Assembly: GCF_001653235.2 (NCBI RefSeq) | Contig: NW_019154050.1 | Location: 186,001-250,000, forward strand | DNA: 64,000 nucleotides | Direction: 5' to 3' | DNA from: Pochonia chlamydosporia 170 | Taxonomy: Eukaryota; Ascomycota; Sordariomycetes; Hypocreales; Clavicipitaceae | Part shown: positions 1 to 64,000 of the stretch, piece by piece | Numbering within the stretch: position 1 is the first letter of the stretch | How the letters are laid out: each line of letters starts with the position of its first letter | Program-made: the position numbers and the translations under genes | Notes under the pieces: generated by a model | Told to the model about the DNA's origin: nothing | Seen by the model: only the letters and a program-made list of their open reading frames with translations | Databases searched by the model: none

Positions 1-190
1 TCCACTTGATCATCATATCGACTAGCTCCCTCCGAGGACCTAGTACAGGATTTTGCCCTGATCCCTCTAAACTAGTTCAAATTGTGAGGTACATGAGGAC
101 TGAGCCGGCGTCACTGTGTCGTTTCGAAAAATTGGCGTCGTTTAGTATGCTCCTGCACCAGTCTGCGGCTTTTTACGTCGGAATCTCAAC

Positions 191-600
191 CAGTGATCGG
201 AATGGTCTGGTACCACCAGAATGAGGCTGCAGTTGTCACGAAGGCATATGCCGCTATTATGGCCGCTGGAAAAGACGGTAGGTTTGCACTTTACCCTTGG
301 CGGTGAAGCGGATTGACAGCAGGAGTGCAAGAAGGAAAGGAAATATGTTCAACTACTATCCATTTATCCAGTCGTCATCATTCTTATTATCCTCGCTTTC
401 ACTGTCATCCTCAACAGCGGCCTTTCCATACCGGGCCTGGAGACATTCGCACGCCTCAACAATACCTACCTTCAGCCTACGCCGTCGATCAACCACTATA
501 AGCTTGGAACTACTAAGAAGACGTCCGCGCTCATCCGACATAGGTGAGATGGCAAACAGGTCCAGAGTGAAGCGAGCAAGGTCTCTCCGGGAATCATAGC
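191..600 (-). pseudogene. hAT transposon right-end remnant
   Basis: Residual 3' end of a hAT element lying in reverse orientation. The minus-strand reading about 356-600 matches the C-terminal dimerisation region of the intact hAT at 9823-12654 (shared ISPMSDE core, DRR and EACECL segments, and an acidic tail). The terminal motif CAGTGATCGGAATGGTCTGG occurs at 191-210, about 165 bp from the stop, the same spacing as in the intact copy. The conserved CERLFSSAK stretch reads GRLLSSSK, so it is mutated, and everything upstream of the C-terminal tail is missing. At about 600 it abuts a MULE fragment, so the piece is chimeric debris. A non-functional remnant is very likely. Confidence 0.75.
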
Positions 601-767
601 AGGCTCTACCAAGGTCCAATATGGCTTGCCTTGTGCTCACAGACTTTTGGAGTTAGCTCATCAAGATAAGCCATTGAGGGAGGAAGACTTGGACCCATTT
701 TGGCATCTTAAACGATCTCGAGAAATTGGCGACTCTCTGTTTCAAGTTCAACGTCCTCGATGGGAAC
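601..767 (+). pseudogene. MULE transposase fragment (SWIM-type zinc finger region)
   Basis: An open stretch running into the assembly gap contains YGLPCAHRLLELAHQDKPL followed by DPFWHLKR. This resembles the C-terminal SWIM-like zinc finger (CxH after a GxPC motif, then a DPxW/HPxW segment) of fungal Mutator-like transposases. The corresponding part of the MULE at 17563-20365 is GIPCSHTIYNKLEAG and HPRWHL. No catalytic domain is present on the visible side. The continuation is hidden by Ns. Confidence 0.6.
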
Positions 768-867
768 NNNNNNNNNNNNNNNNNNNNNNNNNNNNNNNNN
801 NNNNNNNNNNNNNNNNNNNNNNNNNNNNNNNNNNNNNNNNNNNNNNNNNNNNNNNNNNNNNNNNNNN
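768..867. other. assembly gap of 100 N
   Basis: Exactly 100 Ns, a conventional placeholder for a scaffold join of unknown length. The order and distance of the sequence on the two sides is therefore uncertain. Confidence 0.99.
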
Positions 868-984
868 TGTTGCACTAAAGTCGTGCATAATCCTGCTCCA
901 TACCGGTTAAGTGCATAATGGGGGTGTGTCGCTTGCGACACGCTTACGCGCATAAAAAGGAGAATGGAAGATCAAGCAGAATGG

Positions 985-1085
985 AACAGAACAGACAACA
1001 ATGAATACACTGGGCGAATGCCTACACACCCATTCAATTTTACAGTGACGCCTTTGTGAAAGTATCCACACCGTGATTCTGACAG
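985..1085 (+). repeat. dispersed repeat copy, pair with 15770-15868
   Basis: The stretch around AATGAATACACTGGGC plus the next 70 bp aligns well with 15785-15868 (both continue into a CATTC/TATTCG, TTTTACA(G/A)TGACGCC, AGTATCCA pattern). GAATACACTG is also the terminal motif of the hAT-type MITE at 23671-23948, so these may be relics of related element ends. No coding potential seen. Confidence 0.55.
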
Positions 1086-1112
1086 CTATCTATCCTTTGC
1101 ACCATACAAATA

Positions 1113-1222
1113 AGGTACCTATTTGTGGCTTGACAGCGGCTGAGCCACAGCGCCCTCGTAAGGAAGTCCCCGTAGCAAAGTGGTTGGACCCGCATAGCAA
1201 TTGCCTTATTATTTACCACACT
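1113..1222 (+). repeat. dispersed repeat R2, copy 1
   Basis: Shares with 23590-23670 and with the reverse complement of 17363-17440 a core of the form AGCCACA(C)GGCCC...CCCCGTAGCAAAGTGG, then TTSGRCCCGCATAG, then ATTGCC. Copies 1 and 3 also share a short hairpin GTGGCT...AGCCAC. The TAGCAAAGTGG string resembles a tRNA A box (TRGCNNAGTGG), but I see no convincing B box, so a SINE assignment is speculative. Confidence 0.6.
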
Positions 1223-1692
1223 GGAAGCGGACTTGGGATACCCTAGCCGGACGAAGGTAGAGGGGCGAAAACAACCACGGCTGGGTGGCATGAGAGGAAG
1301 CCGGGAAAAACCCCGCCTTCTACTTCGCTGTGGCTGCCTCGAGTTAGCGAATGGCCCACGAGCTCCGGAAACCCGGCGGCGCTGCTGCGCCACCCGGTAG
1401 CGGTTTAGGGGAGCCACGAGCCAATTTCTCCACTAAAACCTCCCTCTTGTACTGGCAGCTCTGGACCATGGCGAAATATGGCATGGCAACTGCCAAGTCG
1501 GAGAATAAAAGTGGCGCTGTAACTTCGCCGCGTTGTCTACTTGATCCGGTGCCGGTTGGGAACCATTCCAATGATGGCAGCTATAAAGGTGGTCTGACCC
1601 AGGAGTCCCAGTCAAATGTTGGTACATATCTTGAATACGCGAAAGCTGCCTTGTACGTCTATCGCGATCGTGCTCATCATCAGCAAAGGAAT

Positions 1693-3270
1693 ATGCCCAG
1701 TGGTTCGTCCAGAAATGCATCCATCGGAACACCGTTTGACCCCGCGCACCTACCCGCGCCTCCTCTTGGAACGGACCTGGACGAGAATAGGCAAGCCGCA
1801 GTTATTGTTGTTTCAGTCGTAACATGGCTTCTAGCCATGCTTTGTATCGTCCTTCGGATTGCAAGCCGGAAGATAAAGGGCACCAAGCTCTGGCTGGATG
1901 ACTGGATCATATTCGCTTCCGTGGTATGCTACCCTTCTTGTCGCCCGCCTCCACGGTTTCGAGATCAAGCTCCCGCAAGTATCTCAATGCTTACGAGACA
2001 ATCGTAGCCCTTCTCCTGTACCCAAGTCTTCGCCATAGCTGGATACGGTCAGTGTTCTACGTGCCTAATGCGTTGTCTCTTGTCCTCGAAATTATATTCA
2101 CACATTGCCAGGTGTCAGCCATGGTTTCGGCAAACACATTTGGGTTGCGCCTCGAGATGCGTTGTACGCGTCGACTCTAGCGTATTTCATCTCTAAGCTT
2201 GGCTACGTTTTTACGGTCGTTTGTTTCAAATGGTCTATTCTTGCGCTATACTGGCGTCTCTTTCACTTTCGACGATCCATAAAAATCCCTATTTGGATTA
2301 TTGCAATCGTCGTGTTCTTATGGGGAATTTCAGACGTACGTGGTCTTGGGAAGCAGTTTGAAAGCACACATACTGACGCATAACTGGCCTACAGCTTCTC
2401 ATTCGTCTTTTGCAGTGTCAGCCGGTCTACGCTCGCTGGGCTCAGTACGACCCGGACAATCCTTTATCTGCCGACCGTTACCATTGTCTCATTCCGGAGT
2501 ATCAATTTCTTTATGCGAATGCGATTCCCACTATGATCACGGACGTGGTAATACTTTTACTCCCAGTACCGTACATCGTTCCCCTCCACTTGCCTTTGCC
2601 AACAAAATTGGGGGTCGGTGGCTTGTTTTTACTTGGCTCATTGTGAGTAAACGAGATCCGACGTCCACAGCTGCGCTTTTGTTAGGCGCTGTCGCTGCTC
2701 AGTTGGCAAGGCTAATGAGGGACAGTATTCTAGTGGTATCAGCCGTGCGACTCCATGTCATTTTGCGAGAAAGTTCTCCACCAGTTGACAAGACCTGGAG
2801 TTCTGTCCCGCTTGTGGTATTGTCTGTTGCTGAAGCAAACGTTGGCATCATGTGCGGTATGTCGGTTCCCTATTCAGCGATGGATCTTCGATAACTAATG
2901 TTGTTGGCCCCTAGCCTGTCTACCTTTGGTCTTACCAGCCTTGACAAAGATCACGGCTAGTGTTATGGGAATGCTATTTCCATTTCACAAACAGGCAGTG
3001 GCTGGGCATACCTGGCCAGACAGTCATGACACAGGCGATTTCTGTGCATGGGAAAGAAGGGTAGTCTGCAGCCATCCATTCTCGCATGTGACAGATTCCA
3101 GTCGCAGTGGCAGCGGCACTCACGCTGACTCATTTTCGCCCTTCCACGCCGATGGGTCGGAACGAAGTCTCTGCACACATGGCGAGACTCCAGTGGAGCT
3201 GAAGTACATGGATATAAGGCCTGGCTCCAGTGGCGTGCTGATTACTACAGAGGCTCACGTTCGAAATTGA
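1693..3270 (+). CDS. PTH11-like rhodopsin-domain integral membrane protein
   Basis: Predicted seven-helix membrane protein of the fungal rhodopsin-domain (PTH11-like GPCR) superfamily, expected in the plasma membrane; ligand unknown. Exons that keep frame: 1693-1923, 2008-2047, 2112-2335, 2395-2642, 2726-2856, 2915-3270 (409 residues). Introns are GT-AG. Family hallmarks visible: a first helix (AAVIVVSVVTWLLAMLCIVL) followed by a basic loop and LDDWIIF, the GYGVSHGFGKHIW loop, a KWSILALYWRLF helix, CQPVYARW, a helix with TDVVILLLPVPY, and a final LPALTKI segment. The C-terminal tail (last 90 residues) is Ser/His-rich and not recognised. The ATG at 1693 lies directly before the first helix; in-frame ATGs further upstream would add a repeat-derived leader. 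Reading is uninterrupted, so the gene may be functional. Exon ends are my prediction. Confidence 0.78.
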
Positions 3271-5539
3271 ATTCCCTTGCCCTGAGCAATGAAGGCGGAA
3301 ATGGCTATGCCTTGTGCCTTGCCTTGAGAGACGTGTGTTGACGAATGAAAGATTGAAAAGACTTCTGGCTTCTGACCCACGAAATACCAAAACCTCTTTT
3401 CACTCCTTCGATCATGGGCAGAGCTAGCGCGCGGCTGCCAATCCAATTGAACGAGGTTGAATTGTCTGAAACTACTCCAACACAGAGCAGGGAACGGACC
3501 GAGGATGCTGGTTAATTGGAATTGCTAGCTAGCCTGACTGCCTCCGCAGTTAACGTTTGCACGCGGGCGATTTGTCCGACGGTCGATGCGGTGACAAAAC
3601 CGACGGAACTGGTTGATAGCTACCGACTCAACGCAGAGGCGCACCTACTTGCCACAACTCGTATGTTGACCAAAGAAACAAACTCGTTGTCACCAGGCAC
3701 AAAGATTCGTCATCCCATCTTGTCTGAAGCATGGCGCCACTCTTCCTCTTACGGAGAATGATATGCGACCCACTAGGTTTGGCAACGGTTATTTCGGCAC
3801 GCGATCCTTCTAGAGGGCTTCGATCGCCGTCAAGCATCTGTTGTGGCTGTTTCACACCACCCCCGAACACTGCCAATACGACGACGAAGTTGTCACCTGC
3901 AAGCTGGCGACTCAATGAGCAACGGCGTGCCCCAATCGCTGGCCCTCAGTCCCGGCTCGATTTTCACCTGCTGTCTTTCCCTTATGACCGTCTTCGGCAG
4001 GTTGTCTATGCTCAAGCCAAGGGTAACCCGTGCAGACACTCGGACAACTAGAACTGTTGATTTCTTTCCATTGATTGTGAGACATGCTGGGACCCTCTCC
4101 ATATGTCCGCATTCCCAACCCCAAGTGCAGCGTGTTGGCATGAGTCGCAGCGAGGTACAACCGGCACGCGTCGGGTGGGTGGTCAATTTTAGACTCCAAC
4201 GCTAGAAACGTTCCTTAGGTGGCGGCGCACTGCCCTCCGTTCTTCGGCCTCTCTGGGAATGGTAGCCACGTGGCTTATGGATCGTTCCCTGCGGGGTGAT
4301 CGACCCTGGGACCGCTCCCATTCAGGACCGCCGAGACAGTGATGGCAGTTCAATGCCATGCCGTCGATGAAACAGGCCACGCCTTGCCCGAACAGGTCGT
4401 ATCTAGGCGGCAAGTAGAAGTTACGCGTATGAATTCCCCACAGTAGAAAGTCTACTTAGTTCCGATGTCAATCCTTTTTGCGACTGTGTTGGTTTAATGT
4501 CCAAACCAACGGCCGTGGCCTCATGGAGGTTCCGCTATATTGGTATCGTGGCTGGGTCGAGAACAGGGTGCAACTAGGCCAGTTGACGCCATAAGTCGTA
4601 ACCGACGGACGACCTGAAGGAGGTCCAATGGGAATTGGGCAACGGCAGGCTCTCGCTCGAGTGACTGCGACATCGATATTGTATACCTGTACCTGTTTCT
4701 GCAGCATTGCAGGCGGAAGCTGAATTATCTGAAGTGACTCCAACAGTGAGCTTCAGAAAGCGGACCGAGCATGCCGCTTGATTCAAATTGCTACGTAGCC
4801 CTACTGCCTGGGCAGTTAGTGGTTTCAGGTCGGCCATATGTCCGACGGTCGAAACGGAGACCAAGGCGACGGAACTACTTGATAGCTGCCGACTGAGCCC
4901 GGAGGCGCACCCCTTGTTCGTATGTTGACCAAAAGAAACAAACGCGGCAGCAGCTGGCGTTTAGCCACGTGCAGCCCGTCATCAGCCTCACAGACTCGTT
5001 AGGCTGTGGTGCGTGGAGCATGGCGCCACTCTTCCTCTTACAGAGAATGATACACGGCCACCATGTTTGGCAAGGTTTATTTCGACACGCGAACGTTCCA
5101 GCCATTTGTCTCTGCTTTTCCACACCACCCCTGACCAAGCCGCTTTCTGGACGTCATCCCTGTTAGGTATACGCCAGGGTGAAACGTAATTGGCGCTAAA
5201 ATTGTCAGATACACCGGGGTTATCTTGATTCACGATGGGGTCAATGTAATGATTATGAAACCAAAATTGATGATCTTATTGATTACTTCTTGTGTTGTTC
5301 TGTTCTTCCTCTGGGAGCGGGGTTGGGCTATCAGCCCAACTCCTTAAATCCTCAGCCACAACAGTATCGCTATAACCAACAGCTCGCTCTCGTGCATACA
5401 GTAGGCGCAGGGAATATTGCGTGGGAACGGGGCCCGTTACGAAAGTGACTTCAACAGGGATGACTCTGGGGCGGTGATTGGCGCAAAAGCGGGAACGGGC
5501 CCCGTTACGGTAGACACTAACTGAGTACGACGGACCCTT
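3271..5539. other. intergenic region with a diverged direct duplication
   Basis: No supported gene. The main structure is a direct repeat: about 3455-3880 aligns with about 4720-5140 (offset near 1.26 kb). Shared blocks include TCTGAA(A/G)..ACTCCAACA, GGACCGAG.ATGC, CATGGCGCCACTCTTCCTCT, CGTATGTTGACCAAA, and a run of CACACCACCCC. The copies have many substitutions and small indels, and neither contains a continuous credible ORF. The intervening 3880-4720 looks unique. Confidence 0.6.
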
Positions 5540-5806
5540 TGTACAGTAGTAGTAGGCTGTGTCTGTCGACTGAACAAGCAGATTCAGTGTCATGACATCG
5601 TCATGACAACTACATTAATGGAATAAAGTTTGTAGGAAAAAGCAATTATGAGGGGTAAAACGTTCGGACGAAAGGAAGATATTTTGTATTTAAAAGGACC
5701 ACTGCAACAGTTTGGTAAAATGGGGGAAGAACAGACAAAAAGGTGCAGAGGCAATCGAGCTCAGTGTCTAAGTAGTAAACTAAAATCGAAACTTCATAAC
5801 GCAACA
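5540..5806 (+). repeat. LTR-like repeat (TGTCGG family), copy A, degenerate
   Basis: Aligns with the TSD-flanked LTRs at 8297-8572 and 13575-13806: shared GGCTG, CTGAACAAGCAGA, GAAAAAGCAATTAT, CGGACGAAAGGAAG, and a TCATAACGCAACA end. The 5' terminus is degraded (TGTACAG rather than TGTCGGA) and the flanking 5-mers do not match, so this copy is old. Just beyond it, 5809-5819 reads as the reverse complement of the family's first 11 bases. Confidence 0.6.
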
Positions 5807-5809
5807 GTT

Positions 5810-5998
5810 TTATCCGACAAAAGCAGTCAGACCCCAATCGGGTATTTGTCTCTTGAAGGTACGAAACGAGATAGTGCTGTCGCCATTAGCCACCAGAGAT
5901 TCGTTTAAAAACGCATAGATCTGAGTATTAGAATGGTCCTCATTTCTTCTTATCGCAATGGCTTCTCGAAAAGCCTCAATTTGGCGGCGTGGCGGCAT
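5810..5998 (-). pseudogene. small helix-turn-helix-like ORF, possible transposase leader
   Basis: A 62-codon reading with ATG and stop: begins MPPRRQIEAFREAI and ends near FRTFKRQIPDWGL. The pattern (basic start, two helices, SxRTxKRxxxxWGL end) resembles the N-terminal helix-turn-helix found in several fungal transposases, but this is only shape recognition. It overlaps, in another frame, the predicted last exon of the Zn2Cys6 regulator. Either the ORF or the terminal exon is therefore fortuitous. Confidence 0.3.
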
Positions 5999-6017
5999 CG
6001 CAAAGGTCGGGTGCGCG

Positions 6018-6050
6018 ATGTGTGTGTGTTGGTGTGTGTGTGTGCGTGCG
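6018..6050. repeat. GT microsatellite
   Basis: Near-perfect (GT)n tract with GC interruptions. It lies inside the proposed terminal exon of the zinc-cluster regulator, where it would encode a His/Thr-rich tail on the minus strand. Confidence 0.85.
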
Positions 6051-8296
6051 TGGATTGCGGGGCTGGCCCTCTTGCAGTTGCGGTACTAATATCCCACCGT
6101 AGCCGCCAGGTAGCAAGGCTTGCCGCCGTTGACGGAGACTGATGCGCCCCTGGGCTTTGCTGAACAGAGGACCCGACTGCAATTCCGACAGCGGTAAGCT
6201 CCTTGTTGATGTTATTTAGTGCAGAGGCGATGACTTGTGTCCCGGAACAATGTTAGCAAACTATTGTTGACAAAACCAAAGAGAGAGTACGCCAGCTTAC
6301 CCGGGCTGATCTGTCTTACTTGTTGCAGGCACTGTATGCAATAAGTGAGCTTACGCATAGCTTGCTGATCGTCTGGAGCTGCCTGAACTTGAAGAAGAAA
6401 GATTGATGATGCAATGTAGACGCAGTATGCGAGAGACAAAACGCAGTAATTCATAGTGAAGGTCCTGCAGAAGAGATCAAAGATCGCAATGACGGATGTC
6501 GCTGATGTCACACTTTCCGCCAGGTAGCCCTGGACGGGAGATGGCCCTTCGCATTCGCGTTGCCCTCGACCGGTGAGCATCGGGCGGTATAACAAAATTT
6601 TAAACGCATGATAAAGACAACTGTGTTTGTACGTTAGCCGCGCAATTTCAGCCTCAAAAGAAGAAATCTTGCAATGAAATGACGAGCATACGTACTTGAG
6701 CGTCACAATATGAGATGGCGGAGCCAAGGTTGGCAACGATACGGGATCAATTTTCAAGTGCGTTGGTAACTGATCCCACCACTGCTGTAACAATGGTTCC
6801 TGGAAATTGAGGCACTCTTGAATCTCAGTATCAGTATTTTGCGACAGCGGATCATACATGTGGAGCAGAATTTCGTTGAAAATTACGGCCAGCCGACACA
6901 TGCTCATGAAGCAAGATGCTGAGTGAGCTGTTGTGAGGGGATAATTCCAGGCGGTGTCAGTTTGGGAGATACCAAATGGAACCCAAAGGTCATTCTCGGC
7001 CGAGTCGTCAACTGTGATGGACTAGTCAGCAATCCAGCTTCAGTGGCCGGCCATGTTCGCGAGGCTCTTACACATGATATGTGACGGCGAAATGCTGGTA
7101 TGTTGCAATGATGGAGACCTCCCTAGATAGAGACATATTAATTTGTCCCAGAAATAACAGCCCCAGTAGATACGTCGGCGGATCTCAAGCTCCTCGTCAC
7201 TCAACTGCACAGAGCCCGGGAATCGCTGGCTATCCACGCATATGCCAAGATGGTCTAGCAGCCGGAAGGCAATACCGCTATACGTCCAGGCTTGTGTAGA
7301 ATTACCCAGACTACATTCTTGTGCGCTGAGAAGGAGGAGAGTTTGTATCGTAGGTATCGTGCAGACGCCATTGCTCAACTCCTCGAAAAGCATGCTTCGC
7401 GCATGTTTACCGAATAGGGTACCGCCTTGGTAGGACTCGTCGAGTAACCGCTTGATCGAAGGATCAATTCGTCCCCATCGAATCGAATGTGAGATTACGG
7501 CATTAAGAAGAGTGTGGGAGTAATAAGGTCCCATTGATTGCATGTCGCCTAATTCGGTCAGCCATACGTACGGTACGGAGTGGTTCTTGGCATACGGTAT
7601 AGAAACTAAACGGGGATTCATAATGGCAGAACGACTTACGTGTAAATACAGGTCGATAGATGAAATTGAATAATGGTTGAATCCAGCACCAATGAACGTT
7701 GAGGAGGTGCTGAAATGGCTCCTGGGGTAATAGAGGTTAGCAAACTTTCGCGATATGCCACCTTACAATGCAGCCGAATACGAGGCTGCTGTCATAGAAG
7801 CGGGATTGCATACAGGTATTTCGGACAAGTTCTCCATGGCGCGTTGGTGCCATGCATTATGAATTAGACGTTCACGTTGTTGCCTGTCGGTGTCTGATGT
7901 TGACGGATCCAGGAATGGCACCTCCCCTGAACTCGGACCCGTTCGGTCACTCGGAAGATTGAAGAAACTAGTGGCGCCATGATACGTGATGCTTCCCTTG
8001 TCGTCTATCTTTAAGCTTCTGAAGCTTCGACTCATTGCCTGCTCGTCGGATGCATGGCGTGCGGTTTGTGATGGAGCATCTGGCGCGCCTGATACCGGAG
8101 GGCTAGAGTGTGACGAGCCAGCAACGGAGGCAGGCGACTTCGAAAGATTCGCAACTTGGTCTTCCAGCTCCCTGATTCGTTCTTCCAACCGCTGGGTGTA
8201 AGATAATGTTGGATATCTGCCATTTGGGTTAGAGCATGACTGGCTTTCGTATTGTAGATGATGCCAACAGCCGGGGCGACAAACAACTTGTATATG

Positions 8297-8572
8297 TGTC
8301 GGATAAGGCTGCCTCTGTTGATTGAACAAGCAGACTTAGAGTAATTGCTGGATGTCATAAAATCATGGATATCAGAAGGTGAAGAGGCTGGCCAGCCACT
8401 TGGAAATAATTAGAAGGCTGGAAATAATGCTTCTTTGCTAAGATAAATGACGTGAATCCCTCTGGCAAGAGGAGGACAACAAGTTCAGATATACAAGCAA
8501 TTGACAGGCTATTGAATCAAGAACTGCATCTTCAGTGTAGTAAAAATTGAATTGGAACCGCATAACGCGACA
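8297..8572 (+). mobile_element. solo LTR, copy B, with 5-bp target duplication
   Basis: 276 bp starting TGTCGGATAAGG and ending CATAACGCGACA, so it has TG...CA ends inside a short inverted TGTCG/CGACA. It is flanked by the direct repeat ATATG (8292-8296 and 8573-8577). The same sequence family occurs at 13575-13806 with a different 5-bp duplication, and as degraded copies at 5540 and 17190. No internal retroelement sequence is attached, so this is a solo LTR left after LTR-LTR recombination. Removing it and one ATATG restores a Zn2Cys6 exon. Confidence 0.9.
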
Positions 8573-8874
8573 ATATGCACTCATCATTTCGGGCAGCACA
8601 TCGCTGACAAATGGGCTGTTCACCTCCGCATTTAACCTATCAACACAAAGTCATAGTGTGAGTAAGCTTGTCTGTAATACTAAAAGCAGGAGTTGGACAG
8701 GCTGGTATGACAGTAGTTTGTCGGGGTGCATGGTCTGTTCGGACTGGAGTCGATGCATGGACCATGTATGGTTCACAGTCATTCACACGTAGACTCTAGT
8801 ATTAAACGTACCTTGCGCCGACGACAAGGCTCACAGGAAAAGGCACTCTTCTTGGTGGCCTTTGCCGTTGACAT

Positions 8875-9822
8875 GATGAGGAAAACAAAACGTGAGTCGG
8901 CGATATGGAAGTGGTGGTGCGATCAAAGACACACAGAAGGCGTCTGCATTTGGAGTTGAAAGGTCTCTCCGTCAGGGTAAAGTATCGAAGACCCCGAAAA
9001 CACGGAGAATTATGGCAATAACGCAGAGTATCATAGGGCAAGTATGAATACTATGGCTGCTGTGAGGAATGAAAATTGAAGTGTTGAATATTAACTTTGT
9101 CACTCAAAGTCGAAGAAGACTGGAGACTGAACCGGGGACTTAGAGAGAAATGGGCGAAACTAAGAAAAAAAAAAGCCACGCGCCGGAGCCTCTTACTGCT
9201 GGTACTTACTCGTGCCACGCCCCACTTTATTAGCACTCGTGGGACTCGCACCATGTCAGACAAAGTTGAGGTCACATGATATCGAGTATGACTGCGCCGA
9301 AAGTGGCAATTGTATTGAGTAGAGAAGTATCTGAGGAGCAAGAACTCCATTATAGTAAGAGCTGCACGGTTCCCGTGCGGCTCTTTATACACAAAAGAAA
9401 CCTTTTGCCAGTTTAGGCAGCTGCTGTTACCGATATTAACGCTCTGAATTGAATTGAATTGAATTGAATTTAGTATCGCCTGCTGGCGCCCTATTGTAGG
9501 CATGAGGCGTGCTATCTAGCCTTCAAAGGCGATTACATTATTCCACCTGCCCTGTAGGGAGCCAATAGGTTCACGGGGACCCGTGGATTTAAGGATTGCA
9601 CGGGTCCTTTACATACAGTGTGAGCGTCCAATAGCACTAAGCAGCCAAAGGCTATTGACACAGTACGTTGCATTCTGGCGATCGCGACAGACGCGTCGAG
9701 GAGAGAGCACAGTACGGATTAATTCACCTGTTGGATCATGCTGGTAGCTTCTATCAACTTAGTCTAAGAACCTGCATCTGCATTAAATGAAGCAAATTGT
9801 TCACTTCATGGAGGCTGCTAAG
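8875..9822. other. region upstream of the zinc-cluster gene; LTR-like relic
   Basis: No convincing gene. From about 9267 (TTGAGGTCACATGATATCGAG) the sequence matches 45258-45335 (TGGGGTCACATGAGATCGAG, then CGAAAGTG, CAATTGTATTGA). It continues with a perfect-looking stem GAGC(T)GCACGG / CCGTGC(G)GCTC and TTTATACACAAAAG, an arrangement seen in retrotransposon LTRs (hairpin then TATA). The far end near 9471-9500 (CGCCTGCTGGCGCCCTATTG) could be the LTR terminus. An (AATTG)n microsatellite lies at 9446-9470. No target duplication was found, so the LTR reading is tentative. Confidence 0.4.
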
Positions 9823-12654
9823 CAGTGATCGGAATGGTCTGGTCTGTCTTGGTCTTGGTCTGGTCTGGACCGCCAAGACTCGGTCTGGTCTGGCAATTTC
9901 TCGAGACCATGGTCGGACCGGTCAGACCGGTCGGACCATCAAGTACTATAAATAGGTTAAGCTGAGAGGCTCATGGCGGCCGCTGGCTGAATTTTGGCCC
10001 AGAATGGTTACAAGTTTGTCTCTCTTTGCTTTTTATCTCAAAGTCCTCCTCCTCAAAAAGAAGCAATCATGCTGTATTAGGCAATATAACTGGAAACAGT
10101 TGCCTGACACAGCGTGCAACAGCTTGCTAAGATGTTGTGTATAGAACCTGCAGCCGTAGATTCTCGTGCTTCCATTGACCGCAATGTCAACTTCAACATC
10201 TCTTTCGCCGTCTCCTGCTCCTACCCTATCACCCTCTCCCACTTCACCCGCCCAAACGCCGCCATTTAATCCCACCACGTTTTCAGCGCAGGCCCCATAT
10301 CCTGAGCCGCCAGACGAGTTTGTCCAGGACCGCGTCAGGTATGTTAACCGCGTAATACTCGCAAATAAAGGATATCACCCGGGTTCGTCTCACATTTGGA
10401 AGTACGGCCTCCAATACGTCCGAGGCAGTGATACGAAAGAGGTGTATTACTGCCACGAATGTGCGGTTGGAAAGTACAAGCAAGAATTGTTTGTTATCAA
10501 TGGTACCTCTAGAGTCAGAAATCATCTTGAGAAGAAGCATCGGATTGACTCCCAGACTGGTATCAGGAGGAAATTTTGCACCCAGAAGTCAGTACTCGAT
10601 TTACAGAAAGATGCTGCAGCTTCCAGCACCTTCTTCTGGAAGGACTCGGTTGAGAAGTTCAAAGAACTTTTGATCCGCTGGATTGTATACTGCCACATTG
10701 CTTTCTTTCAACTGGAGAATCAGTATTTCCGCGAACTCCTCTTCTTTCTGAATCCGGCGTTAATGAACCACCTTCCGAAGGCAGCAAGAACCATTCGAAA
10801 CTGGGTGATGACTGCCTTCAAGTCAAAGAAGCAGCAGCTTAGAGAAGATCTACAAGGTTCCCGAAGCAGAGTGTCAGTGTCCTTTGATCTCTGGACGTCG
10901 CCAAACCCTTACGCTATCCTAGGCATCGTCGCCATGTGGATTGATGCCGCCGGCAAGCGAAGGTCCACAGCTTTAGGTATGCGTCGTGTCTACGGTGAGC
11001 ACACTGGCGAGAATATTGGATCAATTGTTCTTGAATTACTGAAAGAATACAACATCGACGGGGACTCAATTGGATACCTCATGCTAGACAATGCCTCGTC
11101 GAATGACATTGCAGTGGAATTTATACTCAAGGAGCTATGCCCATGGATGGACTCAAAACAGCGTCGCCATCGCCGGCTGCGCTGTCTGGGCCATATAATC
11201 AATCTCTGTTGCCAGGCGTTCCTCATGGGTCGGAACTGTGAGAAATTTCTTGCAAAGCTCGAAAAACATCATTTGCGCGGAGACTATGCAAAAGTAGAGG
11301 AGCTCTGGAAGAAATTTGGATGTTTGGGTCGGCTCCACAACTTGGTGAGATACATCCGGCTTACCCCTCAGCGTCGCGAGGAGTTTGCTACAATAGTGAT
11401 CGGCGGGGATCTCTCTGCATTTGATGGGCTTGAGCTGATCCAGAATAACTCGACACGTTGGAATTCGTGGTTTCATTCAATCACACGGGCATTGAATGTG
11501 CGGGAACGTTTAGAGCTCTTCTCCGCCCGCCACGTACCTGCGAAAGGCTCTCAAGGGATTGCGAACTTCAAGCTAGATGGGCAGCACTGGTTCGAACTCG
11601 AGAAGATTGAACTCGCTCTAAGGGACTTCTATGCTGCAACTTTACTCTCCGAAGGTAGGAAAAAGTCTCTTGCCGACTGGTTTTCGACCATAGACTGCCT
11701 TCTTCGAGAGATAAACGAGACGAAGGATCATTACTATGACATCCACACCGAGGATGACAACAATTTCACATGGACGTATCTTCAAAGCTGCGCGGACGCC
11801 GCCTGGTCGAAATGCGCGGAGTACTACAACAACCACCAACTGAATTGGCGGTGTCGATATCCCGACGACACTGACCTGCCGCCCGCGTACTACGCAGCTC
11901 AAATTCTTGACCCTTATCGAAAGTGGGCTTGGTTTAGACAAGAATGGGTTCTTCCAGGCGACAAGGAGAAGCAGGAGTGGTTTGATAACGCTCAGCTAGC
12001 CGTGAAAAAACTCTGGGAGACGGAGTATAAGGGAAGGCACACTGTTGAGATGCTGCCATCATCAGCTCGGAAGGAGAGAGATCCGGACCCGGCCTTTGAT
12101 CGTCAAAGGGAACATAAGCGTATTCGAATAGACGCCCCGGTCTCTGCAGCTGATCTGTATGAGCAATACATTTCTACAGACCGACTTCATGACGATGAGG
12201 CAGGATGTGATGAAGCCATTGCTTACTGGTTGTCCCGCTATGACTCGCAGAGAGACCTTGCTCGCTTCGCTCTGGACATGTCTGCCATCTCACCTATGTC
12301 GGATGAGTGCGAACGTCTTTTTAGTAGTGCCAAGCTTACTGTTCTTGATCGCCGTGGCAGGCTGAAGGCTGATATTATTGAGGCGTGTGAGTGTCTAAGG
12401 GCCTGGTTTGGAAAGCCAGAGGTTGAGAACGATAGTGAGAGCGAGGACGGTAGGAATGACGACGATAGATTCAGCGTATCGCAGATGTAAATATACCTAG
12501 CTACCGACACCCATTTCCGTTTGTGTCTTCAGTCTCATCCAGCTTGTTGGTCTCGTTGGTCGGACCGGTCCGACCAACCGGTCCGACCAAAGTGGCTTGG
12601 TCTGGTCTGGTCCAACCCCCCAGACCAGACCAGACCAGACCATTCCGATCACTG
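9823..12654 (+). mobile_element. complete hAT transposon with terminal inverted repeats
   Basis: Both ends carry the inverted motif CAGTGATCGGAATGGTCTGG (9823-9842 and its complement ending 12654). Each end is followed inward by TGGTC tandem repeats and palindromic arrays of GGTCGGACCGGTC (9911-9945 and 12559-12588), likely transposase binding sites. A single uninterrupted transposase gene fills the interior. The adjoining 8-mers, CTGCTAAG and CTTGTCAG, agree at only 5 of 8 positions. The target duplication is therefore mutated, or the right flank was exchanged. A right-end relative lies at 191-600. Confidence 0.88.
10184..12490 (+). CDS. hAT transposase, apparently intact
   Basis: 768-residue transposase that cuts and pastes the element at 9823-12654 via an RNase H-fold DDE domain. 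I chose ATG 10184 as the first ATG in the frame. Order of domains: a Ser/Pro-rich N-terminus, a BED-type zinc finger (YYCHECAV ... HLEKKHRI, C-x2-C and H-x4-H), the RNase H-like core beginning at SFDLWTSPNPYA near residue 232, the RCLGHIINL motif after an insertion domain, and the C-terminal hAT dimerisation region with SPMSDECERLFSSAKL near residue 704. No stop or frameshift is seen. The tail is acidic. It is the only transposase in the window with a complete one-exon frame plus TIRs, so it is the best candidate for an autonomous element. Confidence 0.92.
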   Translation: MSTSTSLSPSPAPTLSPSPTSPAQTPPFNPTTFSAQAPYPEPPDEFVQDRVRYVNRVILANKGYHPGSSHIWKYGLQYVRGSDTKEVYYCHECAVGKYKQELFVINGTSRVRNHLEKKHRIDSQTGIRRKFCTQKSVLDLQKDAAASSTFFWKDSVEKFKELLIRWIVYCHIAFFQLENQYFRELLFFLNPALMNHLPKAARTIRNWVMTAFKSKKQQLREDLQGSRSRVSVSFDLWTSPNPYAILGIVAMWIDAAGKRRSTALGMRRVYGEHTGENIGSIVLELLKEYNIDGDSIGYLMLDNASSNDIAVEFILKELCPWMDSKQRRHRRLRCLGHIINLCCQAFLMGRNCEKFLAKLEKHHLRGDYAKVEELWKKFGCLGRLHNLVRYIRLTPQRREEFATIVIGGDLSAFDGLELIQNNSTRWNSWFHSITRALNVRERLELFSARHVPAKGSQGIANFKLDGQHWFELEKIELALRDFYAATLLSEGRKKSLADWFSTIDCLLREINETKDHYYDIHTEDDNNFTWTYLQSCADAAWSKCAEYYNNHQLNWRCRYPDDTDLPPAYYAAQILDPYRKWAWFRQEWVLPGDKEKQEWFDNAQLAVKKLWETEYKGRHTVEMLPSSARKERDPDPAFDRQREHKRIRIDAPVSAADLYEQYISTDRLHDDEAGCDEAIAYWLSRYDSQRDLARFALDMSAISPMSDECERLFSSAKLTVLDRRGRLKADIIEACECLRAWFGKPEVENDSESEDGRNDDDRFSVSQM

Positions 12655-13331
12655 CTTGTCAGTCCTCCGGAGACGGGTGGGGAAGACAGTGGGTGGCACT
12701 TGGTATTTGCGTTTAACGGCCTTGATGATGGCAGGCGTCGCTGGTGAGAGCGTCCTCTTGGCCAGCGGATGGGCCTCGTCAAGTGACTTCAGGCGGGCAG
12801 AGAACCACTACCACCTCGACCGACTAAGCCGGCCTGTCATCCATGTCACAGCTAAGAACGGCGCTCGCGGCACCGTTTACGACATGGGCTGGGCACCACC
12901 CTCCCTGTGTTATCATAATGGAGTTTGACAAGTACAGCGGTCCAGTGTTCCTGACCACCGTTGATGGCAGGAAGATTGTCCCGATTCTCCCAGTAGAGAG
13001 GGACTTCCTCATCGGAACCACTCCCTGCACTCGCACGCAGTTTCCCCTGATCGTATGCTACGCTATTACTGTTCACAAGTCGCAAAGCATCACTGAAGAT
13101 GTGATCGTTACAGATCTCTCCTGCCGGGACTTTCAGACCGGTTTGAGCTATGTAGCTGTCTCTCGAGTGAAAACGCTCCAGGGCCTAATGCTGGATGGGC
13201 CATTTGATCGTAATCACCTGTTTCATGAGTCTCCTCCAGATGGTATGAAGATGAAGCTGCGGGACCAAGAGCTAAGGAAACGGCAGGTTCTTACACGGAA
13301 TCCCTACAAGGTAGACCACGGTTCTGCATAA
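12655..13331 (+). pseudogene. Helitron-type PIF1 helicase C-terminal remnant
   Basis: A decayed tail of a Helitron RepHel-type helicase. Readable blocks: AKNGARGTVYDMGW (about 12853-12894), then in a shifted frame PPCVIIMEFDKYSGPVFL, GTTPCTRTQFPL, the conserved motif CYAITVHKSQSITED (about 13057-13101) and YVAVSRVKTLQGL, followed by a basic tail. The switch of frame around 12895-12905 marks at least one indel, and Walker A, Walker B and all Rep parts are absent. It starts directly at the right end of the hAT, so the hAT may have inserted in or next to it. Confidence 0.75.
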
Positions 13332-13431
13332 AAAAGTACAAAATTGCTCCGGTGATCAACTAGATAGCTAACTGATGTAATTTGCTGTAATAATTGGTTG
13401 GCCCACGGGCTCTCAGCCTTCGGATGATTCT

Positions 13432-13461
13432 ACCCCTTGCACCGCCGCTCTTTGCAAGGGG
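13432..13461. repeat. hairpin downstream of helicase remnant
   Basis: CCCCTTGCA and TGCAAGGGG form a 9-bp perfect stem around a 12-nt loop, 100 bp after the helicase stop. Helitron 3' ends have a hairpin shortly before CTRR; here the sequence after the stem (TGACGTAGTA) is not a clear CTRR, so this may be a degraded terminus or coincidence. Confidence 0.35.
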
Positions 13462-13574
13462 TGACGTAGTATTTTTGGGAATTCCAAGCCTGATCTTTGA
13501 ACACGACTCGGGCGGCTTGGTCTTGGTCAATGGGCAAATGACACGCCGTGGGGCTAGGGATGAGCCACTGCTGT

Positions 13575-13806
13575 TGTCGGATAAAACTGACTCTGTTGAT
13601 AGAACAAGCAAACTTGGTGTAAATGCTGGTTGTCATGGCGTCGGCTATGAGAACTGAGAATAGCCGGGAAAAGCAATTATTTGCTTCGGACGAAAGGAAG
13701 TGTTTTGATATTAAAAGGAGAGCTGCAAACAGAGTCTGCAGCTCGAACAACAAGAATAACAATTTTGTAAAAGAGCTTAGTTAACAATGAGTCTCATAAC
13801 GTGACA
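13575..13806 (+). mobile_element. solo LTR, copy C, with 5-bp target duplication
   Basis: 232 bp with TGTCGGATAAAACTG at the start and CATAACGTGACA at the end, flanked by the direct repeat GCTGT (13570-13574 and 13807-13811). It aligns along most of its length with copies at 8297 and 5540 but has lost some internal sequence. It lies in the intergenic region downstream of the carboxypeptidase gene. The matching duplication shows that the family's ends are correctly placed. Confidence 0.85.
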
Positions 13807-14010
13807 GCTGTACCCGTTCCCAAATCTAACCATCTGTCATATTTTAAATCACTGTACTGAGGTCAATCTAAAGTTCCAACTCATTTTCGCTATCGTGGTA
13901 CATTTCTCTGTCTGCGCCCGCCTCAGATCAACTATCGACGTTTGAGACGTTACCAAAAAGCATTATTGCGACGCGGCCCGTATCAATTGCCTTAAACGGT
14001 GTATTCCTGG

Positions 14011-15560
14011 TCAGCGCTGCGTCCACTCACCGGCCATCCATCGGTTGACAAGATCGAGTGTGGCTTCGGGCTGGTCCAGGATCGCAAAATGGCCAGCGTC
14101 AAAGATGCGAGCAAAGGCGAAGTTGTCCGCTGCCTTGATCTCGCCGTAGTCGCCGCTGTTCGTGCCTGAGGTAACACGAATGCGTTGAGTCTGGGCCATG
14201 CTGAAGGCATCGCGACCTGGCCACTCGAGTGCCTCGGTCCAGGCCCGGTTGCCGAGCCAGTTGCAGATGAAATCCCCGTCGCCAGCAAACACAAGTACCG
14301 GAATCTTCTCTAGGGCCTTGGAGACCTGTTGCTGGAGGGGCTTCACCCAGTCACCTGTCCCCAGGAAATCGGAAAAAATGGATGCACTGCAAACTTCCCA
14401 GCGATCGACTCCCTCGACACCTAACGTTTTCATTACGTCCCTCTGGTTGAGCCAGCTCGTAATGGGTGGCACACTCTTGCTGCAGAAGTTTGTGAAGTTG
14501 CCACTGCATTGCTCGCGTAAGTTATATATATTGACCCCATTATCCGCCACAGGAGAAATGAGGGCATTATTACAGACGTCGAGCGCATGCGAACAAGTAG
14601 TTGCATCAGCAGTGTCGTAGCATGACTGGATCTGGTCTCGACATTTTGGCTCCACCTCTTTCATAGCCTGGCAGACGGTCTCGTTAACGACTGCTGCAAT
14701 ACCACCCTCGCCACAGGCCATGGGCCGATAAGATTGAAATTGAACTAAGGCATCGGTTATTCCATCTCCAATGATAGCGCTCTTGAGGTTCATGTTTCGG
14801 TCTTCATGGGAAAGCATCTCGGCAGCGATGGCAGGGACATAATGACCCGAGTACGAACTCCCAGCCACATGGAAGTCTTGCCTGGCGTACTCCGGGAATT
14901 GCTGGAAGAAAACTTGCATAGCCTTGTAGACATCCTTTGCAGCTGCCTCCGTAGAATTCACTCGCTGGCGGCTGCGCGAGAATCCGGCATTCACTGGTGA
15001 GTCGAGGAAAATTATAGACGCGCGGCTATTCCAGGAGAAAGGATTAGGAACCGGCTTGAGCTTCCCATTAATCCTAGCTGGACCCAGCTGCTGGAAGAGG
15101 CCGAGCATGGAGGAACACCCGGGGCCTCCCTCGATCCATAGGATCACGGGGTCCTTGGCGGGATCGTTACGAGACTCGAAGAACCCTGTCCAGGACGGTT
15201 AGTTATTATGAAAATCTGCTACTGCGATCATTGTTCCAGTTTAGTGCGCTGAAGTAACTCACAATAAAATAGGTGCTTGTCCTGCGCCTTGTCATCAAGA
15301 TAGCCACTGAACTGCTTAACATTGTCGACACCCAGCGAGGAAGGGTCCGCCGTTTTTGCTTTCGGTTGGCAATTCCGGGGCTCCCCGCTTGGATTTGTGC
15401 GCTGGAGGTACGAAGCTACAGCCGCAGGCTTTCCGCTGTCTTGGATCGTGCTGACGTTACCGTTGTATGCAGCCAGGAGACCGGCTCCGGACGCAGAGCT
15501 GCCCCCGACCGAGGCCACCAATTTGGCGCCGAAAAGGAAAGCTAAGTCGGAAATCCGCAT
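14011..15560 (-). CDS. secreted serine carboxypeptidase (peptidase family S10), divergent
   Basis: Predicted exopeptidase removing C-terminal residues, secreted or vacuolar. Exons 15560-15263 and 15185-14011 keep frame (490 residues, one 77-nt intron). The N-terminus ([20 protein letters not shown]) looks like a signal peptide. Family features: [26 protein letters not shown], nucleophile motif [11 protein letters not shown] (Ser near 210), Asp in [14 protein letters not shown], His in [13 protein letters not shown], several Cys, and NET/NFT glycosylation sequons. Differences from typical S10 enzymes: the oxyanion segment has EGGPG where NGGPG is usual, the acidic residue before the nucleophile (GES) is Ser (GSS), and VGxGFSY is replaced by NAGFSRS. 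The triad is still present. The gene is intact but may have altered pH optimum or activity. Confidence 0.88.
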
Positions 15561-16049
15561 TTTTTTTTTCTTTTCAAGATCATCGATTGTCTAATGCCCT
15601 GTAAGGCGTCAAACGACGAAGGGGCAGAGAAAGAAGGGCAGAGGTAGCGAGCTGATATGACCCCAGCTGGTGAGGGTGTAAGAGCACGAGCAAGGTCGAG
15701 ATGTTGGGCTAAATGATCGCTTGCGAGGGAAGAAGATTCCTTAGAAAAGCTCAGGAATACCTCCGTATTTATGCGACACAACAGAAGAGGAACAATGAAT
15801 ACACTGGGCCATTTCCCACAAACCTATTCGTTTTACAATGACGCCGTTTTTGCCAGTATCCATACGGTAAGGTTACTTCGTAGCTTCTTGGCCTCGTATT
15901 TTGTTTGCGGAAGCGCTAGGCTCCTCTCGGCTATGCTGCGGCAAAAATATCCCTCGGCTCTGCCACCTGCCCGGCTCTTCCCAATACCGCACCCGACAAG
16001 AGCATCCTGGCTCCCACTGGAATGGCCCCCCCCTTTGACTGGCTGAGCC
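15561..16049. other. upstream region of the carboxypeptidase gene with a repeat copy
   Basis: No gene supported. A poly-T tract borders the carboxypeptidase start. 15770-15868 is the second copy of the repeat at 985-1085, starting around ACAATGAATACACTGGGCC. The remainder shows nothing I recognise. Confidence 0.5.
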
Positions 16050-16471
16050 CAGGATGGTCATCGATATGATCGATACGATACGATACGATATCGATATCGA
16101 CGGGCGATATCGTCGATATCGTCGATATGGATGCACAGTTAGAATGTACGGTCACTCACTGTGGGAGATCAAAATTATTCCCAAAAATAAGGTACCGATT
16201 GTGCTATGTCGTTGCTGGAGTTACATCGACATCGGTTCACTACACAGTATAAACTGTGCAAGACAATACAAAGGAATTGCCAGCCTGTTGCCTCCGCAAC
16301 AAGCCATGTCCTATTTTTAGAGTCCGAAATTTCGATTTACAAATAAAATTACCCTATTAGGGTTGCTCCAATTTCGGATATATTGTAATCGATATTGATA
16401 TCGATATCGATATCGGTCGATACGATATTGATCGACGATACAAATCGATATACTTATCGATGACCACCCTG
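16050..16471. mobile_element. hAT-type MITE with 8-bp target duplication and GATATC arrays
   Basis: 422 bp, non-coding. Ends are inverted: CAGGATGGTCATCGATA at 16050 and the complement of CAGGGTGGTCATCGATA ending at 16471. The element is flanked by a perfect 8-bp duplication GCTGAGCC (16042-16049 and 16472-16479), the length expected for hAT transposition. Both subterminal regions are packed with overlapping TCGATA / GATATCGATATC palindromes (16059-16130 and 16388-16460). No transposase with these ends is present in the window. Confidence 0.9.
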
Positions 16472-16479
16472 GCTGAGCC

Positions 16480-17189
16480 AACAAATTCCAGCTTCGTTCA
16501 GCATACATCGTTTGTGCTCGTGTGATGCACCTTTATCAAGTCTGTCGGGGCCGTATGCAGCCTTTGCCAAACGAGTCCGTTATCCATTTCTTTCGAAGCT
16601 GGGAAGGTATACGTCCTAGCAGAATCAGCTTATATCAATGCCCTCAGCTAATTGTTGTGATCTCTGGCACGTTCTGTCAATGCAAAGTCCAGTATGTTTG
16701 CTGCTGAAAAAGCCTCTGTCCTCAACTTGGCCACCTGACGAACGGTGGTGGTTAAATTGTGCGGAACGTACGACCCCCAGATCAGATCATCGGGGGACCC
16801 CTGCTGCCTGTGATGCTCGGCAGTCATTCACCGGAAGCTATTGGCGCAGTCACAGGGCACGGACTGCCAACGATACGAGCATAGACAAACATCGTACGAC
16901 ACCGCAATGGTAGCTCGATTCGAACCGCAGTATGGACTCGATGAAATGGAAGGATTGGCCCCGTACTTCATATCCAACGGCGTTGAGTTTTATCCGGGAG
17001 TGCAGGGGGTTGCTCTCATTTCATCCTGGTGTGCACGCAAATCCGCGTAATTGGCCGGGCGGTCACAGATATCGAACCTCATGTTGGCTGCCATCAGCAA
17101 TTTACGCCATGTCGTCCGCTCCATCACTACTAGTATGCTTCGATTCTTGTGAATAGTGCCGAAGTGCTGGTCCGACGGCAGGCGCATCC
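16480..17189. other. unrecognised non-coding stretch
   Basis: Only short open readings. One plus-strand stretch near 16906-17050 reads MVARFEPQYGLDEMEGLAPY and then hydrophobic residues, which I cannot assign. No repeats or RNA genes are recognised. Confidence 0.35.
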
Positions 17190-17362
17190 TGTCGGATAAG
17201 GCTGCCACTGCTGATTGAAGAAAGCTGATTTGGTGTAATTGCTAGATGCCATAAAATCATAGATACAGAAGTTTGAAAAGCTGACTAACCACCTGTAATT
17301 TAATCAATAGGCTGGGATATCTTTCTAACAGAGATAAATGACATGAATCCCTTTGGCTAAGG
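17190..17362 (+). repeat. LTR-like repeat (TGTCGG family), copy D, 3'-truncated
   Basis: Begins TGTCGGATAAGGCTGCCACTG and follows copy B closely (GATTTGGTGTAATTGCTAGATG, CATAAAATCAT, GATAAATGACATGAATCCC). It stops where R2 starts in reverse orientation at about 17363. The terminal CATAACGCGACA is missing, so later rearrangement removed the end. Confidence 0.7.
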
Positions 17363-17440
17363 CAATGACTATGCGGGCCGAACCACTTTGGTACGGGGCC
17401 TTTCGTACGGGGGCCGTGTGGCTGGTATTCCTAATTTGGC
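17363..17440 (-). repeat. dispersed repeat R2, copy 2 (lacks the MITE found in copy 3)
   Basis: Read on the minus strand, this contains AGCCACACGGCCCCCGTAC and then CAAAGTGGTTCGGCCCGCAT, continuing AGTCATTGCC without interruption. In copy 3 (23590-23670) the same sequence is broken after GCCCGCAT by a 278-bp MITE and resumes at 23949, so this copy serves as an unoccupied reference for that insertion. Confidence 0.7.
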
Positions 17441-17562
17441 AGACGACGCCATTCCAGCAAGTGGCAAGCAGTACCGCATTGCTGCCGGAATATTCCAATG
17501 TAATTAGACCAAAATGCCACAAACCCTTTCATTTTATCAAACAATATATCGTGCATGTTACA

Positions 17563-20365
17563 ATGAGCTCTCAGGAAACCATAGCTTTATTCACCTGTGC
17601 TGGGTGAAACGACAGCACAGCTGCCCAGTCGGTCCCTGAGGGCCAAAGGTGGGAGCCCACACCATTCGACCCCGAACTTCACTACGGCGCTGGAGACGAT
17701 AATGCCTTGTATAATATTTTTGCGACATGGCCAGATAACTTCTTCAGCAGCCTTCCCAAGCCTCATGGCAACCGCGGTATCGATGAGCCTTATTTAGAAT
17801 TGAGACAATCCCAAATATTCTTGGACGACTGCTTCCGCGGCAAGGGTACTCGGCGCTGCTGCACAACAACGATTCCCTGTCCAGATAAGCTGGACAGAGA
17901 GCGTATGCGCCAGCAAGTCCAATTGGAGGAAGCCAATACTTACATAACACCCAAAGCCCTCTTTCGGTCTGCTCTAGACCTCGCACGCGAGCAAGCAAAG
18001 CTTGACTCCTCATTGGCAAACGCTTTGGCTAGGCATCGTCGGACATCTGATCTGCGGAGGGCTACTTGTGAGAACCCAAGTGCATCACCCTCATTGATAC
18101 AAAGGCGAGACCGACAGGAACATCAAGAACGTGACGACAACTCAGACACAGGCTCTAGTACTCAAAGTCAGTCTAACACCATTCTCAACCCGCCGATTCC
18201 TGGTCCCCTCACTTCATCAATACAGGCTCTCCAGTCCCAAGTCAACAACTTTGCAAAGGAAAACGGATTTGGAGTGGTCAGACGGAACGGCTCGGGTAGT
18301 AGTGTACGGAAAACCCGGTACGTATTTGAGTGTGATCGGTATGGCCAGCCGCGCCCATCCAGAGGGGCAGGGCTTCGCCAGAAACGCTCTCGGAAATGCG
18401 GTTGCAAGTGGAAGGTTGTGGGGGAAGCGTTAGAAGAGAACAATTATATGTGGACTCTGCGGGAGTTTGCCGACCTTCAGCACAGTAAACACAATCATGG
18501 ACAGAGTATAAGTCTCTCAGCTCATCCAATTCACCGGAGGCTAAGCGACTCTGTCAAGGCAACGGTTGAAGCTATTAGCCGGCGAGTCGGCATACGGGCC
18601 CGCGATATACGTGGCGTTGTTAAAGAAAAACACCCCGGCACCGTCTATACGCGTAAGGACATCTATAACGCTAGGGCGCTCTTGCGCCGCGAGAAGCTTG
18701 ACGGGTTGAGCCCAACAGCCGCCTTGATTAAGCTCTTCGATGAGAGAAGCATCCCATATATTGTCAAATGGTCAGACGCAGAGCCTGACCGCCTTGTTGG
18801 CCTTATATGGACCTTTCCATACTGTCTTCGCATGTGGAAACGATTTCCCGAAATCATGAGCTTTGATAACACGTACAATACGAATCGTTTCAAGCTGCCC
18901 CTCTTCCAGGTGACGGGGCAGACCTGTCTCAAGTCTATCTACAACGCCGCTTTCGGATTGATCGATAATGAGAGACGGGAAGGTTTCCAATTCCTCGCTG
19001 AGGGACTCAGACAGCTAATTGTGGAGCATGAAATCCAGTCACCGGACGTGATCATCACGGACTATGATAAGCAGATGAAGGCTGCATTGGATAGCCAGTT
19101 CCCCGGCAGCCAACAGCAAATTTGCATCCACCATGTCAACTCAAACGTTCTTCTCAATGCCAAACGGGTGGAAGGACGCAGAGGAGGAGGTTGACGGCTG
19201 TGGACATAACAGTTCCGACAGTGAACGGTCACAGGCGGCACTAACCTCGAGAGATATGGAAGCTGTCCGAGCTGTAGGGAAAGACGGCAGCCCGCCGTTG
19301 CGGACTGACCACACCTCACCTGTGCCACACAACTATCGCGGAGTCCTTGAATTATGGAAGTTCGTGGTCTTCGCACAGACTAAAGATGATTATGAGAAGG
19401 CCTGGGCGCGTTTATGCGATGAGTCCAATGACCAGCAGATAATTCTGATGTACCTTTACAATACTTACTTGCCTGTAAGTGCGCAATGGGCACATTGCTT
19501 TATCAAGAAGTACCGCAATTTCGGGGTTCGGGTGACTTCTGGCACGGAGGCGAGCAACAACAATGTCAAGAGTTATCTGCTCAACGGCATGAGCAATTTA
19601 TACGGACTTGTCGAAGCGATCGAGGGCATGTTGGCTGATCAGCAGCAGGATTTCCTTGATAACTGCTCGCAAGACGAAGTGCTGACCGCACGGGCGTACT
19701 CCGGGCCGGGCTCAGAATATCTAGGGGAGCTTCGCATGGTGATGTCCCAGCCGGGGCTTAGTCTTCTCGCCAGAGAACACCGCCATGCGGTCAAGTCAAT
19801 ACCAAGCAGGTCCTGCCCTTGGCCAGAACCGATCGGAAAATGCAACGAGGACTGTACCGTCTCCTGGCAGCTGGGGATACCTTGTAGTCATACAATTTAT
19901 AATAAGTTGGAAGCAGGAACATTCTTAACGAAATGGGACGTTCATCCTCGGTGGCATTTGAGGGAGCCGACTTCACGCAACCCCTACCGCAGAATACTCG
20001 ATCCCAAGGTTGCAACAAGCCTTCGAGGGCGGCCGAAGAATGCCACGCAACCTGTCCCGGAGAGTATGGTAATTAATCGGCCAGCCAGTCAAAGCCGTGA
20101 CGGCCTGGCAGCAACAGGCAAGACTATTAAAGAGAGCAAGGTTACACGAAAGAAGGCTGCCCTCGGACCAGGCAAACAGACTGGCGTACGACAGGCTGGC
20201 CGCAGGAGGCAGCTCAGCGTACGGAGGACCCGATCCGAATGGGAGATCATCAGCGAAGATGAGGCTCCGGAACCTGCCCCGAAACGTCAACGTCGAGGCT
20301 CTCGTAGGGTGCCAGCCGCTTCAGTGTCATCCGCCGCCAAGGCTCGAACCCACTACACTGGATAG
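17563..20365 (+). pseudogene. MULE (Mutator-like) transposase with one stop and one frameshift
   Basis: Transposase of a fungal Mutator-like element. From ATG 17563 the frame meets TGA at 17605-17607, then reads openly to about 19165. There one extra G in a GGG run shifts the frame (the continuation KDAEEEVDG lies in the next frame and runs to 20365). Domains: a FAR1-like zinc-binding N-terminal region (RYVFECDRYG ... KCGCKWKV), a DDE core with MSFDNTYNTNRFKLPLFQVT and DVIITDYDKQMKAAL plus QICIHHVNSNV, and the GTEASNNNVKSYL region. A SWIM-type zinc finger (CNEDCTVSWQLGIPCSH) and a long basic, NLS-like tail complete it. Two single lesions in about 930 codons suggest recent death or a sequencing error. 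Terminal repeats were not resolved. Confidence 0.85.
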
Positions 20366-20697
20366 CCACGTGGACCACATATAAATGGCCCATCTCTATT
20401 AAATCCATCTCCTCAGCGCTCAGATTACATAATATCCATTACATTCGTGCTTGAAATGGATGTAATTGATGTATTTAGGTGTATTTAGGGTAGGTACGAG
20501 GATACTCTCCGACCCGGTATTTTCAGCAGTCGGCATGGTATATTTTTGCACGGAAATTGATCTTAAATCGAGACACTTAAAGACCCTGGCCAACAACGCC
20601 GATCACTCCACAATTCATCTTACATTCTCGGCATGGGGCAAGAGATTCCTCGAATCTCCTGCTGTTTATTTTACAATTTTCTTTCTACGATGTAGTT
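20366..20697. other. spacer between MULE and hAT genes
   Basis: Holds the 3' side of the MULE and the 5' side of the hAT; the border is not resolved. Short repeats such as ATCCATTACATTC, AATGGATGTAATTGATG and TATTTAGG may be subterminal motifs. No gene is seen. Confidence 0.4.
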
Positions 20698-23184
20698 ATG
20701 CCATTCGATATGCCAGTCCAGTCAGAGCAGCAGAAGCTGCTCGAAGACCGTCTGTTTCGCCATTTCAAAGGCTGGACTTGGTCAGAACGCGCACGTGATA
20801 CTAGCTCCTGGGTTTGGGACTTTGGCTACGATATTCAACGGCATGGCACACGGAAATGGATCTGCAAGCGCTGCATCCAACTAAATCGGCCTAGTATCGC
20901 AAGTTTTGCGTCGTCAGGCCTTCAGAACGCCGCAAATCATCTGTGGCGTGAGCACAAAATACCAGCGCCAGCACGGGAGAAGAGGAGCACAGCACAGCTG
21001 AAGTCAGATGGCGCACTAGAACCGAAGCAGCCGACTATTGCCTCTGCTTTGAAACTGAACGTTGATAAGCCTAGGGAACAGACTATCGCGAATTGTTTCA
21101 TCTCACGGTTTGATAAACAGCACTTCCAGAGGATGCTAGTGGAATTAATCGTGAGTAGCAACCAATCCTTCTCCTTCGTCGAGAACCCCGTCCTCCGAGA
21201 AATCTTCGACTATTTGAATCCGTCAGTTTCGATTCAGTGTGCCAACCTGAGCGGCAGTGCCATTCGATACAAGATTATTCAAGAATATAACCGCCACAAG
21301 CAGAGGGTTGTAGAAGTGCTGAGGAACTCCTCCGGACTACTCCATATATCATTTGATGGCTGGACGTCTCGAAATAAGCTCGCCCTGTACGGGATTGCCT
21401 GCTTTTTTAGAGATGAGCAGGATCGGCCATGCAAAATCATAATTGGGGTTCCAGAGGCTCATCGCCACTTCGGCTCAACCATTGGCGGAGAGGTTCTCGA
21501 TGTCCTAAATGCTCTTGGTGTGCGTCGAGAGAAGATTGGCTATTTCACCCTGGACAACGCCGAAAACAATGATACGGCAATGGATGTTATCGGTGCTGAG
21601 CTAGGATTCAATGGCCGGCTACGCCGAGGACGTTGTATGGGCCACACAATTAACCTGTCAGCCAAGGCGCTCTTGTTTGGCAAAAACTCCGACGCGTTCG
21701 AGCAGCAATTATCAGGTGCAGAAGCTTTATCTGATGATGAATACGCTCGATGGCGTAAAAAAGGGCCTGTTGGCAAGTTACATAATATAGTTGTCGATGT
21801 GCGCCTTACCCATCGGCTACTCTACTTATTCAAAGAGGTCCAGAGAGTAGGCGGCTTCGCATCAAATCCTGTTCACATTGTACTAAGTTGACACATCAAA
21901 CAGGAAGAAATTGATCGCGCCACTACCCTCAAACTTCGATCGAAGAAATCGCTCAAGTTAATCGTCGACAACGACACGCGCTGGCTGTCGCAACTCTACA
22001 TGATCCGTAGGGCCCTGCGGTTAAAAACATCGATCGAACTACTATTGATCAGGTACAAGGCCCAGTGGGAAGATGAAAATCGGTCTAAAAAGACTGGTGA
22101 AGTAACGCAAGCCAAGTTGGCAAAAAAGCCACGCATCCTCCGTGACGAGAATCAGCTCACGGACAAAGACTGGGAGGTCCTCTACCATTTGGAGGCTATA
22201 CTGACGGTCTTCGAAACTGTTGTGAAGACGCTGGAGGGCGACGGGCACATCCGTAAGCGCAAGCAGGGTTGGACCGGTTCCTACGGCAATGTATGGGACG
22301 TGGTGCTTGGGTACGAGCTGCTTCTTAACACTCTGGAAGAGTATAAAGAGCTTGCTGCTGGTTTTCCCGATGCAGAGTACTTGCGCATTGGAATCAACCT
22401 TGCTTGGGATAAGATGGATGAGTATTACCAACGGCTGGATGAGACGCCGATATACTATACAGCCATGGCACTCCATCCGGCTTATCGCTGGGACTGGTTT
22501 GATGAGACGTGGTCACATAAACCTGGTTGGGTGAAAAAAGCAAAAGAGATGGTTGCTGATGTCTGGTTGTCCGACTACGCCCACCTTGAAGTTAGGACTA
22601 CCAGCAGCAGGAGTGACGACGAGCCACCAGCAAAGCGGTCTCGGTTTTTCAACCCGTTCGAGAAGAACAGTCGTCTGCCAAGCTCAACACCAGCCCACGC
22701 AAGCACTATAATGGGTGACGAGTACCAGGCGTGGCAGATGGATCGTGAGGCAGGTGACAGCAATGTTCGTGATCCAATCGGTTACTGGATTACGAAGAAA
22801 GGCAGATATCCGAGGTTATCCAGGATGGCCCTGGACTTCCTGACGATTCAGCCAATGTCAGCGGAATGTGAGAGGCTATTTTCAGCAGCTGGCAAAATGG
22901 TCTCGGCATTGCGTACAGACCTGGATGCTGAGATTATCGGAATCTGTCAGGTTTTACGTTCTTGGTATCGTGCAGGCCTCATCAAGAACCTGGATCCATT
23001 GCTTCACTCGCATGTTGAGACTCAACTGGATGGAGTTTACGCGACTCTGAGCGACAATGAACTGGCACTTGCCCAGTCCAAGTGGCTATTGGACGGCGAG
23101 GACAGCGCCAGCGAGGAAGGTGATTGGGCACCGCAGCAGGCGGGGGACGAGTTAGTAACAAAATGTGAAAGTGAGGCCGAATAG
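20698..23184 (+). CDS. hAT transposase with a predicted 57-nt intron
   Basis: BED-finger hAT transposase, 809 residues if the intron is spliced. The frame is interrupted by a single TGA at 21889-21891, but this lies inside a plausible 57-nt intron 21847-21903 (GTAGGC...AACAG, with TACTAAG before the acceptor). Splicing is in phase and joins KEVQR to EEIDRATTLKLR. Features: BED finger (KWICKRCIQ ... HLWREHKI), core motif ISFDGWTSRNKLALYGI, YFTLDNAENNDTA, GRCMGHTINLSAKALLFG, KLIVDNDTRWLS, and the dimerisation region with QPMSAECERLFSAAGK. It is a close relative of the truncated copy at 58773-59912. TIRs were not identified with confidence. If the intron is not used, this is a one-stop pseudogene. 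Confidence 0.8.
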
Positions 23185-23589
23185 GCGTGATCCGGTGAAC
23201 AGTCTCCAAAATGCATTTGTACATACATGTGTACATCCACTCCACTCAACTTGGAAATGATGCACATCCACCGAGTAGAGGTCTGATATGTAGCACATCC
23301 ACTCGACTTGGCCCAAATGTGGATGGGTGTAGTGGTTTCGAGCCTTGTCCGCCGCAACAAATTTGGGCCATGAGACAGAGTGTGAGGATTGTATCAACGT
23401 ACGTTTGTGACTCGATCCGCAGTAGGCATCCCGGTAAATGCTTGTACAATTCTGGACTGTATTGGCTAGGAATGAGTCTCGTGGGGTAGCTAGTTGGCGA
23501 AGCGGCCCATCAGGGCAGTGTATTAAATCGAAGCTTGTTTTCAATGCGGTACAAATAAGGCTCAATTATTGTGCGCCAAGTAATCACGC
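23185..23589. other. 3' flank of the hAT gene with short direct repeats
   Basis: Non-coding. Several copies of a CATCCACTC(G/C)ACTTGG / GCACATCCACCGAG type motif occur between 23226 and 23330, in a pattern typical of hAT subterminal repeats. Beyond about 23340 nothing is recognised. Confidence 0.45.
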
Positions 23590-23670
23590 CAGTGAACTCG
23601 TGGCTTGACAGCGACTTAGCCACACGGCCCCCCTTCGACGGCCCCCGTAGCAAAGTGGTTCGGCCCGCAT
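23590..23670 (+). repeat. dispersed repeat R2, copy 3 (interrupted by MITE)
   Basis: Contains GTGGCTTGACAGCGACTTAG, CCACACGGCCCCC and CCGTAGCAAAGTGGTTCGG ending in GCCCGCAT, after which the MITE begins. The R2 sequence resumes after it as GCCCGCATAGTCATTGCC at 23949-23966. The GTGGCT...AGCCAC inverted pair is kept, as in copy 1. Confidence 0.65.
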
Positions 23671-23948
23671 CAGTGTATTCATCAGCCCAGCCTCGCTTAA
23701 TTTTGCAGGGGTTTTACCCAGCCTCCGTTTAAGTCCGAAGTTTTGTTTTTGGGATATATTACGCTTTACACTGGATATATCGTACTAGACAATGTTGAAA
23801 AAGGTAAACAAGTAATGCCTCTACTAGGTTCTGAAATCAATTTAATCACATGTCCAGGTTGTGATGCTCTATTTCGTTTTAAGTGTTTACTCAGCCTAGC
23901 CTAGCCTAAGGGTCAGGCTGAGGCGAGGCGGGGCTTTTGAATACACTG
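23671..23948. mobile_element. hAT-type MITE with perfect 8-bp target duplication
   Basis: 278 bp, non-coding. The left end is CAGTGTATTCATCAGCCC followed by AGCCTCGC; the right end is the complement of CAGTGTATTCAAAAGCCC followed by CGCCTCGC. These are good terminal inverted repeats starting with the hAT-like CAGTG. The flanks are GCCCGCAT at 23663-23670 and again at 23949-23956. The related repeat at 17363-17440 has one GCCCGCAT and no insert, which supports the boundaries independently. Confidence 0.93.
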
Positions 23949-23956
23949 GCCCGCAT

Positions 23957-26298
23957 AGTCATTGCCATTAAGAATCATGGGTTATTTGTTGTCGAACTCG
24001 ATGCCAACAACGGCCCGCTGAATGCGCACTGGGTTTGCCGTCTTTGCGATGACAAGGGCCAGGCAGTATTCTTTGCTGCGAGTGCTACTACATCCGCTGC
24101 TGATCACCTTCGCAAGTATGTCTGTCACTGCCTTTTTGAATAGTAGCTAACATGCAAAGAACACATAGGGTCTTCGAAGGCAGCCCTAATGCTGGCAGCG
24201 ACCCGTCGACTGGCGAGTCTGATCGATGTAAGCGGCCTCGTTTACACTACAGCATTGTGCCGAAAGCCAAGGTCAACATAGTACGGGAACTCAGCGTAGG
24301 TCTGATCGTCAATGCTGATTTGCCCTTCTCTGTCTTCACGGATCCGTTCTTTGAGCAGCTTGTCTGGCAGCTTGATCCTCACGTCGCTGGTCAGGTGCCA
24401 TGGAGTCGACACTCGATGAGCCGTCATCTAAATGATGTTTACAATTCCAGGAAGAGCATAATTAGACAAGAGCTCCGTGATGCTCTCACGAAGATCCACT
24501 TAGGATTTGATCTATGGACATCCCCTAACCGCTATGCTATTATGGCTATCACAGGCCACTTTCTCGATCGCCAAGGGTGCCATCAGACGCGTTTGCTTGC
24601 CCTGCGCCGTCAGCTGGGGTATCACAGCGGCGGAAACTTGGCTGTGACTCTTCTTGAAGTTGTTAGGGAGTGGGAAATAGAGGACCAGGTCGGAACCGTT
24701 GTCTCTGATAACGCCACAACTAATGATACGTGCCTCCAACACTTTTACCAAAGTCTTGACCCAGACTTGAGGCCGACAGATGTTCGTGCTAGGCGCATGC
24801 GCTGCTACGGTCATGTTTTGAACCTGGTCGCGCGAGCATTCCTATATGGGGAGGATTTTGAGGCATTTGAGGCCGAGTCGCAGGTCCATAACCTTCTTAG
24901 CCGCCAAGAAGAAGACTTACGTCATTGGAGGAAGAAAGGACCTGTCGGCAAACTTCACAATGTGGTGAAATTTATTAGGTCGTCCCCACAGCGAAGCGAG
25001 CTTTTCAAGCGTGTCGCGCATGAAAATGATGAAATGCAGGGCTTTCAGCTCGCTTTTGAGTCAACGGCAGAGCTTGAGGTGGTCATGGATAACAACACAA
25101 GATGGAATTCCACTTACCTTATGATCTCCCGAGCACTGGTCAAGCAGGGCGATCTCAGGGCGTTTATGGTCCACCCTGACGTAGAAGGTAATTTACCACA
25201 GGATGATGTCTTAAATGCCGATGACTGGCGTTTACTAGGAGAGGTTAAGCATATCCTTGAACCACTTTATCTGCAGACCATGCGGACACAAGGATGGGGC
25301 AGAGGGGATGGCCATGGACGTCTATGGGAGGTAATAACTTGCATGGAATATCTCTTAGAACACCTGGAGGACTGGAAACTATTCTATAATAACATCACAG
25401 AGGACATAGTCCAGCAGGATGCAAGGAAAACGGTGGAATATCCTCATGGGCGTCCAAACCGCGCTCGCCAACGTCCTGCTCGCCTAAGCGACTGCGAGGT
25501 TAATCTGCCTTCGCAGCAGCCACAGGAGAGATTGTTACCGGAACATGCTTCTGACGAGTATGCTAAGCCAGGTAAGCCAGCGAGTGTATCTAAGGCGGAA
25601 GACATTGGAGATGATCACCGCCACTATCTTCGGCTGTGTATTACAAATGCATGGCAAAAGCTGAATGAATATTACGGTAAGCTGGGAGAATCTCCGCTGT
25701 TCTCTGCAGCGATCATCCTACACCCAGGACTTGGTATTAGGTATCTTGAGATAAATTGGGCGACGGAAGAGCAGCTTGTGTGGGTGCGAGACGCCAAAAC
25801 GGGGTTATCTAGGTATTTTGACCGTTGGTACCGTCGGTCCACACCACCAGGGGTGTGTCAGCAACCAACCCCGCGAGGCGCAACGGCGCTATCAACAGTT
25901 GAAAAGCGGTATGAAGAGAGTGAGTTTCGGCAGTGGGTGAAGAGCAGAACGAGCAAGGCGACAGCTACAGGTAGTGAGCTTGACCAATACCTGCGGATGG
26001 AGCCGCAGGACACAGATGATCCCGTGAACTGGTGGGTAGCACATCAAGGCTCATTCCCATGCTCAGCCAGCTAGCACTCGACGTTTTTGCAATACCGGCG
26101 ATGGCAACTGACTGCGAGAGGTCATTTAGCCTCGCTAAGTTGTCGTTGACATCACAGAGGCTTTCGATGAGCCCAACGACACTAGAGGCGCTTCAGTGCC
26201 TTAAAAACTGGACTAGGCGTGGTGCCGTGAAGTTGGGATCTGGGGGTTGGTGTCAAGGGGTGCAGGATACAGGCTTGGGTGACGGTAGTAGTGATTAG
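23957..26298 (+). pseudogene. hAT transposase with one frameshift
   Basis: A third hAT family. Exon 1 (end 24115) encodes a BED finger (HWVCRLCDDKG ... ADHLRK) and splices through a 44-nt intron (24116-24159, CTAAC branch site) into THRVFEGS. The main exon carries LGFDLWTSPNRYAIMAITG, VVSDNATTNDTC, CYGHVLNLVARAFLYG, EVVMDNNTRWNS and SPLFSAAIILHPG. Near 26061 a missing base shifts the frame; the dimerisation segment PMLSQLALDVFAIPA and DCERSFSLAKLSLTS continues in the next frame to 26298. The start codon is unclear because the 5' side runs into the R2 repeat and MITE. A-rich CAAACAAA and TTTGATTTG motifs at 26320-26405 look like its subterminal region. Confidence 0.8.
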
Positions 26299-26409
26299 CC
26301 ATGGATTTGAAATACTTGATCAAATATACCAAACAAGCAAATATAGCTAAGAATTCTATCAAACAAACAAATATGACCCCGGATTTGATTTGTTTGATTT
26401 GAGAGCAGC

Positions 26410-26668
26410 GCTGGGCTCAGCTCTACATTTCTCTCCCATCTGATGCACCCAATGGACCCCTCGCCAGTTGCGCGGCTTCACCAAGCTGCCGCTAGCTTCT
26501 GGCCAGAGCGGTAGCGCCACTTTCAAGCTTCGCCGCCGCGATTTGAGCTATTGGGACACAGGTGCGCAGGAGTGGGTTGTCCCTGCCGGAGAGTTTGGCG
26601 TTGCCGTTGGGGCGTCCAGTCGCGACATAAGACTCCAGGGAAAGCTGGCTGTTACACCCAAAGCATAA
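26410..26668 (+). pseudogene. GH3 beta-glucosidase C-terminal fragment (Fn3-like domain)
   Basis: Reads AQLYISLPSDAPNGPL, then in a shifted frame LRGFTKLPLASGQSGSATF, SYWDTGAQEWVVPAGEF and VGASSRDIRL to the stop at 26668. These are the hallmarks of the fibronectin-III-like C-terminal domain of glycoside hydrolase family 3 beta-glucosidases. One base is missing near 26468. The catalytic barrel is absent: the fragment starts where the hAT 3' end (AGAGCAGCGCTG) stops, so the transposon now sits where the rest of the gene was. No other GH3 part is visible upstream of the hAT. Confidence 0.8.
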
Positions 26669-27177
26669 TTATTTGTTGCCTGGGCCGCCACAGGTATGAG
26701 AATAAATACTTGGCCGATTGACTTTATGTGCAACATCCGAGTGAAGAATTCTGGCAGCAAACGGCTGTCCGCCCAGCAGCAGGGGTCATCATCACCAGAT
26801 AGCACTGAAAAGCCGTCGCGTATACCGTCGTCACGGCTAAGTGCCACTTGATTCGTCACACCTTCGATGACTTCCCAAGTTCAGGTTAACGGCATATATG
26901 CCACACCTTGAACATGACTACTTGCCGGTAGATATTAATCAGACTGCGCTATGTGCATTTTATTTTCAGCCTCCGAGTCTGCACCGACATACTGGGATCC
27001 CTCCAGAACACGGCTAGGGGAAAGTGACACAGACGCTATGATACCACTGTACCTAATATTGTCTTCCATACCTCTCGTCGGTCTCCAGCGAGTCGGCTAT
27101 GTCCACCACCCCCCCCCCCCCCCCCCAAACAAAAAAAAAATCCATTTACTAGATAGACCTCGCTAACTAAGCTGTAG
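26669..27177. other. non-coding stretch with an 18-C run
   Basis: No gene recognised. 27109-27126 is an uninterrupted run of 18 C followed by AAAC and at least ten A; such runs are prone to length error. A CTAAC branch-type motif and TAG acceptor precede the SDR exon at 27178. Confidence 0.5.
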
Positions 27178-27488
27178 GTTTCGCGAAACACGCCGCCTAC
27201 GACGCCAGCAAACACGGCATGGTCGGTCTCACCAAAGCGGCGGCCCTCGAAAACGGCGATCGTGAAATCCGCGTCAACTCTGTCGCCCCCGGCGCCATCT
27301 ACACGCCGCTCATGCAAAAGAATTGGGATTTTGTAGGTAGAGCCAAAGACGCGCCGTTCGATGATCCTTCTGCATTTAAGAGACAAGGTACGGCGGACGA
27401 GACGGCAAATGTTATTGTGTTCCTGCTGGGCTCGGAGAGCACGTTCGTGAGTGGGAGTGTGTACCAGGTCGACGGGGCTTGGATATAA
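27178..27488 (+). pseudogene. short-chain dehydrogenase/reductase, C-terminal exon only
   Basis: Encodes the second half of a classical SDR: the catalytic YxxxK is in AAYDASKHGMVGLTKAAALE, followed by IRVNSVAPGAIYTPLM and the C-terminal FLLGSESTFVSG and VYQVDGAWI. It begins after a good splice acceptor (GCTAAC...GTAG). However, no upstream exon with the TGxxxGxG nucleotide-binding motif or the NNAG block was found in the preceding 500 bp. I therefore read it as 5'-truncated. SDRs include L-fucose dehydrogenases, which would suit the neighbouring transporter, but the fragment does not prove substrate. Confidence 0.75.
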
Positions 27489-27965
27489 GGGTATGACTTG
27501 AGGGCGGATAGAAATGCACGCAGGGGTTTAGAGATGTTCAATACAGCGGGCGTTTACACAGAGAACACATGGCTGTAAGGCAGCGGCGGTCCAAGTGTCA
27601 TCACAACTGATGATGTGGATTCCTGTCCAGCGTGAGACACATGCAGTGGGGAGGAGGAGGCTTAAACACTCCCAGTGTTGGTGAATGTTTATGCGACGCC
27701 TTTTGGCCTCGAGTAACAACTCACAACGAGACTAAACGAAGCGGCGGATCCTGCCGACTATCCGGCCTCACACAGATGAACGTTATTAACAACATGTATT
27801 CACCGGCCCCCTGAAGGAGTACAACCAAGATAGTACATTGAAAGGTTTCGAATAAAGTATTGGTTAGTTAGTAACTTCATAATAGTTAAATTACCAAACT
27901 GTAGGACATAGGATCTAGGACTTCCAATTTGCACCATCAGCATCTCACCCTCCGACACCATGACC
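27489..27965. other. intergenic between SDR fragment and MFS gene
   Basis: Convergent 3' flanks. Nothing recognised apart from AT-rich sequence at 27780-27900. Confidence 0.4.
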
Positions 27966-29617
27966 TCACTCCTGAGTGGACACAACCACCTTGTCCACAT
28001 CCACGCCTTTCTGCTTCTCAACATCCTCAGCATGGTCAATCATCGGGTCGATACCAACGTCCGTGACGGTATATGCGTCAATGGTATTCTTGTACCACGG
28101 CCAAAAGTTGACTGCTAGTGCATATGTCCATGCACCGATAAAGAAGCAAAGAGGCACAACCATGGATAACCCAGTTGAGTGCATGTCGGCTACACGACCC
28201 ATCAGCGGCGGCACGGCCGCGCCGCCAAAAACACCTGCGATAATATACCCTGATCCGCGCTTCGTATGACGGCCAAGCCCGCGCATACCCAGAGCAACAA
28301 TGGTTGGAAAGCAGATGGACTCGAAGAACAAGGTCACGTACAGCAACGCCACACCGGCATTACCGCCCTGTGTAATGGCCGGGGCGAGGAAGACCATGCA
28401 GAGGGTCAGGTACACGCCGAACACTACTCTGGGCTTGATAAAGTGCATCAGACCAACACCCGCAAATCGGCCAGCAGCAAATGCGCCTTGGGCACCGGCC
28501 AGGAACTGTGAGCCCAGCGAATTGCTCGTTCCCGGTCGTGTCTCCGTCACATAGTTGATGAAGTAACTAATCATTACAGCTTAGCAACCAATGCTTCACA
28601 TGCTGTTCCTCAACGGTGTATTCTCTTACCTTGCGATGGCGACTTGGGCGCCTGTGTAACAGAACTGAGCAAATGCAGCGTGGAACAGTCTGTATTGCTT
28701 TATGAAAGGCAAGTTGTTGTCTGCGGCGTTGGCTTCCGAGGCTTGAAATTCCATGTCCGCGTCGGTAATTTCGGGTATGTCAGAAAAGAAAAAGATTGTG
28801 GCCAAGATGAAGACGAAAGCTGCAATAGCCAAGTATACCCACTGCACATTGCGGAGAGCATCTTCATCGTTGAATTTGAAAAAGACATATGAGCCCATGA
28901 CTGGTGCAACTACGGAGCCAATGCCGTTGAAAGCTTGCGAAATATTGATTCGAATTTCGGCAAATTTGGGAGGCCCGCACACTGCGAATGGTGTCAGAGG
29001 CCCGTTGCAAAAATGTCCAACCCTACCTTCAAGTAAAGTAGGGACTTACCGGTGATATAGGGATTGGCGGCTGTCTCCAGGGACCCCAATCCATTGCCGA
29101 TGATGAAAATGCAAGCGCAGAATCCTCCAAAGCTGTGCGCCTTGATGGCAGGAATAGTGAGCAATGCTCCAACACCTGCGTGATTTGATAAACAACCAGC
29201 CTTTACAAGAGCGTATCAACAGGACCAGAATTTGCTCACCATACAGGCAGAGTCCCCAGATGAATACGGCACGGTAGCCAAAATGGCGCAGAATCCAAGC
29301 TGCATGGCCCAGGGAAGCTAGAGGGTAGGCACTGAAGCTCGATTACTATTATGCGAAACGCCAACTCAAGTATGAACGTACCCAAAGTAAGCTGCTTGAA
29401 GACCAGCAGATCTCGACTTGTCAATTCCTAGGGTATTCTGGAAGTGCTTGTTCAATGTATCAAGCAATCCGTAAGAAAAGCCCCAGAGAAAGAAGAGAAC
29501 CGTGACGAGGCAGATAGGGACCAGAGACTGACGCAAGGTCATCTCAGCAGCATTAGTTCTGCTATCATCACGGACGCGAAGAGACCGCCTCTTCCAGAAC
29601 GATGGTTTGGTAGTCAT
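27966..29617 (-). CDS. MFS transporter, fucose permease (FucP)-like
   Basis: Plasma-membrane sugar:H+ symporter of the FHS family, related to L-fucose permeases. Exons 29617-29382, 29331-29240, 29175-29050, 28981-28630 and 28566-27966 keep frame (468 residues). All introns are GT-AG. ATG 29615-29617 is the first in frame. Family features: FFLWGFSYGLLDTLNKHFQN in helix 1, AAYFGAYPLASLGHAAWILR, GNGLGSLETAANPYIT, RINISQAFNGIGSVVAP, YFINYVTETRPGTS, and a C-terminal half with HFIKPRVVFGVYLTL and GYIIAGVFGGAAVPPLMGR. About 12 hydrophobic segments are visible, with the long cytoplasmic loop around DMEFQASEAN. The gene is intact. The alpha-L-fucosidase 4.4 kb downstream on the other strand suggests L-fucose uptake, though fungal FHS transporters can carry other sugars. 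Confidence 0.87.
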
Positions 29618-31142
29618 AATTGCAACGAGCACGACTTCAGTATCCAGCAGGAGATGGACAGTGACAGAATTAAGAGCTGTCGCTTAATGACAAGATCCGC
29701 AGTTCTAGTTCAGCAATACGTGGGACCCTTTCCACTGGTTGAGTGCTTAGGTAGTTTTCTGGGAACCCAACTATTTATGCTCAGGCATAGTCCATTTGGG
29801 CATTCCCCCAGGACTGCGTACAATATTGCCAGCACGGAATCGCTTCACAGTAAACAGCTGTCTAGGCCAAGTAGTATGGGGTGGGAAGAACTCCACGGCC
29901 TCCACACCCGCCCTTGTGCAGACGGTCTCCATATCTTTCCGTAGACTGAGCCAGAAGTTATCAACCCTCTGGGCCTTCTATGGCGTGGTTAACTTTTTCT
30001 GCCTTGTCTCAGCTCAGTTCCAAATGACCGTCGGATAAATTCGAATGGTTCCGCCTGCCTTCTCGAAACCGCATTTCCAGGATGGATTGCGCTTTTCGTC
30101 TCGCCGTAACCCTCTTAGTGCGAGCGGGGAAAGCTGGGGTAATAGATGTGATGTGGCGCTGAAGATTGTCGCCCCAGATTAAACGAAACAGGCGAATGAA
30201 ACCATGGTCTTGGACATTTACGAACATGCGGCGACAAAAATGCTCTTGAAAAGGATGGTGATGGGTTAAGCGAATATTGCGAGTGGCTTAACAAGGAGCG
30301 CGAAGAGGAGTACCAGGATAAATACAACACATGGGACATGTGTCGTGCGAATCTCCAGAGAGGTCAAGTTTGGTAGTGGCTGTTTGTGATGTCAGTGCTG
30401 GTAGAATTTTGTCCTCATTAATTGACTCCAGATTTATGCCTTCGCGGCTGAACTTGGATTTTGCAGAAAACAACGGTGGTGTCTATCGGGGTCTCCAACT
30501 TTGGCCGGGCTTTGGTGGGAGGTTCCCACCCAGTGCCCGTAGGCACGCCATTTGTGGCCAGGTCCATGACTCGCGCGAGAGTGGTTGGCGTCAATAGCTC
30601 CCTGGAGCTTGGCCACTGATGTCGGTCCGGGCATCCATGTTTCTAGCTGAGATGGCTGGATCGGTGGAGCTTGTCAACCTGAGGTGAAAGAAAAGACCCT
30701 GACGCCAGTGGCACTACCCGCCACGGCACGAATTCTCCCCACATTCGCTTCTCCTTGCTGGCTTGTTCCTCTCAATATGAGGAAGCAACGTTAGAAAAGG
30801 TTCGGCTGAATCTATTGGCTTTGGTACGAGTGCAGCCATCTTTGTACGCCAGTTCACACACAACATCTGCCCAGAAACCCTCAGCCTCTGTCTCGATGCT
30901 TTACAGTCGCTGTTTAATTCCCTTCCTGTTGCGTCCCATGATGTGCTCCAGCCAATGGGTTGAAGTGAAACAACGGGACCATGCCGGAGATTGCCAAATC
31001 ATACCTGATTTCGTCTCGACTTGCGTCTGGATATTTCGGGTTCTGCTTAACCGCCTCGGAATACCGGCTCTGCGGCCGAAAGCTTCTTCCCGGAACACTG
31101 CGAAATCGAATCATTATCTCCGTCAAATGAACCTCCTCGAGC
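29618..31142. other. intergenic region with unassigned coding-like fragments
   Basis: Upstream region of the MFS gene and degraded sequence. One plus-strand fragment near 30246-30360 reads LEKDGDGLSEYCEWLNKERE and then EEYQDKYNTWDMCRANLQRG. It looks like protein-coding debris, but I cannot assign it and it has no start. Nothing else is recognisable. Confidence 0.35.
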
Positions 31143-31440
31143 ATGGACAGCAATATCCCGGACCGTGGGCCTGCTGTTTTCGCCGTCACCACTGGGACGT
31201 TCGCGCTGACATCCTGCTTTGTCGGGGTCCCGCACCGTTTGCCGGTATGGAATCGTTCGTAAAACCGGTTGGGACGACAAGGTCATGATGGTGGCTTGGC
31301 TCATCGCCTTCTTCCTTTCATCACAGTCGACCTTGGCGTCGCTACTGCCCTCGGTAAGCACGACAATGATATTGCAGACCATGACAGGGCCACTCTTCGA
31401 TGCTGTGAATACGTTTTCTATGTTTTATATGTAAGTTTGT
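31143..31440 (+). pseudogene. PTH11-like rhodopsin-domain protein, N-terminal remnant
   Basis: From ATG 31143 the reading gives MDSNIPDRGPAVFAVTTGTF and ALTSCFVGV (helix 1). After an extra C near 31230 it continues RTVCRYGIVRKTGWDDKVMM with VAWLIAFFL (helix 2). After another shift near 31320 it reads ITVDLGVATALGKHDNDI and CCEYVFYVLY. The order helix, basic loop with WDD, helix, GLGKH-type loop is that of the same superfamily as the intact gene at 1693-3270. Two frameshifts and loss of helices 4-7 show decay. Confidence 0.65.
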
Positions 31441-33910
31441 CAACGGACATCAAACAATACCTTATCAGTCATTACAGAAGAAACAACACGGAATTCTCGG
31501 ATAAAAATGTAACTAAACAACAGGATTCATAACACAAGAAACTTCAATATTTTGACTACAAAAGCAATTATATTGAGGGGCTATCGGATGTAACTAGAAG
31601 AAAAATCTCGGCAGTTACTTTTCACTAAACTGCAAGACAGCTATAAAAAGGAAGAAAGGTTCCATCTAGTTATATAGAAAAACAAGGACCAAAAAATCCA
31701 CTATCCAAAGATATCTAGCTTGTAACTTGATAAAGTTCTTACATGCTTCCACCAGCACCAAAGTGCTGTAGCCGATATGTGAGTGTGGGCATCATCAATA
31801 AGTGAACTGAGAACATTTACTCAGGAGCTGTGGGCCACACGGCTAGCGCCGAAAGAAGGAATTGCCGTCGACAGCTCCTCCAACTTTTGCAGCGTCGCAC
31901 CTGACGCGTTGTTGCGGATTCTGCACCTTGAGATATTGCGAAGCCCAGTCAATTGAATACGACCCAACGCCGATGCTATGCTAGGAATAAAGCTTTTATG
32001 CGTCGGGAAATACGCTTGTGACTAGCAATCGGCTTCCCTTCCGGCCCGATCACTTCTATTCTCGAGCGGCGCTCACCCTCATGCAGCCAATGCACTACGA
32101 GCATCAGCGGTCAGAGCTTTCGTCGTGTAAACTGGGTTTGTGGGACCGAGAATATAATTGGTTCCGACACACATCCCAGGATCGTGCCATGATGGCGTAC
32201 CGCATTGGCGCTTCAATGGGGGAACTTACCTGCATGTAAGTACCAGGACGTCTGCTCTTCCGCGTCTCCTGTCGTGTCGTACGAAGCACTGGTGAAGATT
32301 GAGAACGGCAATAGTCCGAAGCCTTGCGGTGTGGGGATGCGGAGTGCGGGGTACAGCATGGCGGGATTCAGCAGCTTCTAGGTACATGCAGGCCTGCCAA
32401 GACGAGGCGTTGGACATTTGCGCTAGTAAAAGGATGGGATGACCAGCTCGGTATTATGACGTCATTCATGAACGGCCAGGGCCCGCCAGCGCCAGCAGTT
32501 CCCAGTGGCGCCTTAGCCTATTCCGTAGCAGTGACCGCTATTTGTGTGTTAATAAGGTGTTCAGGACACCAAATTAAGGGTTGGGTATGAGTATCACGTT
32601 GCCCGAAATTGCTCTCGCTTTGAACCTGTTGCTGGCGCACAATATGAACCGACTGTTGCAAATGCGTTTGCCGATCGCTCTACGCTGTACGCCAGCTAGC
32701 CAAACTTCGTAACTTCGTGTGCACCAGCCCCATGACGATTTCGACGGCCTCAGCTGAGGCTTGGGACCCCACAGGATCCTACGGCTCTGTATGGTTAATC
32801 GTAAGCGTATGCTGAGTCGGCCAGGACTGGCTAGAAGTCCATTGTTAAGTACTCGTAGCCGAGTCTTCGTAAACGCCCCGACTTTTTAATCGTCAGGGCC
32901 TAATTTAAGATTTAGAGCGCACGTGGATTGCGGGGATGGAATGGGGCCGCCTAGTATGGACCCCAAACTTCCGATACAATCTGACGGAGTTTTAGTGGGA
33001 ATGGACTGCTGTGGGCCTCAGAACATGGGCAGGAGGCAACGACACAGAGGTTCTTGGAAGCCGGAGCGGGTGGAAAACTAGGTGATATATGGTCGTCCTT
33101 GCTCATAACAGCATCAGCGAGCGACCATGAAAAGATAGTCGTGCTACTCCTTGGTGTAGAGAGCGCGGATATTGACCCCAAAGATGCGCGCAACCCAGGG
33201 TGCGTAATCAACCAATTCAACTCGACTGATACCTCGTCGCAGTTGGATTATCATCCCGCCAAACATACTTCAGTTGAATGGAACTTTTTTTGCTCGACTA
33301 CAGAGGGGAACCGAGCTGCAACCGCCCGTCTGTCGGATTTGAACGGCCAACTGGATACTACGCTTGAGGTAGAATTTACCGACGGGCAATTCGAAGTTCA
33401 TCATGCAACTCACCTCTCGAACTTTTCCTGCTCCTGGGCAAGCTGGATGGTCAATTCCGCAATAAAACATACTTCTAAGCACGAAAGTTTTGGAAGTCGT
33501 ACAGTACATTACTCTAAAGCACCCCCCGGGCCCGCGGTGACGGAACGCTAGGGCTTGGTTTCTACCATTCCGGCAATTTGCCAAAAAGACACAGTGTTCC
33601 ATCGCCAGCTCGAAACCCAAGCCGCTATATGAGCCAAACTGTGACAACCGCCAACTTAGAACAAAAGTGCGGGCAGCAATTACGACGCTGAACAAAAAAG
33701 GCTCCCCCGCGACAAAGGGCAACTTCCCAATGGGACGACGCTGCCAACCCACTTCCCCCATGGGACGGCGCCGTCCCACTTCCCCGCAAGCAACATCCGA
33801 CGGATCAACATGTATATGTCTTATTAAAGTAATCGACGCCCGTGTCGTTCATTAAAGGGTTTTCCACCGTCGGATAGCGCAACGAATCGGCGTTGTCACT
33901 AGGTGACAAA
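31441..33910. other. long stretch without supported genes
   Basis: 31441-31750 is AT-rich. Around 32018-32240, 32324-32590 and 33054-33551 there are open readings without recognisable motifs, introns or start context. Between 33721 and 33790 two related CCCA(A/T)GGGACG units precede a perfect 16-bp palindrome (33762-33777). Confidence 0.35.
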
Positions 33911-33922
33911 AATATAAATATC
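33911..33922 (+). promoter_or_regulatory. TATA-like box of the alpha-L-fucosidase gene
   Basis: AATATAAATA lies about 80 bp before the ATG at 33995 and follows an otherwise GC-balanced region. Position and sequence suit a core promoter; the palindrome GGGACGGCGCCGTCCC at 33762-33777 is a possible regulator site about 220 bp upstream of the ATG. Confidence 0.45.
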
Positions 33923-33994
33923 TCCCTAGGAAGTGATGTTTCGAAAAGCCTTACCTGCAGCAGGACGAACTAGTCGAAGCCTCTAACCTACAAT

Positions 33995-35907
33995 ATGCGC
34001 TTCCAATTTGTCGCAGCAGCAGGCCTTCTGCCATTGACTGCGCTCGCGGAACCCTGCCAGCGTACGTAAACCTTCCACTGCAGGGAATTAGTACTGACCT
34101 TCACAGCATACAAGATAAGCATCACCGCCGCTAAATCCTCCACAAGATGGACGGACTGCCAGCCCGGGGAATGCAACGGAAGGATGCAGATGTTCGACAT
34201 TACCGTTAACAACACCGGTACCACCTGGGTAGTTTCTCAGCCATACGTTGCCGTCACCATTGAGGGCGACGGCCTCACAACGCACCGACATGGCAAGATT
34301 ATGCGGCTTCGACCCGGCGACTCCGCCACTGTGGAACTCGGTGTACAGACCGAGGTTGTCCATATTGACCGACCGGTCAATGCCACCGCCCACTGGGACG
34401 ACGGTGGCTCTTGCCAAGGCTCTACTACCTTTGGCTTTACGGCTTCATATGGAATCCCGGATTACCAGCCCAACGTCGCCTCTGTGAGCAACCACGAAGC
34501 TCCGAATTGGTATCGTGACGCCAAGTTCGGTATATTCATACATTGGGGGGTATATGCCGTGCCGGCATACAAGAATGAGTGGTAAGCTACGTGCCTTGAC
34601 ATTCTTCTTCCCAACTGACAATATAGGTACTGGCGGGCACAAGAGACCAAAAACTCGGATGTCTATAACCACCATCTGGCGACATATGGTCGGAATGTCG
34701 TCTACGATGACTTCATCGCCAATTTTACAGCCGCCAACTTTGACCCTAAGGCCTGGATGGACCTGATCAGCGATACTGGCGCTCAGTACTTCGTACCTAC
34801 CACGAAGCACCACGACGGATTCGCCCTATTCAACATGTCCTCGAGTATTTCGAACCGAAATTCAGCCAAGCTGGGCCCCAAGAGGGATCTCCTTGGCGTA
34901 CGTCCCCCACTTCCTTGCCATTGTCGTTACTAACACTCCTTTAGGAGCTCTTCGCGGCCGCCAAGCAACATCATCCTGAGATCCACCGCGGCACATACTT
35001 CAGCATCCCCGAGTTTTTCACCCCAGCGTCCCCCCAAAACGGTGAACTCGAAAGCGTCCACACCGGCAACTTCTACCAGGGTGCCCCGAAGAACGCATAC
35101 ACTGACAAAGAGGTCCCGTACACCGGCTTCGTTAACAATAGCTTCATTTCCGGTATCCAGCTACCCCAGATGAACATCTTGGCCAACGACTACGACACAG
35201 AACTCATGTGGTGTGATATCCCCAGCCTGTCGATGGCAGACCAGTTCGCAGCCAACTTCTTCAATAAGGCCTTCAGAGAGAATAAGCCGGTCGTCATGAA
35301 TAACCGCTGCGGCGTCGTGAGCGGCAAGAAAGTCCCGGGCGATTACGGCACCCCCGAAAATACAGCCAACCTCAGCTTCGATCCTAAGCTGTGGGAAGTG
35401 TGCCGCACCATGGATCCCAACTCTTGGGGCTACAGAGCCGATACGCCTGACTCCGCTTACATGACCCCTAACACCATCGTGTACACGCTCCTCGACGCCA
35501 TATCCAAGGGTGGTAACCTATTGTTGAACGTAGGCCCTAAGCCAGATGGTACGATCAAGGAGATCATGCAGACTAACCTGCGTGATGCCGGCAAATGGAT
35601 TAAGTCTCACTCTGAAAGCATTTTCGGTACTAAGTACTGGCCTCTTGGCAAGGGTGGATCTGGCAACTTCCGGTATACCGAGACTGATCAGGCATTCTAC
35701 ATCCACTGCCTCACGAAACCGAGTGGATCCATCAACATTACCGACCCGATCCCTTGGATGCAGGGCGATAAAGTCACCGTTGTGGGTGGCCGCAAGAATG
35801 GCACTATGGTTAGCGCTAGCGCGTCTGGTAATAGCATCCTTCTGGATGTACCTCAGGAGATTTCCGATGCAGACCAGTATGCTTGGACCTTCAAAATCAC
35901 GTACTAA
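33995..35907 (+). CDS. secreted alpha-L-fucosidase, glycoside hydrolase family 29
   Basis: Releases terminal L-fucose from glycans outside the cell. Exons 33995-34061, 34107-34581, 34627-34897 and 34945-35907 keep frame (591 residues; introns of 45, 45 and 47 nt). The signal peptide is MRFQFVAAAGLLPLTALA. A beta-sandwich-like N-terminal domain of about 150 residues precedes the catalytic barrel. GH29 landmarks: WYRDAKFGIFIHWGVYAVPA, AQYFVPTTKHHDGFALF, DTELMWCDIPS (the Asp in WCDIP is at the position of the family's nucleophile), WGYRADT, and GNLLLNVGPKPDGTI. A C-terminal domain with FRYTETDQAFYIH follows. The reading is intact. With the FucP-like transporter on the opposite strand it suggests scavenging of fucose from host or plant/fungal polysaccharide, an inference from gene content. 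Confidence 0.92.
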
Positions 35908-36240
35908 GCGCGCCTTTTTACTTCTGTAGTGTGCAGCTTCTAGAACTCGCACCAAGACTGGGCACGAGCTTCCTGTTTCGCATACGTTAGTTTGTATATA
36001 ATATTTACACATACTTTCACATCCGGTAGCGATGTTGTACCTCTGCGTGCAGTTGATAAAACTCCTCACTACATCCATGCCATCCATGGGTGGGATATCA
36101 GCGGTCGTGCAGTCAGTGTTGCTAATAATATAAACAATATGATATTGGCAATATAGACCCCCTCGCAATATCATTGTATTGTCAAGAGGTGCATATTGTA
36201 TTACCCCATATGACATTGAGCCATATTGACATTGCACAGT
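35908..36240. repeat. AT-rich repeat, related to 62876-62998
   Basis: The segment 36123-36240 contains AATATAAACAATATGATATTGGCAATAT, and TTGTATTGTCA. The region 62876-62998 has AATATAAACAATATATTGCCAATATG and TTGTATTGTATTGTCACAATAT. Both are full of short inverted ATATTG/CAATAT units and end near a TGTGCA-type motif. A MITE is possible; I could not fix ends or a target duplication. Confidence 0.45.
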
Positions 36241-36241
36241 C

Positions 36242-36801
36242 ATGGTTCAAGCGGACAATTTGCTCAACCAGCTGCTCGGCGGTACGTGGGATCGCATTGG
36301 CCCCGGAATAGACATGAAGCGGATCGTCGACAGTACGTCGAGAGTTGGGGCGGGCCATTCGTTTGCGACGAACGACAAGAACGCTTGGCTAGAGGTCGGG
36401 CCGGGCAGAGTTCTGCGTTCTATGGGGGCGTCAATATTTGACAAGAAGACAAACCAGCGGAAGCAGGCTGGCGTGCGAAGGTGGATGCGGCGGCTGCATG
36501 TATTCCGAGAAGCATTAATGCTCCTGTCACATATCTGGGAAGGGCAACCGGTTGTGGACCCGAAACGGTAACATTACGGCACTGTGACACATGGCAACTG
36601 CTCCATAATGTCTTCCTCTACGACGGTCAGGTTATGAGACCAAACAAACAGCAACGCGGCCAGATGTACCGCCAGAAGCTGGCATGGGAGAAGAAGAGGC
36701 GACAGGCCAGAAAGGGACGGAGGGAGCAGATGGATGATTGGGTCAAGGTGGCGTTGAGTGATTGGTTGAGGAGAGAGACTACCTTGCTGCTTATGGAGTA
36801 G
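36242..36801 (+). pseudogene. remnant of a telomere-linked RecQ-helicase-type protein, N-terminal part
   Basis: Starts MVQADNLLNQLLGGTWDRIG, continues with GVRRWMRRLHVFREALMLLS and HIWEGQP, stops at 36571, and resumes in the next frame with PETVTLRHCDTWQLLHNVFL. This order (GQPxRGxE/PET followed by LRHxNT and xNVFxxDG) is what I associate with the region ahead of the helicase domain in fungal subtelomeric TLH/DUF3505-type proteins, and it parallels parts of the ORF at 53723-57316. The end (RPNKQQRGQMYRQK and onward) is unrelated basic sequence. It is followed at once by TAGGGTTAGATTAGGGTTAG (36800-36819). Confidence 0.5.
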
Positions 36802-36820
36802 GGTTAGATTAGGGTTAGCA
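36800..36820 (+). repeat. short interstitial telomere-like motif
   Basis: Two TAGGGTTAG units separated by AT, matching the TTAGGG telomere repeat of filamentous fungi. It is only about 20 bp, so chance is possible, but its position right after a telomere-linked-helicase-type remnant is suggestive. Confidence 0.45.
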
Positions 36821-36921
36821 TTATTATCTAAAAGCTATCTTGCTAGACTGATTCTAACTAAGCTAGATAGATAGGTTGCAAAAGGAAAGCTAGCAAAACT
36901 AAGTACATAAAGAGAGGGTTT

Positions 36922-37156
36922 TGTCACGGGCTATGCCCGATGCTGTGGACCCGGCTCTGCCGGGCCCGGAGCTTCGGCGCCGTGCAGACGGTCGGTTGTG
37001 TAATTGGATTAATTTCGCCTAAGTTGCCACTGCAACTTAACTGCGCAAGCTCGAGGCGAGCCTCGAGCTTGCTCTTCTCCTTTCTTTCTCCCTAGCTTTA
37101 GATAGACAATCATACGGCACCCTTATGTTGAACAAACAGCGGCGCAGCCTCTTACA
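36922..37156 (-). repeat. LTR-like repeat, left arm of an inverted pair
   Basis: Read on the minus strand it starts TGTAAGAGGCTGCGCCGCTG and ends CATAGCCCGTGACA, i.e. TG...CA ends. 37046-37156 matches 44904-45010 in opposite orientation at high identity, including a near-palindrome AAGCTCGAGGC-GA-GCCTCGAGCTT. The outer half (36922-37045, GC-rich with several short hairpins) has no partner at the right arm. No 5-bp target duplication is seen. Confidence 0.6.
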
Positions 37157-37396
37157 AAAAGAGGCAGATAGAATAGCAAGGCTAGATCTATTGCAAGAGA
37201 TAGAGAAAAAAGAGGTAAAGAGGCAAGCAAGAGAGCTAAAGAGCTTAAAGCTATAGCTAGATATAAGATACTAGATATCTTAGAATGCAAAGAATGCAAA
37301 AGAAGATACTAGATAAGAAAATGGAGGTTCTAACTAGTATGTCTCGGTGCTGGAGATGTTTTACTCTTATACGATGCCAGGGAAAGCGAAGCAAAC

Positions 37397-40300
37397 ATGC
37401 CACGCCGTGCGATTACTCTTGAAGAAAGACGAAAAAGAAAACGAGACTATGCTCATGCACGTCGACTGAAGAAAACACTGGAAGTGTACAGCGAATGTCA
37501 GCAGCTGTATGCGCATGATTCAACAGTAAGACTAATTGACAATGAGCAGCGGGACCCGCCTAGTCCCGATTGTCAAAGAGTCGAGTTAGGTATTCAGAGC
37601 CCAAATCCTCAACTGCATCACATGTCTTCAGAGTAACCCATATTGATATTAACTATGTACAAACTCCTAAAATCTGTTACACGCATCCGCAAATCCGTGG
37701 ATTCAATGAAAGCATGACTGACAAATACCATGTGAAGCTACCCTACATGTGGAACCGAAACTTGTTGGCTCAATTCATCACCACCTGGTGTCAAGCAATC
37801 AACCAATAGAAACTCGCAGCACAACCTCTGCGCCGAGCCTGGTGTTGCCATCAGCGTTCGTTCAGACATTAAATCAGCCAATAGTTGCCGCAGACCTGAA
37901 TTTGTCGCCTGTTGTCAGATGTCATCAACAGTTGCTCCCTAAACTTGATTGTCCTCAGACAGATCTCGAAAATCATGCCAAGCCCGAGTCTCAAGCGCAA
38001 GCAGTTCTGCCACTGTGTAGGAGTTCGCAGACCTCGTGGACAACATTCGAGCATCCGGTAGCCCCATTTCAGCCGCGCCACTCATGTGCATCTAACCGTG
38101 AGGCAGACGTCTCATCACACCATCCCCCTTATCACCCATGGCAATATTTTGGTGTTGATACTGGACACCACTCTTCAAGGCACATTTCTTTAACCAGTTC
38201 CCCTCTGACATCGCGTGCTGAAGTCGCGTCGCCATGCCACTCATCATCCCGCTTGTTTCTGACAGGCTCGCCAGCCATCGCAGCTTCATCTTTTCCGGAG
38301 CCTCTAGTCTCAGTGCGGCTCTCCCAGCCGTCCCGTCTAAACCATCCTAATACTACACTTCGAGCTTTTTTGCAGGCTATCTTCGCACAAGAAACTGACG
38401 GCAGTCGCGCTTTTCTTGACGCACAACAGAAAGTGGACGATGGGGTTTTCCGAACCTTTTTTGACGTCAACTGTCGGTGTAAGCTTTTCGTCGCCGTGAA
38501 TTAATACATACGGCTAACTGTCTTCTAACATTCTACCCTCCAGGCTCCTCCGAGACTCCATATGATGAGCCCGAGAACTCCCACACACTGCGGGAGAGAG
38601 TCCAATACCTCCAACGATATCTCCCTCCAATCTCGACCACATTCGGTCCTCGCGGCTCATATGACCCGAGTGCTTCTTTCCCGCAATGGCAGAGCTTTCT
38701 CTCCGATCCACCTGCTGAACCACTTTCCTTCACCAAGACACAAAACAACTTGCCAGAATCTGTGATATCTGTTGAAAGACGATGGGATATTGACAGTGTC
38801 TGGTTTGGGGCCAAGAGCTTACAGGCGATACGGCCTCCAAACGATTTCCGCCTCTCTTTTTTGCCACCATTTGGACGTAACATCTCGACGGATCAGGTCA
38901 TTCAGCCTCATGGGCTCAACTTGGCCAACACTCGGCACATACTGCTGGGTGCGTTCAATGCTTGTAGCGTCCGATTTGAAGTCTTCCTTTACTTTCCTGG
39001 GACAGTTCGCAGCCCTCGTTCAAAGACTCGATCCTCAAAAAATGGCCTCTCGCTTGAACGACAGAAAGATCTCTATGACAGGATCATCATACCAGCAGCG
39101 TATGAGACGATTTCTGACCCTGTACGACAAGAGATTCCTCGATCTTATGACATTGCCTACGCAAAATCCCGCGCGTTTCAGGAGAAACCCGGCACCGGTC
39201 GTTGGCTGCCAGACGATGAGAGCCGTGCCTTTCAGCTCCGGTATACACTTCCTGCTCAAGACCTCCCACTCTTCTGGAAATCTGTTGTTGAGAAGGCCAA
39301 CGCTGTTGAGGTTGCCACTCAACGTGGTGAAAATATAACCTATTTCCGGAATCCCCAACTTCTCTTTCAAGCACACGACCTAAAGAACACAATTGCAAAG
39401 TCGAACTTGAACGATACCCTGACGCTTTTCCAAGATATAGTTCTCGCTGCGCTTGACCCGGATCACCTCGATCTTCACTCCTGTTGGCTCGATGTCGGGG
39501 CTCGTGACTATGTGTCGACTTCGTCACCTTCGACCTTCGCCAGATCGGAATCGTATACGCTCCTTTGGAAGAGTCATTGCCTCGCTGGCCTCGAGCAGCA
39601 ACTGTCGTCGCTCGCGACTGAGAGTCCCATCGCATCTAGTCACTTTAGCTCATTCCTACTGCGGGATGTAGGCACGTACGTCTCCAAGGCAAAATCTTTG
39701 CGAGGCGTCAACCCTGGCCATCCGGACGCTCATCAGCCTTGTATTATCCGCGCCAAGGCATACAACTGTAACAAAGAAACCTTTTCAGTTATGCACAGGG
39801 ACTATCGTCTCTTCGGTTCTGGCTTCCTCCCGCTGCTTGCCTTCGACGAAGCGATGATTCGAGACCTTGCAGTCAACAACCAGAACCATCAGCGCGCTTC
39901 TGTCCCGCAGCTAAACCGCCCCGCGCTCATGAAGGCTTGGGAGGCAAATAAGCGGCATCTGCACGCGATCTCCGACGCGATAGCTCTCAACAGTCACGGT
40001 GTCCGGAGAGAAGTTACCTTCCGCCTTGATGTGATCCTGTCAATGTGGGCTAACAGCTACTTTGATCCAGCTCAGGAGCCGCACACTGGTCCGCTGACGC
40101 AAATGATTCAACTTACTGCACAAGCCGCGAACCATGCTCCTTTCTGGGTCGTCCCGACAGCGGATATGAACGCTCTTATTCTTACTCAGGCCGCCCGTTT
40201 CGTCGCGCCACTTGATTATTGTTTTGATGCTGCTTCTGCCGCCGGTGCTTCATCTGAGGCAGCACAATCCACGGATTCCTCTGTCCGCCGAATATTCAGT

Positions 40301-42043
40301 TTCTATACCGCACAACTGCTTTCTCGCCTACTGGCCCTATGCCTCACCAGCGAACAGCAACTCAAGTATGACAACTGGATTTGGCTTACGTGCTGGAAAA
40401 TTCGCAACAACAGCTCCTCACATCGAAAGAGTATGCTGGAAAGGAAAGGGCTGGGTCTCGGCAAAGTCATCACGGCCTCGGGGATGCTTTGGATTCCGCA
40501 GTCTCACATTGACTGGAGGAGTGGGTATTTGTCTCTCGAGACACTTGTTGAACTATATATACCTCGAAGCCCCATCCAGGCCCGGGTTTCATCTCAAGCA
40601 AATGTTCAATCCCTCACTGCATCAAAAGTGTCCATTGAGTACTATTTACACGTATGGTTACGCGACTCTCGGACAGCATTCGAACATGGACAGCGTGAAA
40701 AGGCAGAGAAGCTTGCCCATCGGGCTGCAAATCTTGCTGCCCAGGAGATCGCTCGGGCATACCATCAGCATCTCCTGTTGAAGCTGGAGGCATACTGGAG
40801 TCGAGTTGCCGACATGCGTGGAAATAGAAGGCGACAACCGCTTAGACGCATACAACAAGGATTGGAGGAGTCCTCCAATCATCTAGGGCGGATCGTAGAT
40901 GCACAGACGATTTGGGAAGTCTACCTTGAGGCCTGGGCTGTGTTTGCGCAAGTTGGCCCAATCGTTGACGTATATCAGATGCCCAGAGGCGTACCTTGTT
41001 GGCTGACAACGAGAAAGTATGTGCCACCAAATGACGGCTGGTCCAATTTTGTGTTTCAGCATCTGTTCAACCGCCCAAGCCGTCCGAGGTGGCATGAGCT
41101 CCACTTCCTCCAGCTTTACCGGTCTTTCAAAAAGATATGGATCTCCATTGATGGGCTTAACAACCCGTTTGATGATAAGTTCCGTCGCCTCATAGGGAAC
41201 TATATCTTGGTTACCTTCAACAACTCTTTGACGAAGGAGGTTGGCACTAATCACACCCCAGGGAGCTGGTACGACGGAAAGCCACCATTCTTTCAGATCC
41301 AGTTCTGGGCACCCTACTTTTCACCGCCTCCAATTGATCCGCAATTAGGCATGCAGATCATACCCGGCCCAATAGTGGCAACTGCGAGGGACTTTCACCA
41401 ACGGGCAAGCGCTTGCTTTCAGCTGTGGCCACGAATAATGAGCCCTCAACGGCTGCACGAGAGTAGCCACACGGAGAAAACTAATTTCTGCAAGAAAGCA
41501 CTACAAAATATAATTGCACTAGTTGGGCCACACTGGAGCTGTGAGACGGATGATTTGCCAAATACACTGCTATGGGGCATCTCCTGCCAGAGTCATCGAC
41601 AAGGGCCATACGAGGATCATTTTCGCCTCCCTCTTCCCGCATCATATGTCAAAGGAGATTACCGTGAGACTAAAATTTGTCGCCCAACAATTATCCTGCC
41701 AACTCGCAATAATGTCATCGCTTTAGCGGAGGCTGTAGAGTCTGTTTCAGGTCTTGGAGTAGGAGTCTTGAAACTGCTTCCTTGGATCCGCGAAGCTCTT
41801 GGTAATGGCGGGCAACAGTATACCATACTCAGTCATCTCGATGAGAAACAAAAAGTAGTTGAACCTAATGCCCATTCGGCGTCGCTGTTGCGGCGGTTCT
41901 TATCTCAAAAGAACCCACCGCAAAGATTGATAAGTGAGGACAACGGAAGAGAGAACAACTCGGAAGACATCGAGCCTGAAGACGGGCTAAGCTCGATCGA
42001 CTGGAGTGACGACGACAGTGATCTTGCACTAGAAGTTATATAA
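37397..42043 (+). CDS. very large unrecognised fungal protein (inverted-repeat-flanked gene)
   Basis: I do not recognise a named domain. The last intron is clear (38479-38543, GTAAGC...CTAAC...CAG) and joins DVNCRC to SSETPYDEPENS. The terminal exon 38544-42043 alone encodes about 1,166 residues. Upstream, ATG 37397 begins a strongly basic segment (RRKRKRDYAHARRLKK), probably linked by one more intron (donor about 37589, acceptor near 37808) to a Ser/Pro/His-rich exon. That upstream exon structure is tentative. The C-terminal 1,000 residues alternate conserved-looking blocks: FRNPQLLFQAHDLKNTIA, LHSCWLDVGARD, CIIRAKAYNCNKETFSV, HAPFWVVPTADMNALILTQ, SGMLWIPQSHIDW, RGVPCWLTTRKYVPPND and KPPFFQIQFWAPYFSPP. 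No signal peptide, transmembrane helix or classic catalytic motif is apparent. The tail is acidic. A diverged partial paralogue follows at once. The basic N-terminus hints at a nuclear or nucleic-acid role, unproven. Confidence 0.7.
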
Positions 42044-42230
42044 ATAGATAGCTAACACCCAATTGAAGTAACTAAAGTACTAATTTTATTTGTCCCACTT
42101 GATGCAGCGGTTTTATTCTTGATTGAAGACAGATTTAGAGGTTAAATTCTGCGTACACCAACACGCTGACGAACCTCCTCCCATCACACCCCAGTTCGCC
42201 AGGCACTTTTAGCTCCCGCGTGATTCCCGC

Positions 42231-44232
42231 ATGGGTCCCACAGTCAGAGATGGCAACATGGAGTCTAAGACAACAACAACCACGAAGACGCATAATGCTG
42301 GTCACCCTGATTGCAGACAGCTGGGAACCATCCTGGCCAAGACATATAGCTGCAATAAAGAGCTCTTTGGTGTCATGTTCAGCCACTACGGCTTGTACAA
42401 CTCGCCTCACCTAGCTCTGCTAGCTTTAACTCAGGATATAATTCAGGATCTTAACTCTATGACCAAGGATCGAGAACGAGTTTTCACAACTCGGCGCTGT
42501 CGAGAGTCTATTTCCCGCGCCTGGGAAGCAAACAGACGGCACGTTGCGGCAATCTCGGATTCTCGGGGTGGTATAAACTATGGAGCTCGGAAGGAAGTTA
42601 CGTTTTGCTTGGGAACCATCTTGAAAGAATGGAGCGAGGGCCATTTTGATCCGGACCGGCATCCCCACACTGGTCCGCGAACCCACATTGTACCGGCGGC
42701 CGGCGCTGACTCGGATGAGCATTGCCCTTTTTGGATTGTGCCCACCAAGGACATAAATGATCTTATCTTCACGCAGGCGGCGCGGCTCATTCTTCCGCTA
42801 GATCACTTGTTTCTGGAAGCAAAACTCATTAGCAACGACGAAACATCTCTCTGTAACACTGGAGAGCAATAAACTAGCTGAACGCGTCATTCGGTTATCT
42901 GCTGAAGAAATTGCGCGTGCATACAACCGACATCTCCTGGCTAAGATGCAAGCGTATTGGGATCGCGTGCGGAGCAGCATCGGTCGAGATCTACTGCCAG
43001 CTCTTACGCGACTGCAAGAGGCGCAAGAGAATGTGGTGGCGGAGAGGAGCCGGATCGTCACGGCCCAGACAATATGGGAGATCTACCAGGAAGCTTGGGC
43101 TGTTTACGCCAAAGTTGTTCCTGACGAAGATGATGATAACACGCACATGCCAATGGAGCTCCCATGTTGGATGACCACCCGCAAGTATCAACCGCCGAAA
43201 CATAATTGGACGGATTTCTTGGATCGTGAGGTTTTTTTTCGACCTGCAAAACCAAAATGGAACAAGATTTATTTCCTTAAAGTTTTAAGGACATTTAGGA
43301 GAATATGGTGCCCTATCAAGGCTTATGCGGGGCGATTTGAGCAGCACATTAAACCTTTTCTCGGTCGCTCTGTAATGGTGACCTTCAATTGCAACCAAGC
43401 GAAAGAAGTTGGTACAAGTCGCACGCCTCGGACATGGTACCATGGAAAGCCAAGTTTTTTCCAGATGCAGTACTGGGCGCCGTACTTCTCGCCGCCCGAA
43501 GATAACCGTGACTTGCGCGTGGAGTGTATGCAATCTGAAGCTCCGAGAATACTGACCGCCATCCGCTTCCAAGACTTAGAACGAGTTGTTCATCAGCACT
43601 GGCTTTGTATAATGGATCGAACGGAAGACTTGCAATCCAATAGCAGGGAAGTGGTGAACAATCATTGCCGACGGGCGCTAAGACGAATGACTCTATTAGC
43701 GGGCCCAAACTGGGGTAACGAGGATCAGCTAGACTACATCGTACCGTGGCAGCTGGGAACGGCAGATGCATTCCGAGTTCCACTACCACCAGCAGTTGTC
43801 GCTAAGGCCGGATCCGACTCTCTTTTGAGTACGCCGACGATTTTGCTACCCACGAGAGATGCCGTGGTGAGTTTGTTGAGAAAAATAAGGTCCTGTCCAG
43901 GTCTCACGGAAGGAGTCAAGAAGCGGCTTAAGTGGGCGAGGCGCCGGCTTGACAATGACGGACACCAGTACGACATTCCCAGTCATTTAGAAGCTAAAGC
44001 CGAAGCAGCGGAATTAACAACCCAGTCTCCATCACTCTTACGACAGTTTTTGGCACAAACAGAGCCTCCAGAAAGGCAAATTTTTGCCGAGGATATAGAT
44101 GAAGCGGAAACAGGCTCACAGCTGTTTGTCAGGGAGGACAGCCAATCTGAGCCAGAGCCTGAGTCTGGAGTTGAGTCTGAAACTAACAGCTTAGAGCTAT
44201 GGGATGAACTCGCAGGGACTGTTGACACATAA
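42231..44232 (+). pseudogene. truncated tandem paralogue of the large unrecognised protein
   Basis: Parallel in order and strand to the gene at 37397-42043. The first part (to the stop at 42872) reads GHPDCRQLGTILAKTYSCNK, AWEANRRHVAAISD, ARKEVTFCLGTILKEW and CPFWIVPTKDINDLIFTQAA. After a frame change the second part (from about 42858) reads LAERVIRLSAEEIARAYNRH, TAQTIWEIYQEAWAVYAKV, LPCWMTTRKYQPP, SFFQMQYWAPYFSPP and PTILLPTRDAVVSL to the stop at 44232. Relative to the upstream gene it lacks the N-terminal half and an internal block of roughly 250-300 residues (the region with SGMLWIPQSHIDW). Residue identity by eye is near half. The C-terminal part is a long intact reading, so a shortened product is conceivable, but a deleted copy is more likely. 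Confidence 0.7.
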
Positions 44233-44903
44233 GACGTGACATCAACCAGATCGCTTATCGTTAAGGTCGAATGGAACATACGTCGTAGAAATTTCGACTA
44301 GAGTGAGATTGAGACGTGATGGTGATGGCCCCCTCGTCTAGTCTGCACATTAGTCTTACATTAATTTAATATAATGCCGATGGGCCATTGATGCCGCAGG
44401 TTTGCCGACCACGTTTTACTGAACCTCTTAGTTTAACAACCGTGTGTTGAGGGCCTGGACGAATATCGAGTGGGCCACGTCGATGCGGTTTGCGAAGAGC
44501 ATTTCGTCAACCTTTTAACGAGGAGCACTAATGTTATTGTTTAATGCTCGCGGAATGAAATCGTGTTGCTACATACGATCTGTATCGGCCTGACTCTTTT
44601 GGACGAAAAAGGGAATATACCCAATCGGAGTCGCTGCGTACACCAGGGTTGTCCTTTTTGGACCAAAAAGGTCTTCTTATTTCCCCTGTCACATTTCATC
44701 ACATGAACCAAGCCCCCTTTTCATTAAACAGCGGGTTTTATACAGTTACCAAGCACCATGATATCGTAGTGGTATTCATAGCAACCTCATTTCTCGATGG
44801 ATATCACCACTGGCCTCACTACCAAAGGCTACTGAATGTCACATTCCCTTCCATAAAGCGAGCATCGCAAGCTACAGCTTGTGTGGCAAGAAAGCGACTA
44901 AGG
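44233..44903. other. non-coding spacer with a perfect short palindrome
   Basis: No supported gene. CCTTTTTGG-A-CCAAAAAGG at 44653-44671 is a perfect 9-bp inverted repeat with a single central base; a related TTTTGGACGAAAAAGG lies 55 bp upstream. Confidence 0.5.
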
Positions 44904-45010
44904 TGTGAGAGGCTGAGCCGCTGTTTGTTCAACATAAGGGTGCCGTACAATTGTCTATCTAAAGCTAAGGAAGAAAAGAAGAAAGCAAGCTCGAGGCTCG
45001 CCTCGAGCTC
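44904..45010 (+). repeat. LTR-like repeat, right arm of an inverted pair
   Basis: Starts TGTGAGAGGCTGAGCCGCTG, passes TTGTTCAACATAAGGGTGCC and TCTATCTAAAGCTAAGG, and ends in AAGCTCGAGGCTCGCCTCGAGC, mirroring 37156-37046. Beyond 45010 the similarity stops and TPR-coding sequence begins, so this arm is truncated. A weaker resemblance (CTAAAGCTAAGGGAGAAGG ... GAGCTCGAGAGC) recurs at 63620-63680. Confidence 0.65.
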
Positions 45011-45019
45011 GCGACCATC

Positions 45020-45205
45020 CGGCAGGAGGTGCTTGGAGAGAAGCACCCGGATACAATTAGCAGCATGGCAGAACTCGCAGCTACCTATTATGCGGAAGGT
45101 CGTTATGCTGAAGACGAAAGAATCTCTCTTAAGGTACTGAATGTTCGGCGGCAGGTGCTTGGAGAGAGGCACCAGGACACAGTAAGCAGCATCGGTAACA
45201 TTGTA
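45020..45205 (+). pseudogene. tetratricopeptide (TPR) repeat fragment of an NLR-type protein
   Basis: Encodes about one and a half kinesin-light-chain-like TPR units: RQEVLGEKHPDTISSMAELA, YYAEGRYAEDERISLKVLN, then RRQVLGERHQDTVSS. The spacing and the GxxHPDT signature are those of the TPR arrays in fungal NB-ARC/TPR proteins. There is no start or continuation; both sides are repeats. Confidence 0.75.
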
Positions 45206-45257
45206 TTCAGGTATCACCCACAGGCTGCTGTTACGTTAAAGCTGAATGTCACACAAT

Positions 45258-45340
45258 TGTGGGGTCACATGAGATCGAGTATGACGGTAACGAAAGTGCC
45301 AATTGTATTGAATGAGAATTATCAAGTACTCGACCAGCAC
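45258..45340 (+). repeat. LTR-like repeat shared with 9267-9350
   Basis: TGTGGGGTCACATGAGATCGAG and then CGAAAGTGCCAATTGTATTGA match the 9267 region with few differences. Only the first 80 bp are shared; the rest differs. Confidence 0.5.
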
Positions 45341-45619
45341 GCTATCGAAACTACACACTTATAGACCAGAAGACGTCTGAAACTCTTGCAGAGTTCAATA
45401 GCGACAGAACCGTATACATGGGCGGGATGTTGAAGATACACTATATATACAGGTTGAGATTTGATGACTTTGACCGGAAAGTGCTTATGACTTTCTTGGC
45501 TGTCTATGAGAGGACAAGGCGGGAATCTCATCATACTCTCTACGCTTCTAAAGGCAAAAGCAACAAGCTAAATGTACTGTGTTGCCGAACTCTTGAGTTT
45601 CTTTTGCGACAAAAGTTAT

Positions 45620-46389
45620 CTGATTGATTCACCCTCACAGCGGCCTCAACGAGGAATCAGGCCAAGAATTGCGTCTACTTGGTCGGCAGCTCCAAGCCTG
45701 CGCCGCTCAGCGAAGGCCTAATAAATAGCGACACCAAATTTGACTTCAACTCAACAACTGGCGACGACCTCTCACCTTCACTGACTATTTCAGATGAGAC
45801 ACAACATGACCCTACAGGTTCAAGTTCGGTAGAGTAACCGCCAGTAGCTTCCCGGCGGCTGCACCACACAGCCTCACCTTCCATCGACGTGCCTTCATCT
45901 GGTTCTGGCTCCGGTTTTCTCGGCGCAACAAGTCACTCGGCGGTATATGACGAGACTACACAGACATTGTCCCTTCTTCAAGGATTTCAAGCTTGCTTGC
46001 CTGTACCAGGAGAGTCGAAACAGAGACAACGATTCAGAGATGCAGCATCCGAAGTTTTGCTCTCTCCTACTCGCGAAATGTGCTTGGTCGTGCTTCGCAG
46101 TATCCCAAGTCCACCAGACGGACACATCTCGCTGCTCATGTCACCCCACCCGTATGACGGGTGGGCAAGAGTGGCCGCACAGCGGATTTTGAAATCACTC
46201 TATGGTAGGTTTGGGAAATATCTCGGTTCCAATCGCATCGACTCGCAGCTCGAGGAGATTGCGGTAATGCTCAGCAACAACACTGCACAGCCATTAGGCA
46301 CCAAAATTTGCCGCTCAGCTTGTCCAACCAGCGCTGAGATGACCCCGCACGGGCCGGCCCTAGTCACCGTTTGCACATGGGACACATGA
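45620..46389 (+). pseudogene. unassigned ORF with an in-frame stop
   Basis: One frame is open from about 45636 to 46389 except for TAA near 45837. Text includes TGDDLSPSLTISDETQHDP before the stop, and LSLLQGFQACLPVPGESKQR, SLLMSPHPYDGWARVAAQRI and LEEIAVMLSNNTAQPL after it. I do not recognise a domain. An ATG-start product from the second part is not obvious (no ATG between the stop and about 46040). Probably debris of a multi-domain gene related to the TPR or NLR region. Confidence 0.35.
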
Positions 46390-46625
46390 CTTGTGGCTGC
46401 AGTTGTTCCGTCGTAAGCTGAGCCTTAAAATGATCCATCCACTGCTTTCTTTATCACTCACGCAAGGATCGTGACGATGAAGGGCCAAATATGTCCCGGC
46501 AGACTCTTTTCTAACCCTTTTGTACTCTCACTACTCTAAGACTGATTGTTTGCTCAGATCGTGTCGGCAAGGGCATTTGCAGCAAGCTGTGCCTGTCCGC
46601 TTACACTGCTGTAGAGTCGGAAATC

Positions 46626-49600
46626 ATGTCAGATCCCAAGAAGTATACAGTCGGCTGGATCTGCGCCATCCGCACAGAGTTCGTCGCCGCCCAAGCGTTT
46701 CTCGATGAAACACACGAACAGCCGAAGGAACAAGACCCAAACGACTCCAACAACTATGCCTTGGGTCGTATCGCCCATCACAATGTTGTGATAGCGTGTC
46801 TCCCTGGTGGAGAATACGGCACGGCCTCAGCAGCTGGTGTCGCGATTAATCTGTTACGAAGCTTCCCAACCATCCGCATTGGCTTGATGGTTGGGATTGG
46901 AGGAGCTGCACCAACCAAGAAACATGATATACGGCTCGGTGATGTTGTCATCAGTTTGCCCGGTAACGGCAGAGGAGGGGTGTTTCAGTATGACTACGGC
47001 AAGACGATACAGGGCCAGGCCTTCGTCGAAACTGGTTTCTTAAATCAACCTCCAGAGTTGCTGCGAACGGCTGTGGAGGCGGTTGCGGCGAAGTACGAAC
47101 TGGATGGCCACAACCTCGTCGAGAGTGTGAACAAGTCTCTCGATAAGAAGCCGAGGCTGCGCAAGAAGTATTCTTGCCCCACTGGCAAAGATATTCTATA
47201 TAAGTCAGACTTCATACATTGTGAAGACAGGCTGGACGGATGTGAAGCCTGCGGCAGTGGTCCATCCGTTGTTGTGCTACGACCTGAAAGGGGAGAGGAT
47301 GAAGACAATCCCGCCATTCATTACGGTTTGATTGCCTCTGGAAATCAGCTGATGAAAGATGCATTACTGAGGGAAAAGCTTGCTATCGAAAAAGGCATCC
47401 TATGTTTTGAAATGGAGGCAGCAGGTCTGATGAACCGCTTCCCGTGTCTTGTAATTCGTGGGATATGCGACTACGCGGATACTCACAAGAACAAGGAGTG
47501 GCAGGGGTTTGCTGCAATGACAGCTGCGGCGTACGCGAAACGCCTCTTGTCTCAAATAATCTCAACTAATATTGAGGCCGAAAAGAAGGTCGCAGAGGTC
47601 CTTAATAGCAGTTAGTCCTTCCAGAGCACTTCGGTACTTGTCCTTATTCTGATAATAAACATGATAGTTCTTGAAAGTGTGTCCACGAATGAGGAAACAA
47701 CTAAAAATATGAAATCGGATCTCGACAAACAGAAAGATGTTTCCATCCTTGACTGGCTCACACCAATTGACTATGGCCCAAAGCAAAGTGACTTTATTGC
47801 AAGGTGGAAGACAGGTACAGGGCACTGGTTTCTAGACTCGGAGGCATTCAGTTCTTGGCTAGAGAGTTCTAAGCAGACTTTGTTCTGTCCGGGAATACCT
47901 GGTGCAGGAAAGACAATTCTGACCTCTGTTGTGATTGATAACCTTTTGACAAGGTTTCAAGACAACACAGATATTGGGATCGCTTATCTCTACTGCGACT
48001 TTCGGCGCCAGAATGACCAGCAGATTAATCACCTTCTCTCCAGTCTATTGAAACAGCTAGCCGCGAGGGTCCCCGTCCTACCCGAGGTCGTTAGAGATAC
48101 TTATAATCGCCACAAGCTAGGAAGAACAACACCGTCACTGAAAGAACTCTCCGACTCCCTCCGATCCGTGACAGCCGGGTACTCAAGAGTATTCATCGTT
48201 GTCGACGCCCTAGATGAATGTTCTAAATCTGATGGCTGCCGAAACCGAGTCCTCTCCGAGCTCTTCCGGCTCCAGAGGCAAAATGGACTTAATATATTAG
48301 CCACATCTAGATTCATTCCCGAAATTGCCAATCAATTTCAAGGCTGCAGTAAGACAGTAGAGATTCGTGCGAGCTCGGAGGACATAGAGAGGTACTTCGC
48401 GGCCCAGATATGCCAACTACCACCATATATCCAGCAAGATGTGGACTTGCAGAATGAGATAAAGCAAGGCATATCTACATCAGTCGACGGAATGTACGTA
48501 TGCTATTCTTTTGCACAGCGATAACACTGACAAGCTTACTATCCTGCAGGTTTCTCTTGGCACAACTATACATCAATTTGCTGCAAGATATGTACACGCC
48601 CAATGAAGCTCTAGAAACTCTTCAAGTCTTCCAGAAGCAACGTCAAGGGCCAGGTGAAGATGGGAGGGTGGAGATGTTGGCCCATGCATACAAGCAAACT
48701 ATGGAGAGAATCAACCAACAGGGATCAAAAGCGAATATGCTGGCAATGAAGGTGATGTCATGGGTTACATACGCAAAGAGAGAGCTCACTAAATTGGAAC
48801 TATTGCATGCCGTCGCTACGAAGGTTGGCATGTCTACTATTCGTCAGGGAGATATGATGGACATCGATGATGTCTTATCTAAATGCTCAGGATTAATTGT
48901 TATTGACGAAAAGAGCGATGTAATCCGAACAGTTCATTACACGTTGCAGGAATACCTCGAGCTGACCCTGCTAGATTGGTTTCCGGATGCCAAAATTGAT
49001 ATCACTAAAACTTGTCTTATTTATAATTCGTTAGAACTATTTACGAGTGGACCATGCGAGGCAGACGAGGATTTCGAGAACCGGCTTCAAGAGTATCCGC
49101 TTTACCAGTATACGGCACAGAACTGGGGGTGGTATGCCCGCGAGGCACCGACTTTATCCGCCGAAGTTGCGACATTTCTACAGTGCGATAATCTAGTAGA
49201 GGCCTCGAGTCAAGCAATGCTATCTATTAAACTGTACTCAGTATATTCGAGAAACAAATGGGACAGCCAACGATATCCGAAACATATCAAGGGTTTGCAT
49301 GTGGCAGCACATTTTGGACTCAGTGAGGTCCTTGAAATGTTACTCGCTGCGCAAATACCAAACCAACCAGATAGTTACCGCCGTACACCTTTGTGGTATG
49401 CTACTAATAGCGGAATGATTGATGCAGTCACTGTTCTGTTGAAGGACCAAAGGGTTGATCCAGATTTCAGAGATAACGAGGGCCGGACAGCGCTCTCCTT
49501 GGCCGCAGAGAAGGGTTACGAGGCGATTGTTAAGCAACTCCTAGACACGGACCGAGTCGATCTTGAATCGATAGATGACAAACACGGGCAGACGTCATTA

Positions 49601-50404
49601 TCGTGGGCTGGCGAGAACGGGCACGAGGCGGTTATGAAGCTGTTAATCTCGAAAGGTGCCAATGTTGACTCTTGTGACAACAATGGCAATACAGTACTAT
49701 CTCTTGCTGCCGAGAAAAGCCTCCTACCAGTAGTGGAGCTGCTAATTGGCCGAGGTGCTTGCGTAAACTTTGCCAGTGATGATGGCTGTACACCGCTATC
49801 ATGGGCCGCCGAGCAGGGAGCTATCGAGGCCGTCAAGCTACTGATTGGGAATGGCGCTTGTGTAAAGTCTGCCAGTAAGACTGGTGATACGCCACTATCG
49901 GGAGCTGCCGAGTACGGGCATGGAGAAATTGTGGAGCTGTTGGTTGAAAATGGAGCTCATACGGAATCTGTTGACGAGGAGGGCCGGACTCCGCTTTCGC
50001 GGGCTGCTGGGAATGGGTTCCTGCTCGTAGTCGAACTGTTGCTCGAGCACGGGGCTAATGTAGACTCTGCTGATAACAAAGGCCGGACTCCGCTTTCGCG
50101 GGCTGCTGGAAATGGATTCCTGCCCGTGGTTGAACTGCTGCTGGAGCACGGGGCTAATGTAGACTCTGCTGATAACAAAGGCCGGACTCCGCTTTCGCGG
50201 GCTGCTGGGAATGGGCTCCTGCCCGTAGTTGAACTATTGCTCGAGCACGGGGCTAATGTACAGTCTGCCGATAAGAAACCCTGGACACCACTTCGTTGGG
50301 CCATAGAAAATGGTCATAACATCGTCGCCTGGCTATTGCATCGAGAGATGCGCGGCTGGAATGACGAGACCTGTAAGAAGACCGATCATTTCCAAGAGAT
50401 TTGA
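46626..50404 (+). CDS. NLR (STAND) protein: nucleoside-phosphorylase-like, NACHT, ankyrin repeats
   Basis: Probable intracellular non-self recognition / programmed-cell-death sensor. Exons 46626-47610, 47668-48493 and 48550-50404 keep frame across two short introns (57 and 56 nt), giving 1,221 residues. Residues 1-325 are a PNP_UDP-type phosphorylase-like domain ([70 protein letters not shown]). The linker has [22 protein letters not shown] follows: Walker A GIPGAGKT near residue 404, Walker B-like [11 protein letters not shown] near 500. Then a winged-helix/ALDC-type stretch (LQEYLELTL) and about 11 ankyrin repeats from residue 840. The last repeats are nearly identical at the DNA level. The first intron contains the stop that would otherwise separate the PNP and NACHT parts. 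No lesion seen. Confidence 0.88.
49982..50278 (+). repeat. three near-identical 99-bp ankyrin-coding units
   Basis: GGCCGGACTCCGCTTTCGCG recurs at 49982, 50081 and 50180, exactly 99 bp apart. Each unit encodes a 33-residue ankyrin repeat ([14 protein letters not shown]...[15 protein letters not shown]). Differences are a handful of bases over the block, whereas the earlier ankyrin units have diverged. This is the high-internal-conservation pattern of fungal NLR repeat domains. Confidence 0.92.
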
Positions 50405-51000
50405 CTATGCAGATAGCTCGAGACTAACTCGTGTTCAGCTTCATCCCCACAAGCATTACCTACGACCTCAACTAGAGAAGAGCTCGCGAACGTAACCGAG
50501 CTGGAAAGAGCGGCAATGACAAAACTCACTAATGCTGTTGTTTCTAAAAGGAAAGGCTCGGATGTGTCTGCTGCATCAGAAAATTCCCTTTCGAAGAGGA
50601 AGAGATCCGGTAGAGATTAGATAGAGGTTTCTCCTTCCCTTTCCCATCGACATATAAACTTCGCTGAATCCATCCTCTCCTTACCGGTCTAGCGTTGCTT
50701 GAAGAAGAAAACAAGTTCCATTGGCATATAGAAATAGGAGAAGAATACATGGACATTACAACTGCCAAGGGACATAATGCTTCTTAGACTAGCAAAGCGT
50801 AATTCATCACTAGTAATAATACCAATTGTTCGCCGCTGACTGGGATTGACAAAACAACTGAGGTTGGATGCAGCTATTTGCGCTTCACGGTGACTGACGT
50901 AGATTGTGTGCTTGAAAGAGCTTGTTTCCAGAATGTCATGAAGTTGTCGGCAAAAGGCTGTATGACTGCACGTTCTGGTTCTGAAGTGAACATTCAGAAC
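50405..51000. other. 3' flank of the NLR gene, possible extra exon
   Basis: A reading to a stop at about 50620 encodes a Ser/Lys-rich segment (REELANVTELERAAMTKLTN, then SKRKGSDVS and SKRKRSGRD) that could be an alternative terminal exon with NLS-like sequence. No splice site pair was convincing. 50640-51000 shows nothing recognisable. Confidence 0.35.
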
Positions 51001-51069
51001 TAGGCCTCCACTACCCCGCTATAGTCCTTCTGTACTCTACCCCGCGACACATACTTCACCTTTTTGTGC

Positions 51070-53380
51070 ACATGATTTACAGCAGCAGCTAGCAGAGTCA
51101 AAGGAGGAGCTGAAGAAGCTGAAGGAGCTACTAGAGGCCTCCGCCCGTCAGGGAAGTGTTTCTCCCTTTCCTGGCGGTACGCAGGCATCATACGCAGAAG
51201 TCGTACGGACTCCATCGGAAAATCGACCAAGAAATGTGCTGAACACGCCTGGGCTTGTCAAGCCGTCGCCTACCCTGACCGAGTCGCTCTTCTGCACAGT
51301 GGACACATCGAGGGTACAAACGGAGGAAGAAAGTGCCTTCCACCCAGGGGAGGTCCGAACTATTGTAGAGAGAGAAGTTCGTAAGGAACTAGGCACACCT
51401 ACATGGCGGTGTCGCGCCGTCACGTCGGGTCCCAAAACGCCCAATCACATCAGAGTGGTATGCCGAAATGAAGATGAGCATCAAACGATAAAACGAGTGT
51501 TGGAAGCGAATCTCCCGCGAGGAGCTCGTATACTGCGCGACGAGTTTTATCAGATCAAGGTCGACGGTGTGAGCCGTTCTGCAGTGCTGGACGAAGGTGG
51601 CAAGGAGTTACCTGGAATAAATGAAACTTTTGGCAATGAGAATGCCACAGAAGTCGTTAAAGTCAACTGGTTAAGCGATAGGTTCCTCAAGAAACATGGT
51701 TCAATGGTAGTTTATCTCAAAAAGGCGGTTGATGCGGCCCGATTCCTGCGCGAAGGGTACTTCTACGCTGGAGGGTTATCGGGTCAGACTTCTGTTTTCA
51801 AACACCAACAAAAACCCAACCAATGCTACAACTGTCAGGAAGTCACCGACCACAAGGCTTACCAGTGCCAAAACCTCAGATGTGCGGGAGATGTGCCAGA
51901 GAAGGCCACCATCACACCGCATGCAACGAATCTGTCACGAAGTGTATACCATGTGGTGGACCGCATGAATCATTCAGCAAAAATTGCAGGAGGCTCTATC
52001 CAGCTCGCAATGAGTAAGCCTCTGCGAATAATTCAGCCAAACGTGGGCAAAGGGGACGACGCGCATGATAGCCTAATGAATGATGAAGAGATTCAGGATG
52101 CAGCAGTGGTTGCTATTCAAGAACCGCAGGCGCGGAAGATTAAGGGCCGGCTACTCACCACGCCCATGGCACATCACAAGTGGACTAAGATGGTACCCTC
52201 GACCTGCAGGGAAGTGGGCAGGTGGCCCATCCGTAGTATGCTTTGGATCAGAAAGAATTTGGAAGCGGAACAGGTTCCAGTTGACTCATCGGACATAACC
52301 GCAGCGATGCTGAAGCTCCCGGGGCGGGTGCTGTTAGTAGCGTCGGTTTACGTGGAAGGCGTCGAGACGCAAGCGTTGACAGACACATGCCGCTTACTAC
52401 GCAGGACCATCACGGAGGCAACACGAGGTGTAGGTTGGCAGGTCGATGTTGTGATTGTGGGCGATTTTAACCGGCACGACCAACTTTGGGGTGGTGACGA
52501 GGTTCGGCTGGCCAGACAGGGAGAAGCAGACGAAATTATCGATCTGATGGCCGAATTTTCCCTCACCAGCCTACTCCCGAGAGGAACGAAGACGTGGACA
52601 GGGTGGGACAGCAAGGGCCGAATCTGTGAAACCACCATTGACCTGGTCCTGGCATCCGAGGAGCTGGCAAAAGACCTAGTTAAATGCGGAACGCACGACA
52701 CCGAACATGGCTCGGACCACAGGACAATCGAGACAATCTTCGAAACGGAGATACCTGAACAACAACACCAGGAACGCTTACCCCTAAAGAATGCCCCGTG
52801 GAAGGAAATAAATGTCAGAATTGCTGCTGAATTGGAGAAGGTGCCTGCTGAGGGAACAGTCCAGCAGCAGACAGATTGGCTCATGGAAATGGTGATGGAG
52901 GCGGTGCATACCTTGACACCCAAGGCCAGGCCTTGCCCCTACGCAAAACGATGGTGGACAACAGATCTCACGCAACTACGCCGAATTTACACGCACTGGC
53001 GCAGTCGTGCCAGAGCAGCGAGGCGAGCTGGATGGACGGATGTAGAGCTCGAAAAGACAGCTAAAGCCGCAGCCAAACAGTATCATGACGGCATTCGACA
53101 ACAGAAGAAGTCCCACTGGGACGCCTTCCTGGCGGACAATGATAACATCTGGAAGGCAGCAAAATACTTGAAGTCAGGGAGTAGTACGGCTTTTGACAAA
53201 GTGCCCCAGCTGGTTAGGCAGGACAAAACTCGGACGGCGTCTAATGAGGAACAAGCGGAAGAGTTGCTCGCAACCTTCTTTCCACCGCTCCCGGACGACA
53301 TTGAGGAGGAGGGAGATCGACCCCAACGAGCTCCGGTGCCCATGCCGGACCTACTGTGCAAAGGGTACAATGTAATTTAG
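51070..53380 (+). pseudogene. Tad-like non-LTR retrotransposon, ORF1 and endonuclease, cut before RT
   Basis: ORF1 (to about 52013) is a gag-like protein. The first CCHC knuckle ([15 protein letters not shown]) is in one frame; the second and third ([29 protein letters not shown]) are in the next, so one A is missing from the AAAA run near 51876. ORF2 starts at ATG 52010 ([12 protein letters not shown]). It shows an apurinic endonuclease domain: [37 protein letters not shown], and [11 protein letters not shown]. It ends after the linker ([20 protein letters not shown] ... VPMPDLL) with a stop at 53380, before any reverse transcriptase. LINE copies are normally 5'-truncated, so loss of the 3' part implies deletion or a later insertion at about 53355. 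A LINE C-terminus on the same strand lies at 63067-63396. Confidence 0.82.
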
Positions 53381-53722
53381 TAAACTACCCATTTTTCGTC
53401 CGTGCGCTGCCTGACCCCCAGGTTTTATTTTACTCCAACTCCCGCGCCAGTGGCACGGCCCGTCAAGTAATGACCCCTACAATGGTAGGATCATCTCAAT
53501 CTAGCAGAATGGAGGACGATGCAGCCAATCACAAGGCGACGTTAGTAATGTGGGGATAATATTCTTCCAGAATAGTTTCATGCTTAATTTTGGGCCATCA
53601 TTGGCCAGATTGTGATGTCAGCGATGGCACGACGATGGCCGGGGAAATGAACTAATTTAAACGCGAGTGACTGTTGAGACGCGACGCGCTGTTCAGCTCG
53701 GCAGGTGGCTAAGCGTATCTAG
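53381..53722. other. spacer between LINE and C2H2/DUF3505-like ORF
   Basis: Probably the upstream region of the next ORF. No repeat or TATA box I would defend. Confidence 0.4.
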
Positions 53723-56700
53723 ATGAGTTTGCAACAATCTACTCTTGATGAGATCATTTCACACGAAAAACATTATGTGTCTCTTATGGAGCCGTTTGTG
53801 CATCTTGATCAGTTCCGCGTCGTGGTTTGTGTGCGATGCTGCTTTGCATGTGTAGCGAATGAAGTGGAGGCACACTTGCGCATTCGCCACAAGGACGTGC
53901 CATTGTATGAGCGACGAAGAATCATTGAATCTATTCAGGGGCTCCCAAATATTGTCCGAACCCAGGCAGAGCTGGTCACATTTCAATTTCCTCCTCCTAC
54001 ATCGGAACCAATACCACATCTTGGGCCACCTAGTGCCGACGCTCTGGGATGCAAGTCTTGCTCATACATTGCCCTCAGTGTACAAGAGGTACAAGCCCAC
54101 TGCCGCAATAAGCATGGCTGGGTGAATCCAAGGAAGGCAGGGAGGCCAGCAAGCATGCAAAGTTCGAGCGATTCCGATATGCCATGGAGAAAAGGAGTGC
54201 AGTGTCAACGATTCTTCCGGTCGAGAGCCGCTAGCGCGTGGTTTGAGGTTAATCGTAACCGGCAATTTCCAAGTCAGGTTCAGTGTAGGACTGCGCCAAT
54301 TCTGCAAAGTCCCTCATCGTCTGATGTTGAAGAAACCTCCCGCATGTCTATTGCAGCTGACCTTCACTTTCGCGCTGTTTTAGGTCGAGAACAGCGACGT
54401 ATTGGCACAAAAGTTAATCCTTCATCACTTGATGGTGAGAACTTTGTGTCATCCAACCCTTGGATGCATAGAACACAGTGGTTGCAGACATACCAAAATT
54501 CTCAGCGCGACACACTCCGAAATTTAATTCAGCTACCGGACCACATCATCATAACAGGCCAAATTGCTCATCCAGAAGGTGACAACGGTCCCATATTCAA
54601 CAGTTGTATCAATGAAGAAAAAATCTCTTACCTGCTTGGTGCTATGGACTTCTTGCTTGACCGCTGCGAGAGGACCGTTCACCACACAAGCCGCCATGTT
54701 CTTTGTTGGCTGCAGAGTAATAATCAGAAGACCTGTACACGGAAGACATTCTCACTTGTCGCGAAGCCGGCTAGTAAACAAAGGTATCGGCGAATATGGA
54801 AGTACTTCATCTCCTTCATACTCCGGGTTTCTCAGCTCCCAGAGGAAATGCGGAGGGGTTTATTAGGCAATCGGCTGGAGGAGGCTTTACACAGTCAAAT
54901 ACTCAGCCTCCTAGATCGCACCACACGTCATATGATCGACCGCTTTATAAATTTAGGGTCAGAGCAACAAGCGCTGAACAGGTGCGAAATGACTGCTGCA
55001 GCTAGTATGTGCGCCACGGGATGCTCCGATTCTGGCACCGGTGCTCGACGTGGTTCCGGCGGCGAAACCACCAGCAATGAAACCGACGACGACGAGACCG
55101 AAGATGAGAGTAGCACCTCTAGCAACGGCGACAGCCAAGACTCTGGAAGTTCGAACTATGCACTCGATATGACTAGAGCTACGAACTTGCGGAGACACCC
55201 GGTCGACAACTTTTATGACGAAGAGGTCATACAGTTGCTCTTTGGTATATGCATTCGAGCCATGACACAGCAGTTCGTGGATGGCCAACCCAGCTCGACG
55301 CTACTGGTGTACTTCAGCGGCATTCTAGGCTTCACGCGCGATTCAAAGGGGTTCTTATCAGCCAAACATTATACTCCAATATTATCAGCCCTTATTTATA
55401 TTCAGCGACTCTTATTTCTCGAATACGCATTGCCTCTTCAAGCATACTCATTCATCGGAATACCTAAAAGACCACACCATACACAGCATGAACAACTTGA
55501 TCGTATCCGACAGGTATATATGGTTACAGGGTCGCAATCCCCATTCGATGAGATGCATGACCTGCGATATTGCGGGCGGAATATTGCCCGCACAGACTTG
55601 CCGTCATTTCTCTTACGGTGGAGTGATGATGGCAACACTCTCTACTACGGAGATGATTTCAAAGTGACGATGGACGTATTTCGTGGTCTATCCAACTACT
55701 TTGTCACGAAAGCTGAGGACCTTTGTTCACGGCTAATGCTTGGTCTTTCCCCTGATGTTGACTTAAACAAAGTAAAGGATAACTTAACTAACTCTCAAGT
55801 TGGACACTCGTTCGTTATGAATCCCGATAATGGGCTCGAAACACTGTACATTGATTTGCTACGTCGAGTCTGCAACTCTCGAGAGTTTGTTGACCAAGGA
55901 GTGTGGCGCTGGAAGGCTGTCTCACATTATCGTGCGGAAGTGGTTTCCCTCGAAGAGGCGATCCTGGGTGCATGCCATACTGCTTGCGGCCAGGCACCTA
56001 GAGCAGAGGATCTCATAAACCTGGAATGTGAGAATGGTTCGTACACAAAACGTGGCTTTTACATCTGGAATGGCTTCATGATATATATTTTACGACATCA
56101 CAAGGCAAAACGCCGCACAAATCGTGAATTTGTGGTGGCTCGCTTCCTACCCGGCCGCCTAGCTCGCGCAGTATATCTATATCTTGTGTGGATCCGCAGA
56201 TTAGATGCATTGCTACGTTACGAGGAGATTTTATGTCAAAAAAGTGGGAATGACGATTTGCATCAGCGTCTATTGTTTCGTACCAACGGGAGAGTCTGGA
56301 AAGCAAACCGCCTTACAAGAATCCTTGAGCAAGCCACTACCATAGTGTGGGATCAGCGAGTAAATATCCGACTCTACCGCCAGCTTTCAATTGGAATTAC
56401 GGAGCGACATGTACGCGAAGTTCATATCCCATTTAACAGGTTTGATGACCGGACATGCGAGGCAGACTTGAATGTCGCATTCGCCTGGCAAAGTGGTCAC
56501 CGTCCACTTGAGCGAGGTGTAACATATGGTCTCGACGGTGCCTTCCCTTCGGTTCTGCAGCCTTCACTGCTACGGGCCTATCAATGGGTGTCTACACGTT
56601 GGCATGAATTTCTGCATCTCGCAAGTAAGTCAGAGCCGGCGAGCCCTTTAATTTGCACCGTGCAACCCGGTTCCTGCCGCAAACGAAAATCCTATAGACA

Positions 56701-57316
56701 AGAAACGGAGCTGCTGCCTCCAGCCAAGCGAATAGACAGCTTCTCAGTGTCTCATATTAGCCAACTTACACAGAGTCGTAATTTCGAAAATTTAGCAATA
56801 GGTTTGAGGACCACCCCAACGAGCTGGGATGCTCTCGGTACCAAAAGTAGCACGCCGAATGCCACGAAGCCAGAACAGCGCGATGTGGTGTGCTACCTTG
56901 CCAACTATGAAGTTTTGCTCTGCCTTATTTGTAAGATTGCCATAATGCCAGGAAAAGGCATTGAAGCTCATCTTCGAAATAACCATCAAATTAAAGGCCA
57001 GAGGTTGCGAGAAATTCTTTTGCAATGCGCAGCATTGCCTGTTCAAAATCCAGGGACGATGGAACTGCCAATGACAGGGACCAGCGCGATACCACAACTC
57101 CCAGTATATCGCGGCTATGGTTGCAATTATTGCTCGTACTTAACGACCAATCGTATGAGCGTTATTTCTCACCATTCCAAGAGACATGATGCTACCTCAC
57201 GCGATGGCCACGGGTGGGCTAGCGTATTTCTACAGACCTTTATGAGAGGGAAGAGCACGCGTTATTGGGTTGTGAAAGACGCCGCATCGACCGACGAAAT
57301 TTCACCTAGTTTCTAG
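53723..57316 (+). CDS. C2H2 / DUF3505-like protein related to telomere-linked helicase N-termini
   Basis: 1,197 codons without a stop. N-terminal tandem C2H2-like fingers: VCVRCCFACVANEVEAHLRI with RH, and CKSCSYIALSVQEVQAHCRN with KH. Then MPWRKGVQCQRFFRSRAASA with WFEV, and WMHRTQWLQTYQNSQRDTLR. A long helical region contains FLDRCER-type text, QVGHSFVMNP, RYHHAK-like LRHHKAKRRTNREFVVARFL, and FRTNGRVWKANRLTRILEQA. It lacks any RecQ helicase domain. From about residue 1045 a second pair of C2H2 fingers starts (VLLCLICKIAIMPGKGIEAH, CNYCSYLTTNRMSVISHHSK), i.e. the beginning of a second copy fused in frame to the end of the first. Assignment to the DUF3505/TLH group is from motif memory. A DNA-binding role is plausible from the fingers. 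Confidence 0.65.
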   Translation: MSLQQSTLDEIISHEKHYVSLMEPFVHLDQFRVVVCVRCCFACVANEVEAHLRIRHKDVPLYERRRIIESIQGLPNIVRTQAELVTFQFPPPTSEPIPHLGPPSADALGCKSCSYIALSVQEVQAHCRNKHGWVNPRKAGRPASMQSSSDSDMPWRKGVQCQRFFRSRAASAWFEVNRNRQFPSQVQCRTAPILQSPSSSDVEETSRMSIAADLHFRAVLGREQRRIGTKVNPSSLDGENFVSSNPWMHRTQWLQTYQNSQRDTLRNLIQLPDHIIITGQIAHPEGDNGPIFNSCINEEKISYLLGAMDFLLDRCERTVHHTSRHVLCWLQSNNQKTCTRKTFSLVAKPASKQRYRRIWKYFISFILRVSQLPEEMRRGLLGNRLEEALHSQILSLLDRTTRHMIDRFINLGSEQQALNRCEMTAAASMCATGCSDSGTGARRGSGGETTSNETDDDETEDESSTSSNGDSQDSGSSNYALDMTRATNLRRHPVDNFYDEEVIQLLFGICIRAMTQQFVDGQPSSTLLVYFSGILGFTRDSKGFLSAKHYTPILSALIYIQRLLFLEYALPLQAYSFIGIPKRPHHTQHEQLDRIRQVYMVTGSQSPFDEMHDLRYCGRNIARTDLPSFLLRWSDDGNTLYYGDDFKVTMDVFRGLSNYFVTKAEDLCSRLMLGLSPDVDLNKVKDNLTNSQVGHSFVMNPDNGLETLYIDLLRRVCNSREFVDQGVWRWKAVSHYRAEVVSLEEAILGACHTACGQAPRAEDLINLECENGSYTKRGFYIWNGFMIYILRHHKAKRRTNREFVVARFLPGRLARAVYLYLVWIRRLDALLRYEEILCQKSGNDDLHQRLLFRTNGRVWKANRLTRILEQATTIVWDQRVNIRLYRQLSIGITERHVREVHIPFNRFDDRTCEADLNVAFAWQSGHRPLERGVTYGLDGAFPSVLQPSLLRAYQWVSTRWHEFLHLASKSEPASPLICTVQPGSCRKRKSYRQETELLPPAKRIDSFSVSHISQLTQSRNFENLAIGLRTTPTSWDALGTKSSTPNATKPEQRDVVCYLANYEVLLCLICKIAIMPGKGIEAHLRNNHQIKGQRLREILLQCAALPVQNPGTMELPMTGTSAIPQLPVYRGYGCNYCSYLTTNRMSVISHHSKRHDATSRDGHGWASVFLQTFMRGKSTRYWVVKDAASTDEISPSF

Positions 57317-58061
57317 GTGTAGAAATTTGATTTCGGAAGATCCACACAGCTGGTACTGTCCTAGGAGTGCGGGCCGACCCGCAAGTGGATCGAAGACAAC
57401 GGCGGACTTGCCGTGGACAGAAGGCATTCGTTGCCAGCGATTCTTCCCTTCCAGGGCAGGGAGCCGATGGTTTGAAGTGGGTCGAGGTCTTAAAGCGATA
57501 GACTCGAAAAAACAGCCTGGTATTACGCGGTCGTCAATTATTGACCTTTCAGGCTTGCCAGACAAGCCATCGTCTCTAACACCTGAAGCTTACGCCCATG
57601 TGAAGGCTGTTATGGAACGAGAGGAGAGGTACCATCAAATAGCAAACCAACCAAGAAACAGCAGCAAAGGCCTCGGGGAGCAATCTTTCTCATCTACAAC
57701 CCTGTGGCTGGAACGGACGCAGTGGCAGTCGACCTTTCGCGACAGCCGGTGGGACGTTTTGCGTGCGCTTACGCGATTACCTAACCGCCGCTCTCTAGAT
57801 GCAGACTTCGTCATCGGACAGGGAACTCGGGATGGAGATCCAGACATCTTTAGCCCTTCCATCGATGAGCAAAAAATAGCCTGCATTATTAGCGCTATGG
57901 ACCCTGTGTTGGACCGGTGTGAACAGACCGTACGTCGCACAAGCCGCAGTTTATTGTGCTGGTTGCGGAGTAATCAAATAAACTCCTGCCACAACAAGGA
58001 GTTTACGCTCGTGGCAGAGGAGAGCAGAGACCCAATCAACTACACGACTTACACTGGTTGA
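57317..58061 (+). pseudogene. second, broken copy of the C2H2 / DUF3505-like protein
   Basis: Continues the second copy that begins inside the preceding ORF: after the frame break it reads GRPASGSKTTADLPWTEGIR, CQRFFPSRAGSRWFEV, LWLERTQWQSTFRDSRWDVL, IDEQKIACIISAMDPVLDRC and TSRSLLCWLRSNQINSC. Each block has a counterpart in the first copy in the same order. It ends at 58061 after KEFTLVAEE, where a small inverted-repeat element begins. Adjacent copies are roughly half identical, so the duplication is old. Confidence 0.7.
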
Positions 58062-58072
58062 TCAACCTAGTG

Positions 58073-58175
58073 TATTACACTCAACTAAATCAACTAAATC
58101 AGGACAATCCTGACTAATCAATTAAACTAAATTTGGGCCTCTCGTGTACGTGGATTTAGTTGATTTCAGTGTAAC
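58073..58175. repeat. small inverted-repeat element, possible MITE
   Basis: Left arm TTACACTCAACTAAATCAAC (from 58075); the right arm is the complement of GTTACACTGAAATCAACTAA (ending 58175). The interior is AT-rich. It follows the point where the second C2H2/DUF3505 copy loses similarity, so it may have interrupted that gene. The target duplication is not resolved. Confidence 0.45.
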
Positions 58176-58772
58176 TGTTGATGGTTAAAGGGCTGCACAT
58201 TTGATCTCGAACTTAGCTTCAGGGTAGGTTCGGCTGCGGGCGAGACGACAAGTCAGCTTCCTCCCCCTATTCTACATCCGTAATTTGTATTCTAACCAAA
58301 GTGCCTTAAGGTAGAGCCTCCGCTACTGCGTCGTGCGTCTGTTGATCCTTGGTTGATTGACTTCGGCATCTTTTTACCCATCTTGGAACCGTATTGCCAT
58401 GTTTTGAATGCCGTGTAGCGGAACGATGGCTGATGCCTAGTTTATTGAAATATCTTCCTGCTAGCTAGCACCTGCTTGATCATCACATAACACCTATTTC
58501 TGGCCATCTACAACAAGTATCATCGCTTCTTTTCTGTAAGGGGTCGCCGGTCGGCCCCAGTAAGTTCCGTTAGGGGACACGCGGCTCATTCAGCTAACAA
58601 AAAAGAGAGAGCAGACGTTCTCGAGGGGTGGACTCTCTACTATGGTGGTTAACTGGGCAGTCAATGCTCAGGGGCTGGTTGTGAGACCCTCATTTGGTGG
58701 CGTTATCAGCATTGCCATCAACCCAGGTGCACGGCAACGAGTTAGTCCGTGACACTTTCACATTATGTCTTT
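58176..58772. other. non-coding region ahead of a truncated hAT
   Basis: No gene. CATTTGGTGGCGTTAT at about 58690 recurs at about 62283; a shared short motif of unknown origin, possibly from transposon termini. Confidence 0.35.
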
Positions 58773-59912
58773 ATGTTTACTATGACCATGAGCGCTTCGG
58801 AATTCCTAGAATCGTCCCCAATTTCTATCGATGATGTCCCAATTGACTTCGAACTCCCAGTGCCTCCCACGCCTGCTTCTTCTGCCGAGAGCTCATTGAC
58901 GCCGTTCTCCCCGCCGCCGACGACATTGCCCACTCCTGATAAGTACGATACGCGTCTTTGGGGACATTTTCCGGGTTGGGTATGGTCAGAAAGAAGCAAA
59001 GACAACTACTCATGGGCTTGGGAATATGGATACGACATACAACATGACGACGAGCGCAGATGGGTCTGCAAGCCGTGTATTCAGAAGAACGACCCCAGAC
59101 CTAAGAATTTCGTTGCTATTGGCCTTCAGAATGCGCTGAATCACTTATACAAGGATCACGGAATATCTGCACCAGATAACAAGACAAAGTCCGGCTTGCA
59201 AAAGAAAGCCGAGGAGAAGCCAGGGAGCAAGAGGCCAAGATCGATTGTGGATATATGGAAGCTCGACCCTTTAAGACCTCGAGAACAGGCGATTGCCAAC
59301 TCTATGATACGCGGATTTAATCGAAATCACTTTCAACGTCTCCTGATCGAGTGGATAGTCGACACGAATCAGCCCTTTAGTGTTGTTGAACATGAGAGAC
59401 TCCGGGATATCTTCGAATACCTTAACCCTGCAGTCAAGATCACGAACGCCAACATCTCTGATACCACAGTTCGCGCGCTCATCAACTCCGAATTTAAAAA
59501 GCACAAGGCGCGCGTCATTGAAGCCCTGCGAAAGAGCCCCGGCTTAATACACGTCAGCTTTGACGGATGGAGGGCGCGGAATCGACACTCGTTATACGGT
59601 ATCGTGTGCTTCTTCAGGGACGAGAATAGCAAGCCCCACAAGGTCGCTCTGGGGGTCCCCGAAGTCCGCAGACATTCGGGGAACAACATTGCAACAGAAG
59701 TCCTTTATACCATCGAGGCTTTTGGCATCGAGGAGAATATTGGGTATTTTACCCTTGACAATGCCGAGAACAACGACACAGCACTTGAGGCTATTGGCAA
59801 AAAGCTCGGCTTCAATGGCGCTCGAAGGCGAGGCCGCTGCTTCGGCCATATAGTCAATCTGTCTGCGAAGGCACTACTGTTCGGGAAGGATACAGACGCG
59901 TTCGAAGAATAA
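58773..59912 (+). pseudogene. hAT transposase, C-terminally truncated
   Basis: Sister of the transposase at 20698-23184: GHFPGWVWSERSKDNYSWAW, BED finger (RRWVCKPCIQ ... NHLYKDHGI), core HVSFDGWRARNRHSLYGIVC, YFTLDNAENNDTALEAIG, and GRCFGHIVNLSAKALLFGKD. It then reads TDAFEE and meets TAA where the relative continues DAFEQQLSGAEAL. The second half with the dimerisation region is missing; 45 bp later PIF1-helicase sequence begins. A Pro/Ser-rich N-terminus of about 60 residues is additional. The reading is clean up to the break, so truncation is recent relative to other debris. Confidence 0.82.
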
Positions 59913-59955
59913 CCGAGATAGGGCCACTACTAATCGTAGCGCAGCCATTGAGGAC

Positions 59956-61725
59956 GTGCTGAACGGATTTGGGGAGCAAGATATCCGCGTGACAGCTGCC
60001 CACCCCAAGGGCAGGAGTCTTGATAGCAGCCCCCAGGCGAAGGTCCGGTTGGGGCCGTCAACATCCTTCCTCCAGGCAGGAAGGAGGCTGGTAGAGCTGT
60101 TCACCTTGAATAGAAGGCAATCAGTCGCCTTTCTTCTGATATGCCGACGGCTTGATTCGATACGAGGTCACGGGGCTGCCGCTGGTCAGCTCTGCGAGTT
60201 CATCGGCGGGGAGGGCGGTACCGGGAAATCACGAGTCATCGAGGCACTGGTCGAGCTATTTGCGAGTGCGGGCATCTCGAATCGTGTGCTCGTAACGGCG
60301 ACGTCAGGGACAGCAGCAGCGCAGATCAACGGCATCACAATCCACTCAGCCTGTGGCTTTTTAAAGGACCGCGTATCGCGCGTTGGCGTATCCAGAGATA
60401 TCGACGGGGCCAATTTATCGAATTCGGCAGAGCGATTTATCAACGGCCAGTCCCGAATGGACTGGCAAGAGAAGTATCTACTCATCATTGACGAGGTCAG
60501 CATGCTAGGAGCGCGGACGCTGTATGCGGTGAATGAGCGGCTCTGCAGGCTCCGCGGCTGCCAGCGGGATTTTGGCGGGATTCCCATCGTTCTGTTCTGC
60601 GGGGATTTCCGCCAGTTCCGGCCTGTGCAGGAGAGATCGATCCTCCTTCCAAGCACGGCCGTGACATGGGATGAGGACACTTCGTTCGGCCCAGAACAAA
60701 GACACCAGCATGATAGGGCCCACGCGTTGTGGAGGAGGTTCACGACGGTCGTTATGCTGGACGAACAAGTGCGCGCTGCTGGGGACCCAGAGCTGCAACA
60801 ATTGCTGAAACGGATCCGACGGGGTGTGCAGAACCGCACAGATTTAGACCTCCTTAACTCTAGGTGCTACCGGGAGGATAGGCCGATTCCGTGGGAAACG
60901 GGCATTACCGTCGTGACACCGCTGAACAGGAATCGGTGGAACTTGAACATGGAGGCCACTCTGTCGTTCCAGAGACAACATCGTGAGACGATGCGAATTT
61001 TCATATCCGAACACAGGTGGAAAGACGGCCAGGCGAGCGAGGAAGAAGCCATCTTGATGCTCAACCACGGAGACAACAGCGCGATACCGGTGCCGGCGAT
61101 CTTCATGTTCGTGCCCGGGATGCCCATCGTCGTCAACCACAACACGCACCAGGGCCTGAAGCTGGTTAATGGAGCCAGCTACACCGCCTTGGACGTCATC
61201 CTCGACAAGGCGTACCCGGGCCACCGGATCTCGGCCGATACGATGCTCCACTTCGGGCCGCCGGCGGGGATTCTGCTAGCGGCGAAGACAACCCAAGAGT
61301 TCCACTTTGTCGGGATGCCGCCGGGCACAATCCTTCTGACGCCGATGAGCGTCAGCATACGAGCCCAGAGAAATCGGCCATGGCAAGTGAGAGACGTGGC
61401 CCGAAAGGGCTTGCCGTGTGCAGCGGCCTTTGCGTGCACAGACTACAAGGTACAGGCAAAAACGCTAGAGCGAGTGGCACTAGAGCTGCGCGGGACGAGG
61501 ACGACGAATGTGAACGGTCAGATGGTTGCGTCACAGTGCGATCCATACAGCCTATACGTGCAGCTATCGCGTTGCCCGTCATTAGATGGTATCATGCTTG
61601 TGTCAAAGGTGCGGGAGAGAGACCTGGTTGGCAACACGGTGCCCGAGGACATGACTGCCGCGGAGGAGAGGCTGGAAGCGCTGAGCAAGAAGACCATGCA
61701 GGAGGCTCACGACCTGATCGGATGA
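59956..61725 (+). pseudogene. PIF1-like SF1B helicase (Helitron-type), 5'-truncated
   Basis: An uninterrupted 590-codon reading of a PIF1-family helicase: Walker A in FIGGEGGTGKSRVIEAL, TATSGTAAAQINGITIHSAC, Walker B in YLLIIDEVSMLG, GDFRQFRPVQ, VMLDEQVRAAGDPELQQLL, PGMPIVVNHN, and the C-terminal LYVQLSRCPSLDGIML. It has no credible ATG and no Rep/HUH domain, and begins just after the hAT break, so the 5' side is lost. The family differs from the helicase tail at 12655-13331 (ACTDYKVQAKTLE versus AITVHKSQSITED at the same motif), so two distinct PIF1 lineages occur. Whether this belongs to a Helitron or to another PIF1-bearing element is not settled. Confidence 0.75.
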
Positions 61726-62829
61726 GGAGGAGCGTAGAACAAAAACCTTAGCAGACTGCACCGTGAAGCGGCGAAAAGACGCGAGTGGCGCGAAAGCAAC
61801 AGACCGCGCAATGAGGGTCGTGTGTAGGTGAAGGCGGAGAGCGGAGGGTCCGGTGACGGTCAGTGATCAAACGAGATAAACGCCCGTAAACGAGATAAAA
61901 ACCCATAAAAAAACCCCCCCCCAGAAGGGAGGGAACCAGTGAGACGTGACAGTGACTGACCAACAGTGACTGACCAAACAAATGATGACAAGGGACGCTT
62001 AATCAACGACCAATGAGAAGGCAGGTTATGGTCCTGGGGCGGGGCATAAGACCTTTCGTCTCTTCGTTCCTCAAGGCATTGCCCCGTGATTGGCTGCTTG
62101 GCCCATGCAACATGTTCTATTCTGCTAGAGTTGGATTTGTCTGTACTCGTAGGCTTATTTTCGCCAAAAAGGCTCTTGGAAACAACAAATTGATCGCATT
62201 GAAGAAAAGTAGAACTGAAAGCTTTCAAAGAGCTGGCTAGCTAGGTACATGCTCAACACTCGGGGGTTTCTGGCGCCGCCTCCATTTGGTGGCGTTATTC
62301 GCGTCGCGTCAGGCGAGTGCAGACCAGCGGTCCTACCCGATACAATTGTTGATTGTATGTTACGAACCAACGAGAGCAAGAGCGGGCAAGGCAGAATGAT
62401 TGGTCTTGGAACGAGACCTGAGGCCTGGCTGCATGAGATGGCCGCCATGGGTAAAGGAGGTCACGTGACAAGACACGGGAACTGCAAGGTGCTCAGTTGG
62501 ATCACCAGTGCTCAGGATGATCAGACTGAGCACGACTGAGCAAGGAAAGCAGAACTGATCAATGAAGAGATGGAAACAATATATATAGGACAGTCATTAT
62601 CGAGATATCTAGCTAGTCCAGATCTTCAGTGATCAATCTAAGCATTCAATTCACAATTGATTGGGATAAACTCCTGACGATCCAAGCTTGCTGTTCAATA
62701 GCCTGTGAAGGTCTTATTCACTTACAACCTAAGTTACCTACCCTAAGCAACAGAACAACTGTTGATTGCCTTATTTGACCTTGTCAATAAGCCGATCGTT
62801 ACATTGTACGTCTATTACGTGTTTTCGTC
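61726..62829. other. non-coding region with short tandem and LTR-like sequence
   Basis: 61907-61922 is a run of seven A and nine C. CAGTGACTGACCAA is tandemly repeated at 61952-61978. GTCACGTGAC (62461-62470) is a perfect palindrome. A TATA-like AATATATATAGGAC at about 62579, together with a GATCGTTACA end near 62799, would suit an LTR. No duplication or paired copy was found, so that is a guess. Confidence 0.35.
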
Positions 62830-63010
62830 GATGTAAATGTCAGCGAAAGTGAATTTTATCCTACGTTTCACCAATCAATATAAACAATATATTGCCAATA
62901 TGAATCGCCTTGTATTGTATTGTCACAATATCAGAAAATTCATATCATATGGTATGTATTGCGGTATATTGTTTTATTGTCATATTATTTACCACACTGT
63001 GCACTTCCGG
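62830..63010. repeat. AT-rich repeat related to 36123-36240
   Basis: Short inverted CAATAT/ATATTG units and the shared AATATAAACAATAT string. It directly precedes the LINE tail. Ends unresolved. Confidence 0.45.
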
Positions 63011-63066
63011 GTAAGCACACACGAAAATTATAAGACCAACTGGAAAGGAGAGAATCGGATATTCTA

Positions 63067-63396
63067 GTGCAACTACGTACCGGCATGGCGAGCCTTAATT
63101 GCTTTCTCCATAGATTTGGGGCGGTGGAATTCGGCTTATGTGAATGTGGCCAAGCACATGAAACAATGGAACACTTCCTATTTCGATGCAGAAAGTGGAC
63201 AGTGCAACGGGAGATCTTACTCAAATGCTCACGCGAAAAGATGGGGAATCTCTCATATTTCTTGGGAGGGAAAGCACCGTCTGACAATGACAAGTGGAAC
63301 CCGGACATGGAAGCCGTGAAAGCAGTGATCAAATTTGCGATGGCAACGGGGAGACTCGTACGGGACCAGCGCCCATTGCACGGGGAACCTACATGA
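63067..63396 (+). pseudogene. non-LTR retrotransposon ORF2 C-terminus
   Basis: Reads QLRTGMASLNCFLHRFGAVE, then LCECGQAHETMEHFLFRCRK and WTVQRE, then GNLSYFLGGKAPSDNDKWNP and DMEAVKAVIKFAMATGRL. The C-x-C ... H-x4-C knuckle with HFLFxCxKW and the LGGK/GGKAPS segment are typical of the extreme C-terminus of Tad-like fungal LINEs. RT and RNase H proper are absent, as in a 5'-truncated insertion. It may be the missing end of the element at 51070-53380, or a separate copy. Confidence 0.78.
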
Positions 63397-63769
63397 AACC
63401 ATACTAACAATAAAAAGCCTCAATATTGGCAGACCGTGCTTCAGCCGCTGAGGATAGGACGCTGAACACTTGGGGAATTGGCCTTCAACCAGGCCTGTCA
63501 AGGAACACAAAGCGACGAGGCGGAACCAACCAGTGTAAGAGAAAGTGTGGGGCCTGAGGTGCTATGTGTAACGGTCCAAGCGAGTATATTGACAACTGCC
63601 TAGGCCACTACGACGAGTATCTAAAAGCTAAGGGAGAAGGAGAAGGAGAAACAGAACAAGAAAAACGAGAGCTCGAGAGCTTAAGAAATGAATAGTGACA
63701 ATCTCACTTGCGGTTGGTCCAGGCCCGGCAGGCCGGGATGGAAGGCGAGGGCGCAAGCCGAGCCACCCT
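63397..63769. other. LINE 3' flank and A/G-rich tract
   Basis: Probable 3' untranslated region of the LINE, followed at 63620-63680 by AAGCTAAGGGAGAAGGAGAA and GAGCTCGAGAGC, weakly similar to the inverted repeat arms at 37046 and 44904. No gene. Confidence 0.4.
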
Positions 63770-64000
63770 CTAGCTCAGCCCGAGGGAGGCCACTTCTGGT
63801 GAAGTCCAGCCCCAGCACTTGTCGCTTATGGTGGCGTGCGGGTTCCAAATGTCCCACTTGTGCTGTGGATTAATGGGACTTGTGCCCGCGTACCCATACA
63901 CATCTAGACTGACATCCAGTTTCTCGTGTAGGCCGATTTGGTAGTTCGGATTGTCGCAGGCGTTCGCGCCGATCTTGACGTCAAGGTCGCCTTTTAGCTC
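63770..64000 (-). CDS. 3' end of an unrecognised, possibly secreted protein
   Basis: The minus strand is open from the window edge to TAG at 63772-63770, 76 residues. The text has regular Cys and Trp residues: IGANACDNPNYQIGLHEKLD, then VSLDVYGYAGTSPINPQHKW, DIWNPHATISDKCWGW. It reads like the C-terminal beta-rich part of an extracellular protein, and codon usage looks natural. The family is unknown to me; the rest of the gene lies outside the window. Confidence 0.5.
   Translation of the reverse strand, partial: ELKGDLDVKIGANACDNPNYQIGLHEKLDVSLDVYGYAGTSPINPQHKWDIWNPHATISDKCWGWTSPEVASLGLS

What the first reader, a model, noticed from the sequence alone, without database searches (positions are those of the whole stretch)
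37397..44232. Tandem genes for a very large protein family with no recognised domain
The upstream gene encodes more than 1,300 residues, 1,166 of them in one exon. A second copy next to it retains the same ordered blocks at roughly half identity despite an internal deletion. Blocks such as LHSCWLDVGARD, CPFWIVPT(A/K)D(I/M)N, SGMLWIPQSHIDW, PCWxTTRK and the FF(Q)xQ(F/Y)WAPYFSPP segment are kept, so the family has been under selection. A basic N-terminus and acidic C-terminus flank it. It lies among transposons and an NLR, so it could be a mobile-element protein, a defence factor or a selfish gene.
Basis: partly seen in the sequence, partly recalled or inferred. Interest (0 to 1): 0.75.

Follow-up and report, generated by a model that had tools for sequence, protein, structure and literature searches.

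The report
Undescribed mobile-like fungal gene family
A soil fungus carries one intact and one broken copy, side by side, of a very large gene that matches no known protein family, and related copies in this and other fungi look like DNA that multiplies near chromosome ends and is sometimes mutated by the fungus's defence against repeats.

Summary
Gene 1 (37397-42043, three exons, about 1,477 aa) is an intact member of a large fungal protein family with no match above cut-off in Pfam, NCBIfam, PHROGs or PADLOC, and no Foldseek match for a fair full-length AlphaFold2 model (pLDDT 79.7, pTM 0.75); single domains could not be tested. Copy 2 (about 42243-44229) is a relic: it lacks the first 390-410 core residues, has an internal deletion and changes frame. 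It is no local duplicate: part is 99.5% identical to a piece on another contig, but only 40-46% to gene 1. Relatives occur across Hypocreales; a distant branch reaches Pseudogymnoascus, and another carries a C-terminal chromodomain. Past purifying selection is seen (dN/dS 0.25-0.5 in four comparisons). One sharp 3' edge is visible; no convincing terminal repeats. Best reading: a selfish, mobile-like gene family encoding a nuclear, chromatin-tethered enzyme of unknown chemistry. Main rival: a subtelomeric host family spread by ectopic recombination.

The parts
37397..37589 (+). Gene 1, exon 1: start codon and basic N-terminus (MPRRAITLEERRKRKRDYAHARRLKK...)
   Evidence: the start resembles 'M(G/A)RRA.T..E.R' or 'MAPRPVSIEETRRRKR' in relatives (by eye). 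Intron 1 (37590-37737) is my choice among 11 in-frame options and is not proven.
37738..38478 (+). Gene 1, exon 2: low-conservation linker ending ...FFDVNCR|C
   Evidence: P0075 of Metarhizium guizhouense reads across the next splice (DIHCRCSSETPRDEPENSH), seen by eye.
38544..42043 (+). Gene 1, exon 3: the conserved core and the acidic C-terminus, no stop inside
   Evidence: intron 2 (38479-38543) lies at the matching place to the annotated intron of the C1 gene.
42243..42869 (+). Copy 2, first piece (family residues from about 390-410 to about 585); broken
   Evidence: tblastn; 42417-42868 is 96% identical to C18.
42863..44229 (+). Copy 2, second piece (family residues about 740-1171) in another frame after an internal deletion
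   Evidence: 99.5% identical to C18:39343-41051 over 42863-44571.
44230..44571 (+). 3' trailer of copy 2, ending at a sharp edge (...GAAATCGTGTTGC|TA) shared by three copies with different or diverged flanks
   Evidence: window homology stops at 44571 (C18) or 44582 (C2), and C18-C2 identity falls from about 0.94 to about 0.76 at the same point.
36230..36801 (+). Remnant probably related to an OrsD-type gene, upstream of gene 1 (context, not part of the family)
   Evidence: 36233-36637 is 94-95% identical to DNA about 1.3 kb from OrsD matches on C1 and C26; weak protein match to the window's OrsD ORF, E 2e-5; no Pfam match.
36922..37156 (+). 235-bp dispersed repeat (LTR- or MITE-like) abutting the gene 1 region (context)
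   Evidence: Many copies at 80-100% across the genome.

Best explanation
Gene 1 is an intact member of an undescribed superfamily of about 1,300-1,570-residue fungal proteins that behaves as selfish, mobile-like DNA concentrated near chromosome ends; copy 2 is a dead relic of another member. Proposed mechanism (inferred): the protein enters the nucleus, binds DNA through its basic or AT-hook-like N-terminus, in one branch also binds histones through a chromodomain, and uses an alpha/beta N-terminal half carrying the conserved Asp102, Asp104, Asp337 and Glu510 among conserved Lys/Arg residues as a metal-dependent nuclease or strand-transfer centre that helps copies of its own gene enter heterochromatic, subtelomeric DNA. 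The host's RIP system then damages repeated copies. Shown: conservation, selection, copy distribution, RIP, arrays, and one discrete 3' edge. Not shown: catalysis, DNA binding, transposition.
For: Own genome: 17 matches, plus C29 and a weak C16 match, about 10 loci. The three loci on megabase contigs (C1:158.5k, C2:199-202k, C2:6,410k) lie within about 0.2 Mb of a contig end (lengths). RIP signature in 4 of 10 fetched pieces (C2:199372 and three C14 pieces; GC 0.24-0.36, composite index +0.65 to +1.47) against -0.47 to -0.85 in the other six. Near-identical pieces on different contigs. Discrete 3' edge at 44571. Silent divergence 0.10 in the family gene against 0.51 in the adjoining ORF of the same C18-C2 pair. 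The tree of 40 chosen rows puts the three Pochonia members in three mixed-genus sets; Ilyonectria P0006 and F. solani P0007 are 91.5% identical while both are 78% from F. oxysporum P0009. Intron 2 is shared by gene 1 and the C1 gene, so spread is at DNA level. Chromodomain in P0165 and P0169; the two main branches align by hhalign (prob 100, E 2e-41). In 18 members of all branches D102, D104, Q216, K228, K301, D337, K363, Y427, K431, K490, R508, E510 and R572 are the same in every filled row; in the 75-row alignment of gene 1's branch they are at 95-100% where listed.
Against: No target-site duplication or 5' edge found and no convincing terminal repeats: 14 inverted pairs listed, two of which (18-19 nt, 83-84%) span gene 1 or the C1 gene but are unlike each other. 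Copy number is low. In C18 and C2 the 3' edge lies at homologous places beside paralogous ORFs, which segmental duplication plus gene conversion could also give. Head-to-tail arrays are more typical of ectopic recombination. The model matches no known fold, nuclease or other. By identity gene 1's closest listed relative is in Metarhizium guizhouense (84% over 35%), as vertical descent would give. The genus-mixing tree has no housekeeping benchmark.
Confidence: 0.5

Rival explanations
1. A subtelomeric host gene family with a cellular (perhaps chromatin) function, amplified and homogenised by ectopic recombination and gene conversion like other telomere-linked families; RIP simply hits any duplicate.
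For: Head-to-tail arrays on C18 and C15 and four Fusarium gene models that each hold parts of two family copies head to tail (P0001-P0003, P0104, read by eye); C18 and C2 share a flanking ORF; dN/dS 0.25-0.5 in four comparisons; OrsD matches, a multi-copy family (30 matches), within 15 kb of 4 of about 10 loci.
Against: Sharp 3' edge and fivefold lower silent divergence than the flank; gene 1 and copy 2 are only 40-46% alike, so they are not local duplicates; patchy, genus-mixing tree.
Confidence: 0.32
2. Passenger gene of a larger mobile element, for example one marked by an OrsD-type gene, a Helitron or a Starship.
For: Fused gene models: P0005 with a part like the window's OrsD ORF (E 2e-15), P0040 with OrsD, P0123 with a Helitron Rep/helicase, P0116 and P0128 with hAT. 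Probable OrsD remnant upstream of gene 1.
Against: Of about 10 family loci, none lies within 10 kb of a DUF3435 match (42 matches; nearest about 22 kb, C29) or a Helitron_like_N match (25 matches; nearest about 12 kb, C29); 6 of 10 have no PF12013 match within 15 kb.
Confidence: 0.13
3. Allorecognition, defence or spore-killer-type selfish gene.
For: Fast diversification, subtelomeric or accessory location, an NLR-like gene nearby.
Against: No toxin, kinase, nuclease or NLR domain by Pfam and no PADLOC match; a basic N-terminus and a chromodomain branch point to DNA or chromatin.
Confidence: 0.05

Closest known systems
Chromoviral integrases and other chromodomain-bearing mobile-element proteins (recalled)
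   Same: Chromodomain at the C-terminus in one branch (P0165, P0169); subtelomeric, repeat-rich placement.
   Different: No reverse transcriptase, integrase or RNase H domain in gene 1; the chromodomain is absent from gene 1's branch as far as tested; no fold match at whole-model level.
Telomere-linked and OrsD-type multi-copy fungal gene families
   Same: Multi-copy, often near contig ends, sometimes neighbours of this family.
   Different: No OrsD or helicase domain in gene 1.
Starship captains (DUF3435) and Helitrons
   Same: Large fungal mobile elements with a key enzyme, matched in the same genome.
   Different: Neither signature domain is in gene 1, and no match to either lies within 10 kb of the loci in this genome.

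Membership tests
Known eukaryotic DNA transposases (hAT, MULE and others in Pfam) | Recognisable transposase domain | tested here: not met
   0 Pfam families at E<=1 for the gene 1 ORFs; none for P0018 at E<=5. Two of 45 further hits carry a hAT domain, as fused gene models.
Known eukaryotic DNA transposases (hAT, MULE and others in Pfam) | Terminal inverted repeats and target-site duplication | tested here: inconclusive
   No convincing pair: two weak 18-19-nt pairs span gene 1 or the C1 gene but are unlike each other; the edge motif has no inverted counterpart nearby with fewer than 3 mismatches; only one edge could be mapped.
Helitron | Rep (Helitron_like_N) plus PIF1 helicase in the protein | tested here: not met
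   one of 45 further hits, the fused model P0123, has them.
Helitron | 3' hairpin and CTRR end | tested here: inconclusive
   At the mapped edge the fold is no better than shuffles (z 0.25 and -0.23) and the edge reads GTTGC|TA; void if the edge is not a true terminus.
Retrotransposon or retrocopy | RT domain, or intron loss in copies | tested here: not met
   No RT in gene 1; an RT occurs only in the fused model P0075 among 45 scanned. Intron 2 kept in gene 1 and the C1 gene.
Starship cargo | Lies in an element with a DUF3435 captain | tested here: inconclusive
   Nearest DUF3435 matches about 22 kb (C29) and 33 kb (C16) away, none on C18; Starships can be larger than that (recalled).
Selfish repeated DNA | Copies recognised as repeats by RIP | tested here: met
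   4 of 10 fetched pieces strongly RIP-shifted. RIP also hits duplicated host DNA, so this is necessary rather than sufficient.
Anti-phage-type defence protein | Match to a defence family | tested here: inconclusive
   0 PADLOC matches for 4 proteins; that library covers prokaryotic systems.
Chromodomain proteins | PF00385 | tested here: not met
   Absent from gene 1; present in distant relatives P0165 (E 1e-11) and P0169 (E 1e-9).

The most novel reading that the evidence does not exclude
The family is the sole enzyme of a new class of eukaryotic mobile element: a DNA-level, chromatin-targeted element without long terminal repeats, whose 1,300-1,570-residue protein carries a previously unseen catalytic fold (candidate metal ligands D102, D104, D337, E510) and which inserts preferentially beside existing copies and subtelomeric genes, building head-to-tail arrays of unlike members.
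Probability: 0.2. Interest if true: 0.85.

Novelty: new variant of a known kind. Interest (0 to 1): 0.55.

Why it matters
A multi-copy family of very large proteins spread over Fusarium, Metarhizium and relatives, named almost only as hypothetical or uncharacterised in the listed hits and with no domain or whole-model fold match found, is either an unrecognised class of mobile element or a new telomere-region protein. Either way it would change how repeats and accessory regions of these fungi are annotated, and the conserved residues make its chemistry directly testable.

Tried and rejected

Papers: eight searches of the held open-access library. I saw only the listings and starts of abstracts and opened no paper. 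Searches for seven locus tags found nothing.

Full report
Where it is. The window is G000:C15:186001-250000 of a 44.2-Mb assembly. Contigs C1 (8,615,222 bp) and C18 (143,712 bp) have exactly the lengths given for the contigs of two family proteins of Pochonia chlamydosporia 170, VFPPC_12036 and VFPPC_11392; the species is inferred from that. No protein identical to gene 1 was listed, so it may not be annotated in the searched set.

The gene. The core ORF runs 38483-42043. My model has exons 37397-37589, 37738-38478 and 38544-42043, about 1,477 aa. Intron 1 is my choice among 11 in-frame options; intron 2 lies at the place matching the annotated intron of the C1 gene. The protein starts with a basic stretch and ends with an acidic one. 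Many relatives are 1,370-1,570 aa long.

The second copy. Copy 2 aligns to gene 1 residues 410-581 (46%) and 740-1171 (40%), in two frames. It is 99.5% identical over 42863-44571 and 96% over 42417-42868 to C18:39343-41913, which carries 410 bp more at the junction, and 91-96% identical to C2:6409747-6411502. It is therefore a decayed relic, closer to the C1 member (53-58%) than to gene 1.

The family. A single-sequence search gave 103 proteins at E<=1 (only 7,992 candidates scored) and a profile search 147, of which 120 were listed. Every organism named in the listed rows is a hypocrealean genus (taxonomy recalled); many rows have no name. A distant paralogue on C12 (28% identical) led to 38 more proteins, one from Pseudogymnoascus and three (P0165, P0166, P0169) from a further branch at about 30% identity. 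P0165 and P0169 end in a chromodomain. The two main branches align by profile at probability 100, E 2e-41 over 766 columns. In an alignment of 18 chosen members of all branches, D102, D104, Q216, K228, K301, D337, K363, Y427, K431, K490, R508, E510 and R572 are the same in every filled row; in the 75-row alignment of gene 1's branch a few rows depart at most of these (for example D104 0.96, D337 0.99), while R508 and E510 hold in all 75. These polar positions all lie in the first half of the core, which the model shows as alpha/beta; the second half is mostly helical and keeps W, P, G and R positions. That this is an active site is inference.

Selection. Nei-Gojobori dN/dS is 0.25 for gene 1 against a gene-1-like fragment on C18 (225 codons, 3 with stops set aside), 0.28 for copy 2 against C2 (383 codons), 0.33 for C18 against C2 (382 codons, 1 stop; not independent of the former), 0.50 for a C1 exon 1 fragment (114 codons, 1 stop) and 0.88 for copy 2 against C18 (2 silent, 6 replacement changes: too few to judge). 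The family was under purifying selection; some copies are now decaying.

Signs of mobility. About ten loci exist in the genome (lower bounds; the C16 one is weak). Three lie on contigs over 1 Mb and all three are within about 0.2 Mb of an end (C1:158.5k of 8.6 Mb; C2:199-202k and 6,410k of 6.6 Mb); with random placement this has a probability near 2e-4, though the limit was chosen after seeing the data and contig ends stand in for chromosome ends. Four of ten fetched pieces (C2:199k and three on C14) are strongly RIP-shifted. On C18 four pieces of at least three members lie in the same orientation between 39.7k and 55.7k (47.0-48.9k was not read), and four Fusarium gene models hold parts of two family copies head to tail (P0001-P0003, P0104; read by eye). 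C18 and C2 share the 3' part of the gene, its trailer and a further 390-406-aa ORF; identity falls abruptly from about 0.94 to about 0.76 at window position 44571, where the window's own homology also stops, and silent divergence is 0.10 on the gene side against 0.51 in the ORF. This marks one edge of a unit with its own history, by independent insertion or by gene conversion. In a quick tree of 40 chosen members (SH-aLRT support; two long outer branches flagged) the three Pochonia copies fall into three mixed-genus sets, and among the hits I labelled by name Ilyonectria P0006 and F. solani P0007 are 91.5% identical over 1,371 residues while both are 78% from F. oxysporum P0009. That fits horizontal transfer, but no housekeeping benchmark was available. 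Against this, gene 1's closest listed relative by identity is P0075 of Metarhizium guizhouense, 84% over 35% of the query, as vertical descent would give.

What it is not. No convincing terminal inverted repeats (two weak, mutually unlike 18-19-nt pairs span gene 1 or the C1 gene), no Helitron-like 3' hairpin at the edge, no retrocopy (shared intron). DUF3435 (42 matches) and Helitron Rep domains (25 matches) do not lie within 10 kb of the loci; the nearest are about 22 kb and 12 kb away, both on C29. OrsD-type genes (30 matches) lie within 15 kb of four of ten loci, OrsD or OrsD-like parts are fused to P0040 and P0005, and a probable OrsD-related remnant lies upstream of gene 1; shared subtelomeric placement may explain this.

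Verdict. A real, undescribed (by the eight literature searches listed), selected protein superfamily with mobile-like behaviour. The selfish-element reading is favoured at about even odds, the subtelomeric host-family reading is the main rival, and the chemistry is unknown.

Noticed in passing
window 53723-57313 and 57276-58058: A 1197-aa ORF with two OrsD (PF12013) domains and an adjoining fragment 40% like part of it; 30 OrsD matches exist in the genome.
   Followed up: partly
window 58025-59913 and L054:5637-7525: A 1.9-kb segment 99.7% identical to C18:42637-44525; in C18 it continues into sequence about 70% like the window's hAT region, so it is probably part of a recently moved hAT-type element broken in the window.
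   Followed up: partly
window 46515-50401: NLR-like gene region: PNP_UDP_1 domain, weak GPIID winged-helix match and ankyrin repeats, in at least two reading frames.
   Followed up: no
L043:294-1466 and L054:1073-2293: Paralogous 390-406-aa ORFs of no Pfam family downstream of the C2 and C18 copies, 64.5% identical in protein with dS 0.51 and dN/dS 0.44; fast-evolving.
   Followed up: partly
G000:C2:810-1463 and G000:C10:810-1463: Helitron_like_N matches at the same distance from two contig ends, suggesting telomere-linked Helitrons.
   Followed up: no
window 17608-19191: MULE transposase ORF with a sub-cut-off FAR1 DNA-binding match.
   Followed up: no
window 59854-61722: PIF1-like helicase ORF without a Helitron Rep match in the window.
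   Followed up: no
window 34945-35904: Part of an alpha-L-fucosidase gene just upstream of the repeat cluster.
   Followed up: no
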